Assembly: GCA_021432605.1 (NCBI GenBank)
Contig: MU271150.1
Location: 1,054,001 to 1,118,000 of the forward strand
Origin: Coniochaeta sp. PMI_546
Lineage: Eukaryota > Ascomycota > Sordariomycetes > Coniochaetales > Coniochaetaceae
Reading direction: 5' to 3'
DNA length: 64,000 nucleotides
The notes beneath the pieces were generated by a model that saw only the letters and a list, made by a program, of their open reading frames with translations, was not told the origin of the DNA and did no database searches. This document shows positions 1 through 64,000 of this stretch, piece by piece (the first letter of the stretch is position 1; each line of letters starts with the position of its first letter). The position numbers and the translations under genes were made by a program.

Positions 1-199
1 CGCCCGGGAGCACGGCAGCGAACCGGTTGTAGGTGAATGTCGGATCGTTGAAGCTGCCTGACCTGCTGGCATCGTTGGGACAACCGTTGCCGGAGTATTG
101 AACAGACGTTATTCTTGGCTGGGAAGCAGGGGTGTCGGCTGCAGTGAGAGGAACGTATAGCGCCGCAACAGCAACGGCGAATCTTGATAGAACTCCCAT
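1..199 (-). CDS. DUF4360-type secreted protein, 5' end only
   Basis: The first 66 codons are visible; the rest lies beyond the left edge of the window. The start ATG is at 199. Residues 1-21 form a signal peptide with a hydrophobic core and an Ala-Ala cleavage region. The following stretch contains ITSVQYSGNGCP and a later FTYNRFAAVLPG, the N-terminal pattern of DUF4360, a family of small fungal and bacterial secreted proteins of unknown function. No intron is seen in the part present. The protein is probably extracellular. The family call rests on motif memory of a short stretch, so it is likely but not certain. Confidence 0.6.
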   Translation of the reverse strand, partial: MGVLSRFAVAVAALYVPLTAADTPASQPRITSVQYSGNGCPNDASRSGSFNDPTFTYNRFAAVLPG

Positions 200-2796
200 G
201 GCGAAGTCTGAGAGGAGTGTATGTGTTTGATGGTAGAAAATGGAGATCAGCGTGCTAGTATGATGCTGCGATGGATCTTGTTCCTTGCATTTCATGTCGG
301 ACGAAGCGGACTCGCATCGCTCTTATAGAGGTCGTTCGAACCGGAATCACGCAACCCATCACGGAACCCGCATCTAGATCTGGGCTGATGGTGTTGACCC
401 TCCGCATTGTGCTCGCCACTTCTCTGTAGTGGCCAAAGTTTAAGGTCGACCAGTCGTCGATTCGGTACGGAAGGGTGCATTTATCCATATTGCCCCAACC
501 AACTTGATCCGTGATTCCACCCACCAGGATTGGTATTCGTGCCAATGGTAAATTGGCCACCCTAAAAATAGGACAATTCAGAACCCCAGGTATGCTGCCA
601 CGCGATGGAACCTTAATAGAGTTGATGTTATTAAACTGTCAAATCGGGACTGACGAGAAGCTGGAAGTGGCCTGGACTCGGTGGTTGACCTGGTCGATAA
701 AAGGAGGAACTGACATTGGACTGTGCACAGGAACGCACCTTCCAATATAGAGGCTATATGAACTTGCCACTTCGCCGTCACAGCAAATTTTAAAACCTGT
801 ATGTTCCGCGCTGAAAATGGTTTCTTCGACAGCGCTGCGTTTCTTTCGCCGCTCTTATCAATTCTGCACCACGGCACCGACCAGGTTTTTTGTCAACAAC
901 GACGACCTCCATTTCCGGGGTCAACCATGGAGCGGAGCCCAATTCCGTCCGCAAGTTGTCCCATGATGCTTGATTTTCGTCGATTTGAGCCTCGACTTCA
1001 CATACTGGTGAGTCTGTGATTGTTTGCTTGGCTTCTCTCTCAGGGGTCACAGTCTGGTCCGGTCCATCCCAGTCAAGCTCACCAAATGCCCGCCGGCTGA
1101 TACCACCGATTGACCTCTGTCACCTCCGACTCACCTCGACCCTAGAAACCCTCGGTCCCGACGACTCAGAATGCTACTCTTTATTCAACCTATATTGTAG
1201 TTTCATTGAAGACTGCTACTCTGTTGATCTCGGTGGCCTATTCTTGGCAACACCACCTGCCCCAGATGAAAACATGCCGGAGGCTGCATTTCACCCTGAA
1301 CGCCTGGAGAAGTGAAGTCCGTTCAAGATTATTCAGGGGTGTTCGCGGCTCAAGAATCACTGCAACCCTTGCTGGTTCCGAGAGCCGGGTGAAATAACGT
1401 TTAAACAGTAATTCGTTGGTTGCTGCTGTTTTACTACTGTACAGTGATTTTGGGTATTCGGTGGTACTAATGTGCACCGAGTGCACAACTCACAACACCA
1501 GATATTGCGGATTTCGACGTCGCACTGACGAGATCCCAGGCGCCGCAAGAGGCTCGACGCATGTCAAAGGTAAAACGGATTGAACGCCCTCTGGAGCTCC
1601 AACTTTGCCCCTTAATAGACGAAGGTTTTGCTCGCTGGGCTCCGGAGCCTGGCTTCTCATACATTGGAGACGTAATTTGCTCGATATGGGTCCCGCTAAC
1701 GTAGCGGTTGGATGAGATATATCGGCTCAGACATCTCGAGTGAATGACTACTGGAACGCAGGATGTATTGATTTATAGAATCGGCAATATAGCTTTCGAA
1801 CTATTCCGTGTTACTGCAACTTAGCATCATTTTACACAACACCGCCCTGTATATTGTCTCAACTCTGACATAAACATGTCAGAGTTGAACTGAACAGATA
1901 CTTCCTTGCTTCTGCACTTCCGCCAGCCCCAGCAGGACACTCTGGGCGCCAACAGTGTATCAACGACTCACCCGCCGTGTCCTATATGTTGCCACCAGCT
2001 CGACTTACTTACTGCGCCGGAGCGCTACCCTCTAACCTGGCTAGTTCATGTCAGCCAACACTTCTTGAAGGCGGCAACACTTGTGTTATATTCTTGCGTC
2101 ATAATCGAGGCTGACATTCTGGAATGAACCTGTGAGACTTAACGGTGACCGTCTAGTGCTACCGGCAACAAGAAGGAGCCTATGTCTTTCACAGGGACAA
2201 TCCTCATCGGTACCATTGTGCATCTGGTCATGCTCGTCACCTTCTTGGAGACTTCTTTTCACATGTCATCACTGTGGACGTCAAGATATTGGTGGTCCGT
2301 TACCTAGTATGAAGGCCGGCACAAAGAGCAGCTACGAATTCATCTACGCTCTGGCATGTCCCAAAGACCCTACCTGCGAGCCAAGTGGTTTAGCCATTGA
2401 AGACAAGTTAGATGTCTTCGGCAATTAACGCCACAGCACATGTGTCACGGGTCCACAAGCAGGCCAGCAGCCAGAAAATATCTTCTTCAGGTCCAATCTT
2501 AGAGTACGGTGTTGATGGCGTTTCTATGCTATCTAGAACCGCTGCTTTCACCTTTTTGTAAATCTGGCTATTGAGATCCCTGCTTACCCCGGATCCCAAC
2601 TGCCGCACAATGATCTTGTTCCTATATCACACCCTGTTATACCTGCATCGAGGATATAGCTATACAATAGGCAAAATACCGAGTCTTATATGATTGCAAC
2701 TCTTCAGGGAACCGAAAACTTCTTTCTAGGTCCAAACACCTACAAAGGCTTCCGAAACCACAGGCTGCAAACGGCACCGTCGTAAACCTCGTTCCA
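200..2796. other. intergenic, about 2.6 kb, no gene recognised
   Basis: Several ORFs of 60-100 codons lie on both strands, but none has a recognisable domain, convincing splice structure or signal peptide. A perfect 11-bp inverted repeat sits at 1861-1886. The 3' part serves as the promoter of the 2797 gene. Confidence 0.6.
1861..1886. repeat. perfect 11-bp inverted repeat, 4-nt loop
   Basis: The arms AACTCTGACAT and ATGTCAGAGTT are exact reverse complements around an AAAC loop. The structure could be a binding site for a dimeric regulator, a small hairpin, or the remnant of a terminal inverted repeat. No gene starts nearby. Confidence 0.7.
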
Positions 2797-4056
2797 ATGT
2801 ATTTACACATTCTCTTGGCATCGAGTTGCTTTGCCGCCTGGCAAGCATTTGCAGCAACACCCCCCTCCGACTTCCAGGCCAATCCCAAAGTCGGACCTGG
2901 CGGCACAAATTACAAGGACTCACCCCATTTTCGCGTCTACAATGCGCCAAACGACAGCATTGCCGACGCCACCATCAAGAGCTTGGAGTCTGCCTATTCC
3001 TGCTTCGTCGGCGACCTAGGATGGCGATCCACCGGCCTGTCGTTCCGTCAAGACAATGACGATGGCCCATTCTACAAGCTCAACGTGTACCGCGTCGAGA
3101 CCCTCCCCGGTGCAGCAGCTAACACCGGCACCGACCAGTCATCCGGGCTCAGCTTCCTGAACGTGGTCACGCAGTACATGACGGAGCCGTCCATTACGGT
3201 CCACGAGTTTGGCCATGCCATGACGTACGCGGCACGGTACTGGATCGACCAAGGCCGCACGGGCGCGTGGTGGGAGACGGTTGCGCAGTTCGTGGCGGAC
3301 ACGTACATCACCTCTCCCGTTTGCGCCGCGGCCCGAGCACGATACGGCCAGGCCGAAGGCAAGACGATGATCGACCTCGGTAAAGTGATTGGCGACTCGT
3401 ACCAGGTTATTGTCGACGGGTCGAAGAACACGGGCAACTACTATCAGGCGTGGCCGTTTTTGGTGTATCTGTTCAATAATCCCGATAACTATACGGGGCT
3501 AGGACACGAGATCTTCCCGAATGTGTGGACCAAGTATAAGCGAAATAGTAATGAGACGCCGCTGCATGTTCTTGATCGGTTGGTCAGTCCTGTGAAGATC
3601 CAGGAGGTGGTTGCACGATATTGGGCCAGGATGGCGTATGTGGACATTGGACATGCCAAGGCGCAGGCACAGTTCGTGAGCCAGAGAAAGAGCTTGAATT
3701 ATGCGAACCTGGACTCGCAGGGAAATGGAAGGTATAAGGTGAAGGCAGCGAGGCAGCCGCGGTACATGGGCGCCAGCATCATACCGCTGAAGGGGACTGG
3801 AACAGTTGGTGTCAATGTGACTGCGAACGCGCCGTTTACGTCAACACTGGTGGTTAGGGGGGCGGGAGGAGCGTTGAGGTATTATGTCCTGTCGAAGGGG
3901 AGTGGTCAAGCCGTGGTTGGCGCTGGTGAGGAGGCAACGTTGGTGGTCGTGAACACCCCCGATACGTTGTACTTGTACGATCCGTTCTCGCTGACTGCTG
4001 ATGTCAGTCGGGGGCTGGATTACCAGGTTCAGCTCACGGGAGCAACAACTGCATAG
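2797..4056 (+). CDS. secreted DUF6055-like protein with HEFGH motif
   Basis: Single exon, 419 aa, starting at the ATG at 2797. Residues 1-20 are a signal peptide (hydrophobic, ending AFAA). The mature protein has HEFGH at residues 136-140, a zinc-metallopeptidase-like HExxH signature, preceded by SITV and followed by AMTYAARYW. A C-terminal beta-rich portion follows. The layout matches the fungal/bacterial family annotated DUF6055 (often named dockerin-like), whose members are secreted and uncharacterised. The HExxH suggests metal binding and possible peptidase activity; no proof of catalysis is visible. Codon use is GC-rich in the 5' half and typical of an expressed fungal gene. Confidence 0.75.
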   Translation: MYLHILLASSCFAAWQAFAATPPSDFQANPKVGPGGTNYKDSPHFRVYNAPNDSIADATIKSLESAYSCFVGDLGWRSTGLSFRQDNDDGPFYKLNVYRVETLPGAAANTGTDQSSGLSFLNVVTQYMTEPSITVHEFGHAMTYAARYWIDQGRTGAWWETVAQFVADTYITSPVCAAARARYGQAEGKTMIDLGKVIGDSYQVIVDGSKNTGNYYQAWPFLVYLFNNPDNYTGLGHEIFPNVWTKYKRNSNETPLHVLDRLVSPVKIQEVVARYWARMAYVDIGHAKAQAQFVSQRKSLNYANLDSQGNGRYKVKAARQPRYMGASIIPLKGTGTVGVNVTANAPFTSTLVVRGAGGALRYYVLSKGSGQAVVGAGEEATLVVVNTPDTLYLYDPFSLTADVSRGLDYQVQLTGATTA

Positions 4057-4868
4057 GGGAGCTCTTTGGCAGCTGTATCCGCAACATGCTAGACATAGAG
4101 GTGGCGTTGGAGGAACGCCTACTAGACTCTAGGAGTTAGGAATTGGTGGTGAGAATGCCTCGACACTCGGCGTTGCTTGTCGCTCTTGTCTCTGCAGCTT
4201 TGTCACGTTGTGTAGAACTATCCCCTTCCCCGTCTCTGCCAATGTCCATCTCCAGGCGCTTCGCGAGGCGTTCATCGATACTATATCAATACCGCGCAGC
4301 GCAGGTTCTTCTATGCATGTCACCCGAAAGATGCGTTGTCAACATGTCGCGCATGCTCGTCAGCGTATCGAGCAGCGCGGAGAAGACCATGGCGCCTCAT
4401 GCAGAGTCCAAACTCGCTAGCCCTGCTGAGGAAGGTCTTTGCGACGGCTGGCGTGCTAAAGAGTGGATCCGACCAACTGGAACCTGCCGCTGGACCGCCT
4501 GCTCGGGCCGCGTGGATCCTCTGACAGCCGGTAATCGAGCACTGCCACAGCGCCATGAGTTCCAAGACCTTTTGCGATTCTGCCCAAGTGTGAGCCTCGA
4601 TGGAATCATCACCTTCTCGAAGCGGTATCCGACTCCAAGTGCTCGAAATGGATTTGCCAATTTGATCAGGAGCAGAACGCGGTCGAACATCTGATGCGCG
4701 CGTCAAGCGCGCTCAGTTGTCAGTCAGTTGTCAGCTCAACACTATAATTGCTGATCTAGCTATATATATTCGCGTCCGCTCTCCATATGCCGCACACTTT
4801 CTCGATAGCTACTATATCCTCCTCTCTAAGCAGTTGCACTCCATTCACAAGATTGTGCGAGGATTACA
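4057..4868. other. intergenic with unassigned ORFs
   Basis: Overlapping ORFs occur on both strands between 4129 and 4706 (183 codons on +, 128 and 97 on -), but none shows a known domain. An 11-bp tandem pair (TCAGTTGTCAG twice) lies at 4713-4734. A TATA-like element follows at about 4761. The ORF overlap may mark a decayed gene; I cannot tell which strand. Confidence 0.4.
4761..4770 (+). promoter_or_regulatory. TATA-like element of the amine oxidase gene
   Basis: The run TATATATATT lies about 100 nt upstream of the ATG at 4869, a normal distance for a fungal core promoter. Confidence 0.4.
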
Positions 4869-6498
4869 ATGTCTTTGCTGAACGGGGCTACTGCGGAGAA
4901 CAGGCCTCACGTTGGTATTGTGGGAGCTGGCATCTCCGGTCTTCGCTGTGCGGACATTCTTCTCTCACAGGGATTCGAGGTGACCATTCTGGAAGCGCGT
5001 AACAGGATAGGAGGACGAGTAAGTAACCCCTTGGGATCTGATGCGCAATTGAGCTAATCCATCAACAGATCTGCCAGTCTGATGGGCTAGGGTATACTGT
5101 GGACATGTGAGACGGTTCTTGACAAGTCTATGATGCTTGATGACTTACAAGTGCGTAGCGGACCGAATTGGATCCATGCATACAGGGATTCAGAGGACCC
5201 GCATCCCATATACAAGCTTGCTGTGGACACGAAGACTCCATTGCATCGCTGGAACAACAAACAGCTCATCTTTGACTCCAAAGGGGATGTCCTGCCTAAC
5301 GAGGTCACCGAGAGGCTGTCGACCCTGCTCTGGGAGATCATCGAGGAAGCCTTCAACTTCAGCGAAGCAGCACATCAGAAAAATGGCGGCGAGGAGATTC
5401 CCAAGGAAGACTCTTTGCACGACTTCATCACACGTAGAGCTCGTGAAGTGGTTTCCGATGACGAAGAACGGAAACTCCTGATCCAGATGAGTGAGATGTT
5501 CGGTGCTTATGTCGGCGAGCCCGTGTGGAAACAAAGCTTGCGCTTTGCCTGGATGGAGGAATGTTGTGGTGGCGGTATGACACTTTCAGAATTCGTGATA
5601 TGTCAAGTTGACTGACCGTTCTACAGATGAGATGTTCGTCGAGTCAAATTATTCCGCCATATTCAATACTATCGCGAAACCAGCCCTGGACAGTGCAAAG
5701 ATCCTACTTGGAAAGAAGGTCATGGGCGTGGCCACTCCTGAATCCAGGACGAGGGAGCAGAAGGTGATTCTGAGTACCGAGGATGGTGAGACTTACTTGT
5801 TCGACGATGTGGTCATGACCACGCCACTGGGCTGGTTGAAGAAGCACCTCGACGTCTTCTCGCCTCCGCTGCCGGACAGAATCGCAGCCGCAGTCGGCAA
5901 CATCTCTCTTTCTCAACTGGAGAAGGTCTTCATCAATTTTCCATCCGTCTGGTGGACTGAAGACCCCAGCCAGGACAAGTTCCCATGTTACACCAACTGG
6001 CTTACACCTGAGTATGCCAAGGACACGAACCCGTCGTGCTGGCCACAAGAGATATGGGACCTGTCCACATTTGCTTCGCCAAACAACCACGCAACCCTGC
6101 TCTTCTACCTATACGGGGATTGTTCTCGTTATATCGTCCATATGATCAATGGCAAGAGCGAGGAAGAGAAATATCAGCTGCTTAATGACTTCTTTCGGCC
6201 ATACTACTCACGACTTCCTGGGTACAACGCCGACAATGATCAATGTGTCCCGAAAGCGATCCTGGCTACCGAGTGGCTTAAAGATGAATTGAATGGCTAC
6301 GGAAGCTACTGCAACTTTCAGACGGGAGTCGAGGAAGCCGACAAGGATCTCCTGGCCATCAAGAATGGTTGCGAAGAGAGGAAGCTATGGTTCTGCGGCG
6401 AGCACGCGGCCCCATTTGAGGAATGCGGAACCGTTGCTGGTGCATACTTGAGCGGCGAAGCTGTTGGCAAACGGATCGCAGCTCTGTATCGTGGCTAA
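4869..6498 (+). CDS. FAD-dependent polyamine/amine oxidase
   Basis: Four exons: 4869-5018, 5069-5106, 5159-5574 and 5627-6498, giving 491 aa. The frame holds across all joins. The N-terminus carries the dinucleotide-binding motif GAGISG (residues 19-24) followed by the acidic strand end EAR and GGR. GPNWIHA follows the second join, as in polyamine oxidases. The C-terminus has the FAD-binding signature LWFCGEHA...[14 protein letters not shown]. The family oxidises secondary or primary amines such as spermine and spermidine with release of hydrogen peroxide. There is no signal peptide and no C-terminal SKL, so a cytosolic location is likely. Substrate cannot be read from sequence; lysine-specific demethylase is unlikely because no SWIRM or tower region is present. 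Confidence 0.85.
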
Positions 6499-6706
6499 GG
6501 CAATGGCACGATCACGAGCTAACTTTGTTTGAAGCATCACTTCATCACCAGTTGCTCGGGGGCTGCCTAAGGGGTGGATTCTTTGACCTGTGGACCTTTT
6601 GAATAAGTGGGCTACTTGTACGCCCCTTGTCAAGCTCCTACTGCGGTATTACGGCCCCTCTGAACATCCCGAGTCAAGCAGCCCACTCTTCCAGGCTCTT
6701 CATCGC

Positions 6707-6779
6707 GGTCTACTGGCCCAATGGCTAAGGCGTTCGGCTTCGAACCGAAAGATTGCAGGTTCGATCCCTGCGTAGATCA
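6707..6779 (+). tRNA. tRNA-Arg (TCG)
   Basis: The full cloverleaf is readable. The acceptor GGTCTAC pairs with GTAGATC, with one G-U. The D-arm carries the A-box, the anticodon loop is CTTCGAA with anticodon TCG, and the T-arm is GCAGG/CCTGC with TTCGATC. There is no intron and the discriminator is A. Confidence 0.92.
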
Positions 6780-7042
6780 GATCATGGGAGAAGTTCTTCA
6801 GATTTCCAACAAATCACGACTTCTTATTTTTGCTATTCTACTTTTGCTGCTATTATCAGAAAGCTCGACAAGGAAATAGTTCTCATTCCATTCAATGATT
6901 GCCATCTCTTGCGCAAAGTGCCTTCGTGATGTGCCCTTGTTGCTCGCAAAATCTGCATCATCTTATGAAAAAAACACAAACCCCTTACCAAAAGACAGAA
7001 AATGAACAGAATGAGAAAAATGAATTCTTCCCAAGAGCAAAA

Positions 7043-7114
7043 AGGTCTCGCCCGGGATCGAACCGGGGTTGACGGAATCAGAATCCGCCGTGATAGCCAC
7101 TACACTACGAAACC
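7043..7114 (-). tRNA. tRNA-Gln (CTG)
   Basis: Reading the minus strand from 7114, the acceptor GGTTTCG pairs with CGAGACC. The anticodon loop TTCTGAT gives CTG. The T-arm is CCCGG/CCGGG with TTCGATC, and the discriminator T is typical of eukaryotic tRNA-Gln. A short T-run follows the 3' end. It is convergent with tRNA-Arg 260 bp away. Confidence 0.92.
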
Positions 7115-7472
7115 GAAGAGGAGATTTGTCCTTGTCTGTGATGCCAAGGAATTATCAGGGCTACATGACCTAACTCTATGGTCGAGACCAGGCTCTAGGG
7201 GTAGCTTATGCTTAGCGACTTCCTCGCTCGTGCAATGTGCCTTTCCACCATAAGGAATGGCTCCACCCTAGACACCTTACATCGCTCGGGATAATATTGT
7301 AAACATCGACAGATGTTGTGTCTACACAGTTTAAAGTTTTTTGTAAAGGTCCCTTCTCATCGCAGTTCTCTATTTTCAGTGGTACGAACGGAATACCAGG
7401 GTCCAAATCACACAGTCTAAAATTGAAGTTAAGGTTCGTCCTAAGTCATCGTTTCTATATATATACACGTTC
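7115..7472. other. intergenic, no gene seen
   Basis: Upstream region of the tRNA-Gln gene and 3' flank of the kinase-like gene. Nothing else is recognised. Confidence 0.6.
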
Positions 7473-9275
7473 TTACCACGCTATGTCGAGGCTTTCAATG
7501 CGCTCGAGTGCGAGCAATACTTCGCTTAGCAACGGACGGTTCATAGCATGCCCCAATACACTTCCGGCCACTATTCTCCCTCCCTTGCTCGCGTCGGTGA
7601 CTTCGCCAAGGAACTCCCTTGCAACTGTCACCTCCTTCGTCCACCATCTCCGAGCAACTTCTCTAGTCTCCTTGGCTGAAGGCACATCCCCCTCTCCATC
7701 CCAAGCATCAGGAACCAGCTTTCCCTTCCTCAACACCAACCCCCGCTTCCTACCCTCCCACTCCGGTGCCCCAGCCGTACAAGCCCTGATCAAGTCCCTA
7801 ACCTGCACGGGCGTCTCCCTAAACTCGGGAAAAGCACCCGTCCCCCCGAATTCCGGATCCGGGTCTCGCAGTAATTCATGATCGATCCCGCACCCCACCA
7901 CCGCCCGCCCCTCAAAGATGCACCAGAGCAGTTTCCCGAGCATGAACGTCTGCGCGCGCTCCAGCAGGGTCGACAACGCCCCTCCAGCAGCCCGCTCCGC
8001 CGCGAGAGCAAGCCACGGCGCGCTGAACCCGCCAGTGACATCTCTGTAGCGCTCTTTTTGCGCCGGAGCCCTCCAGTCCGGTATGTAGCCCCGCAACAGC
8101 GTGGTGAACTCGTCCCGCGTCGCACAGTCGGGGGCGCGGGAGGCAAGTATCTCGATGTACTCGACATAGGCGATCTCGGGGGGCGACCAGCTGAACCACC
8201 CGCCGCGCTGCTCGAGGTCGATGAGGACGGCGTCGATTTCGCCCTTTGGGGTCCGGCGAAGGACGATGTTGTCTGGCTTGAGGTCTGGGTAGAAGCCGCC
8301 GGAGTTGTTGACGTGGATCAGGGCGGAGGCGATCTGGCGCGCCCAGCGAAACTGGTCGGATAAATTGGGTTTCGAGGAAGGGAGGCGGGCGGCTAGGGAA
8401 CCGAGGGGGTAATACTCGAGTATGAATCCCGCGACGCCGCTTTTACCGCCGAAGCGGCACTTGTGCGTGACGATGTATAGAGGGCGGGGTATGAGGTTGT
8501 CGTGCGGCTGGAGGGTGAGGAGCATTTTGAGTTCGTTGTAGAGGTACTTTTGTTCCCGAAGTAGGGACTTGAAGACGTATTCGCGGTCTGGGTGCGGTGA
8601 GCACGGGATGGTGACGATGGTGATGGCTTCATGGATTTGGGAGCAGCAAAGGAGGTCGGTCGTGTCTATTGTTGCTGGCCAGCACAAGTCGGATGGCCAC
8701 ATCTGTTGAAGGCTGTCGAGGCTCATCATTGCCTGCTCGACTTCGTAATTTGGCATGAATTGTATGGAAGCTGCTGTTTCGGTCGGGTCGAGGGTGAGTT
8801 CAGTGACGGCAATCTGAGAGCCGAAGGGGAGAGAGAGGTATATGTCCCTCAAACCAGGTAGAGAAGAAGACCAGTGGTCTAATGCCTGTAACAGATGCTG
8901 CGTAACGGGGAGGTTGATGGCTGTTTTCTTGTCGGTAGCGTACATGGCCGCCTCGGGCTTGAGCGCTCGTCTTACGTGAAGCGAATGTTCTTCTGGTGGA
9001 CGGATGTAAACGTCGACTCGCATTGGCGGCGTGCCGATGGCAAAGGTTGGTACAACGAAGAAGCGGGTGCCGTCGGTATCTACTCCACCAAACTTCCATC
9101 TTGATGTCTCCGGAGTAGTATCGCCATTGATGCTGACATGACGGGAGCGAAATGATGGTGGCCCTGAGTTGTTTTCGGGTATTGTTTCCAGCGCTTCGCG
9201 TTCGCTATCATTGTCATCTATGTAGATAGCCAGCGGACTAAGTACATCGGCGAAGATACTGCTGCTAAGTTCCAT
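7473..9275 (-). CDS. protein-kinase-like domain protein
   Basis: Single exon, 600 aa from the ATG at 9275; the open frame upstream has no ATG. The N-terminal ~220 residues are not recognised. Residues ~225-480 look like a protein kinase fold: YVFKSL supplies the likely ATP-binding lysine (~236). FYPDLKPDNIVL (~329) is the catalytic loop with Asp, Lys and Asn present but FYPD in place of HRD. IDLEQ (~352) stands where DFG belongs, and SPPE follows. The metal-binding Asp is kept but the Phe-Gly is not. It belongs to a fungal-specific group of divergent kinases, active or pseudokinase. No membrane segment is seen. The target is unknown. Confidence is good for the fold and low for activity. Confidence 0.7.
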   Translation of the reverse strand: MELSSSIFADVLSPLAIYIDDNDSEREALETIPENNSGPPSFRSRHVSINGDTTPETSRWKFGGVDTDGTRFFVVPTFAIGTPPMRVDVYIRPPEEHSLHVRRALKPEAAMYATDKKTAINLPVTQHLLQALDHWSSSLPGLRDIYLSLPFGSQIAVTELTLDPTETAASIQFMPNYEVEQAMMSLDSLQQMWPSDLCWPATIDTTDLLCCSQIHEAITIVTIPCSPHPDREYVFKSLLREQKYLYNELKMLLTLQPHDNLIPRPLYIVTHKCRFGGKSGVAGFILEYYPLGSLAARLPSSKPNLSDQFRWARQIASALIHVNNSGGFYPDLKPDNIVLRRTPKGEIDAVLIDLEQRGGWFSWSPPEIAYVEYIEILASRAPDCATRDEFTTLLRGYIPDWRAPAQKERYRDVTGGFSAPWLALAAERAAGGALSTLLERAQTFMLGKLLWCIFEGRAVVGCGIDHELLRDPDPEFGGTGAFPEFRETPVQVRDLIRACTAGAPEWEGRKRGLVLRKGKLVPDAWDGEGDVPSAKETREVARRWWTKEVTVAREFLGEVTDASKGGRIVAGSVLGHAMNRPLLSEVLLALERIESLDIAW

Positions 9276-9995
9276 CTTAGTCGACCTTTGAATAAAGGGG
9301 TGTTGTGCAAGATGTGTTGTAAAGTTCAGCACGAGAAGACAGGACACTGATAGACGAACCAGCCACTATAAACCCATCCGCCACCCGGATACAAGGGGCC
9401 TTCCACAACCCCTGCGTTCCCCCGGGCGCCGGGGCAGCCGACTCTCAGCAGAGCCGCATGCCGCCCCCGTGATCCGCTTACCCCCTGCAACTTCCTGATC
9501 TCGTCACCTCACCGCATATCCCATGCAGAGATGACGGTGGAGCTATCAAAGTAGACCGTTGGGTGTGTCAAATCAAATACCAGCTACGTCATCAAGTCAT
9601 GCAGAGTATCGAGGAGGCTCTGCTTGTCCTATGAGAGACCTAAATCAGATTGAAGAACAAGACTAATGCGGAATTACACAGGGTAGCAGCAGGCAAAAAG
9701 CGCAGCTCATCCATTTTGGGGAGACTTTTCCGCTCGATCAGGCTCACACTGGAGCGTGGGACACCCGAAAGTGTTAAAAGCTGACAATTTGTTGTACACA
9801 CGCATCGATCATAAACCAGTCAATCCCTTCGGACCAGTAGTCTCAGCAAAGGCACCCCTGCTAACTATCCCATAACGCCCGATGTCTCATAACCAGTCGA
9901 ATCGTTTGTCATCATTTCATAATTTCGTTCAAATTTTGGTCATACCTGTGTACGGGATGCCTCAACCTCTTCGCCCCAAGCCTCTGCGGTAGGGC
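9276..9995. other. intergenic, 720 bp
   Basis: Promoter of the kinase-like gene (a TATA-like TTTATAG on the minus strand near 9367) and 3' flank of the dioxygenase. No gene is seen. Confidence 0.6.
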
Positions 9996-11392
9996 TTAGG
10001 AAGTGAGTCTTTCGCTCAGACGGAACTGAACCTTGGGCACATCAACAATGTTCCAGCGCTCACCGAGCTCATTATCGTCATAGATGCGAGAATTACCCTC
10101 TTGCAGTGCCCTCGGCAGCTTCCAAGCCAGCGTCGGATGCTTCAGCCACATTCTCACCAGGTATCGAGAGGGGCCATTCTCCGGTTTGTCTTCAAATGCT
10201 TCTCGCGAGTGCAGAATACCGTGATTGTTGATGAAGAACATGTCTCCTGGTAGTGCACTCACAGTCAGCTGGTTCTCGCTGGCAATTTCCTCGATAAGAT
10301 CGAGTGCCTCGCGCTGCTTTGCGGACAGCGTGGCAAGACCCTGTGCACGGCGGACTCCATCAAGTCCAAGGAGAGGCTCTCGTGCAAAGTTGAGAATCAT
10401 CTTCTGCCCGTGATAGTACAGAAGCGGTCTGGTGCTGCTTTCGAAGAAACGTCCACGGCTGTCGAATGGCCAGATCGGCTCGGCAAGGAGCTGGATCAGG
10501 TCTGGACGAGTGGCTGCAATCTTGTTGTAGACGGTCCAGGAGGAAGCAAGAATGTTCCGCCCTCCACGGGAGGCACAATCTCGAGTCTGCAGGGCAAGTA
10601 TATCGCAGAAAGCGTCTGTGTGAAAAGTCTGGGTCGATCGAGTTAGCGGAAGGATGTCTTGTCGTAGAAATAAGACTCTGGTTTACTTACGGAAGCTCGC
10701 GAGGAATACCGCGTTGGCCTGTCTTTCTGAGGTTCTTTAGAGCGTTTGGCGTCACGAATGTGCACTGCAGAGACTTCTGTTAGCTCTTTGTTGTGGAACA
10801 GGAGCACTTTGGACCAGACAGAATAGGGGGAATCTGGAAAAGGGGTAAAAACTCAGGTTGGGAAGGGGAACCTACTCAGCATATTGCCGTCCTCATCTTG
10901 TCTCCCTCTCAAGCTACCGATATAGCTTGAAATTCCAAGAAATATGATGAGGTTGTCTTCAGGAGAGAAGTCTTCTGGGTCCATGCCACGGATGATGGCG
11001 AAGCCCTTGCCACGGTGGATGTCAAGAGCTGCTTGATGCAGTTTCTGGCCAAGAGTTGGCAGCGGGAACTTGCTCGCAGACACCTCGCTTCCATATAAAC
11101 CAAGCTCTACCATGGTCAGTTTCGTTGGTATGCATAAGAGCATGTCGCTATGGATCGCAAACTCACCGTTGAAGTGCTTAAGGGCCGCTTTAACCTCTTC
11201 AATCTCGACCTCGTTAAGAGTCAAGACAGTATCCTCAACGGACAGCAGGGTTGACTTGTCCCATGCAAGGTCACCTCGCAAGACCTGAGGCCACTCCTGG
11301 ACTCGCACCGCACGAAGGGCAGAAGTGCTCTTCAACTGCTGGTGCAGGGGGTGGTGAGTGGTCCGCAAAGTCGAGACTGGTGCGAGCGTCAT
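9996..11392 (-). CDS. TauD/TfdA-type Fe(II)/2-oxoglutarate dioxygenase
   Basis: Four exons on the minus strand: 11392-11167, 11106-10876, 10764-10691 and 10628-9996, giving 387 aa with the frame kept through each join. FHTD supplies the metal ligands His180 and Asp182. NNHGILHSR supplies the distal His317, with Arg residues at ~332 and ~336 for 2-oxoglutarate. RGFAIIRGMD-like and SRYLVRMWLK segments match the clavaminate-synthase-like fold. Such enzymes hydroxylate or oxidatively cleave small acids, for example taurine-like sulfonates or a secondary metabolite; the substrate is not visible. No signal peptide is present, so it is cytosolic. It is transcribed in the same direction as the regulator gene at 11923-14211, which ends 530 bp upstream, so a functional pair is possible but unproven. 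Confidence 0.88.
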
Positions 11393-11922
11393 TGTGTTGA
11401 AGAGCTATTGAGTATGAATTGGTATATGATTTCGTTACTAGACCGTGACTGAATTACCTCTGGATCAACTCCATGACCTCGACTTACATCACAACCTCAG
11501 GCTCAATTTAACCATCTAGAGGGATGAATGCGGCTCAACAAGCGCCAATCACGCAGTTGCCTTCCCAGGCTGTTCTTTTGTGGGCTAGATGCGCGAGAAG
11601 AGAATCCTGCATGATGCAGCCGTGCTGTAACACCAATGAACAGCCGCACAGTCGTCGCGACCCCTCCTTCTTCCGGTCCGCAACATTCACGCCATGATAA
11701 GTGCGCCCGGGATTATTGGCAGCGCATACGCCCATGCCGTCTCTGGCCCAATGGAAAGCTGCCTTACCACAGCCCTAAGCATACCCGATGGTACACTTCC
11801 GGGGGTAATGCATACGCTGACGTTGCAGTCTTTGGTGGCAGATGATCCAGGCGTGCCGCCATTTCCCCAGAGCCTCATCGCTTTCGTCCAAGCAGAGCCA
11901 GCGCAAGAAACTCGATAACGTG
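11393..11922. other. intergenic, 530 bp
   Basis: Promoter of the dioxygenase and 3' flank of the regulator. Short ORFs here overlap each other on both strands and have no domain. Confidence 0.6.
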
Positions 11923-14211
11923 TCAATGAGACCACTCTGCAGCTGGTGCATGTTCCAGAGTATCGCGCGGCTTCCAGTCCGGATCAAAGAGCTGGCTGGT
12001 GTACCAATACATAGTGTCGTATTCGTTGCTGTGATTGATTTGGCTAAATGTCTCCGCTGTCCAGAATGTGTCAGTGATTGCAAGTACTGGTTCAACACTC
12101 CGAGGCTGAAATGCAGCTTACCTTTCGCAATCACACGATCGCGATAGCCTGCCATGAAGCGGCTCTGCTCGGCGTCCAACCTGGCCATCTTGCGGATCTT
12201 GGTGGCATTCCAGTCGAAACCCTCTCCGAAAGGCTGGTTTCCTTTGCAGCAGTAGTGGAAATGTGCCAGAATGGTCTTGGCCCCAGAATTTGTAGCACGT
12301 ACCAGAGGCATGTCAAGATATCGCACCTTGGTCGCCTGTCAGCTCCGACACATGCATGCTATCGGGCAGAAATGGGGCAAGACTCACAGATGACTGCCTT
12401 CTCTTCGCGAAGTCTCGCTGAAACTGCATTTGCAGCTCGTAGTTCTGCAGCAGAATGAACGAACACAAGAATGTCACATACCAATCCTCCGCTTTGTGCT
12501 TCTCAACCATCCGTTCCAGCTCACGCAAGATCTGCTCACGGAGAGGGCACAGAATCCGATTGATTATGACGGATGCGAACTGATAGTCGACGTAAGGTGG
12601 CAGCGAAACCCAATCGTAAAAGGGGTCATCAGGAAACTGTCCAGTGAAGTCTTCATCTTCTTGGTCAGTCCAACAGCGCCATCGTGACTCGATGAATCGG
12701 CAGACGACCCAAAGTCGGAGGGTTTTCCTGAGAAGCAGGTTCTGAGAGACGTTGAGTTAGTAATGTGAGAGACGGCCAGCTGGACGAAATGCCAAAAGTG
12801 ACTAATGACTTACAGGTTGCGGAAATACTGAAGATCTAATGGCTGCATGGAATATGTCCCAAACAAGTCCATCCATGCCGTCCAAGATGGACTCGAGGTA
12901 ACAGCCCAGGCTATTGTCGATGAATTCATTCAAGGCTTCAGTGACTGCGTCGGGGTCTGCAATAGCCCAGTTGACTGCATACATCGATCGCTTCTTGAGA
13001 TCGAGTGCAGTGGGATCATGAGGGGGGACAAACTGCTTCAGTTCGATCCGCAAGAAATTGCCGCGATCCTGACCGAGGCAGAGAATCCTCCCGGGGCCAT
13101 CTATCCATTGTTTCTCAATATGGAAGTCGCCATAATGAGGCCCACACATGGGATGCGCCTTATAGAACGGCATGTAGTCTAGGCCCGTTCGAAATAAGGT
13201 GCTATCCGTCAGCTTGTAGCGAAGGCATGGAAGTCTGCTAAGCCTAGCTTTCTTGTTCTGGCATGACTGACAAGGCCCGCGCGGATTGTTCGGATCTGGG
13301 ATGCACTACGCGCAGCTTAGTATGAGTGCGAGACAAAACTGAGCAGGGAAAGCGGCACATACTCGATTTCGCTGTATCCTGCATCTAACACAAGCGTTCA
13401 GTGATCGTGTGAGGTTTGTATCGAACCTGTGGGCCGCTGAATAAGGTGCCCTCCTCTTTCGTACTCTGTGGTTAGATGCCCCAGGACTAGAACCATGGGA
13501 CCGCGCCTGATCCGTTCCCGGTCTGGGCGCGATCAACTTGTATTGTCGACTCCCCAGACTAGAACTAGATCGCCTATCCGCGGGAGTTGCAATAGATAAT
13601 AGGTGATCGTCCTCATCTGCCGATTCCATGTCCACATCATCATCACGAGTTGTGGACTCACTCCCCGCATCCGAGTCATGAGACACGGGTGTAAGTTGGA
13701 TGAAGCCGTCCGTTCCTGAAGAGTCGTTGCGGTCCGACCCGGAGATCTCCCCAAATTCTATCATGTCATAGTCCAGATTACAAGCGTACCAAGCGTTCTG
13801 GATCTCTGGATTTAGGAGAACGACGTTCTCATGCGAGGTACGTTGAGTCGCATGAGAAATTCCATGAGAGGGCGACGGGCTCTCGAGCGTAAGCCGTTCT
13901 GAGTTGAGCGACGGGAATTCCGCCATCTCGAACTGGTTCGCATCTTGTTGAAAGGGGGAGATATCCGGGTTCTGACTGTGTTCCCACAATATGTCATCGC
14001 TCCCGTTAGCGGGAAAACTGGCGTATCGTTGTCTGTCCTCATAGGTGTCGTTTCGGCCATGATGAGCTCTGTTGCTGCTACCTCCCAGGGACAAGGTCGA
14101 GTCTGAACGGCCTCTCTGTAGCTGAAGAAGCTCGTCAACAGAGAGGTTTAGAATTCCTGCAGCCCTCTGTAGAACGAGGAGCTGCTCAGGGTCCTGCCGT
14201 GGGGCATCCAT
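11923..14211 (-). CDS. fungal Zn-cluster-type transcription factor
   Basis: Five exons: 14211-13363, 13305-12814, 12741-12388, 12326-12122 and 12056-11923, giving 677 aa. The first ATG in frame is at 14211. The first ~280 residues are acidic and Ser-rich. The DNA-binding region spans the first intron: CVRCRIQRNRC, then CIPDPNNPRGPC, CQSC and a final LPCLRYK. The cysteine spacing is C-x2-C-x6-C-x10-C-x2-C-x11-C, a long-spaced variant of the Zn2Cys6 cluster seen in a fungal-specific group. The C-terminus ends in YWYTSQLFDPDWKPRD, a segment common to that group. It is nuclear and probably an activator. The target is unknown; the neighbouring dioxygenase is a candidate. Confidence 0.85.
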
Positions 14212-17200
14212 TTTAGGTGTGAAGTTGTCGACACAGTTTGAGCCGTTTTTCACCGAGTATGCAAGGCGCTGGAGCTGCAAGTGTTCAAGACTTCAAGATG
14301 GGAGCCTCAAGCCGATCTTGTATCAAGATTCAAGCTTGGCATCTGATGCGGCTTAAATGCGGTGGTGTGAATGTGGGCCATGATTTAAGCAGAATGAAGT
14401 TAGCATATTCATCTAGTACTAGGTGATTGAGACACACGTTGATTCAGGCTTCAGCTTCTTTTTTTTTCTTCGTCGGCTGGGCCCATCACCAATCCCCAAA
14501 ACTGGGTGGTAAGTGCAGGGGCTGTGTTCGCAGCCAATGAGACGCCCCGGGGCCAAACCGATGTGAAGCACTGACCGGCGCAACGACGCACCGTTCCACA
14601 GTTGCAGGAGAGAAGCGACTCCTAACCGGTGAGCTCGGTAGTGTGCGGCTGGGCTAAATCCGGTTGGGTCAGCTAAGGTAGTACAGTCCATTTTCTGGCT
14701 GGCTGCTGACCGTAAACTTACCGTCAATCCCTTGCATGCCATTAGACAGTCGAGACTTATCATCAGGCTGTGGCGTGCTCTAATATTCCACGTGTAACGC
14801 GGAACTGATTGCGTTCGGACTTGCATGGTGAAGACAGACGACGCTAGCCAGCCTCGGTTTCCCGATACCTCAAACTCAGAGCCTCGCGAACACGATGCTT
14901 GCAGCGTCCAAGAGCAAATGTTTGCAGTACACGTAAAGGAGAAACATAAACCAACAATGCAGCTACACAGCATGGCTGAACTTTGATGTCCAGGCCTCCA
15001 GCATCGCGCTCCTGGGATGTCCCAACCACATCCCCTGCTGTTGCAATCCTCCGACCAAGATTATGGCCATCGTCTTTCACGGACGTTAATTGCATCCTCT
15101 CTTGCTCAAACCGATGTGATCGGGCCGATAGATCATTTCTTCGCACTGCGGTAAGGGTCTTTTCTTGTCCCGGAGGTCCTTGCACAGCTCATTATGTAGC
15201 CTTCCTGGCCGTCTCATCCATGCCCCTATCAATGGCTTAACCGACCCTCAAGATCCTCGCCGTGATATCGACGCCTCGGCTGACCTTCACCATAGACGCC
15301 ATGCAATAATCACCCTCCTTCAGAAAGATGCAACCGCTTCGAAGTCGCGACATTAGCATCGCAGCGATCACTTGATCCAACTTCGAAGATGACCCCTCGA
15401 CGTCCGCGTTTTAGAACTTGTCAGGTGGCTCATTGGAGTCAGGACGAAGAAAGAGAAGCAATATCACTACGAAGTGTATAGCCTCGGTTGCCGGACAGCG
15501 CAAAGTATTGCGTCCATGACTTTGCTCTACCCGGAGCCGGTCGTTGCGCGTCAGCCAACGCACTCTCTTCGAGACAAGTGTGCGGATATAGCAGACCTTT
15601 CGCTGTACCGTGGAAGTTGTGCGTATGGATGGGACTAATGTGATGTCGGTGTTATTGTCACATACTTGATATGTCGTGTGATACCGGGTATATCTCGTAT
15701 CATGGACAGACGCTATTTCCACGCAAGAAGCGCATTGGGAAGCGGCTATGACGCTCCACCATGGATGACCTGTTGCTCAAGCCATTCCACTGTCGCTGAG
15801 GCTGGTCGGCCCTGACGTAGCTCAGCATATCGTCAGCACCGCGACATCGGTTACGTTCTGACCAATACCCTTCGCAGAACGCTTGGCAGTACCCGGTGGT
15901 ATGACAGGTTGATGTTGGCCACTTTGCCGTGTCTGAACCTTGGATCTCAGATATCTGATAGTCCAGAATCTAGATCATCTTCGACTATGTATATGTGTGT
16001 CGTTGTTGATTGCATACCTGATGCAGACACATGTTAGCGTGGGGTTCGATGAGAGCTTGGCTTGTGGACATCACCGTCTTAAGCACCTGGCGTTCCTGCT
16101 TATCTCATGAAGGGTCTCTTGATGCTATTGTTTCCAATGGCACTTTCTACCTTGATTGCAGTATGTACATGCGGACCCTTGGAATCTAGGTGTAGGTAAG
16201 CTGCGCCACTCAGTTGAACAACCCATCAGACATGTCTTGCAGTGCATTCTGAAGCCGCTTTTGTCTGTTGACCATTGGAGCTATCGTTGAACGACACATG
16301 CTGCATGCTTGGAGCAAGATGGCACTCACGCAGGGAGGTCGGGCTTTGTTATGCAACATTTGACCATCCTCGACGCTCAGACGAGGCATGTCAGGGCACG
16401 AAACCACTCCTGCTGACCAACGCCTTCCAACCTGGAACGTAGAAGGTTGGAGACGCCAGGATGTGATTGATCTCTGAACATGACGAAGAATTGTCCGGAA
16501 TGCTTCCACAGAAACGGTTGCAGCTCGAGTCTTATTCTCGGTAGTGGCAGGGTGGGTTTTATGTTGATAGTGCTGAGTGCTGTTCTGGAAGCCGCAGGTT
16601 GCTTTGGTGGGTCGACTCAGCACCTCGAACATGTGGAGGGCGCTAATTAGTAAATAAATGGCCATTGGCCACTTTGACGTGTTGTCCCTTGCAGGTCGAA
16701 CCCAAACTAGACAGACGGTTCATGTGACTTCCCCAGAGAAAAACATAGTGCACATTGGGCACCAAAAAAAGTGACCCCCATATCCTGCAAGAAAGGCGGC
16801 CAGACCAGATAAGATAATAGCGCAGCTTCACCGCGCACCTGCTCCCACACCCCCAGACTTTTGTCATCAGGCGAACATGGATTTTTCCATATCGTCTCGG
16901 TCACTGAATTCACAAGATGCGCAGTGCGCACAGAATGAACACGTAATCCCGAGCATACCGACAACAGAATCCAGAACTCTCGTGATGCATTCAAAGCCTT
17001 GGCGAACCTATCAGATCCATCGGTGTCGTCCGGCAAGGCATTCTGGCACGCCATTCACGTCATCTTCCAGCTAAAAACCCTCCAAACCACCCCTCTTCAT
17101 AGGCTCAGCCACTCCCTCCGTCAAATATCGAGCAACACCATAAACAATTGAGCAATGTGCCGTTTCGTTACAAAAGGGGTCCACGAGCATCTCGAAGTGC

Positions 17201-17298
17201 TCTTTTATCTCGTTGTTCAAAATGTGTAGTTTTTGAAGTTGCGTCTGTCCGTCATCCGACTCTATATTATAACCCCTGGGCGCAGCGACGAAAGAGCC
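14212..17298. other. intergenic, about 3.1 kb, no gene recognised
   Basis: ORFs of 60-184 codons occur on both strands (for example 14419-14973 minus and 16210-16665 minus), but none shows a domain, signal peptide or convincing intron chain. A poly-pyrimidine run lies near 14457-14470. The stretch may hold a fast-evolving gene that I cannot resolve. Confidence 0.45.
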
Positions 17299-18162
17299 AT
17301 GGCCGTCCGACCAGCGACCCTGTCCGACCTCGACGATCTCACACAAATTTTGATTGCCAGCTCCAACGACGACCCTTGCTATCCCTATCGCTTTCCACGA
17401 AAAGACCAATACCCCTTGGAGTACAAAGAGCACTGTAAGCGCAAGTGCCGCGAGTATATCGACACCGATACTGTCATTGTATACGAGGTCGCGAACCCGC
17501 CAAATTCACGGCGCGAGAAGGTGGTGGTCGCATTCAGTGTCTGGGAACAACCGCAAGCACGTCGCCCAAAGACGGAAAGGTCGCAGACATGGCCGCGCTG
17601 GCGCATACAAATCCCTTCCAACAAGGCAGATGACAGCAAAGAAGCCCAGCAAGCAGCTCACCGACAACATTCGCGGTCATCCGCCAACACCACGCGTCCG
17701 ACACGACCCGCGAACTCTCCATCACAGCCCAACTCCTTCGTACAAGAAGACCGGTCCCAAGCCTTCCGAGAGGCGAGCAGAGTCGCCAAGGCAAACTTCT
17801 TCGACGCGCAGTACACGGGCGGGTACATGTACCTCAAGATCCTCCTCTGCCACCCGAATTACCGGCGGCGGGGAGCCGGCACCTCACTCGTGAAATGGGG
17901 TATGTCGGTCGCGCAATTCCAGGGGTTCAACACGGCACTCCTCTCAAGTCCGATGGGTGTGCCCCTCTACCACAAGCTGGGCTTCCAAGAAATAGGAAGG
18001 TTCGAGGTCAAGGTAGAGGGTGACGAGGAGAAGCTCGAGATACCGGCCATGGTGTACCGAGTCCCGAGTCCTCCACGATCGAGGAGGGGTAGCCGGTGCG
18101 CTGCTGAGGTGGCGCCGACTGGATTGAGGAAGTGTGTTACGAATAATGCTATGCTTGCATAG
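17299..18162 (+). CDS. GNAT-family N-acetyltransferase
   Basis: Single exon, 287 aa. I chose the ATG at 17299 (AVRPATLSDLDDL) because the GNAT fold normally begins with this strand; the 22 codons upstream look untranslated. Residues ~185-260 hold the acetyl-CoA site, with HPNYRRRGAGTSLVKWG matching the R/Q-x-x-G-x-G/A pyrophosphate loop, followed by LYHKLGF, the usual closing motif. A Gln/Arg/Ser-rich insertion (~110-165) separates the two halves, a common fungal feature. The acceptor substrate is unknown. Cytosolic or nuclear. Confidence 0.88.
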   Translation: MAVRPATLSDLDDLTQILIASSNDDPCYPYRFPRKDQYPLEYKEHCKRKCREYIDTDTVIVYEVANPPNSRREKVVVAFSVWEQPQARRPKTERSQTWPRWRIQIPSNKADDSKEAQQAAHRQHSRSSANTTRPTRPANSPSQPNSFVQEDRSQAFREASRVAKANFFDAQYTGGYMYLKILLCHPNYRRRGAGTSLVKWGMSVAQFQGFNTALLSSPMGVPLYHKLGFQEIGRFEVKVEGDEEKLEIPAMVYRVPSPPRSRRGSRCAAEVAPTGLRKCVTNNAMLA

Positions 18163-18810
18163 GACATGAGGAAGGTGAGCTGTTCGGGTGTAACATATAA
18201 GTCTTGTCATTTGGTCTGACAGAGTTTATGGGTATTATTTGCAGTACGGTTTAGTATAGACTTTTTCTCATGGTTAAAGGTTAAATAAAGGTGGGCAGGT
18301 ATACTGTTTTCTGGATAGCGATGATCATAACATGTCATATAGACCATTTATTCATCGAACGGTCTCAAGGACAAGATCGAAGCATCATAATTCACTACGG
18401 TTTTAAAGCTAGTGGCGCATATTCTTCCCCTGTTACATAGACCAGATCAACGCCCATTCCTCCGCTGCCACTGATCGCAGCCATTTTCATCCTCGGGGTC
18501 TCTTGCTCGCATACTGTGTTGATAGCATAACGCCAAACACATGGTCGTCAAAAAGTACCTCACAAACATAATAATGGCACATGGTTTTGAGCGCGACAGT
18601 ATTCGAGCTCGTTCTGACAGTGACTTTCAGTATATAACCAGTCAGAATCACTTAAGTCATATATATATACTTCCCCTATGTCAAGATGGCTAGGCTATAA
18701 AGATAGAACGTGGAGTATAAGTCTCGACATTAGGCAAAACGCCAAACATCGGATCGAAGGCCAAGTACATCCGCTCTCATACCTCATACCTGAGATGCCG
18801 CAAATGCCGC
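18163..18810. other. intergenic between convergent genes
   Basis: AT-rich stretch between the 3' ends of the GNAT and esterase genes. No gene is seen. Confidence 0.65.
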
Positions 18811-19739
18811 TCAGCTAATAAGACCAAAGAACCTCAACATATAAACCTCATTCACCGGAGCTGTATGTCCCACTCCTACCCCGAAGTATCCCTGCAACTT
18901 CGTCCCATCCCCATACAACATCTGCGTATAAGCCGAGGACGGCGTACCTGTCACATTCTTCGACCACGGCACATCTAGCACATTGGACCACTGCTTGAGC
19001 GCCTCGACAGCACACTGCGGCCTGACCAGAGTATCCGCCAGCCCGTGCCAGATTTGCATGCGCGGCCGCTTCCCGGTGTACCCCGGATACGCGTTGCGGA
19101 CAAAGTTGCCCCACTCCTGCGGCGTGTGTTGTAGACCCTGGGCGCATGTCTGGTTCGCCGAGAAGGGCGTCGCACCCGCCGCGCCGGCGAAGCACCCATA
19201 GGCTACGCCCGAGTAGGCGGATCCGGCTTCGAAGACGTTGGGGTACGAACCCGCGAGCAGGTTTGTCATCATCGCGCCCGAGGAGCTGCCCATGACGAAG
19301 ACCTTGGAGGCGTCGGCGCTGTACTTGGTGAGAGTATAGTTGACCATGTTGACGATGCCAAGGGCGTCGCCGCCGGCGCCGTGGGTGAGGCTCGCTGGGT
19401 TCTGGACGTCCCAGCAATTGCTCTGGTTGGGGGTGCCAGGGTAGATGAGGATGAAGCCGTTTTGGTCGGCGTAGGAGGGAAGCTTGGTACCGCTGTACCA
19501 CTGAGGCGCTGTTCCGCCGCAGGGATGGAGCTATCATTTCTTAGTGCGACTGCCGATGGCTGGGGTGAGACTGTGCTTACCGCTACGATGACTGCTGGCT
19601 TTGTGGCCAGCTTGTCAGGGACGTAGATGTACATGTTGATCTTCGTTGGATTTCCTCCAAAATCCGTGACCTGTACCAGCTTCGCGCCCAGGCCCGACGC
19701 GACGAGCGCGAGGGCTGTGACGAGAGATGAGAACAACAT
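18811..19739 (-). CDS. CE1-type esterase (acetyl xylan/feruloyl esterase family)
   Basis: Two exons, 19739-19581 and 19530-18811, giving 292 aa. The start ATG is followed by a signal peptide ending near SGLGA (residue ~19). LHPCGG begins exon 2 and is typical of fungal CE1 enzymes. GSSSG at 134-138 puts the nucleophile at Ser136. WHGLADTLV carries the probable acid Asp, and GVGHTAPV near the C-terminus the His. No CBM1 or linker is present. The enzyme is secreted and should remove acetyl or feruloyl groups from plant xylan; which of the two cannot be read. Family length (about 300 aa with signal) fits. Confidence 0.88.
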
Positions 19740-20515
19740 AGTCGCGGGCTCGATGTGTTCACAGACGATGGCCGGCAGGCTTTGGGTTCGTATGCCTTGG
19801 TGAGATGAAGATTCCCGTTCAGCCACGCAGCTGGCTGGTATTTATGCGCGCGAGCGACACCCATCACCCATCAACATAGGTGATGTCGCGTCTCCTCCGG
19901 AGACTTCGAGTCTGAAGCCATAGCCATCCCCTCACGGCATTGAAGAACGGGATTCACAGTGACACAGGAACAGACGGAGGCGTGCCGACACTGCCTTTTT
20001 GGGGTAGAACGTATATAAAGCGAATGGACATGGTTAAACTGGATGATTGGAGCGGCTTTCTGGGCTAAGGTCGCAACCCGGGTAAAGCATCATCTCGGCG
20101 GTTACCGAGCAATGCAAGCCTGGAATCGGCAAGAAACAACGGTAGTGAGGCTTATATGATGCACCGTAGAAGCGAGTGTCATATATGCTGCTGTCGTTGC
20201 CGGTCTCTCTGCCGCAGAGCAGACAACAGGCTTCGGTGTCGCACTGAACGGAACGATGAGGCCGAATGCGTTGAGATCGTACCAGAGAAGCAATCGACCA
20301 ATGGACACTAGAGAAATGAATACCAGGGACCTCTACATTAGTTCAGTCCTGACCGTTATAACACTGTGGTTATCCAGTTCTCTACGCCCGGGAGTTGTAA
20401 GGTGAAGTCACTTTTTTAGATTGGGGAGAATACCTAGGCGGACAGAAGTGACTGACCCACTCAAACAGAATGCTGTTTCTGTCATAGCCTAAGTTAAGCA
20501 GGGCGAAGTTCATTG
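19740..20515. other. intergenic, 776 bp
   Basis: Esterase promoter and upstream flank of tRNA-Phe. No gene is seen. Confidence 0.65.
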
Positions 20516-20605
20516 GCGGGTTTAGCTCAGTTGGGAGAGCGTCAGACTGAAGTCAAACTTCACCAGATTATCTGAAGGTCGTGTGTTCGATCCACACAAA
20601 CCGCA
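20516..20605 (+). tRNA. tRNA-Phe (GAA) with 17-nt intron
   Basis: The body matches eukaryotic tRNA-Phe, with A-box TAGCTCAGTTGG and B-box GTTCGATCC. The anticodon GAA is at 20549-20551 and G37 at 20552. The intron is 20553-20569, just after position 37 where nuclear tRNA introns lie. It contains CTTC, which can pair with GAAG of the anticodon. The acceptor has a G5-A68 mismatch (GCGGGTT with AAACCGC). From memory this matches other filamentous ascomycete tRNA-Phe genes. A T-run follows the 3' end. Confidence 0.92.
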
Positions 20606-21416
20606 TCCTTTTTTATTTCACTTTTCATTTTTTTCATTTTGGCAAGCACCACCTACAACTACTCGCTCGTTGTTATGTTTATTCACGGATTAGAAAGGCG
20701 CGATTTCTATCGAGGTATGTTAGGAAGGATAAAAATCTAACTCATAGTGTAACAAAGGTGTCGAATTTCTTACTTACCAGCAACCTGGTTCGAGGCTTGC
20801 ATCTGCATGTAATATCTCCAACGATCACGCAATATCAAAACACCGAGTTGCCCCAATTGGTGTCCCTTATCTATCACGCAAGGTATGGGTTCGATGAGGA
20901 GCTGTCATCTTGGGATCAAACACTCGTGACTACCTACATATACTCTATGGAGTTCTCAACTTTGGCGTTTGAAAGCGCTCCGAGTCTAGACTCAAGCCCA
21001 CATCTCGTGCAGCAAGGTTCGTAACTCTACGGGGCGAACCGCCGACTGCCATGGCACCATCAGGACACTGCATGTCTATCACATCGCGTATCGGCTTTCG
21101 GTGCTTGATTTGAAATCCAGTGTTACTGTCCATCCGCGGCTCTAGGTGCCAAGAGAGATTCCTTCTTCCTATGTGGTTCATATGGGAGTAAACCTGCATT
21201 GCACCCCCAATTGCCACCCCTGTGAATGCGTAGTGACGATGAGGTATCATGTCATAACATGGGGACCTAAGATATACCTGATAAGTTGACGTGATTGCTG
21301 GTGGCAATGAGTACATGACAGTGTCCACCACATCTACTGTAAATACAACCCTGTTACCCCAGGAAATCTCGCCGATTCTTTGAGCCTCAGTAGCTACAGT
21401 CTTGGATCAGCTCAAC
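20606..21416. other. intergenic, 811 bp
   Basis: A T-rich Pol III terminator directly follows the tRNA, then ORFs on both strands without domains, then the MFS promoter. Confidence 0.6.
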
Positions 21417-23477
21417 ATGGGACGCCCTGAAGACCACGTGTACGGCTCGGATGCTGAATCTGCGCGCAATGATTCGGAACAACAACTTGTGCAACCCCGA
21501 AAGTCGTGGAAAGGCTATGTCTGGGATACGTTCGACCTACCGAAGGATGAACGCTGGTTATTGTTCAAGTTGGACGCCTTCGTGCTGACTTTCGCGTCGG
21601 TAAGCGGTTATCTCGCTTCCATGCTCATAGGGGTTATGGGATAGGGGCTAGAAGTGTCACTTCGCTAATCTTGCCTGTTGCGCCGCAGATTGGCTACTTC
21701 CTCAAGAATCTTGATCAGACAAATGTCAACAATGCTTTCCTCAGCGGCATGCAGGAGGATCTTGAGATGTTTGGCAACCAGCTTGTTACCAGCACTTCTA
21801 TCTGGACAGTCGGCTATGTGATAGGACAGATTCCGTCGAATCTGCTACTAACCCGAGTGTCGCCTCGCTGGGTTATCCCATCGGTTCGTTTAATTCCACC
21901 GCAAGAGTCCGTATATCACTGTTGCTGATCACTAAGATATAGCTTGAACTTGGTTGGGGTGTTGCTACTATTGCCACGTCGGCCGTCAAGTCTTACAAAA
22001 GTCTATATGCCTTACGCTTTCTCGTAGGCCTCTTCGAGTAAGCCTCCTCTGGTTTCGATGCTGCTATGTCCGTGTCGCATCATCACTGTTGTAACTGACA
22101 ACGAGCTGCAGATCTGGGTTCTACCCAGGCATTCACTATATGCTGGGCTCGTGGTACACTCCAAAGGAAATCGGCAAGAGAGCCATGATATTCTGGCTGA
22201 GCGGTTCGATCGGAACACTGTTCAGCGGCTTCTTGCAAGCCGCAGCGTACACTAACCTCAACGGAGTGCATGGTTACGCGGGTTGGAGATGGCTTTTCAT
22301 TATCGACGGCATCATCACTTTACCCTTGGCTGTGTTGGGCTATCTCTTCTTCCCGAATCTGCCACAAGCAGGAGTCAAGACTTGGTGGACAACACAAAAG
22401 GAGCACGAGCTCTCGGTCCAGCGCATGGAAAAGATTGGACGCAAGGGTAAGGCACCTTGGACGACGGCCAAAGTTAAGAGGATTCTTCTGAGCTGGCACA
22501 CTTACCTCTTACGTGAGTATATCCCAATCCTCTAGGACTAGGTAATGCAACGTACTAACCGTCACACAGCAATGTGCTACATTGTCTGGAACAACGGTGG
22601 TCCACAAGCAGCTATGGGTTACTGGTTAAAAAGCTTCAACAACAAGACCAACCCGCCACTCCCGGGTACCACATTCACAGTAGCTGAGATCAACAACCGT
22701 GAGTGCGCCCTCACGTACCTCGCTAGCCTCAGTAGAGAATGGTTGACTAACGCCAAAATACTATAGTGCCATTGCCTACTACTGGCATCTTTGTCGGCAT
22801 GGCCTTGACTTGGGCATGGCTGTCGGATGGACTCCTGAAAGGAAAACGCTGGCCATTCATATATCTGGGCGCCGCCATCAACCTCGTCTTCTGCGTCCTC
22901 CTCCGCCAGATGCCCCTGTACTCGAACATTGAAGGCCGAAAGATTGTCTATTGGCTCAGTAACATAGGCGTAAGTTATCCTTTGTCTACACCCTAGCACC
23001 ATGATGAATGGCATGGTATTGACAGAACCGGGCAGTCCGGCGCCGGACCTCTGATCTTGACATGGATCAACGAGATTTGCTCCGATGATACCGAAAAGCG
23101 TGCATTGCTCATTGCCATGGGAAATGACTTTGCTTATGTAGTTCAGGCAGTTGTAAGTCTTGTCAACCACTATGCGAACGACTATTTCTTGGGAATTCAG
23201 GTACTGACCAATGCAGGCACCGAACTTTGTGTGGAAAACGACCGAGTTTCCAGCAGCCAGAACAGGATACCTCTGGTCTATTGTTCTACAAATTCTACTG
23301 GTTGTTGTCGTTGCTGCGATCCAGCTGCTTCTCTGGCGCGATAAACGGATTGCAGCTAAAGCAAAGAGGGAAGGGGTACCGACCATTGTCGATGGCGCAG
23401 CGGAGCTACAGGGAAGTGACTTCGATGAAAACGAGAAGAGAGTAAGTCGCTCTCCGGATATCAGATCTGTGGCATGA
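21417..23477 (+). CDS. MFS transporter, allantoate/pantothenate (ACS) type
   Basis: Eight exons: 21417-21599, 21689-21883, 21943-22037, 22112-22512, 22570-22698, 22767-22969, 23036-23152 and 23217-23477, giving 527 aa. The frame is kept throughout. NLDQTNVNNAFLSGM after the first membrane segment is the hallmark of the anion:cation symporter group (Dal5, Fen2, Tna1). GFYPGIHYMLGSWYTPKEIGKRA in the loop before TM5 and AGWRWLFIIDG confirm it. About 12 membrane segments are expected. The family takes up organic anions such as allantoate, pantothenate or nicotinate, with protons, at the plasma membrane. The exon 7 acceptor (23035) is the least certain join. It opens the presumed 21-31 kb cluster. 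Confidence 0.88.
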
Positions 23478-23755
23478 GAGAGCATAATGAATGGTGGCGA
23501 GGTACATATCTGTTCGCGTGGCAAAAACAGGGGCCATATATAAGTTGCCATGCGATCTGGCTCTCTCACTAAGCAACCATGTTCGAGGCCTGATCCAGGT
23601 CTCCACATCTTAGTCGGATACGTGTCTATTCCGTACTATCATCTATCACTGTCTTGTGCTATAACTGACTATTCCAACGCTGATGATGACCCTTTGAACT
23701 TGAGCCTTATCTTCTGCCCTCCGAAGCAAACACGCTGTTGGTTTGGCCGTGTAGC

Positions 23756-24859
23756 CTATTCCGAAAACAGCAGCTTTACACTCTTTTGAAACATTGTCCG
23801 GATGTGATATGGCCACTGGTTTCCAAAGCTGATGCGTGCAACCTTTGCCTTTGCCATAGAGCTCGCTTTGCAGAAGGGAAATCCCGTATTTGGCATCTGC
23901 ACAACGACCCCCACGCGACCCTTGATGCCCTGGATTATCCTCAGGAGTTCGGCTGGTGGCAAATCGGGTGATGGTATACGGCGGAGGATGGTTACCACAG
24001 TGGCACCGGAATCCAGGTACTGATTGGCCCTCACGATCGCCTTGTCGACGGTTCCAGGCCATTCCATTACGGCATTTATGACAAAGTCTGTCATGAGATT
24101 GTCTCTGGTTGTGTGCTGAACTGCCTCGATCCGCCGTGCGACGTCGTCTACTCCAAGGAACCCGTACTTCTAGTGCGAGTCCCTCAGATCCACTCCTACC
24201 ACGCCAAGGCCCAGCAGATGCGGTACGTATTGCTGCAAAAGGGCGCCCTCTTGAGTGCCCATGTCGACCGTAAGCAGCTTGCCATTTCGTTGTGCTATCC
24301 TGGAGACCGTAGTGATGAGTTGGTAGCAGTCTTTGGCCAGGAACTCGATGCTGTTCGCATATCGCCAGCCGAGCAACTGGTACAACGTAGGCAAATCGAT
24401 GCACAGGACTTGGCACTCGGGCTGGTGTGCAGCTATGGACGCTGTGAGGAGGTCGTGAACGTGGACAATGAAAACTGGTTCCCCTGGGACATGGAGATTC
24501 TTGAAGGCAAGGATGTTCGCCTGTACAGCCGAATCTTCTCTATCCCCATTGTAACGATCGTCACCGCTCTCGGCGTCTTCTTCGTCTTCGATGCCATCTT
24601 CTTGGGAGGCTGAGGTTTCCTCGGCCGGGAAAGGATTAGAGGTGGACTGTACTTCGCTGCTCGGCCCGCTTTGACTAACATACTCGGCTGCTTGTCTTGG
24701 CCCGATGGGAGAAAATAGCATGGACTGATCATCTTCGTCTTGTTGGCTATTATATAGAGGATGGGTAGGATCTTCGATAGACGGCCGAGTTGCAAGGTGA
24801 TCGTACTGAGGAAACCAGTCATCCGGTGGTGGACTCCTGCTTTCGGAAGTGTCTGCCAT
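23756..24859 (-). pseudogene. isocitrate-lyase/PEP-mutase superfamily relative with in-frame stop
   Basis: One open frame runs from the ATG at 24859 to 23756, broken only by a TAG at 24172-24170. Residues ~1-110 are acidic and low-complexity. The rest follows the PEP mutase / 2-methylisocitrate lyase barrel in order: VPGEPVFIVHVHD, LCIDLPTLYQLLGW, LLTVDMGTQEGA, LGLGVVGVDLRDS, then after the stop VARRIEAV, AIVRANQYLDSGA and VARISFG. The usual metal-binding EDS appears as RDS, and the normal active-site loop is not recognisable, so activity is doubtful. A 57-nt in-phase segment (24226-24170, GT...AG) ends at the TAG and could be spliced out, but it encodes conserved fold. Pseudogene, stop read-through or exitron are the options. 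Confidence 0.55.
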
Positions 24860-25204
24860 GGCCAGATATAAACAGTCGTATTTGGCTAAGCGTATTGACT
24901 CTCAAGACGTCCGTGGTATGGTGACCACTAAGATAGGAAAAGACTGCGATTTTGACAGACGCGGAAAGCTGAATGAACGTGAGTCAAGACGATCGCCTAA
25001 GGCTGCCTCAACTAGATATGGACGTCGGTAATACTTCGATCATTGATGGGAGTTTTGGAACCAGTGGAGCCATTTCCTGATTGTTCCTCCTCTAACCTCA
25101 ATCTCGTTCATCTTTATGCAAGAGTGGCTGACTTCTTGAAGTTGAAGACAGCATGGAGAAGCCATGGCAGCACCGGCCTTGTTCCTTCCTCCCCAAATCT
25201 CGCG
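24860..25204. other. intergenic, 345 bp
   Basis: Promoter of the gene at 24859 and 3' flank of the NmrA-like gene. Nothing is recognised. Confidence 0.6.
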
Positions 25205-26489
25205 TTACGGCTTCCCGTTCCAGACTCTGGTGAGGAATTCCTCAATCTCCTCAAATTGATAATCAGGAAATAGCTGATTCAGTTCGTCGGAGATGTCCCA
25301 TGCACCCTTAACACTGCTAAGAAGCATCCCGATTGTTACCGTCTTGAAGAGCGCCATGGACTCCTCGTCACTGACGGCATGGTGTTTCTTGGGCATTTCC
25401 GTAGCCCAGGATATCTGGAGAGTTCCGGCTTCAAGGTCTTCGAGCTTCACCCTGCTGATAGCGAACGGAGAGCCTATTCATTCCACATCATGTAAGTCAA
25501 CTTACTCTTTGTCAGATTCATTCGCCAACTCTGGAATCTAGCTAACCTCGAATCTTCTCGCCAAGCTCAATGACCCTGGAGAAAGTGACTCGGTTACCCC
25601 TAATGCCGCTGACCTCGGGCCAATCGCCATTGTCGTGTTCCACAGCTCTGGCAACCACTGCAGCAAGGTCCGCAGCTGAGGTGAAGGTCATAACGGCGTC
25701 TTCATGGCCATCAACGACAATGGCACGGCGATTTTGGAAGTCGAACACAGTGTCCAGTGGAGCGACATATTTAGCGGTCTGATAAGGGGACGCCAAATAG
25801 TCCAAAAACAGGCCTGGCTGGAAGAGGGTGTATTCGAGTACCTAAGACATCGTTAGGACAAGGTATGCAAACATGTCATGGTGTTTCGCTACTTTTCCAT
25901 TCTCGTTCACCTGTTCAAGATACTCTCGAATGTGTTTCTTCCCTACCCACCACGGCATATGAACCGTGCCTGCAGCACCCCTGTGAAGCATTAGCGTCAT
26001 GAGGCCAAGTTCAAATATCCGGAAACGCTGTTGCTAGCAACAAGGAGAACTCATTACCATTCAGAGGGAGCAAACCGTTTCACTCCGGCAACAATGCAGG
26101 CGTCGATGAGGTTCTTCTGGGACTGATAGCCCGTTTCGGACAGAGGCTGGACGAACGACAAGAGGGTGTGTTTCCCTCGCAAAGCTGGGACCAAGGCATC
26201 GCTGTCCTTGTAGTCTACAACAAGCCATTTGACTCCGGGCGAAACAATGTCGTTGTATGATGGCTCCTTGATTGAGTTAGGTTTTAGAAGCTCGTTGATG
26301 GTTTGGGATGGACGACTCACCTTGCGGCTCAAGATGGATATGTCGTGCTTGCCACGGGCAAGCAGAGCTTCAATCACTTCCCGGGCAACCTCTAGGTAGT
26401 TCAAGTTAGCGAAAGCATTATTTGCGGATTTCATTCTTGTCTTTGGATAACACACGTCCAGAGCCTCCGGCAATGGCGACCTTGACCAT
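25205..26489 (-). CDS. NmrA-like / isoflavone-reductase-like oxidoreductase
   Basis: Six exons: 26489-26456, 26391-26321, 26266-26058, 25980-25893, 25841-25547 and 25473-25205, giving 321 aa. The first exon encodes MVKVAIAGGSG, the Rossmann GxxGxxG-type NAD(P)-binding start, completed across the first short intron. DISILSRK ends beta-2, VDYKD and GVKRFAPSEWG are typical of the NmrA / PCBER / isoflavone reductase group, and MPWWVGKKHIREYL and FQPGLFLDYL continue the pattern. In secondary-metabolite clusters such proteins act as NAD(P)H reductases or redox sensors. It is divergent from the Zn2Cys6 regulator at 26852 across a 362-bp gap, which suggests joint control. Confidence 0.88.
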
Positions 26490-26851
26490 TGTGAAGTAAT
26501 GAAGTATTTGGGTAGGGGCAAGAGTACAGGCAGTAAGAGCTCCGATGCAGACTTGATGTTATGAAGAACATCTACACTGCTATCTTACCTTACTTATATA
26601 CCTTGGTCATCTGTGCCGTCTCGCCAATCTCGCACTCCTCCGAACGGGTACGCCGCACCGCCGCGGATGTCGTCCAAGATCATATTAACGCGGGGTTAGA
26701 AGAGGTTAGCTCAATCACCGTTCTCCACATATACCGAGATAGTAGACTTATTTCGACCGCGGAGTTGTTCTCCGGCTTCCTCCGCGACTCCACCACCGCC
26801 GGCTTTGGAAGCCCCAACATCACCATGAAGCTTCAATAATACTGCCACAAA
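26490..26851. promoter_or_regulatory. divergent promoter, NmrA-like gene and Zn2Cys6 regulator
   Basis: A 362-bp region between two start codons in opposite directions. CGG and CCG triplets that could serve a Zn2Cys6 factor are present (CCGCACCGCCGCGG near 26655), but no clear spaced palindrome stands out. Confidence 0.5.
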
Positions 26852-29140
26852 ATGGAAGAATCCTCCACAGGTAGCGCCGATACGCCGCTTGTACTCAAGC
26901 GAAGAAGAGTGCGCAAGGGCACCCAAAGCTGCTGGGAGTGCAAGCGGCGCAAGATTCGGTGCACTTTCGTCGCGCCAACTGAAGCCGTCTGTGACGGCTG
27001 CAAAAGCCGTCAAGTTGAGTGCATTAGCCAAGAGTTCTACGTGGACAATGCTGAGACCCGGGGACCAACCGACAAGAGAAACTGCGCCGGGAGTAAGGTT
27101 GATAATTTGAAACATCATCACAAGAGGTTGTTTGAGAACGCAAGTCCAAGGACACCACTAAACTCTCCTTCTCTGGATACTCGAAGGACATCAAGTCCAG
27201 AGGTCCAAGCGAAAGACAGATATGACGACCTGTGCCTCGCTCTCCGCGCGGCATGGCCAGAACAACATGACCTCGATCTCATACTGAGTGTCCCGGTCGC
27301 AACTTCGGTGCTTCTTCATGGTGTGGTATGCAAGCCATACTCTTCTTTATTACAAAAGAGCATTCCATCACAACAAGACCTGGTTCGCCTGCCTCCACCA
27401 GATTCGCATCCGGTCCTGATAGCTCGTATGCTCTTACAGTTGGCTACGTTGTTGCAAGGCTTTCCAAGAGCTTCCATTCGTGGCCTCGGGACTCTCAGTT
27501 CCAAACATGGCACCCTAATGTCTCACTTAGTAGAGACTGCGAAGCTTGTGACGTGCAACGACGAACTTGTCGGATCACTGGACGGCATCGAGTGCATAAT
27601 GATGGAAGCCATGTACGAGAACAACTCAGGCAACATCCGCCGGGCGTGGATTACACACCGCCGAGCCATGGTAATGGCACAGATGATGGGCCTCCATCGG
27701 CGCCTCTCTCCCTCTACCAGTCTACCGGTGCTCGAGGCCAAGACCAGAGGCCGTATCGACCCGGAATACATGTGGTTTCGTTTGGTCATCACGGATCGTT
27801 ATCTCTCTCTCATTCTGGGTTTACCACAGTGCTCCGTTGAGGATCCATTTGGCTCGCCTAAGGCACTTGAAGGTTGTACCCCAATGGAGCGTATGGAGCG
27901 CCTGGAGTCAGTCGCCGGTGGGCTCATTCTACAGCGCAATACAGCAGACCTTCATAACCTCGAAAAGACGAAGGTAATCGACAAGCTACTTCAGGATGCC
28001 GCAGCAACGATGCCGCCTCAGTGGTGGCTGACCCCCAATGTGGAAGATGTCATTGGCAACGACAACGAGGCCCTCCTGGAAACGCTTCGCGTCATCTATC
28101 AATTCACGCACTACCACTTAGTGGCGCAGTTACATTTGCCGTATCTACTGCAATCCCCAACTAACGACCGAAGACATGACTACAGTAAGATCACAGCCGT
28201 GACTGCCAGCCGTGAGATTCTGACAAGATTTGTGGCCTTCCGACGCTCGGACTCAGTGACAGCTTACTGCAAAGGTATCAATTTTCTCGCCTTCATCGCG
28301 AGCACACTGTTGGCCCTTGCGCACATTGATGCTTGCCGCCAAGAGCAGCCTGGTCTAGGTGGGCATGCATCTGTTCTTGGTTTCCTCGCTCACCAGCGGC
28401 CGAGCGACCGGGGGCTTCTCGAGCGCACAGCTCAGTGTATGGAAGAGATTTTTCATGGACATAATGGCAAAGACATCATGGCGGGAAAGATCTCACGCGT
28501 CCTCCAGCACTTGCTTATCATCGAGAAAGCGGTAGCAAACGGGGCATCATACAGTACGACTGTTTCTTCCGAGCCGACTGAACCTGGAGAACCTGGGATA
28601 ATGAAACCACGAAATGGTGGCGCAACAAACGACACTGATGACATGCTTCACGTCCACATTCCGTACTTCGGTACCGTACAGATTGAGCGATGTGCTACCG
28701 TTGGTGCTTCACGTGCGCTGCTGGGGATGACTCGGCCCTCGAAGCCCTCATCGGTCCAAAATATATGCGCTTCTAATGTTGACTCATGCCCCGATTCAGC
28801 TACCCCGGCAGATAATCCAGTCGATGGCATGTTTGTCGATGCGGGTTGGCAGACTATGCCTTTTCAGCTGCACTCGGTCGATAATACGACTGTGGAAGGG
28901 AATGTCTTTGACTTCGATGCCAGCACATTGGATACCACTTGTTCGTTACTACCTGGACTGACAGCGGATGCAGATCATTGGGCCTTACAGGGCGTAGACA
29001 TGGCCCTGTTTGATACCTTACTTCGGGGGTCTGCAGAATCCGGGGCAGAAGGTACAACAAGCCATCCACAATCTGCAAGCATATCAATCCCTCCCGCCGG
29101 CAGCCGGGATCCAAGTGCCTCATCGGAGAGCTGGATCTGA
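26852..29140 (+). CDS. Zn2Cys6 fungal transcription factor
   Basis: Single exon, 762 aa from the ATG at 26852. The cluster is near the N-terminus: C27 and C30 in CWEC, KRRKIRC, then CDGC and VEC, spaced C-x2-C-x6-C-x9-C-x2-C-x6-C, preceded by a basic run KRRRVRKGT. The middle region has the fungal-specific transcription factor domain (MMEAMYENNSGNIRRAW, then RRAMVMAQMMGLHR). The C-terminus is acidic and Ser/Thr-rich, as in activation domains. It sits between the NmrA-like gene and the DHA1 carrier and is likely the regulator of this group. Nuclear. Confidence 0.93.
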   Translation: MEESSTGSADTPLVLKRRRVRKGTQSCWECKRRKIRCTFVAPTEAVCDGCKSRQVECISQEFYVDNAETRGPTDKRNCAGSKVDNLKHHHKRLFENASPRTPLNSPSLDTRRTSSPEVQAKDRYDDLCLALRAAWPEQHDLDLILSVPVATSVLLHGVVCKPYSSLLQKSIPSQQDLVRLPPPDSHPVLIARMLLQLATLLQGFPRASIRGLGTLSSKHGTLMSHLVETAKLVTCNDELVGSLDGIECIMMEAMYENNSGNIRRAWITHRRAMVMAQMMGLHRRLSPSTSLPVLEAKTRGRIDPEYMWFRLVITDRYLSLILGLPQCSVEDPFGSPKALEGCTPMERMERLESVAGGLILQRNTADLHNLEKTKVIDKLLQDAAATMPPQWWLTPNVEDVIGNDNEALLETLRVIYQFTHYHLVAQLHLPYLLQSPTNDRRHDYSKITAVTASREILTRFVAFRRSDSVTAYCKGINFLAFIASTLLALAHIDACRQEQPGLGGHASVLGFLAHQRPSDRGLLERTAQCMEEIFHGHNGKDIMAGKISRVLQHLLIIEKAVANGASYSTTVSSEPTEPGEPGIMKPRNGGATNDTDDMLHVHIPYFGTVQIERCATVGASRALLGMTRPSKPSSVQNICASNVDSCPDSATPADNPVDGMFVDAGWQTMPFQLHSVDNTTVEGNVFDFDASTLDTTCSLLPGLTADADHWALQGVDMALFDTLLRGSAESGAEGTTSHPQSASISIPPAGSRDPSASSESWI

Positions 29141-29601
29141 CCGTGCAGGACGTCAAGCACTGATATCAGCATCCAGGCACCTACTCAACGCGCAAGGAAG
29201 TCAGTTGCCATTGCCTAGAATGGTGTCAGAATGTGCGCCTTATCTTCTAGGAAGTTCGTTACACAACAGCTTCGATCAGTGCCTCGAATTGGTAATGAAG
29301 GAGGTCCGGCTACCGATCAGACGCCGGAAAAGTCCCGTTCTCCGCCTCGTACTACCGATGTTGAAATAGATTGGCATCCTATCCGCATTGCAACACCGAC
29401 ATAAGGTTCGGAATTCATATGCATGGTGTTGGGTGTGAAGCACCGCCACGGACATCCGTTAGGTCCCCAATGTTTTCCGTACTCTGATTGACGACCTATA
29501 TCAACCATATAAGTTCACGAGTTTCTTGCTTAAACCGTTTCACCGGCTTAAGGCGATTATAGCAGTCGGTGCCAACCGTTAACGATACAGACATCCTCAA
29601 G
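29141..29601. other. intergenic, 461 bp
   Basis: Terminator of the regulator and promoter of the MFS gene. No gene is seen. Confidence 0.6.
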
Positions 29602-31236
29602 ATGCGCCTTCACTCGCTTCACGACCTGGACACTACGGACGGGACGGTCCAGCTCCGCAAGACTGCGATTTCAACCTCGGAAGAAAGCCTGGTCCTTGTG
29701 CCTCGCCCCTCAGAGACCGACCCAAACGATCCGCTCCGCTGGCCAACATGGAAGAAACACGTCGCTTTCAGCTCGGTATGCGCCTTCACCTTCCTGACCA
29801 ACTACGCCATTGGCGGCCTCGCTCCAGCCTTCTACCTTCTGTCTCTAGAGTTCGACAAGACCATGACTGAGACTAGCGAGCTGCTTATATGGCCCATTCT
29901 AGTTCTCGGTCTGTTCAACTTCTTCTGGGTGCCCGTGGCGAACTATTTTGGGAAGAGGCCCGTGTTTGTATTTGCCTCTGGCCTCCTGTGCATATGTTAT
30001 ATATGGGGCGCAGTGGCGCAGTCGTTCAGGTCCTTACTGTGGTCCAACATCATTGCCGCTTTCGCTGGCTCATCCACCGAGGCGTTGGGTGCGAGTATCG
30101 TCAATGACTTGTATTTTCTGCACGAGCGTGGTGCGAAGATGGGCATATATATGAATTCCATCTCCGGCGGGAATACCATCGGTCCGCTTTTCTGCGGCTT
30201 CATCATCTCGAGCCTGAGCTGGAGATGGCATAAGTGGATAGCGGTCATCTTCACCGCGATCAACTTCTTCACTGTTCTGTTCTTCGTGCCCGAGACACGG
30301 TACTTCCGGGATGAGAATCAGAACGTAGCTACCAGCATCACTTCCAGGTCGGAAGAGGATCAGATAGGGACGGGGGATAAGACCGCGGCAGTCCAAGATA
30401 TCGTCAAGGAGGTTTCGGCAGAAGGGGTCGCTCAGATGCCGAAGAAGACGTGGAGGCAAGAGTTGAGTCTTTGGTCTGGCAGGGCGCCAAATACGAACCT
30501 ATTCAAGATGTTCGTTCGACCTTTCCCGATGTTTGTCTACCCATCCGTCATCTACGCATTCCTCGGCTACGCAGTGTCGCTCGTCGTGACTGTTTCGGTG
30601 AACATCCTCAACTCATTCGTCCTCCAAGCACCCCCATATTCCTGGTCACCGCTTGTCAACGGGTTGATCAACATTCCCGGCATTATCGGTAATGTCTGCG
30701 GTGCCTATGCAGGCGGCTGGCTGGTCGATGTCTTCTGTGATTGGCGGACGAGGAAGAATAACGGTTTGTTCGAGCCAGAGAACAGGTTGTATCTCTTGCT
30801 GCTACCGATGCTCATTACCGGAGCTGGGTGTCTTGTGTTTGGGTTTGGCGTGGAGGAGACCCTACACTGGACGAGTCTGTTCTTCGGATACGGCATGGTA
30901 TCTTTTGCATTGACGGCGGTGCCGACGATCACGATGGCGTACGTATCTGACTGTGTGCTTCCGGTTAACTCGGATGCGCTGATGTTGGTTAATGGTGGGT
31001 TCGTACAGAAATTGTTTGTCGAATATGTGCTGACATCTATGACAGGGTCTAAGAACATCGTTGCATTTGGCTTCTTGTACGGTATTGTGCCTTGGGTAGA
31101 GGAGGTTGGCTACAAGGCCTGTTTTGGTGCTCAGGCAGCTATCTTTGCAGCGGTTATTCTTCTTGGCATGGCAGTCCTGATACCATACGGAGCTGCAATC
31201 AGGCACAAGCAGGCCAAATGGCGCATAATCCTCTGA
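29602..31236 (+). CDS. MFS transporter, DHA1 multidrug type
   Basis: Single exon, 544 aa. The first ATG is at 29602; earlier in-frame codons are not ATG. The cytosolic N-terminus ends with LVPRPSETDPNDPLRWPTWKK, the segment just before TM1 in the fungal DHA1 group. FGKRPVFVFA is the loop 2-3 motif. About 12 membrane segments are predicted around a central loop rich in charged residues (~245-300). This subgroup exports drugs, polyamines or secondary metabolites by proton antiport at the plasma membrane. Position beside the regulator suggests export of the product or substrate of the 21-31 kb group. Confidence 0.9.
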   Translation: MRLHSLHDLDTTDGTVQLRKTAISTSEESLVLVPRPSETDPNDPLRWPTWKKHVAFSSVCAFTFLTNYAIGGLAPAFYLLSLEFDKTMTETSELLIWPILVLGLFNFFWVPVANYFGKRPVFVFASGLLCICYIWGAVAQSFRSLLWSNIIAAFAGSSTEALGASIVNDLYFLHERGAKMGIYMNSISGGNTIGPLFCGFIISSLSWRWHKWIAVIFTAINFFTVLFFVPETRYFRDENQNVATSITSRSEEDQIGTGDKTAAVQDIVKEVSAEGVAQMPKKTWRQELSLWSGRAPNTNLFKMFVRPFPMFVYPSVIYAFLGYAVSLVVTVSVNILNSFVLQAPPYSWSPLVNGLINIPGIIGNVCGAYAGGWLVDVFCDWRTRKNNGLFEPENRLYLLLLPMLITGAGCLVFGFGVEETLHWTSLFFGYGMVSFALTAVPTITMAYVSDCVLPVNSDALMLVNGGFVQKLFVEYVLTSMTGSKNIVAFGFLYGIVPWVEEVGYKACFGAQAAIFAAVILLGMAVLIPYGAAIRHKQAKWRIIL

Positions 31237-31793
31237 GTAGATGGACACAGACTGGCGTACACAATACTCCTTGTAGTGGTTATAGTGGAAGTTACGTTTG
31301 TAGTGAACTCTATGAACCAATGTACAGCTTCCATGATTGCATCTCAGGTTTAGGCCTGTCACTTCCTCGAATGCCAAGTGATGTCTACAGCTGATCAAGA
31401 GGTAAGATCCACAGACAAGGAGGAGGACGAGGGAGAGTTGTGGGACTCGAGAAAGAGGGTCAAGGTCAATAAGCTTGTCTTGTCGTAGCAACTCTTCTAG
31501 ATATCGAGAGTTGGTTTGATATCTTGGTCGATAAAGGAACTGCCGGATTGTTTGACTTTGGCTGTGGTCGTACCTGAGGACCAATCCTTAGAACGACTCA
31601 AGCAGTTCCTTCTTACTTGTCTCTGAAACTTCCGATAGACGGGTGGATAGTCGTTGCGGCGCATGGTATCATGATCATGGATAGCGTCGCGGGACATAGT
31701 GGAGAGGGCCAGGGGCAAGGGCAATGGGAAGCTCTAGTTGTCATTGGAGGTCAGTGCCGGAGCTTATAGTATAATTCAGCGGCCTAGTTCATC
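31237..31793. other. intergenic, 557 bp
   Basis: 3' flank of the MFS gene and upstream flank of the 5S gene. A 75-codon ORF on the minus strand (31497-31724) has no visible features. Confidence 0.6.
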
Positions 31794-31913
31794 ACGTACG
31801 ACCATAGATACTGGAAAACTCGGGATCCCGTCCGCTCTCCCATAGATAAGCCAGTAATCGTCAGACTAGTACTCGGGTGGGTGACCACCGGGGAATCCCT
31901 GATGTTGTACGTT
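31794..31913 (+). rRNA. dispersed 5S rRNA gene
   Basis: It starts ACGTACGACCATA and ends near GTTGTACGT, and these pair to form helix I. The core GGAAAACTCGGGATCCCGT, then CGCTCTCCCATAGATAAGCC, is the standard fungal 5S centre. TACTGG/CCAGTA (helix II) and CGTCAG/CTGATG (helix IV) pair fully, and GGGTGGGTGACCACC is loop E and helix V. Several stem bases differ from the common form but pairing is kept, so it looks functional. A T-rich run follows as Pol III terminator. Single dispersed 5S genes are normal in filamentous ascomycetes. Confidence 0.88.
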
Positions 31914-32104
31914 TTGTTTTACAGTTTTTTGCTCGCCTTATGGATCTATTTTTGCGGGGTGTGGGCCATCTGGGTGAGGCGGACGATTTAGGGTGAGAGG
32001 TCGCGCCGGTAGCAAGTTGCCATGGGAGATGTACTGCTTAGAGTGTTTTCATTCATCAACCCCTAGGTTAAGCTCCGAATATACTCCTTCTACGCAATAC
32101 TGAA

Positions 32105-32366
32105 CTTGGTTAATATCACTACCTTACGAAGGTTCTGATAACTTACCCTACTTGTGACAAATATTACAAAGAGATAGGTAATGAGTCAACATACCATTTG
32201 GTATTGTTTCCTCTCTCCTGAAGAACTATGGTCGATATAAGGCTGGTAATTATAAAGTGGTAAATATAACAAGACGTTATTTACGTCAGAATCTTTACCA
32301 CTTGAGAAAATATAAGGATAGCAGTTCGCGGGACGGTTTGGAACAATACCTTGACCCGATCATACA
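32105..32366 (+). repeat. left copy of ~260-bp direct repeat
   Basis: It aligns along its length with 34957-35220. Shared blocks include TCTCTCCTGAAGAAC, CAGTTCGCGGGAC and TTGACCCGATCATACAAA. Differences between the copies are mostly C/T and G/A, and this copy is the more AT-rich, the pattern left by repeat-induced point mutation. The class is unknown; it could be an old terminal repeat or a short dispersed repeat. Confidence 0.7.
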
Positions 32367-33038
32367 AAAGAAATGAAAGGAGGAGGAATGATAACGTCGA
32401 GTGGGAAGGTATGGAGGAGGATTTGGAGTCGAAGAGCCGGTAAATAATAGGATAAGGAAGGAATATTCTATTAGGGTCGGCAACTACTACAGGTGAAAAG
32501 GAGTCCTTGCCTAGAGTTTATCTGTTTTATCTGGCTAGAGCTGTGGGAGAGAGCTCTTCTTTACCTTCCTTCATACTGAAAAGGGCTGTTGTGTGTTCCT
32601 TCCCTTTACACTCTAGGGAGGGAGGGGATACGCGTTAGCACTACCTGACGCACAAAACCTGTCATAACTTTGGAAAGGGTAACAACTTGAACTGGAGGCG
32701 GAACGAGACGGACCCTGGATCTAAGTGATAGCCTGGATAAGGTAGTAACTAAGTTGGTAGGAGGGCTTCTACCTTAGGTTAGAACCTTGGACCTGCCCGC
32801 CTTTGGGACTTCAACTGCGAGCCTGTAAGCCCTGATTCCTGCCCGTACATGTAAGAACCTAGGTACCTAGCTACCTTGCCGTAGCTGGCAATCTTGGGTG
32901 GTGATTGTTTGTAGGGTGGGAACGGTTTTGGGGATTCGAGGTTCTCAGGACCTCTCAGTCCGTATACACCCCTAGGTGCTACTTGTAAGACAGGAGAGGT
33001 AAACAAATCATTTACTTAATTATCTAACTTAGAACTAC

Positions 33039-34408
33039 TTATCCGTGCTCAATTAATGATCCCCTACTCAAGGTAGACGTGTTGCCATCGTAGCGACACT
33101 GCTCCTCTTCCTCACCGTCTCCGTCACCACCTCCCTTGTTATCTCCGTCACCGGAGAAGACGTTAGACTCCTCGTCAGAGATGGTACTGGTTGCTTCCTT
33201 GCCCTTCTTCTTCTTCCAGTTAGTCGAGAAGTACTTGCGTACATTACTTTTCATGTGCCACACACAGAGCTTGAAATGGGCGGCTGGCCATATCTCTCCA
33301 ACCGCAGCACTCATATGATCATCCTTATCAGTGACAACGATTTCTCGTTTCTCTATTGCCGCCTGTTGCCGTACCTTGCTAACAGCATTAAACAACCAGA
33401 GGAACGACTCCGTAGTTTCATTCTCAACAAGGGCGAAAGCAGTATTGAAAGTGGTGTTGCAATTCGTGACGCCAACTATAACTATGAGTGGGTAGTCATA
33501 GTTGTTGGTCTGGCTGGTGTTATCTACGCCCAAGACATCGGGGAGTTTCTTCCATAGCTTCTCCTACTTGGGCATGTTAAAGACCAGCCTAAGTAGGCGG
33601 TCCGGGTCATTGTCACTCATCTTCTTGATTCACTTGATGCCGCGTTCGTCCAGCAGTCGTATCAGTGCACCAAAAGAACTAGCACCATCCAGAGCCATGC
33701 GGGAGGATCAGTAGCGTTGGCTGTGGATATCCTTGCTAGAAGCTGGATGTAGGAAACTGTAGCCCATGGAGACCTAGTGTCCCGCGGGCGTTTGCTGGGA
33801 GTACGTGCGAACTCGGCGATAGCTTCCAGATGCGCCTCTCTGACCTTACGTTGCTGTGGATGGCCGGTAGGGTTTTTCGACGGCTGTTGGTTGTGTACTT
33901 GATGTGCTAGGTTCTCGTTGTGTTGGAATAACCACGAGCTTGTAGCTGTAATCAAGGATGGCATAGTGGTGCCAAGTACAGCCGCATTTGCGATACGTAG
34001 TCTTCCGAACAGATGCTTTCGATGGGCGAGGGTCACCAAATCTGTCATATTCGATCTTGTAGCGGGTAAGGACACCATGGCGTCGGTTACCGCCACTGCG
34101 CCGGTTTACCACATAGCCATGGAGCTTCCCGTGGACGTTGATGTCCTGGTTCTCCTAGTTCTTCTGGGTGGCGTGTGGTGCATCGTGTAGCTGTCGAGAG
34201 TCCTCAGACTCAGAGAAGCCATCAAATCTATCTCAGAACTCCTCCTCCTCCTCCTCTTCTTCCTCGTCGTTTCTTCTCCCTCCAGGTCATCGTCGATAGT
34301 GATGATACCCTTAAAATGGTCGGAAACACGGCGGTGATCCTTCTGGTGGCGCATGTAACGTGCCAGTCGCTTCATACCCTTCAGCCGTGCCTTATCGAGT
34401 CGCGTCAT
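33039..34408 (-). pseudogene. MULE transposase remnant
   Basis: From 34408 the frame gives a basic N-terminal piece with an Arg/Lys run, ending at 34106. A piece at 34112-33846 carries RKTTYRKCGCTWHHYAI, resembling the FAR1-like zinc-binding segment of MULE proteins. A third frame (34096-33662) carries NPTGHPQQRKVREAH. The best-kept piece, 33533-33039, holds the catalytic core: GVDNTSQTNNYDYPL (first Asp), IVVTDKDDHM (second Asp) and HFKLCVWHMKSNVRKY, the CxWH signature just after it. The last acidic residue and the SWIM zinc finger are missing. At least two frame changes plus in-frame stops around 33540-33650 break it. It belongs to the fungal Hop-like MULE group by motif; no complete copy is present. 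Confidence 0.7.
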
Positions 34409-34814
34409 CGTGTTAACGTGTACCGCAGGCAGTTTTCGAGATATCGCAATTCCGAAAGCTGATTGATGATCGCTGTAATTGAGTCTAATTGATCAGGAAA
34501 CCGCAAATTGATAGCAGTATTGCTCGTTGCGCAATCATCCAGTCATTGTTGCGTTAAGCTGTAGCACGTCGAATGCGAAGTTGGTGGAATACCTTTAAAC
34601 AACGCTAAAGTTTCAATTACATGCGCGCGCGCAGTCAAAGGTTTTCAAGAATTTGAGGTTTGGATGCGACTCGAGCAAAGACTGCGCCCAGGGAACAAAA
34701 GGCTTGCGCCCCTGGAGACGAACTCAAACAATAGAAGTTAGAAACATAAAACGTAAAAAAAAAATTGCCAACCCTCCCACCCTAGCCGCTTTGGAAATGT
34801 CATCTCTAAACAGA

Positions 34815-34890
34815 ATGTCAGTACAAGGAATCGAACCGCGGACCTGTAAGATAGTACTCACTGTTGCCCCAGTTGAGCCATTATGCCCGA
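34815..34890 (-). ncRNA. tRNA-like Pol III sequence (degenerate tRNA or SINE head)
   Basis: On the minus strand an A-box TGGCTCAACTGG (34880-34869) and a B-box GGTTCGATTCC (34837-34827) lie at tRNA spacing, and a 5-bp stem GTGAG/CTTAC sits between them where an anticodon stem would be. The T-stem pairs poorly and no matching acceptor was found. It is likely a tRNA fossil or SINE promoter near the edge of the repeat. Confidence 0.4.
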
Positions 34891-34956
34891 AGGCGGTAAT
34901 CTGCTGTCGTAGTTCGATAAGTACCGGTGGAGACGAAAAAGGCTTAGTCATCAACC

Positions 34957-35220
34957 TGGCAAGTGTACGATCACCACTTTTGAAGGCTCTGGTGACTCAC
35001 GATACCTGAGATAGACATCTTGAAGAGACAGGTGATGAATCAATATACTATTCGTAGCTGTGTCTTCTCTCCTGAAGAACCATGGCCAATATGGGGCTGG
35101 TGGATCTAAAGAGGTGAATATGGCAAGACGTTTTCTGCGTCAGAATCATCACCGCGTAAAAGTCAAGAACAGCAGTTCGCGGGACAGGTTGCAGGGATAT
35201 CTTGACCCGATCATACAAAT
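34957..35220 (+). repeat. right copy of ~260-bp direct repeat
   Basis: Partner of 32105-32366 in the same orientation, with higher GC. A short minus-strand peptide frame containing CMIGSRY is shared by both copies, but it has no known domain. Confidence 0.7.
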
Positions 35221-35617
35221 GCTTCGAGAGCATAACGTACCAGGTGTACTAAACTCTAACCCAAGGTCGAGAATGATGGCCTCACCCAGGAAGGGTTCGG
35301 TGAGGTGGTCGAGAAACAAGGTAAGAACCGTCTTGAGCTTCTCACTAATTGAGCCCACGTTTCTTTAACAGAGTTGGACGACTAACTTGGGCAGCAACAT
35401 TGGCTCTGCGGCATCACAGCTCATGGATAGGCTGTATACACAAAATCCTTGCAGGCACTGCGTCGATCTCCATCCCCAAAGTCCACTCTAGATATGCGCT
35501 TTGACACTGGGACTCTCATCGTTCTTTGCCCAGACTCGGTTGCTCGTACATCATTGGCTTGGCATGGCAACTCCCTTCGTCTCTCCGTCTTTTGAACCTA
35601 ATCCGACGAGACAAACA
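35221..35617. other. intergenic, about 400 bp
   Basis: 3' flank of the membrane protein gene. No gene is seen. Confidence 0.6.
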
Positions 35618-36044
35618 TCATACAGCCGTTTGTGTTGTTTCCGTGTTTGATTTATCCAAGCCACTGTCCTTGACACGCTCCTGGCGTCCAAATACTTGTA
35701 GCTCGTTGTCTCTTCCGTCAACAATGGTGTCTGCACTGGTTCTACCTGCCTCTTGAGCACGCGCAGCCTCTTCTGCTTCTAGCCTCCTGTTCTTCTTGAT
35801 CCTGCCCCATAACCACAGTCCGAAGAGGAGAAAAATCAGACTGAGGCCCCCGACGACGGTGCCAAGAATGATGGCTAGCACCTTGCCAGCCTGGGGGTCT
35901 TCCTGGCTGTCACGCGGCGAGAGGTAGTCGCTGTTGATCGATCAGTAAGGCGTTTGCTCCAAGCTAGAAGGGTTCGGGTTAAATTTACGCTTGTGCAGCG
36001 CCAGCCATCATCACTAACATCAGCGTCGAGATTGTTATCCGCAT
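35618..36044 (-). CDS. small type I single-pass membrane protein, unknown function
   Basis: Two exons, 36044-35989 and 35930-35618, giving 122 aa. The intron has GTAAAT, a good branch site (CTTACTGATC) and CAACAG. Exon 1 encodes a textbook signal peptide (MRITISTLMLVMMAGAAQA). A short lumenal part with Asp/Ser/Pro follows, then one membrane segment (VLAIILGTVVGGLSLIFLLFG...), then a basic stop-transfer WGRIKKNRR and a charged cytosolic tail. I do not recognise a family. The layout recalls small single-pass proteins with a Gly-rich membrane helix. The splice model is by eye; the alternative is a longer first exon without signal peptide. Confidence 0.6.
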
Positions 36045-37276
36045 CGGCGTGGTATGCTGGAATTGCAACGACATCGTCGGGGCACTGCAAAAGTCGCTGC
36101 TGAGATTCAGATCCGGGAAAAGGAGAAGAGGTCAATTTCGTGACTGGAAAAAGGCGGTTTCTCTCACGTTATATATTGCTTCTTCATGCCTTCTCCTTTC
36201 AGCAGGTAGTATTTCGTGAGCTGCCGTTAATGGACTAGAGAGCAGTAATGATTGGTTCGGGCAAATTTGGGTGGGACGTCATCGCCCCGTACAAGACCCA
36301 CCACAGGATCTTACCCCAGGCTCCATCTTTGTGTCACCTACCTTTTGATCCGATACACGTTGAACGAGATAATGCGTCAATGCGGCACACGCCCTTCTAA
36401 GTCTAAACGTCAAGCTGCAATGACATTTTGGGCTTGTCCGATCCTTCCACAGATTTGTCATCGAATACGAAATACCAAGACGTAGTGAGGAGTCATACAT
36501 GATTGGTTAATTCAAGCTGTATCTCCTTTACTTGCTTTTTAAGGACAATGCCCCAGAGATTTTTGCCATGAACCCAGCAAATAACAACTATCGTCGATGT
36601 CTGTGTTGATGAGGGGATGACTCTCATATAGCTTTTATCAAGCCTTGCTTGTTAATCGAGGATTTGGTGTTGGAAAGGATAGAGCCTGGTTCTCGAGGAC
36701 TCCCGGAGCACCAAGAGCATTAACAAATAGACTCCGTCAATTCTTTCTTGCATGGCATGTGTGAATTATGACTATACTCGATTTGTGTTATTCTCTTTGT
36801 CCGCATGCTTGAGATCAGATACTACGAGTTTGGTTTGAGACACGGGTTACTCTAACGAGAAACAAGATGTGGGAGCATCTGTTGTGAGGATTGTTAACAT
36901 TGGTGTCAAGTGAGGTTGATGACTTGTGCTCATGAGCCATTATTATGTACCTGACTTACCCCTGCCTTGCCTACCTTACTTACCTCATGGATATACAGTC
37001 CTGAGCTACATAGGCCTGGATTTCTCGACTTCACTTCCAGACGGAAGCTACGACGGCGTATGCGTGCGCGTTTCACTACCCACTGTCTGTAGAAAGGCCA
37101 AACTGGAGTAATTTCTAAGCCTCTTCAAAATGGAACCACATCGTCAACCAGATCATCTTTGCATCTCAACATCCTGCAATCAAGCTACTCAGACTCAGTA
37201 CCCGGTAAGCAATATATCTCTACGCATTATAGCTCTGAACTTGCTGATTATTCCTGTGGCCCAGAACCGTGTCAAG
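36045..37276. other. intergenic, about 1.2 kb, divergent promoters
   Basis: Lies between the divergent membrane-protein and secreted-protein genes. Small ORFs only, with no domain. Confidence 0.6.
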
Positions 37277-38100
37277 ATGTATTCATCCATTGCTATCAAG
37301 ATCTTTGCCGTGGCCGCAGGCTTTGTCAGCTGTGCCGCTGCTACCGTGGCCGGCGGCATTGGTTCAACTTCCACTCTCAAGTGGACTGGTGAAGTAGTTC
37401 CCGGAAGCGGCAACATCGATCTCACTGGCAATGATATCCAGGTAACTGGCCATTTTATCCCACCATAAGCAGTCCGCGCTGACGGCTGCAATGTTTTAAC
37501 AGGATATCCTCAGTCAGATCCATGTCACTAGTCCCAACTACGATGCCACTGTTGCCAATCATAATGAGAAGTCCGTCGTTGTGAACAAGGCCGATATTCA
37601 GAGTGAGTTCGGAGTCTTGCATCCGTGGGAGACAATCGCTAATTCGAGAATGTCCAGATACATACTGCGGAATCTTTGCCACGGCCGACAAGCGCAACTT
37701 CATGCAGCTGCAGTACGACCTCCACAAGGCCGGGGGAACCTGCACGGTTGCCGCCCGCACATGCCTGCGTCTCTCCTGTTGGAACACCAGCGGTATATAC
37801 GTCTGCAACGTGAGTCATCCCCTCATATAGCTCTCTGGTTACGCATCGTTGACCATGATACTCCAGGACAACGACCAAGAGGTGATGATTCCATGCGTGA
37901 CCGCGGCCGACTTCGCGTCGCATGTCGGCGGTACGTGCTGCAAGTCGAGCTACACCGTCTCAAAGGGCCTCTCCGGCCAGGCGTTCTCCGATGAGGGCTG
38001 GAACGTCTGCGTTGCGTACGCCAACTGCAACCATGCCGCCGATCGAGACGCTCCATCGATCTTCATACCACCTGGTATCAATGGGGAGTGCCGGGACTGA
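37277..38100 (+). CDS. secreted cysteine-rich protein, unknown function
   Basis: Four exons: 37277-37441, 37503-37602, 37658-37809 and 37867-38100, giving 216 aa. The signal peptide covers about residues 1-22. The mature protein has 11 cysteines, all in the last ~130 residues, with clusters TYCGIF, GGTCTVAARTCLRLSC, YVC, IPC, GTCCKS, NVCVAYANC and GECRD. It has no known domain. A secreted, disulfide-rich protein of this size in a filamentous fungus is a candidate effector or cell-wall protein. The frame is continuous across all joins and all introns have GT-AG ends, so the gene model is fairly secure; the function is not known. Confidence 0.72.
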
Positions 38101-40286
38101 AGGCCCCAGGAAATCAACTTATTCCAGAAGGCGCAGCACATACTAGAAGTTCCTTTCCTGGGAACCGCAAGATAGTTTGCGCTTTGACGCAGTGGTTGCC
38201 TTAAACAAGGTCTAGAAGTCTATTTAGTCAACAGTCGTCCCAGTACACTTTTCCAATATCTCAGAAAAGCCCAATCGCCGGTGACACAAATGATTTTCTT
38301 CCTATTCTTTAACTGGAGCATAAAAATTCTTTGAGTGAAACATCAATTCCCGCTGTGTTGTTATGCTATGAACACCTTACTCGTCATAGCATCACCTCAA
38401 TCCCAGGAAACATGCGCCGTGGAAGTGCAGTATTGTCAGCTGTTAGTCGAGTTTAACATCTCAAAAATAGCGTCTTAAACACTCTCGCGCATCATCATGG
38501 CTTTGTTGGATTCCGATCGCAATGACTTTCACACGGGGGTGGCAGCATCGCCAAGGCAAGTTTCTCAAGGCAGTTGTGGATGATCAGATAAAGTTGATCA
38601 AGTTCTGGTTAATTCTTCCATGACCTTGAAACGATATTACACTTCCGCGGTGTTAATTTGGTGGACTGGCTTGATTATGTCCTAGTCAATGCTGGTGCTC
38701 AAGGTCATCATGCAAACTTCCTAGATCCGGCTGGACGAGGTGCAAAGTCTGTAGAAGACAAGAAGAGGAAGAGAGGGTAGCACCATCATACAGAATACCA
38801 ACACAATACTTTGAGACCCAGAACGTGGAACCAAGGGCCGAGTCGGTGTGTAATAGGGATGGCCAGTATACTGACTAGCAATTATCAGGATGGAGAGGCG
38901 TGGACGAGGAGCTTTGTCACTTCCAGGCTTTAGACCAGAAGTCTAAGTTGCCCTGTCTAATTCCTGTCGGTTGCAATCTTGACCCTGGATAAGTATACCA
39001 ATTGGCTATCGTGGTCGCTGTGCAGTTCTAGATTATACTTTCGTTTTTCAATGCCTCACTTCGTATTTGGTCATTATGTCTCGACTGCAAATCCATTGTT
39101 GGTAGCCCCGATCAGATATCGGATCCTTCCTTGATGAGGCTCAGTCCTGTCTTGATCTAGAGTCGAAGTCCCATATTTGACAGGTCTTGGCTGGAGACCT
39201 TTCCTAGCGACCTCTTGTTTTCAACTCTGTGATTGTCCCATGTCTTCTTGTCCGCGACCTTCGTGACCTCCCATATTTCTTGACTCTGGACAGGTAGATC
39301 TGATGTCACACTTCCGGGCAATCCTGTCGACTAGAATCTGGCAGTGGTATTTCTTCTTCGACCATGTCACGAATCTAGACAGCTCGGTTGCGTACTGGAG
39401 CTGGTTCGAACATAGGCAGTCGCTTCGAGCCTTGGAATAATCACCGCTTAGAGGAGGCAGGTCGCCGCTCCCACCGCCGTAGAATGAATATGCCGTCAGC
39501 CAAGACCTGGTGCACCGTTAAGTTTCATAGGGCCAGATATATTGACAGTCCCGTCGGGTTTAGACCACAGCCTTATGCAGGGTGCGAATGCAAATGTATG
39601 CGTCTACGCGTAAACTACTACGATAATGCTCAAATAGAGCATCATCCGGTCCTGAAATAGTGTTTCGCGACGATTATTGGTCGCGATCTAAGAGGCAGCG
39701 GTGGGGTGCATTCGGGATGCGGGGACGCAGCTTGGACCGGGAGGCTGTCATGACGTGTGTCTAACGACACCATGACCCGTCTAGGTGAGACGGAAGCAAA
39801 CGTTGGAGAATGCCCCGCAGCGGGCAAAGGTCGAAAGCATCACCACTCGCACTCCTGCTGCGGCTTGGGGTCAAATGAGGAAAGATCTGTGTAAAAGACT
39901 GGCATTTGACTGGCTAGCTGTGTCGAGCCTTAGGGCTAAATGCTCCGAGAGCTCATCTGGAACGCGTCTACGGTCCCCGCTCGAGCTTCCTCATGTGGGA
40001 GCATCAAGTACACTAGTCGAGGGGTAGCTTCGGATTGAACCTAGCCGCAAGACTAGAGCATACTCTGTATGCCTCGAGGAGAACATTAAAAGGCAGTCGT
40101 GAGCAAACGCTCGCAAAGAGTGAAGAGTGTGTCCTCCTTGTCGTCCCACAACCTCCCTCTCTTCCTCCTCCTCTTGTCCGCGTTGGTACACTTCTCGAAC
40201 CTGTTCTTCCATCTTGGATCATAGCCACATTGAACATCCCCATTAACAACCAAATTGAACTACCACATCTCAACAAATAAGCAACC
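38101..40286. other. intergenic, about 2.2 kb, and catalase promoter
   Basis: No gene is recognised. A pyrimidine-rich tract at about 40152-40179 lies 110-135 nt upstream of the catalase ATG, as in strongly expressed fungal genes. Confidence 0.6.
40152..40179 (+). promoter_or_regulatory. CT-rich core-promoter tract of catalase
   Basis: A run of C and T (CCTCCCTCTCTTCCTCC and on) upstream of the ATG. Such tracts mark transcription start regions of highly expressed genes in filamentous fungi. Confidence 0.4.
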
Positions 40287-42208
40287 ATGGCGTCCATGAC
40301 GGGCAATTCTAACCAGTATAACCCTCTCCAGCACCCTATCCAGGCAACGGCTGCTGCCATTGGCGCACAGGTAGCCGGAGAGCGTCGCACTCCTCGCATG
40401 AGCCACTTTGCCAGTGCCAACGAAGGTCCTGCCGACATCATCGCGAAGGTGTCCGGAGTTGTCGAGGGCGGCAAGCGTCAGGATGATGGTCCCTACTTTA
40501 CCACTATGGAGGGAATTCCAGTTCCAGATTACGCGCATAGCAAGACAGTTGGCGGTATCCCGGTTGCAAGTGATACATTTCTCTTCCAGAAGCAGCAGCA
40601 CTTCAACCGCTCAAAGGCCCTCGAGCGCATGGTCCACCCCTGCGGATCTGGGGCATTCGGCTACTTTGAAGTGACCAAGGATGTCTCGAACCTGACCAAG
40701 GCTGATTTCCTGACCACGGTTGGCGAGAAGACTCCGGTTTTCGTTCGCTTCTCCACCGTCACTCTTGGACGCGAGTTCCCGGACGAGGCCCGCAACCCTC
40801 GCGGGTTTGCCATCAAATTCTACACCCAGGAGGGCAACTACGACATTGTCGGACTGAACTTCGTGAGTATCCTGACCTCCACCCCAGAAAAGCACTGTAA
40901 AGTGACCAGAGAATCCAGCCCGTCTTCTTCTGCCGAGATCCCATTCAGGGCCCGGATGTCATCCGATCTCAGTACCGCAACCCCAGGAACTTCCTCTTTG
41001 ATTGGGATGCATGCTTCGATTTGCTTGCCAATACGGCCGAGGCCAACCACGCCGGTCTCATGTTCTTCAGTGACCACGGCACACCCGTTGCTTGGCGCTA
41101 CAACAACGGCTACGGTTGCCACACCTTCAAGTGGGTCAATGGCGACGGCGAGTTTGTGTACATCAAGTACCACTTCATGGCCAAGCACGGCACGAAGCAG
41201 TTCACCGACGAGGAGGCTATCCGCATGTGCGGTGAGGACCCCGACTACTCCAAGCGTGATCTGGCCCAGGCAATCGAGAACGGCGAGTACCCCGAGTGGA
41301 CCGCCTACGTCCAGGTCATGAAGCCCGAGGACGCCGACCCCGACAAGCTTGGATTCGACCCCTTCGATGTCACAAAGGTGTGGCCTCGCAAGCTGTTCCC
41401 CATGCAGGAGTTCGGTCGTCTCGTGCTCAACAAGAACCCGGAGAACTTCCACCGCGACGTCGAGCAGGCCGCCTTCTCGCCCGGCAGCATGGTGCCCGGT
41501 ATCGAGGACTCGCCCGACGCGCTCCTACAGTTCCGCATGTTCTTCTACCGCGACGCTCAGTTCCACCGCATCGGTGCAAACCTTCACCAAGTCCCCGTCA
41601 ATTGCCCGTTCATGGCCAAGTCCTTTTCGCCCATCGACTTCGACGGGCCAATGAGGACGGATGCAAACCATGCGGGCAACAAGCCGTATACTCCCAACTC
41701 CTTTGCCAGCACCAAGAAGTTCCGGAAGGACACTGCCGAAGCACCTTATGCGGTCCATGACAACATTCTTAGCCGAAAGAGCCACTACTGGCACGAGGGC
41801 AAGAAGAACGACTACGACCAGGCCAAGGAGCTCTGGCAGCGGGTCATGTCTGAGAAGGAGAAGAAGAACACTTTGAAGAACACAGCCAAGTATCTCAGCC
41901 TTGTCAAGCACACTCCGATTCAGGTAAAGCCGAGACGACTGAAAGAAACCCCAGATTATCGAAACTGTTTAGCTAACGTGCACCAACAGCAAAAATATTT
42001 AGCACAGCTGTACAACATCTCGGAGGACTACGCCCAGGGCGTGTATGAGCTGCTGACGAAGAAGGACTTCGTCTTCGGAGAGGTGGAGAAGCTGGCCAAG
42101 GACTCTCATCTGATGTACAAGGAGCCCAAGTTCCGGCCTTCGAACGGCGAGAAGCTGGTCGGCATGCCGCCCGGACACCCCGTCTACAACCCTGATCCCG
42201 ATGTCTGA
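40287..42208 (+). CDS. monofunctional haem catalase (small-subunit type)
   Basis: Three exons: 40287-40862, 40919-41923 and 41990-42208, giving 599 aa. RMVHPCGSGAFGYFEVT holds the distal His (family usually VVHAKGAGAFG). VRFSTV, NPRGFAIKFYTQEGNYDIVG (distal Asn) and RMFFYRDAQFHRIG (proximal Tyr haem ligand with Arg four before) are all present. The enzyme dismutates hydrogen peroxide. No signal peptide and no PTS1 (ends PDPDV), so it is probably cytosolic. The active-site loop differs from the common HAKGAG form, which points to a divergent fungal clade. The second intron (41924-41989) is 66 nt with no in-frame stop, so retention would add 22 residues. It may detoxify peroxide from flavin or amine oxidases. 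Confidence 0.92.
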
Positions 42209-43083
42209 GCAAGTTGAAAGGAATCTTCGAGAGTGGCACACACTGTGTTGATGGTTGCAGAAATGAATTTTGATGACAGGACTGGTTTTTAAGTTCGAGT
42301 TAGTCTTGGTGGCCTGACAGTCAATGCAAGATACCTATTAAACAAAACGATAACCCACCAAAACCCCCTCCGAGTCTTCTTGACGGCGACTGCACGGGGC
42401 AGAACTAGCGTAACCGGGAAGCTGCAGGTGAACGGGAGCATGAGATTGGCTGACCGACCTCCTGCAAACGAGCCATAGTGATGAACCACAAGGTATCCTC
42501 TCACGCGAACACTATTCAGGGAGATCTACGAGATCACAATGTCATCAATGAAATGCGTGCATCACGGCACACGCGCAGGGATGGGTGGATGAGGGTTAGG
42601 GTCATGGATTAGTCAGATTGATGTTTACACCTGCTGTTCTCGAGGGGCTCTCTAACCCTGCAACCTTGCCCGACGGGAAAAGAATCCGGGGCGAAGTTGG
42701 TAGGAACAATACGACCATTAGACAGGCTCAGCTCCCTCCGCACACACCACTTTTCCGCAAGCCACTCCAAAAAGGAACGGTCATGCAGCCGACAGCTGGC
42801 TGATTGACCAATGGCAAGTGCGTCCATCAGCCGAATCAGGATGCTCGCAAGCCCCGACGGTGTGTAGGGCTGACCTAGACCTTGCCAATCGATGCAACAA
42901 GCCTTCAAGCAAGGAACCTTTGGCGGTTCATTCAGCTCACCTCATCGTCGATATGTCGTCAGACTCCTTCTGATTGCAGACTGTCATTTTCCGAGTCCTC
43001 TTATCTTCGGCTAGCATGCATTAGCTCCACCACTTTAGCATATCATCTTCTGCTCGACTTCGTCAACCGAGTCACTCTTGCTC
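42209..43083. other. intergenic, 875 bp
   Basis: Catalase terminator and promoter of the GH13 gene. Small domainless ORFs only. Confidence 0.65.
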
Positions 43084-45117
43084 ATGTCCCCTAAACTTCT
43101 GCATTGGTTCCATCACTTCCGTCCAGCGAGTATGGACGAGTATCCCGTGGATATCCTCAACCGCCGCCATGAGCTGTTCTTGCTTTGGGTGCCCGACTCA
43201 GCAGGGTTACCCACGCCCAAGCTAGTGCTCGGGACACACGATGCGCAGAGCAACTCCTTCAATGAGCTGGTCAGGCTTTCAATGACAAGATCCGCGGGCA
43301 AACCCGACCTCTGGGAAGTGAATCCCAAGGCGATTGCACCTCCCTTGGCAGATGGTGTATATCGCTACTGGTTCGAGGTGCTGGACACCTCGCCCGAGAA
43401 ACGGGGCGTCATGCTCGTCACCGACCCCCTTGCCTTCACCGTGGACTACACTCTCACTCAGGGTTCTGGCGAACAGCTGCAGCCAGCGACAGTTATCAAG
43501 TACCGCGATGGAAAACTTTGGCCTTGTGGCGTCGACGGCACCGAACCGAGTCGTCCTCTTGTTCCGGACCAAGCATTGCTGCCGAGCAACAACCACTTGG
43601 TCATCTACGAGTTGCCAGCTTCCTGGTCCAAGGTAGGCAATGACGGACGAGGGGTCGATGTCGATGTTGGTGGATTCGCGGATGTGAAGGCTTTGTTCGA
43701 CAGCGACACGAGAAGCGCGAGGTTTACTTCTATCCAGGAACCTATACTTGCCAAGCTCGGCATCAACGCACTGGAGCTCCTACCCGCGGCAGACGCGAAG
43801 AACAAGGACGAGTGGGGATATGCCACAGCGCATTACTTCGCACCCGACTCTGACCTTGGATCTGCCTCTGATTTGGTCTCCCTCGTCGAGACTATCCACG
43901 CCCAGAATATCCGTCTCTTCACTGATGTGGTAATGGCCTTCGGGCATGATCCCTACGGCTACATCGCGTTCAAGCAGTTCCATCTCCGGCCGAGTGACGA
44001 GGCAGCGAACCCGGATAGTTACCAGTCGCATGCGAGCGGTGTGCTGCGAGACGGCTACGGCGGACAGAGCTGGCGGTACTTGCAGCAGACGCAGACCTAT
44101 GACCCAGAATCCGGAACTGTGGGCGCAGTCTCTCCTTCCTGGTCATTCCACCGAGCTCACCTTGCACGATGGATGACCGACTTCGGCGTCGGCGGACTGC
44201 GTCTCGACAGCGTCAACAACATCGGCAGCTGGGACTTTGTCCGCTCATACAAGGAACGCGCCTGGGAGCTGTACAACGCACGGTACGGCCCAGCAGCCGA
44301 CCCGTCCAAGTTCCTGGTCATCGGAGAAGAACTCTCGATGCCGGTCACCATGATCCATCAAGGGGTCGTCAACGCGCTATGGAACGAGCCCTGGCAGGGC
44401 CGTCTCCGGGCCGTGCTTCTTGGCGAGTCGTGCGACGGGGACGACTTCGAGTGGACGGTGCGCAAGGTCGCCGACACCACGCTCGTGGGTCTGGACGGCA
44501 CGCACTTCACAGACGGCGCGCAGGCGATCAACTACATCACCTGCCACGACATAGAGGGCTACCGCAAGGAGCGCATGTACAACTTCCTCTCGAGCAACGG
44601 CGTCTCGGACGTTCAGAGGCGTGCCAAGCTCGCGTTTGCGCTGTTGCTTACCAGCGTCGGAATACCCATGATCTTCGCGGGAGAGGAGTTCGCGGATCAG
44701 ATGGATCGTAGCATGGACATGTCCAAGAAGCAGTCCGACCCCGTCAACTACGGCCGCAAGAACGACGGTGGCTGGCGAGCGGCGCTTTTCGAGTATGTGG
44801 CGAACTTGGTCAAGTTTCGGACCAAGTGTCCTGCGCTGGGAGAGGATGACACGAACTTCTTTCACATGGATCAGGGCGGGAAGATCATGGCTTGGAGCAG
44901 AGGGCAGGCTGGAGAAGGGAAGATGCCTGTTATTGTCGTTGCGAACTTTACGGACCAGAATACAGAGGGGGAGCAGTATGTTATTCCGAACTGGCCGGGC
45001 AGGGAGCAGGATGGGTGGAGAGAGGTTTCGCAGACGAGGGACGTGCCGACTGAGTGGGTAGGGAAGGAGCCGTTGATGGCTTGGGAGGCGAAGATTTACA
45101 CTCGCTGGACGGAGTAA
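43084..45117 (+). CDS. intracellular GH13-family glycosidase
   Basis: Single exon, 677 aa from ATG 43084; ATG 43132 (MDEYPVDI) is an equally possible start. The first ~130 residues form an early-set beta-sandwich (HELFLLWVPDSAG, KPDLWEVNP, GVYRYWFEVLD), like the N-domain of isoamylases and branching or trehalohydrolase enzymes. The barrel has the four GH13 regions: FTDVVMAFGHDP, GGLRLDSVNN (nucleophile Asp), FLVIGEELSMP (acid/base Glu) and YITCHDIEGY (His-Asp). No signal peptide, so it acts inside the cell on glycogen-like or maltooligosyl substrates. An intronless GH13 gene of this layout is more common in bacteria, so transfer is possible. Exact specificity is unknown. Confidence 0.85.
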   Translation: MSPKLLHWFHHFRPASMDEYPVDILNRRHELFLLWVPDSAGLPTPKLVLGTHDAQSNSFNELVRLSMTRSAGKPDLWEVNPKAIAPPLADGVYRYWFEVLDTSPEKRGVMLVTDPLAFTVDYTLTQGSGEQLQPATVIKYRDGKLWPCGVDGTEPSRPLVPDQALLPSNNHLVIYELPASWSKVGNDGRGVDVDVGGFADVKALFDSDTRSARFTSIQEPILAKLGINALELLPAADAKNKDEWGYATAHYFAPDSDLGSASDLVSLVETIHAQNIRLFTDVVMAFGHDPYGYIAFKQFHLRPSDEAANPDSYQSHASGVLRDGYGGQSWRYLQQTQTYDPESGTVGAVSPSWSFHRAHLARWMTDFGVGGLRLDSVNNIGSWDFVRSYKERAWELYNARYGPAADPSKFLVIGEELSMPVTMIHQGVVNALWNEPWQGRLRAVLLGESCDGDDFEWTVRKVADTTLVGLDGTHFTDGAQAINYITCHDIEGYRKERMYNFLSSNGVSDVQRRAKLAFALLLTSVGIPMIFAGEEFADQMDRSMDMSKKQSDPVNYGRKNDGGWRAALFEYVANLVKFRTKCPALGEDDTNFFHMDQGGKIMAWSRGQAGEGKMPVIVVANFTDQNTEGEQYVIPNWPGREQDGWREVSQTRDVPTEWVGKEPLMAWEAKIYTRWTE

Positions 45118-45711
45118 TCGTCCTTTTAAGGGGCAATCTCGTCTCGTCTGCTAGTCGAGCTTCCTTTTACTTCCTCTGTATTCCGATGGAGCATTCACCA
45201 GACGCGTACACTAGATTGTTCAATCCGATCTCCCTAAGAGAGTGCAACTTTGTGGTCTTCACTTCTCCAATAGTAGCTTCCTTGTGCTTTACTTCGTGAC
45301 TACTGCCGTAACTATTGCCATATGACAGCTCGGCCATGTGAATCTCTCCCTACTTTGTCGAAGCTCCATTCGTTCCTTCACCTCTTGACCGACTAACCTT
45401 CACCTCGACTCACCGAAGCGGCGTGGCTCGTGCACAGCACAGCTCAGATTGAGGGACGTGCGTCATGATTCCTCAAAGAAGTCGAGCTGATGTCACCGGG
45501 TATCGACAGCAACGCCATGCCTATAAAGGACTAGCGCCCGTCTATCCGACCACTGGCCAGAAGCTGAGCTCCACCACTGCAAGATTTCAGTGTCGTTTTT
45601 TGTTTTGCGGTATTTGCCTCTGCTTTCAACCTTCCTCATCTCGCCCTCTTCCTCCACGATAACAGCAACCTGGTGATAGTTTCATTCCTCAGTCCGCGGC
45701 AAACCGTCAAG
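45118..45711. other. intergenic, 594 bp, IDH1 promoter
   Basis: Contains a pyrimidine-rich tract at about 45617-45655, 60-95 nt before the ATG. No other gene is seen. Confidence 0.6.
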
Positions 45712-47073
45712 ATGCTGTCCCGTCCTACCACCCGTGCGGCAAAGGTATGTTTCGCCTTATCTGCCCCCGCAATAGCTGGAAATCTCGGCCATTCGCGAAC
45801 CCGCCCGCCCGTCGAGAAAAGATGTTGAAAACACCGAGGCTAACGTGTGCCTCCTGCTCCAGAGCCTCCTCCGGGCCACCGCTCAGCCCTCGTTCCAGCT
45901 CAACGCCGCACGCAGCTTCGCTACCGTGCAGTCCGACATCTTCAAGCCCACCAAGTATGGTGGCAAGTACACCGTAACCCTCATCCCCGGTGACGGTATC
46001 GGCGCCGAGGTTGCCGAGAGCGTCAAGACCATCTTCAAGGCCGACAACGTGCCGATCGAGTGGGAGCAGATCGACGTCTCCGGTATCGAGCAGAGCGCAC
46101 CGACCGGCCGCACAGAGGACCTCTTCCGGGAGAGCGTAACGTCCCTGCAGCGCAACAAGCTCGGACTCAAGGGCATCCTGCACACGCCTATCAGCCGTTC
46201 GGGACACCAGAGCTTCAACGTGGCCATGCGCCAGGAACTCGACATCTACGCCTCCATCTCCCTCATCAAGAACATCCCCGGCTACGAGACGCGCCACAAG
46301 AACGTCGACCTGTGCATCATCCGCGAGAACACCGAGGGCGAGTACTCGGGCCTCGAGCACCAGTCCGTCCCCGGCGTCGTCGAGTCGCTCAAGATCATCA
46401 CGCGCGCCAAGTCGGAGCGCATCGCAAAGTTTGCCTTCAGCTTCGCCGTGGCCAACAACCGCAAGAAGGTGACCTGCATCCACAAGGCCAACATCATGAA
46501 GCTGGCCGATGGCCTCTTCCGCAAGACCTTCCACGAGGTTGCCGAGGAGTTCCCCACCATCAAGTCCGACGACATGATCGTCGACAACGCCTCCATGCAG
46601 TGCGTGAGCAGGCCCCAGCAATTCGATGTCATGGTCATGCCCAACCTGTACGGTGGCATCCTGTCCAACATCGGTGCCGCTCTCGTCGGTGGCCCCGGTA
46701 TCGTGCCCGGCTGCAACATGGGCCGTGACGTCGCTGTTTTCGAGCCCGGCTGCCGTCACGTCGGTCTCGACATCAAGGGCAAGGACCAGGCCAACCCCAG
46801 TGCCATGATTCTCAGCGGCACCATGCTGCTCCGCCACCTCGGTCTCGACGAGCATGCCAACCGCATCTCCCAGGCTATCTATGGCGTTATTGCCGAAGGG
46901 TTAGTACAAGTGCCTCCCCCTCCTCGCGGGAATCACTGTTTTTATCACAGTGTTCCGGAAGCTGACACAATCTCTCACTCTACAGCAAGGTCCGCACCCC
47001 CGACATGGGCGGCAACTCGACCACCCACGAGTTCACCAAGGCCATCCTGAACAAGATGGAGAACAGCCTCTAG
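45712..47073 (+). CDS. IDH1: NAD-dependent isocitrate dehydrogenase subunit 1, mitochondrial
   Basis: Three exons: 45712-45744, 45863-46899 and 46986-47073, giving 385 aa. The first exon (MLSRPTTRAAK) and the start of the second form an Arg/Ser/Ala-rich mitochondrial presequence. TLIPGDGIGAEV begins the mature enzyme. DIYASISLIKNIPGYETRH, VDLCIIRENTEGEYSGLEH, VTCIHKANIMKLADGLF and AVFEPGCRHVGLDIKGK follow yeast Idh1 closely rather than Idh2. The protein pairs with Idh2 in the octameric TCA-cycle enzyme converting isocitrate and NAD to 2-oxoglutarate; Idh1 is the regulatory, AMP-binding subunit. Length agrees with the family. The gene symbol follows yeast usage. Confidence 0.96.
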
Positions 47074-47741
47074 GACTGGCGTTACGCATCGGACTTCATC
47101 TTGCCCGCTGCCTAAGTTGCGCACTTAAATCGAGTCTTCCCATCGGCGGCGTTTATCACCCTTCGACCCTCTCGGGGCTTGTTTTTTTTTTTTTGCCACC
47201 TGCACGACCCGCTTCGCGCTGGCTTTTCCTTGCTGTCTTGGAGGACACCATATAGAACTGGGCGGACCCGAAAGAAAGGGAAAGAGACCGAGGGGGTAAT
47301 TGAGTAGGAGGCATTAGGGTGGGGTGAGAGTGAGAGTGGTTGGGTTGTGGATCGTGGAAGATACCAGAGGGACTGCATACCCTAGACGGAAAGGTTGTCC
47401 GAGGAGGAGGAGGAGGATTGGATTTTTCCACGCGCTGTACAAGTACGTAGTAGGGTAAATTAGGGAGCATTAGGGTTGTGTTTTGCACTGTGAAGCTGAA
47501 TTGACTGTTACGAACTCTATCTTCTGTCTCACTTTCGATTTGTCGGTGATGCCACGGCTAACAATGAAGCTAAGGTAGGTACAGATAGATAGGTATAGGT
47601 GATTTTGCCGCAAAAGGAGAATGAAGCCATGACTCGTGCCATATAATTATCTGATGGTTGCTACAAACCTCCGAACCGCGAAACCGCCCGAAAACGACCA
47701 TAACAATAGAACACCCACAGACTAAAGCTGGCGAACCTCCC
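47074..47741. other. intergenic between convergent genes
   Basis: Holds a T12-13 run near 47181-47194 and purine-rich GGA repeats near 47402-47416. No gene is seen. Confidence 0.65.
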
Positions 47742-49682
47742 CTATCCTTCATTCAGCAATACCACAACAGCTGTCTGTGTCAACACTACCGACGCGTGTT
47801 TTGGTACAACGTCTCCCTGGTTCATCTTCTGCACAGACAGTTCGATATCTCCAAACCCTCTCTCCTGCTTCATATTCACCCCATCCAGCGTGTCGACCGT
47901 CAGCTTTGCCTTCTTCCGCGGACCAGGCCCATCGTGCGCGTCTTGACTCGCCCGCTTCTTCGAATTGGGCTGCGCAGCAACCCAATCCTGCTCGCTGACG
48001 TTCCGTACGAACCAAGCCAGACGAGCGTACACGTCCTCGCTCTCCGGAAGGATGATGGCCCTGGACTTCTTCTTGACCTTCTTGGAATGTACACCGGTAC
48101 AGACGTTGATGTAGGTCGCGTTATCCGCCCAAGCACCTGAGCGCCCGAGGGCATGGTTGCCACGCGTGAAGAAAAGCCGACGCTGCACGACCTGGCCCTC
48201 GGTGATCTCTCCAGGCTCGTATTCTTCCTGGTAGGCACGTTCGATGACCATCAGTCCTTCCTGGGGTTTCTTCTGGCGAGGATTCGGTGCCACGCGGGCC
48301 TTTGTCTCGTAGCAGTGCGTTGACAGGCTGTGGACGCGGGTTGGATTTCGAGATTTCCACTCCTCCACCAGTGCTGCTTTCCTCAACTTCAGGTGGTGGT
48401 AGGCTTGGACCAGGAGTCTGTAATTGGCTACTGTTCGTTCCATGACCATGTCCATGATTCCGGTCTTGACGCTGGGAGCGGCGGAAGATGTTTCGAGTAG
48501 ACACTGTGTCAGACCAGCCGCACCTGAATTGCAGGTTTGGTAGAGCAGGCGACATGGACTGCAGTCGTTTGCCATGCTGTTAAGGTTCAGTGTGATCTTC
48601 CCATCTGTGATTGACTCCAGAAGGCACGAACTCGCAAGCGTCATATCGTCGGACTTTGTCAAGGCAGTGGGCATCGAGTATGGGGGCGTCAGACGTGGGT
48701 TGGGAAGTTGCGGCTGCATGTCATGGCTGACTGTGGCTTTCGTTGTTTGATCATGGCCTGTCGAGGTGCCCGACACCTCATCCTCGTACTGCTCCTTCAA
48801 AGCCAGCCTTGCCAACCTGGCTGCTTCGAGTGCGTCGAGGTGACGGAGCTGATCGCCATGGCTCGTTTGGCCTTTGGCTGTTTTGTGGTCATCGTGTGTC
48901 GGGTCGGAGATATTCCGCGTGCTTTGCTGGTGAGGTGGACTGCCTGCCGGTTGCATGATGACGGCTGGTGTTGGTGTCGGGGCAGCCGACACTACAGGCG
49001 TGTTTTCATTCCGTACCTCGTTGATGAGAGCCACAAGCCCGCGAAGAAATTGAGACGCGATCTGATGGTTCTCCATCATGGCCCGGTCGTTTCTTGAGGG
49101 GTGAGAGGGCGTGTTTGAACTGTTTTCAGTTTGACGACAAGGTGGGTTCACGGATTGGGTCTGCTGGCATTCCGCAACAGGAGTAGTGACCACATCGTCC
49201 GCGAGACTCGGAGAGACTGAGTCGGATGTTTGTACCAACGCGGATGTACTCTCAGGGAGGCCACTGTCGTCGAATTGAGTGAAGTAGTCGGATGCTCGAG
49301 GCCATTGACGGCTTGTTGTAGGCGTGCGATGGCTTTGAACTGTGAAAGGAGCATTCCAGGCAACAGTCGAGTAGTCTTGGAAGGACGATACAATGCTAGG
49401 CGTCATCGTGTGCTCTGACAAGACCTCTGATGGGTTCGATGTGACGACTTTCGGCAACAGAGCACCGCTACGCTGAGTTGGGTGCTTGGGTAAGTTGATG
49501 GTGATCGAGGCACCCGAGTTCTCAAAGAGAGCATCAGTGGTCGGACCGCCAACCTCAAGCTCCCCTGTCAACGTCGTTGCCAGCATGCCCGAGGATGTAC
49601 ACATGGCTTTGCTTGATCAACGTTCCGCAGAAATGGAAGTTTGTTTACCTGATGTGGGAGTTAATTCAAAGAAGGGCTCCAT
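47742..49682 (-). CDS. unknown protein, paralogue of the 56752 gene, with NLS-like motifs
   Basis: Two exons, 49682-49649 and 49564-47742, giving 618 aa; an alternative is a single exon from ATG 49604. Residues 1-300 are low-complexity, Ser/Thr/Pro-rich and probably disordered. A short helix-forming segment HLDALEAARLARLALKEQY occurs near 255. Residues ~345-545 form a domain shared with the gene at 56752-57976. Common features are a Cys-rich start (CSPCRLLYQTC), NYRLLVQAYHHLKLRKAAL, RRLFFTRG, DNATYINVCTGVHSKKVKKK and a final ExxExxYxxxAxxF. The tail has basic runs (KKVKKKSR, RKKAK) that look like nuclear signals. No known domain is recognised. The gene is not obviously degraded. Nuclear function is an inference only. 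Confidence 0.65.
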
Positions 49683-50441
49683 CAGGGCGTAAAGTACCTT
49701 AGGCAAACTGGGAAGGTGCAATACAGTGGACACGGATAGAACTCAAGTGAGAGCTACGTATCGACTTATCTTGGAAGGAGCGCTTGGGCGAAATGGAGGT
49801 TGACAAGACAAAATATGGCCGCTGAGCGCAAGCTGGTCAGCTATCGCGACTTCCATATTAACTAATTAACCGTTTGAGGCATAAAAGCCCTTTAGAGCTT
49901 GTCAGGGAAGAGCCATCAGACATCACATCGGGAACACTAACACCTTTGCTTCACATAACACGCTTTAAATGCTCCACGACCGTTCCATCAGCCTTACCCC
50001 CTGTAATCATGATCAACTCCGGCTTCCGACAGTCTTGGTATTCGTCCAAGATGATGAGCTGATGGAGTCGAACGTTTGCCAGGTAGCCTTAAATAGCTGG
50101 ACATAAGCAGAGTGATGATTTCACAGATGATACACGCATTTCAACCTGTTGTTATGGAACGTGACCGCTTCTTTGCGAGTGAATACATCCTTCGAGCGCG
50201 GATGGATACCCACTTGCGTCAAGTGGCAGAATAGTTTCTGCGACTTGTATTTCTAGTCGACGCGGATCGAACGCGAGATCCCATGTCAGTATTTCCAACC
50301 GGTGCATGTGTTCTCATCAGGGTCACCCCGGAAGAGTACTGAAGCACATCTCTGCAAGCTTGTCTTTTCTCATAGGTATATCAAGTATTGCCTCCCCCAG
50401 ACATTACCCGTAGATGGGTCATTCCCTTTGGTTAAGTAAGA
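49683..50441. other. intergenic, 759 bp
   Basis: Promoter of the 49682 gene and 3' flank of the next. No gene is seen. Confidence 0.6.
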
Positions 50442-51232
50442 TCACTCTCCGTCATGCCGAGCCTTCCCCGGAACGAAAGTGTCAACCTCGTCTAACCGCT
50501 GACCTTTCTTCAGAGCATCCATGATGTATTGACTACAATGCTTAATATGCCCCTCCTTGTCGTTCCACGGCTCAATCGAACCACTGCTGAATTTCGAGCG
50601 GAATTGCTTCCGCCAAGTGAACATGCAATGAGCAACGTGCCACTCTCTCGTCGCATAATAGTCCCTGCCATCTCTCGCCAACTCATCGATCTCATTGGCC
50701 TCAATCGGGATGTATGAAGGTCCCGAAAGCGAAACTCCTTCTAATTTGAAGTATTGCCACGTCCCATTCGGCCCAGCGTCGTCAAACTCGTCGGCGAGCT
50801 CGGTATCAATGCAATGAGGTTGGAGCCAGTCGACAGCGATATGGTCATAGCGGCATCCCATTGCTATGGCTTCTTCATCTGAGCTGCCACATAGACATCC
50901 AGGGATTCTTGAATCAGATTTTGCCTCCATCAGGCTCAGGAGTCGTGATGTTACATCAATAAAGCCCCAAAATGCTAAGATCAGGGTCATTGTTACGAGG
51001 ACAGAGGTTAAGACCCTGCAACTTCTCGAGGGTTGACTCCAGCAGCGCCTGTCAAACCACGACTTTGTCGAAGCACGTTCAGAATTGTTAAGACGACACA
51101 AAGAACACATCTGTTCGTCGTCATGGTCAAACAACGGCTCGGAGGCCTCAGTGTCCTGGCCACATCATCAGTCACACACCATATTCAAGATGACTCAACT
51201 GCGGGCTAGGGTGAAAAACTCACAGGATCCAT
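50442..51232 (-). CDS. single-pass membrane protein with two HxxHC motifs (UstYa-like layout)
   Basis: Two exons, 51232-51224 (MDP) and 51155-50442, giving 240 aa. The intron has GTGAGT, a GACTGATGA branch region and CCAG, and the frame continues. A short cytosolic N-terminus with CSLC precedes one membrane segment (VLTSVLVTMTLILAFWGF, ~58-75). The outer part has CLCGSSDEEAIAMGCRYDHIAVDWLQPHC, then HVAHC and, about 30 residues later, HIKHC. Two HxxHC motifs after a single membrane segment are the signature of the UstYa/DUF3328 oxidases that cyclise or oxidise fungal ribosomal peptides. The spacing and the GCxYDxxAxxWL block are different from classical UstYa, so this is a related or look-alike fungal family. 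It is divergent from the secreted Cys-rich gene at 52099. Confidence 0.6.
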
Positions 51233-52098
51233 CGAGAGACCTTTTTGACTGAGATCATTCCTTCTTGTGGTGTTGAGGAGTGACGGAGAAGCTGAACACA
51301 TATGTGGACGATACTTTGTTAGAAGATAGGTCTGGAGTTCAGGATTCTGTCAGACAAGTATACTCATGTACGATGCCGTGGGACGAGAGGACTACCCGAG
51401 CAGAAAAATATCAGCGCAAGACTAAGATCGGTTATCGACTATGCCGCTGTATCTAGGCCCCGTTTTCGTTTCTTCCCATCAAACATGAATTTCATCTATA
51501 CTCGGCTCCTTCCATGCTACCATGCACTCCTTCTAAGCCTATCTACGAACGGCAGGCCAGGCAGCAATTTCGTTCACCATGTCAATCACTTTCACTGAGT
51601 ATCTGTGGATACGTACACTAAATACGCCCCAGTCGATTCGGAATCATGCCCATCTTTTAGCCTCTGTTCTCAGTCAAGCAGGTGCTACACCCCTGATCAA
51701 GGATCATGTTAGACGACCTCCTGCTTTTGAATCCTTTCATCGGTCCCGTTCACTCCCATAGGATGGCTCGGCCTCGGTGTGTTAACTTATTACACGCCAC
51801 CATGACAGAGAAAGCATTATACTTCCTTCACTATATCGTCGTATCCGGCTCCATCGGCAGAGTCTAGTCTAAGTCGGAAACTGAGAACTCCGTCCCTCTG
51901 AGTCTGCCTTAATTTCACACTTTCGTTCATGGCATCCTACCGTTATTTGCTTCGGGGGTTGTAATACACCTTTGCGAGTATAAAGATCTAGATGGGTTGC
52001 CCATATTAGGCGGATGTCTCCAATTCTTACCATCGACCAACTCAAGCATTCACGGTACTGATAGTTACTCCCAATTTTCGCCACTTCAAGCCGTCATC
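51233..52098. other. intergenic, 866 bp, divergent promoters
   Basis: Lies between the HxxHC membrane protein and the secreted cysteine-rich protein. No gene is seen. Confidence 0.6.
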
Positions 52099-52676
52099 AT
52101 GAAATTCATCGCCATATCATCTCTAGCCATGCTGTTGAGCGCAACAACAGCATCTTGTGCAGCTGTGGTATGTTTCGTGCATCATGGTGCCCCTGAAAAC
52201 ACAACTAAACCCGTCAACCCCGTCAGATTGGCCGCGGGACGGATCAGGCCTCGACATCCATGCCAGCCCTAATCAGACCCGTCTCTGGATTCATGAACGT
52301 CGACATCGACGGCGTTTACAGATCCTACGAAGCCACCGGCACTGTCCTCGACGCCGCACGCCTCTCCAAGGCCCAGATCGGCATCTGGCTCGCCGCCATC
52401 AAGGAACACTCGGTGGCAGACTTCGAGGAGATGCAGAAGCTTTATGCAAATGTTGACGGACTGACTGTGCCGGAGTCCCAGCTCATGTCCCCGCCCGAGG
52501 ACGTCAAACCGACGCAGAAACTCGCAGCATTTGTGGCCTCAAGGGCAATCAGCAAGCGCGCGGGGAGCGATCTGGAGGAGCGTCAACTCATATGTGCTGC
52601 ACATCTTTACTGTCTGTACAACGCTGCTGTTTGCCGCCCTATTAACTGTATCTGCAACGGTGTTATCTGTGTGTGA
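52099..52676 (+). CDS. small secreted protein with C-terminal six-cysteine module
   Basis: Two exons, 52099-52167 and 52227-52676, giving 172 aa. Residues 1-22 are a signal peptide. A cysteine-free middle (~24-130) is followed by the dibasic SKR (132-134), then DLEER (138-142), then a module with six cysteines at 146, 152, 159, 164, 166 and 171 (C-x5-C-x6-C-x4-C-x-C-x4-C). The layout suggests a pro-protein cut by a Kex2-like protease at KR or at the LxxR site to free a 30-38 residue disulfide-rich peptide. No known family. Possible effector, antimicrobial or modified-peptide precursor. Confidence 0.7.
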
Positions 52677-53951
52677 GTGTGATGATGGCATACTGTTGTT
52701 CTGACCGGTTTCCGTCGTTACCATTTTCAGGATGAATGTCAGGAGACAGATTGCTCGGTGGCTATGCTCTATAGGGATACGCGTATTATTCGGAGTTGTT
52801 AGATCAGTCATTACCGGAGTGCCTTCAAATACAGTCGTTACCACAGAGATTTTAATGGCAGGCTTCTCTTTGTGCCCTTGGGAGCATAATCGAGTACTCT
52901 TGATACAATGCGATTTTCGACTAGCAAAGGTGTGATAGAACGCATATTTCATAAACATAACATACAGTGAACATAAGAATAGAACTCTTTTAGAGCTGAC
53001 CGTGGGGCAAGTCGGGACGGAAAGAACGGGATGCAACGTCAATCAATATAAATTGAAATCTTACGAGTATAATCCTGCGCTGTCCCTCAGGCAGCTGCCT
53101 CAGAATGCACAATCGGTGTCACCCTCGCTACGGGCCGAGCAAATCCCGTCTTCCTATATTCTTCGACGTCTTCTCCAGCGACCGGACAGTTTTACATCCC
53201 CGATATCCGAGTACAACATCATCTTCAAGAGAAAAACGCCTAACGCCCAGCTGTTTGGCTCCATTGGCTCCTCAGCCTAAACTCCCTGCATATGATATGA
53301 TGTGATTCATACAAGACACGCAGCGGAAGGATCTTGTGTAATAAAGAACGAGGCGTATTCCTGGCCGACATTGGCAACGCCGCCGAACCCCCCAAGTACG
53401 AAATAATCGCCACTGTCGATGGCTTCACATCCTCTCGGCGTCACTCTCAGTAGTGTAACGCTGTGCGATATCACACAGCATATCTCGTATATTGTTCTCG
53501 AATCCTCTCAACGAGTGAAGGATCCGAGCATCATGCTACACATGAGTATTGACATTGGTTCAAAGGGAGGAGGTGATCATGTTGTCGGTCCATTCAGATG
53601 CCGCTCTAACCGTCGCCGATGGTGATTGATACCTTCGCATCCTGAAGGAAGAGATTGGCAGATCTCTCGCGCAACGAGGATCAGGATCATGTCGGATAGA
53701 GAGTCTTGGTCGTTGCATAGTTCACCAGGCAACAGCATCCCCGAATGATCCGATGGCTAGACCAGCAGTGGAAGCGGAAGTCCAAAACGAGCATCATAGC
53801 ATCACGGCAGGGTCTTCAGAGCAGCGCCGTTACTATATAAGGCCACAGCTTTCCTTCTATCAAGAACATCTCGTCACTATCAACAGCAAGCCAACTCAGC
53901 TTGATATATCATCTAGACCTACTCCACAACACACCAAACACTACCTTCAAG
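52677..53951. other. intergenic, about 1.3 kb
   Basis: Small ORFs without domains. A TATA-like TATATAA (53836-53842) lies ~115 nt before the next ATG. Confidence 0.6.
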
Positions 53952-54360
53952 ATGCTTTTCAAGTCCATCATCGCGCCCGTGACGGCAGTCCTCTTCGTCG
54001 GCCAGGCAATTGCCGCAGCCGTCGAGACAGGCAATCAGATCCAGGAGCGCGCCGCGCAGATTGCCACGGACCCAGGTTTGTCTCAAAAGCCCAAGTTTCA
54101 AACTGCGACATAACGAGAAAGTCGCACTAACAGACACCCTTCAACATCACAGTCTCAGCTTGCAACTGCCCCAACAATTGCAGCCACAAGAAGGGCTCCA
54201 GCTGCCGGTACTACTCGGGCCCGTCCGACAGCTCCCCTGTTGACTCCGGCCGTACGTATTGACTCGAAAGCTCCTCAGCCTCCAGAGCATCAAGGTTGCT
54301 GACATAAGCTTTGTAACAGACTGCGAATGGCGCGGCTCGACTCTAATCTGCATTGTCTAA
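53952..54360 (+). CDS. small secreted six-cysteine peptide
   Basis: Three exons, 53952-54075, 54153-54251 and 54320-54360, giving 87 aa, too finely split to show as one ORF. Residues 1-~22 are a signal peptide (LFKSIIAPVTAVLFVGQAIA). A short pro-part ends in NQIQER. The rest carries exactly six cysteines (C-x-C-x3-C-x7-C-x16-C-x8-C), beginning SACNCPNNC and ending STLICIV. Frame and GT-AG signals agree at both introns. No family is recognised. Secretion and disulfide bonding are likely. It shares its plan, not its sequence, with the proteins at 52099 and 62014. Confidence 0.68.
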
Positions 54361-55082
54361 GAGTAAGGACGATGAGTAGGGGCTCACCACATGCGTAAGG
54401 GTATGTTGTGGCAGCCTGAGATGACGAGGAAGTACGTTTGTGCTTGTTGTTGGTCTTGTGATGTGCAGAGTCAAGTACTGGGGCCCCATGTACTGAGGAG
54501 GATGCGAGTAGCTTCGTTACTTATTCAATTTCATACAATGGGTACGCTGGTCGTGCCGGCCGGCTCAGCAAGCTCTAGTCCCATTATTTCCAATGATATG
54601 TGAGAATACTCAACTTGTCTTGACAGCTTTGTAAGCGCATTTCAGCTGTATAGACAATTAGGCATAAGTTTGGCAAGCATTGGTCGTTTTCTTCGTTTTT
54701 CTGCAGTCCAATTTCAGTGACAGGAAAAAAGCACAGAGAACGTGGATGAGCATCCAGGTATGCTAAAATAACCTTGGGGCAGACAGGCCAGCGATGTTCT
54801 CCAGAACTGACATGCTGTGAGCCTGATTGTACCTCCCATCTGCCAAGTCAAGCGAAGTGGATAATAGATCGCATATTCTGTCTTGGTGAGTGTCAAGAGC
54901 AGCCAGCAAGCTGAGTAAAAAGTCTATATGGACGCCCACAAGAGCGAGCCCGGCATGGCATGACATCGCCACCAAACATGGTGTCTCACTCAACGTCGCA
55001 AGCAAGTTTTTTGCATAGAACTCTGTACTGGTCTGAAAGCAACCCTCCGTTCTCTGAAGTCCTGTCTTCCCTCTTCCCCGGT
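54361..55082. other. intergenic, about 720 bp, possible 3' extension of the 55083 gene
   Basis: A minus-strand ORF (55110-54763, 115 codons) overlaps the end of the coiled-coil gene and might be a spliced extension, but no convincing junction was found. Confidence 0.4.
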
Positions 55083-55580
55083 TCACCGTCTCAGCATGGG
55101 CCAGACACATGAATCATAGAGGTGCCGTCCAGATGCACAGTCCATAGCTCCCACTGTCATAAACTTCTTATGCAGTTTAATTCCATTGTCACTGAGCTCT
55201 TCAAGATCACGAACGAACTTCTCCTGAGCGGCCAGCTTCTTCTTCATGCTGGTGTGGCAGTGTTCGTTCTCCTCCTCCAGTTTCTGAATCACTGCCACCA
55301 GCTCCATGTACTCCATATGTCGACCCGGGACTGTCGTCGTCTGCCGGGCGATGTAGGACAGGATCAGTCCTTCTAAAGCGTGGATCTTGATTTGCATCGC
55401 AGCGTTGTGATTCGCCATCTGCTGTCCCAACTCTTGTATCATTCCCCTAAGTGTGGAGACGTGTGTCTGGAATTTCTGTAGACACGGAATCATTTGCCGA
55501 TTGATGATAGTCAAACATCGCGGGCAGGCTTGCGGTAGTTGCGTGTCCGGTGGGGACTGCGTGCTTGGGCTTCGAGACAT
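55083..55580 (-). CDS. small coiled-coil protein, unknown function
   Basis: 165 aa from the ATG at 55580. Just upstream is a clear intron (55668-55582: GTGAGT, TACTAAC, GTAG), placing an untranslated or very short first exon before it. The N-terminus has Ser/Pro then CPRCLTIINRQ with a CxxC. The rest is strongly helical, with EYMELVAVIQKLEEENEHC and KKLAAQEKFVRDLEEL forming a coiled coil. It lies between the two paralogous genes at 47742 and 56752, on the same strand, and may be a partner or a relative of their N-terminal helical parts. No known domain. Confidence 0.5.
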   Translation of the reverse strand: MSRSPSTQSPPDTQLPQACPRCLTIINRQMIPCLQKFQTHVSTLRGMIQELGQQMANHNAAMQIKIHALEGLILSYIARQTTTVPGRHMEYMELVAVIQKLEEENEHCHTSMKKKLAAQEKFVRDLEELSDNGIKLHKKFMTVGAMDCASGRHLYDSCVWPMLRR

Positions 55581-56751
55581 CCTACTCAACATCAGAGAGT
55601 TAGTAAGTCCTATGCTATTTTCCCCCGAGTTCATGTTTGCAAGGCACCTTCCGATGTTCAAAGTACTCACAGATCGAAGATATGCGTCTTTAGGTAGTAA
55701 ATGTGACACTTAATGATATTAGTGCGAGAAGTTCGGTTTTAAGGATGTAACGCTGTAATTCTATTAGCTGGATGCTGGAGATTGTCTAGACCGTACGATG
55801 ATGTGGCAGTATTGCGCAGTACCTTGAAGAAGTAGAGGTGCTCTGTCTTGAAGCCTGGAAGCTACCTTCGAGAGAACTTCTGACTGAGTTTTGGTCGCTT
55901 CTACGTGTTGTAGCCGACGCAGAACACGATCGATGAAGTCTCATCAGTAAGAAGATTGTAGGTTTCGGTGGGCAGTGGTGGTGTGCAAAATAAAGAGACG
56001 AAAAAGGAAGTTTCAGAATCGAAAGAGTGGAATTCGGAGCCCGAGACGGGAAAGATTCAGAGTTGCAAGCGACAATAAGTGCAGTCGAGACTGCCCTGAA
56101 TGTCCAAAGTCTGCCTCACTCATAAGCAAAAGCACTAGTCTAGAGATATCTCTCATCACCCCAGGGAAACAAGCGATATTATCTAGGGCTGAGAGGACTC
56201 GCCATTCTGAAGTCGAAGATCGGGAACCCAACTTATAGCAAAGCTAGCCTGAGATACATTGATGGGCACACAAGTCGGTTAATTACACCGAGAGATATTG
56301 GATCCGACGAGACCATAGGATATTCAGCTAAGCAGACAAAATAAGTACTTTTTACTCTGTCTATATATCACCGCCTCCTCTATCTATAATTTACTCGAGT
56401 TGATGATAGGCTGACAGCACAACCATGTCTTCATGACTGGCGATGGTACTTACTTTCTATACTGCTGGTCGGACGGAGGCATCGACCACTTGATTACAAA
56501 CAATCTCGTCACCAAATGAGATAGGTAAGACACTCCAACGCTATCAAATGTCGAAATCGTTCAATAGCAAATATGTAGGAGTCTCTGAATTTCCTGTCCA
56601 TCTCAAAACTCAGGAACCTGTCGCAGTCCTTCGTTTAACCCGATCCGGGGAACTAAGAGTGTCTATCCGTAGACACTGAGGCTTCTGGACAGAGAGTTTC
56701 CTCCCGAGTCCTCTCGCTTGCGCCTTCACCGGTCAAGGGTCGCACAGTAGC
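55581..56751. other. intergenic, about 1.2 kb
   Basis: Includes the 5' UTR intron of the gene at 55580. No other gene is seen. Confidence 0.55.
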
Positions 56752-57976
56752 CTACTCCTTCGTGCCTTCTTTCTCAACCAAATCCTCCTCATGGACCATT
56801 TCGAAAATCTTGGCAAAAGATTCATAAGTTTCCTCCGTCTCTTCGACCACAACATCCCCCTTTATCTTTTTGACAGCCACACCGGACGCGACGTCAATAT
56901 AACTGTTGTCCTTGTATACAAGCCCACGGGTGGTCTGGGTTGGCAAACCGCGCAGCAGAAGGAGGCGTTTCTCAACAAATGTTATACTGTCTCGCACATT
57001 AGCGACACGCCAACTCCTGCCAAACACAGGTTTGTCCACAACCAGAGTCTTGGGAATATTGATCTTTCGAAGCTCGTGGAAGCGGGTAGACCTATTAGGC
57101 TCAGCTTCGTGCGATTCAGGGGGCCCGAGGTAATCGAACTTTGCAAAGTTGGCCAGCTCCCATTGACAGAGCAGCTCTGCTTTGCGGTTCCGAAGATGAT
57201 AGTAGGCCTGAATGAGAAGCTTCAGATTGCCTGGAGAGAACTGAATAACAATGTCATGGTTCTTTGGTTTATGGACAGGCTCTGCGGAATGCAGTCTCCA
57301 GTATCTGCATCCGCTTCCAGGCTCTCGTAGAGTTTCACCCCGGAACAGCAGATGACAGAGACCCTTCTGTGGCGGAGCTACCATGCGCAGATGTACCTCG
57401 CCCTTCTCATGTACTTCCTCTAGGCCTGGAATATCAATGACGTGAGCATCCACGTAAGATTCCTTTGCTGTCATCAAAGGCATGCCCGTGGCAGACAGCA
57501 GTGGCTTCTTAGTATTGTCGAAAGGCTGTGGGACGTTGTGGTGGTCTGCTTCGCATGTCAGTTAGCCATGCTGCTAATCCCTCCCGGCGGCAAGTATCAT
57601 GCAACATGGACTTGCTAGTCGTACCTTCGCGCTTGGTCTTGTAGGCTTGAAAGCCCTGTCTCCAGGACTTCAGCTGGTCTTGTAAGAGACGAAGTGAAGT
57701 CTGGAGAGCCCCATCTTGCTCGTTCACGAGAGCTTCGTAGAACTCTCGCATCTCATTGGTGCACCGAGCGAGGTATTCAAGATCACTGCTGCGATCCAAG
57801 TTCGCAGTGCCAGTTGCAACAAACTTTTGCAACGGTGATAGAGCAGTGCCGTCTCTGTCACCGCTATGGCTGATGTGCTCAGCGGCGTGGTCTTCAACGG
57901 CGTGAAAGGGCGCTGCCGGTGAAGAGGGTGTACGGCTGTCTGTGGCTTTACCACCGTTATTGGCCAATGATGGCAT
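56752..57976 (-). CDS. unknown protein, paralogue of the 47742 gene
   Basis: Two exons, 57976-57625 and 57548-56752, giving 382 aa. The intron has GTACGA, CTAACTGAC branch and GAAG. Residues ~70-117 are helical (REFYEALVNEQDG, LLQDQLKSW). Residues ~178-375 form the domain shared with the 618-aa protein at 47742: CHLLFRG near the start, NLKLLIQAYYHLRNRKAELL, then KRLLLLRG, YKDNSYIDVASGVAVKKIKGD and EETEETYESFAKIFEMVHEEDLV. The domain is the same length and order in both, so they are duplicates that diverged. No known family is recognised, and no signal peptide or membrane segment is seen. Confidence 0.65.
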
Positions 57977-58748
57977 CCTAACTAGGGACTTTAGATGATC
58001 TGTTCTTCTGGCGGAGGTACGAAAGCCCCAGTGTCAAACTGAATGGACCATGCGGCAGATGTGAAAAGGACGAGGCTCATGGTGTTAAGTAGGAAGTGTT
58101 GTGAAGGATGAAAAATATTTACCTGAGATCTGCTTGTCGTCAAGCCTTCTGCGTAGATATGTAGAGTAGTCAAGACCTTGGTGAGAGTTATTTCAACTAC
58201 ATTCTGCGGAATGTAGAGAGTGATGGAGCTACCTTGGTAAGGTACCTAGCGTAGAAAGAAGTCGAGAGCGGAAGACGGGACTGAAAGCACCACTTTGCGA
58301 GTAGCGTTTCAGCATAAAGGGCAAGGAAATCGGAGCAATATGGCCCAGCCCACAGGTGAAGCGTGGGTAAGTACCATGAGAAAGTTAAACCCTCGCCAGA
58401 GTATTCACCTGCTATCTACCATACTGCCGACAGGAACGCGAACCAAAAACAACTCAGTCTACTACACTAAACCAAGGACCGCGTCATTCTCCGCAAATTC
58501 CAGGGGTATTACAATTTGCAAACCATTTACAAGGCTTCAGGCGGACATCCTCACATATCCATATGGAGGGAGAATCAGCGGTGTGTACTCTCATACAACC
58601 CAGCACTGCATCAAAGTCCCTGCCCTCCAGGTGTCAGGTAGCAGATATACCAAGCTCATCCGCGAAGAAGAACGTCAGTAAAATGACACAGAGGTGTGAC
58701 AAGATGGAACAAAAAAAAAAAGGTAGGCACAGCCTAACAGCTTCATTT

Positions 58749-58780
58749 GTCGAGTGCCGTGTGTGTCGAGTGCCGTGTGT
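58749..58780. repeat. 16-bp tandem duplication
   Basis: The unit GTCGAGTGCCGTGTGT occurs twice in perfect head-to-tail order. Confidence 0.85.
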
Positions 58781-58880
58781 TAGAACTACTGCGCCCCCGT
58801 GAGGGAACTTTGTGTGCAGATGGTAGAAGACTTGATTGCTCAAGCACAGCGCCAATTTGCGGCAATCAACGAAGGCTAAG

Positions 58881-58970
58881 ATGACCATCGCGGGAGTCGA
58901 ACCCACGGCTTTCTTGCACTAAATCGAATTTGCAGATAGAGAGGGCTCGCCCAACTCCACCAACGGCGAG
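58881..58970 (-). ncRNA. tRNA-like Pol III sequence, degenerate
   Basis: On the minus strand, A-box TGGTGGAGTTGG (58962-58951) and B-box GGTTCGACTCC (58903-58893) lie at tRNA spacing. The T-stem GTGGG/CCCGC pairs, but the 3' acceptor GATGGTC finds no 5' partner. Probably a pseudo-tRNA or SINE head. Confidence 0.4.
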
Positions 58971-58980
58971 AAATTAGGGT

Positions 58981-59060
58981 CGAGATTTGAACCTTTAAGG
59001 TACCACTGCGCTCTTAGGTGGTCCCTTGATTGTAAGGCTGCCGCTCATCACCATGACACG
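58981..59060 (-). ncRNA. second tRNA-like sequence, degenerate
   Basis: The B-box-like GGTTCAAATCTC (58993-58982) is preceded by a perfect hairpin ACCAC/GTGGT that could be a long variable arm of a Leu/Ser-type tRNA. T-stem and acceptor do not pair. It lies head to tail with the element at 58881. Confidence 0.25.
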
Positions 59061-59435
59061 GACTGTGGTCCTCACTAAACCTGCCAACCTCTAGACTCTA
59101 GTAGTGCAAGGTTGGTCTTCATGAGGAAGTCCGAATATACATGATTCGCATCAGAAGGGAATTCAAGCCCATGTGTCTCACTAACACAATGCAAGCTATG
59201 GGATTTCACTTGAGGTAAAAGAAACGATACCTGAGTCACATCAAACAGCGTAAGACATCAAACCGCATGGGGAGCAACATGGCTTTGAGATCAGATAGGA
59301 AACTAGATCTCCGAGTATGAGAGGGAAAAGGTTCAGGGTATCAGATGAAATGTTCACCAACTAAGTAAAAGAACGACAGGCAGACCTTTTATGACCGTGA
59401 CCTCCAAACGCCGGTGATGCTGTAAAACATGCCCA

Positions 59436-60326
59436 TTAGAAGGCGATCCGCCGTTTCCTGCCAGTATACTTTGACGTTGCCCTGACAATCTTTCCTTTCC
59501 GCTCCATCTGCTCCTTCTTCTTGATGATCCACTGCTTACTGCCCTTCTTGATCTCTCCCTTTCCAGACTTCAAGGACTTTCTCGAATCCAAGACGTCCAC
59601 ACCCTCCATTCCTTGCACCACACCCGTGATATCCCCACTGCCGTTCGCACTGCTGCCGCCGACAGTCAGGACGAGGTAGAGCTTCACGTTCTTCGTGCCC
59701 GGGTCGTCTTCCAGGATACCAGCGCCGAAGCCTGCCTTGACCGCTGCCGCACTGATCATATTCCGTTGGACGTCATTCTTGGGATAGAACTGGCACACCG
59801 CTCGTCCTCCTCGCTTCAACGAGGCATAGAGCCCATTGAAGAACCTTGACAGTCGACCTGCCGGTGATGTCTCGCTGCTCTCTGCATTGCACAGCCATTG
59901 GATCGCGCTAATGCTGATGGCAGCATCGAACGCACCCGCCCTGAATGGCACACCTTGTCCTATGTCCGCCAGGAGCAGGTCACCCTCGACATCTCTTTGC
60001 AATGCCACATCAAGCATAGAGGCACTGATATCCATTCCTACCCACATGTGTGGGCCGCCCTCCTCCTCTTCCACTGACGAGAGGATCTCGCCCGACAGAC
60101 CGCTACCGCATCCGACGTCCAGGATCAGACTGGGGGAGTCGAGCTTGAGCAGCTCGAGTGCTCTTCTTGTCATGGAAGCTTGAATATTCTGGATTCGGGA
60201 GCTCGTTGTGTACTTGCGCGCTTCGGTGTCATCGTAGTGGACGTCGGCCGAGCTTTTGGCATCGTCAGTTGCGGTTGACGTGCCGCGGGGACGGAGCACT
60301 TACAGGGTGTCCTCGGGCCTTGACAT
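59436..60326 (-). CDS. BUD23: 18S rRNA (guanine-N7)-methyltransferase
   Basis: Two exons, 60326-60304 and 60252-59436, giving 279 aa. The N-terminus MSRPEDTL is completed across a 51-nt intron and continues HYDDTEARKYTTSSRIQNIQ, almost as in yeast Bud23. ILDVGCGSGLSGEIL is motif I for S-adenosylmethionine; MDISASML, DLLLADIGQGVPF and FDAAISISAIQWLC follow. The basic C-terminus ends TGRKRR, a nuclear/nucleolar signal. With its Trm112 partner the enzyme methylates 18S rRNA at the conserved G1575 (yeast numbering) during small-subunit maturation. It is divergent from the SVP26 gene. Confidence 0.96.
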
Positions 60327-60741
60327 GGTCTATAAACACACAAAGCTCTGAGTTCTGGGTCGATATTTGAGGGAGATCCGCAAAAAAGGGTAAGTTTCGG
60401 CAGGAAATTCGCGGTCAATGCCAGGGGCGTTCTGTTGTTCTGTTCGCACCTCGTCCTCTGAAGTTTTTAGACGTTAGGGAAAAATAACTTCGGTGGGGTT
60501 GTCTCGACAGGGATCGTTTTGGCGGGGGTGGATCCCGAACAACGTCTTTGTCGGCACCTTATCTTATCGCCCTGCATGATGGAAAATTGGCCCACCCCTC
60601 CAGGACACGCTTCCTTTCCGGACGTGCCATCGAAATCGCGTTGCACCAGCTTCGGATGGGCATTTCTTTGAGCTTCAAATGCGTCTTTCGTCCCATCCAC
60701 ATCTCGACTCAATATCTTGAGCACCCTTGGCATTGCCCACG
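60327..60741. promoter_or_regulatory. divergent promoter of BUD23 and SVP26
   Basis: A 415-bp gap between the two start codons. No clear TATA on either side, as is usual for housekeeping genes. Confidence 0.55.
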
Positions 60742-61537
60742 ATGTGGATCCTCCCTCTTGTGGGCTATTTAGGCTCGGCTGTTGGCTTCTGCTTCCTCAC
60801 TCTTGCCATAGGTACGTTCGCCCATTCTGTCGCCTTCGCTATGGCCATTTGCTGACCTTGAACGTTGCAGCATCCGGCCTCTACTACCTCTCCGAGCTCG
60901 TCGAAGAACACACAGTCATTGCCAAGCGGCTACTCACGCGGTTAATATACTCGATCATCGGCCTCCAGCTGCTGCTATGCATCATCGACGGGTTCCCGAT
61001 CATCCTCACGCTTCTGGGCGTCTTTTCGCACGTCGTGTACCTCGGCAACATGCGGAGGTTCCCTTATGTCAAACTCAGTGACCCTCTTTTCCTTGCATCG
61101 TGTGGTAAGCCATATATCGACCCTAAAGCCCGCCCGCCAATGACTCCGCTGACGTGTACCTCACAGTTCTGGTCCTCCTCAACCACTACCTTTGGTTCAA
61201 GCACTTCTCCCACGCGCAAGACCGGGCGTACAAGAACATGACATCGTACTACGACTCGCCCAGTAACATACCTTCGTTCACCGAGATCGCCTCGTATTTT
61301 GGTCTGTGCGTCTGGCTTGTGCCCTTTGCGCTGTTCGTCAGCTTGTCGGCAAGTGACAATGTCCTACCGACGATGGACAGCGAAGGGCCTTCGATTGCCG
61401 GCGGTATGGGAGGTGATGGTAACAAGGCAAGACGGGGACAGGGCCTGGCAAAGGCTCTTGTCGACAATGTCCGATCTACCATTGGGGCGGTGGGGCAAAT
61501 GGCGGGCTGGAACAGACCGCGAGACCGGTTCGAGTAA
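60742..61537 (+). CDS. SVP26: SVP26/TEX261 family ER-Golgi membrane protein
   Basis: Three exons, 60742-60811, 60871-61104 and 61167-61537, giving 224 aa. Four membrane segments are visible: the start (LPLVGYLGSAVGFCFLTLAI), LIYSIIGLQLLLCIIDG, FPIILTLLGVFSHVVYL and SYFGLCVWLVPFALFVSL. ASGLYYLSELVEEHT after the first, NMRRFPYVKLSDP, and NHYLWFKHF in the third exon are family marks. Yeast Svp26 is 228 aa and acts as an adaptor loading Golgi glycosyltransferases into COPII vesicles; the human relative is TEX261. Length, order and topology agree. Confidence 0.93.
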
Positions 61538-62013
61538 GGGCATTTCTACGTGTTTATGGTCTGTGGTGCTATATATTTGCTCGTCTGCATTACAGGGGCG
61601 TCTCGGGGCAGGTTTCAACAAGTAATGGTGCGTAGAGATTCTGTGCTGCACTACTTCGGTTCTTGCACACTCTCTTGACTTATAAGGCTAACGAGAGTAA
61701 AGATAAGGATGGCGAATGTATATTATGTCTTTCATGGGCGGTTATTGTCGAGCATAACATAGTCACATGTGTGGAGACCATCAAATGTGTTCTTGGGAAC
61801 TTTCTGTCTTATTTTCTGGGATTTTTAGGTACAGTTCCAACGAGTCACCCTCCTTCTCGCCGGCCGAGCTTAAACTCCGATGGAGAACTCCATACAACGA
61901 CGAGAAGTGCCTTCGGTGACGCAGCCCAACAGACATCTGTTACCTTCCCAATCACTCGTCGTTTACTATGTTATAAGGTTAGCCAACAAAACCTCAGCGC
62001 AAAGTAGCGTCGT
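61538..62013. other. intergenic, 476 bp
   Basis: 3' flanks of SVP26 and of the small peptide gene. A possible alternative last-exon acceptor for that gene (ACATAG, minus strand) lies near 61955. Confidence 0.5.
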
Positions 62014-62252
62014 CTAGTAGGGCGACGGTGGCCTCCATACCTGGCAACAATCGAACTACGAGTCACATGTCAACAAACCCTTTCCATAAGTAAGGGGGTT
62101 CATACGACGGTGGCACTTACAGTGCAAGACTCGGCAGAGGAGCAGCCACACTTGGAGCAGTCAATACGCGCTTCCAGAGGATCGTTGACGTTTGCTGGGC
62201 TTGCCATGGCCACAGCGGCCAGGATGGAAAGAAAAGCGATGGTAAACTTCAT
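62014..62252 (-). CDS. very small secreted six-cysteine peptide
   Basis: Two exons, 62252-62121 and 62055-62014, giving 57 aa. Residues 1-18 are a signal peptide (FTIAFLSILAAVAMAS). A short pro-part ends in DPLEAR. The mature part has six cysteines within 17 residues (C-x2-C-x-C-x5-C-x3-C-C), starting IDCSKCGC. A second intron (GTATGG from 62040, CTAAC branch, ending near 61956) could instead end the protein right after CCQ, because the next base triplet would be TAA. Either way all six cysteines are kept. No known family. The plan matches the secreted peptides at 52099 and 53952. Confidence 0.65.
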
Positions 62253-64000
62253 TTTGACTAGAGAATTGGTTTCAACAAGGGGCTGAGATCGCGGGTAGGA
62301 GCGTATGTAGCTTGTTGATACAATTTGACCTCCATCTTGCGTGCTCAAGGACTATATTTATACATTTTGAGTCTGTTGGACTAACGGCGAGGGGGGACTC
62401 GAAACTCACGAAGCTGGAGTTGATATTGACATGACTGATCGGAAGGGTATCATTCCGGGGTAGCACGAACCGACTATTGTTAGCATGGCGCGCTGACTCA
62501 ACCTACTATACTGGTGGATGTCCAAGTTGTGGTGATTTCTCATCGTATAATAACAGGATGACATGAACCGGTCATGAGTACTGAGACTAGCTTGACTACC
62601 TACTCGACTGGGCACCTCGTATGGGCCGGATGGTAAGCGTATTACACCAAGACGGGACGAGCCATTCATAACTAACAACGCTGACATCTTAACGGACGTC
62701 TAATCTAAAAAATTAGACGTGTAAGCATAAGACACTGCCACGATCGTCGTGTTGCATATCTCAAGTTCCATGCCTTAACTTACAGCGACAATAAGCTGGC
62801 GTTGCAGTCAGTGGCTCGGTGGCCCATGAATCTCTGGACTAAGGTATCGTCGACATCACAGACATTCGGCTTGTCCTCGATATCTTGAATAGAGAATACG
62901 TATGGAGAAAAGGTGTGTCCTTAACATGTCAATATTCGAGCTATCGTACCATGGTCATGACAGTTTGGTTGTTCACAGCAGAACAGAGAGTGAGTGTGCG
63001 ACTTTAAAGATCCATTTACTCAGGAAGCCGTGCCGCTCGACATTTTGTCGAACTCGATTAACATACCATTTGACGGGACTTATCCTTGTAGAACAACACG
63101 ACTTGTTATAAAGCTCCTGCTGCCACTTCAGCATTCGACAATTTGGAAAGATTGTGTAGGGACAACAGGAGCTCGAGGACTCTTAATATGTTCACATTCA
63201 AGGTCCTCGGCTATCGTCCCTTCTGTTCAGATGCCTTTTGAATCAGACAATGATGTCGAAGATCTTCCAGAGTTCGGGTCTGGATATTTGTAGACTTCAA
63301 TGGTGCTGGTATTAAGATATCAGAACATGCGCACATCATCTTTCACTAGGCAGAATATGTCATCGATCGTAGTAAGTTACACCTCTTCATCGAGCGCAAC
63401 AGAAGAGCTTCACTTTTCCACCAGCGATTCTAGAATCTACTCACTCTCTCAGTATACCTATCTACGAGTCTTCATAGCACGACACTGGCTCTCCGAGCCA
63501 TCGCCCGGGCTCAAATCTCTAGTCAATCGGAAAAGTCGGTCAAATCGCACGTTACATCGCAAATGCCTCGCAAGTGCCCGGTACGGATCTGGATACATGT
63601 CAGTCTACTGTAGTAGCTCTTAGCGGAGTCCTTATCTACCATTGGGAGCAGGGTAGTCAGGGTCTCGGCAGCACAAGCAAGCCGATTTAACACCTAGGTA
63701 GCAGTGAGGTGGGTCTCCGTCACAAGAACCAGGATTCCCTCGGACAGGATGCGGTGGTTCGTGATAAACATGTACCGAACCGGGGCCCGATCATCCCTCA
63801 ACCCACAATCCGCAACATGGGAGGATCTTGTAGATCCATGAATGATACGCTGGGAAGGGGGAAAACTCCCGACAGGATGGTACTATATCAACGGCTCACC
63901 GCCCACCTTAACGCGTCAATGGCCCATGAATCTTGCTCAATCAAGTCACGACTCAATTGAGAAAGGGGAAACCGTGTAAGCCACATGTTGAAGTCAGTCC
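62253..64000. other. intergenic to right edge, about 1.7 kb
   Basis: Only short ORFs with no domain, signal peptide or repeats that I recognise. Confidence 0.5.

Follow-up and report, generated by a model that had tools for sequence, protein, structure and literature searches.

Two diverged paralogues of Coniochaeta sp. PMI_546 share a C-terminal domain absent from the family libraries searched

The window analyzed here, a stretch of 64,000 nucleotides from Coniochaeta sp. PMI_546, contains two genes on the minus strand, ∼7 kb apart, whose products had been proposed in an earlier note to share a C-terminal domain. The locus thus raises the questions of whether this likeness reflects common descent, whether the domain belongs to a described family, and how the pair came into being. 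Comparison of the two proteins by BLASTP revealed that their C-terminal parts are indeed homologous (51.2 bits, E = 8e-12), with 47 of 176 residues identical (27%) and ∼210 homologous residues in total. In a shuffle control, the pair scored 53.5 bits, whereas none of 200 versions of protein 2 with shuffled residues exceeded 24.3 bits. A chance resemblance between spurious or non-functional open frames would fit the absence of a known domain and an annotation that consists of one hypothetical protein, but it would not be expected to stand out so clearly from shuffled sequence. Moreover, the relative P0003 (436 aa), which has 48% identity with paralogue 1 across the domain, keeps both the domain and the C-terminal tail, and the relative P0002 (617 aa), 97% identical to paralogue 1 there, has nearly the length of that protein. 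An origin of the likeness in spurious frames is thus scarcely credible.

Both loci were found on the strand indicated in the earlier note, although the gene models required adjustment. Paralogue 1 had been placed at 47742-49682. Its locus and strand were correct, but the open ATG-to-stop frame, which encodes 620 aa, starts at 49604 (47742..49604, minus strand), and P0002 begins with the same methionine. A start at 49682 would require a 42-nt 5' intron, which would keep the frame and is otherwise unsupported. The N-terminal ∼320 residues of paralogue 1 are of low complexity: the fraction of P, S, T, Q, N, G, E, and D is 0.45-0.65 per 40 residues in residues 1-320 and falls to 0.30-0.53 beyond residue 320. 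According to the alignments, the shared domain covers about residues 326-545 (47970..48629, minus strand). It is directly followed by a bipartite basic segment resembling a nuclear localization signal (NLS; residues 549-567, 47904..47960, minus strand), which, as a pattern match only, is present in paralogue 1, P0002, and P0003 and missing from paralogue 2. The same three proteins also have the C-terminal tail QTAVVVLLN[ED]G in common. Upstream of the domain, alignment delineated a conserved, helical-looking motif, HLDALEAARLARLALKEQYEDE (48777..48842, minus strand), which occurs once in paralogue 1 and in two tandem copies in P0003. In the latter, residues 7-96 consist of two tandem copies, 82% identical, of a 45-residue unit around DALEAARNARLA; paralogue 1 carries one copy of this unit.

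Paralogue 2 was present at 56752..57976 (minus strand) as described, provided that one intron is removed. Its exons (57976-57625 and 57545-56752) flank a 79-nt intron at 57546..57624 of the form GT...CTAAC...AG, and the resulting 381-aa product equals database entry P0004 (BR93DRAFT_939259, annotated as a hypothetical protein in Coniochaeta sp. PMI_546; 100% identity over the searched region, with the same length and letters), with which the splice agrees. The alignments place the shared domain at about residues 159-370 (56788..57423, minus strand). Antisense to this gene, a 179-codon open frame at 56791-57330 (plus strand) weakly matches an antisense frame of paralogue 1, a likeness explained as a shadow of the coding homology.

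Five conserved blocks had been proposed for the domain, of which all except a basic run were tested as patterns. The block N[YL][RK]LL[VI]QAY[HY]HL[KR]xRKAxL matched both paralogues exactly, as did [KR]RLxxxRG; P0003 is one residue off the former, with E for Q. The remaining two were recovered in paralogue 2 and not in paralogue 1. At the block proposed as DN[AS]YI[ND]V[AC][ST]GV, paralogue 1 reads DNATYINVCTGV, with DN displaced by one residue, and P0003 is devoid of DN; a corrected version, [YF]I[ND][VI][AC][ST]G, is shared by 4/4 family proteins. Likewise, ExxExxYxxxA is replaced by ExExxYxxxA, again found in all four. Two of the four tested blocks had therefore been misread.

The earlier note knew of no family with this pattern of blocks, and the libraries searched were in agreement. 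Pfam returned no family in the shared domain at E values up to 10, with P0003, P0004, or the domain alone as the query, and nothing there at E values up to 1 with paralogue 1 or the paralogue 2 frame. Searches of NCBIfam (E up to 1) gave no match for the domain either; since this library is designed for bacterial and archaeal proteins, its silence is of little weight for a fungal one. Among PDB sequences, 0 matches were obtained for paralogue 1 and the main frame of paralogue 2 at E values up to 1. Two weak Pfam matches, to Mis12 (PF05859; E = 0.062 with the unspliced first frame of paralogue 2, and not listed for the spliced protein) and to DUF3944 (PF13099; E = 0.044 with the unspliced first frame and 0.16 with the spliced protein), were below the cutoff and were treated as chance. 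Both likenesses are confined to the N-terminal region of paralogue 2 and leave the shared domain uncovered.

Known folds are often hidden in fast-evolving fungal genes. The domain might thus belong to a described fold or family and have diverged so far that profiles built from just four sequences fail to detect it. Structure prediction reached a mean pLDDT of 33.2 for paralogue 2 from its single sequence and of 42.9 for the domain of paralogue 1 from an alignment of four, neither model being good enough for a fold search. Accordingly low in confidence, the paralogue 1 domain model gave 0 Foldseek matches in the PDB at E ≤ 0.001 and 22 at E ≤ 10, the best at 1.4. Against a hidden known fold stands the silence of Pfam on the domain even at E = 10 in three queries, together with the empty NCBIfam and PDB sequence searches; on balance, we regard such a fold as a serious prospect, somewhat short of an even chance. 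Both low-confidence models present the same order of a long helix, the YI strand, a next strand, and a last helix, which would lend weak support to one common fold. They differ in the strands that precede the long helix, and the RLFF strand appears in the paralogue 1 model only.

Regarding the origin of the pair, the earlier note had suggested a tandem duplication of a multi-gene module including a coiled-coil gene. That gene, coiled-coil-like in character, lies between the paralogues (55083..55709, minus strand; likely ATG at 55634 by inspection), and a search of the genome with it located the gene itself and no second place. A crude score for coiled coils failed to distinguish the genes and was not used as evidence. 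When all open frames of at least 40 residues in 47000-59500 were compared with one another, E ≤ 0.01 was reached only by the paralogue pair and its antisense shadow. Duplication of a module was thus not borne out: no further related pair of frames was found in 47000-59500, and the search with the coiled-coil gene located no second copy, which fits duplication of a single gene. The distance of ∼7 kb between the paralogues points to a local duplication, and the event appears to be old, since the DNA of 47000-59500 displayed no self-similarity at E = 0.01 and the proteins retain 27% identity. Searches of the whole genome (33,477,513 bases in 24 contigs) with paralogue 2, P0003, and the paralogue 1 domain each gave two significant places, namely, the two paralogues, the other paralogue being recovered at E values of 3.8e-11, 1.4e-9, and 6.8e-12. 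A single further place at E = 0.83 was treated as chance rather than as a third copy. These searches treated each exon separately and applied a first-look filter, so that strongly diverged or intron-broken copies could escape them.

Alternatively, the paralogues might belong to a lineage-specific island that extends from an isocitrate dehydrogenase gene to a BUD23-like methyltransferase gene, and might act together with their neighbors in it, of which one is UstYa-like and two code for small secreted proteins. The interval in question spans ∼12 kb between genes of known Pfam families, Iso_dh and WBS_methylT, and six of its open frames were run through Pfam without any reaching a cutoff. Its GC content, 0.46-0.52 per kb in 50001-59000, is below that of the flanking genes, but it does not fall below that of other parts of the window, such as 32001-34000 and 36001-38000 with values of 0.47-0.49. 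Listed repeats do not exceed 27 nt, no 1-kb stretch of 47001-60000 passes both RIP thresholds, and the neighboring genes are on both strands and of unlike type, which makes a functional island unlikely. Involvement of a mobile element was rejected on the repeats listed in 47000-59500 and on these RIP values; outside that region, 61001-62000 would pass both thresholds, at 0.96 and 0.98.

Other genes of the window are described here in their own right. At 50442-51134 (minus strand) lies a lone gene for a UstYa-like membrane protein, with a Pfam UstYa match below the cutoff (E = 0.0046) and two HxxHC motifs, HVAHC and HIKHC, as expected of this family; no biosynthetic cluster was recognized alongside it, although no dedicated search was made. 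Two probable genes for small secreted cysteine-rich proteins, with introns assigned by eye, are located between the paralogues. The first (52099-52676, plus strand) ends in ...NCICNGVICV, and Pfam gave nothing for its main frame; the second (53952-54360, plus strand) has a signal-peptide-like start. Far outside this region, the gene at 2797-4056 (plus strand) encodes a member of DUF6055, an uncharacterized Pfam family (E = 1.4e-16).

Many fungal hits, often in clusters, were what the earlier note asked for in support of the domain. Three protein searches gave four family proteins in all, two of which share 97% of their residues in this region, and given the limited reach of these searches this is weak evidence of absence. 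With residues 385-545 of paralogue 1 as the query, 3 of 276 candidates were returned (its own protein, P0002, and P0003), and paralogue 2 was not among them. Residues 150-375 of paralogue 2 recovered only paralogue 2 itself among 352 candidates at E values up to 1. An alignment of three returned 3 of 7,121 candidates, all of them known family members, and missed P0003 even though P0003 is a row of the query, indicating that a word filter limits the reach of the protein searches. Within the scope of such word-limited searches, the family is apparently lineage restricted. In a collection of viral contigs, 101 stretches matched a pattern and none encodes a relative; the collection is not fungal, and this result says little. 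Literature on Coniochaeta and PMI_546 and on broader subjects, represented mostly by titles and the beginnings of abstracts, contained nothing on the paralogue family in those parts, and no paper was found under the locus prefix BR93DRAFT. The available passages of one study, in which clusters of orthologous genes served to compare Coniochaeta 2T2.1 with PMI546 and relatives (PMC6757388), did not deal with it.

Within the family, P0003 has three features of paralogue 1, namely, the N-terminal motif, the NLS-like segment, and the tail at the C terminus, and hence groups with it. It follows that the duplication would have preceded the separation of the lineages of P0003 and paralogue 1. Alignment of paralogue 1 with P0003 indicated that the long-helix region is best kept within the domain (27 of 35 residues in 391-425), the counts for its other parts being 26/62 (326-390), 17/43 (426-470), and 37/75 (471-545). 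As judged from this alignment, conservation extends outside the domain: 29 of 55 residues are kept in 241-300 and 29 of 75 in 546-620, compared with 12 of 47 aligned residues in 1-240.

Taken as a whole, the pair looks like an ordinary lineage-specific gene pair. As in taxonomically restricted (orphan) fungal gene families, there were no matches in Pfam, NCBIfam, or PDB sequences, few relatives were found, and the genes form a local pair of paralogues; nothing clearly distinguishes the present pair from such families, its breadth being judged by protein searches of limited reach. As a tentative explanation, which we hold to be possible rather than probable, an old local duplication of one gene in the Coniochaeta lineage would have given rise to two diverged paralogues, one a nuclear interaction adaptor and the other a non-nuclear copy. 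Both would encode a ∼210-residue domain, absent from the libraries searched and putatively of the alpha/beta class, which in the low-confidence model runs from strands through the long helix (NYRLLVQAYHHLKLRKAAL) and further strands (RLFFTRG, YINV, and AIIL) to a terminal helix. A surface for protein interaction would most likely be provided by the long helix together with the ExExxYxxxA helix at the C terminus. Paralogue 1 is most likely an adaptor or regulator in the nucleus, as suggested by its probably disordered N terminus and the NLS-like segment after the domain. Paralogue 2, with a probably helical N terminus and no NLS-like segment, would most likely act outside the nucleus, or else pair or compete with paralogue 1. 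We assign low confidence to this division of a protein-interaction domain into a nuclear and a non-nuclear copy. The strongest version of this account, in which a new nuclear protein-interaction domain of the Coniochaetales adopts a new fold and one member of an ancient nuclear/non-nuclear pair regulates the other, seems improbable.

What the analysis provides is a verified seed of four sequences, with blocks and gene models corrected, for a domain that is missing from the libraries searched. If the domain proves to be wider in the Sordariomycetes, it would deserve a family entry; if it is confined to Coniochaeta, it would represent one more lineage-restricted fungal gene family.
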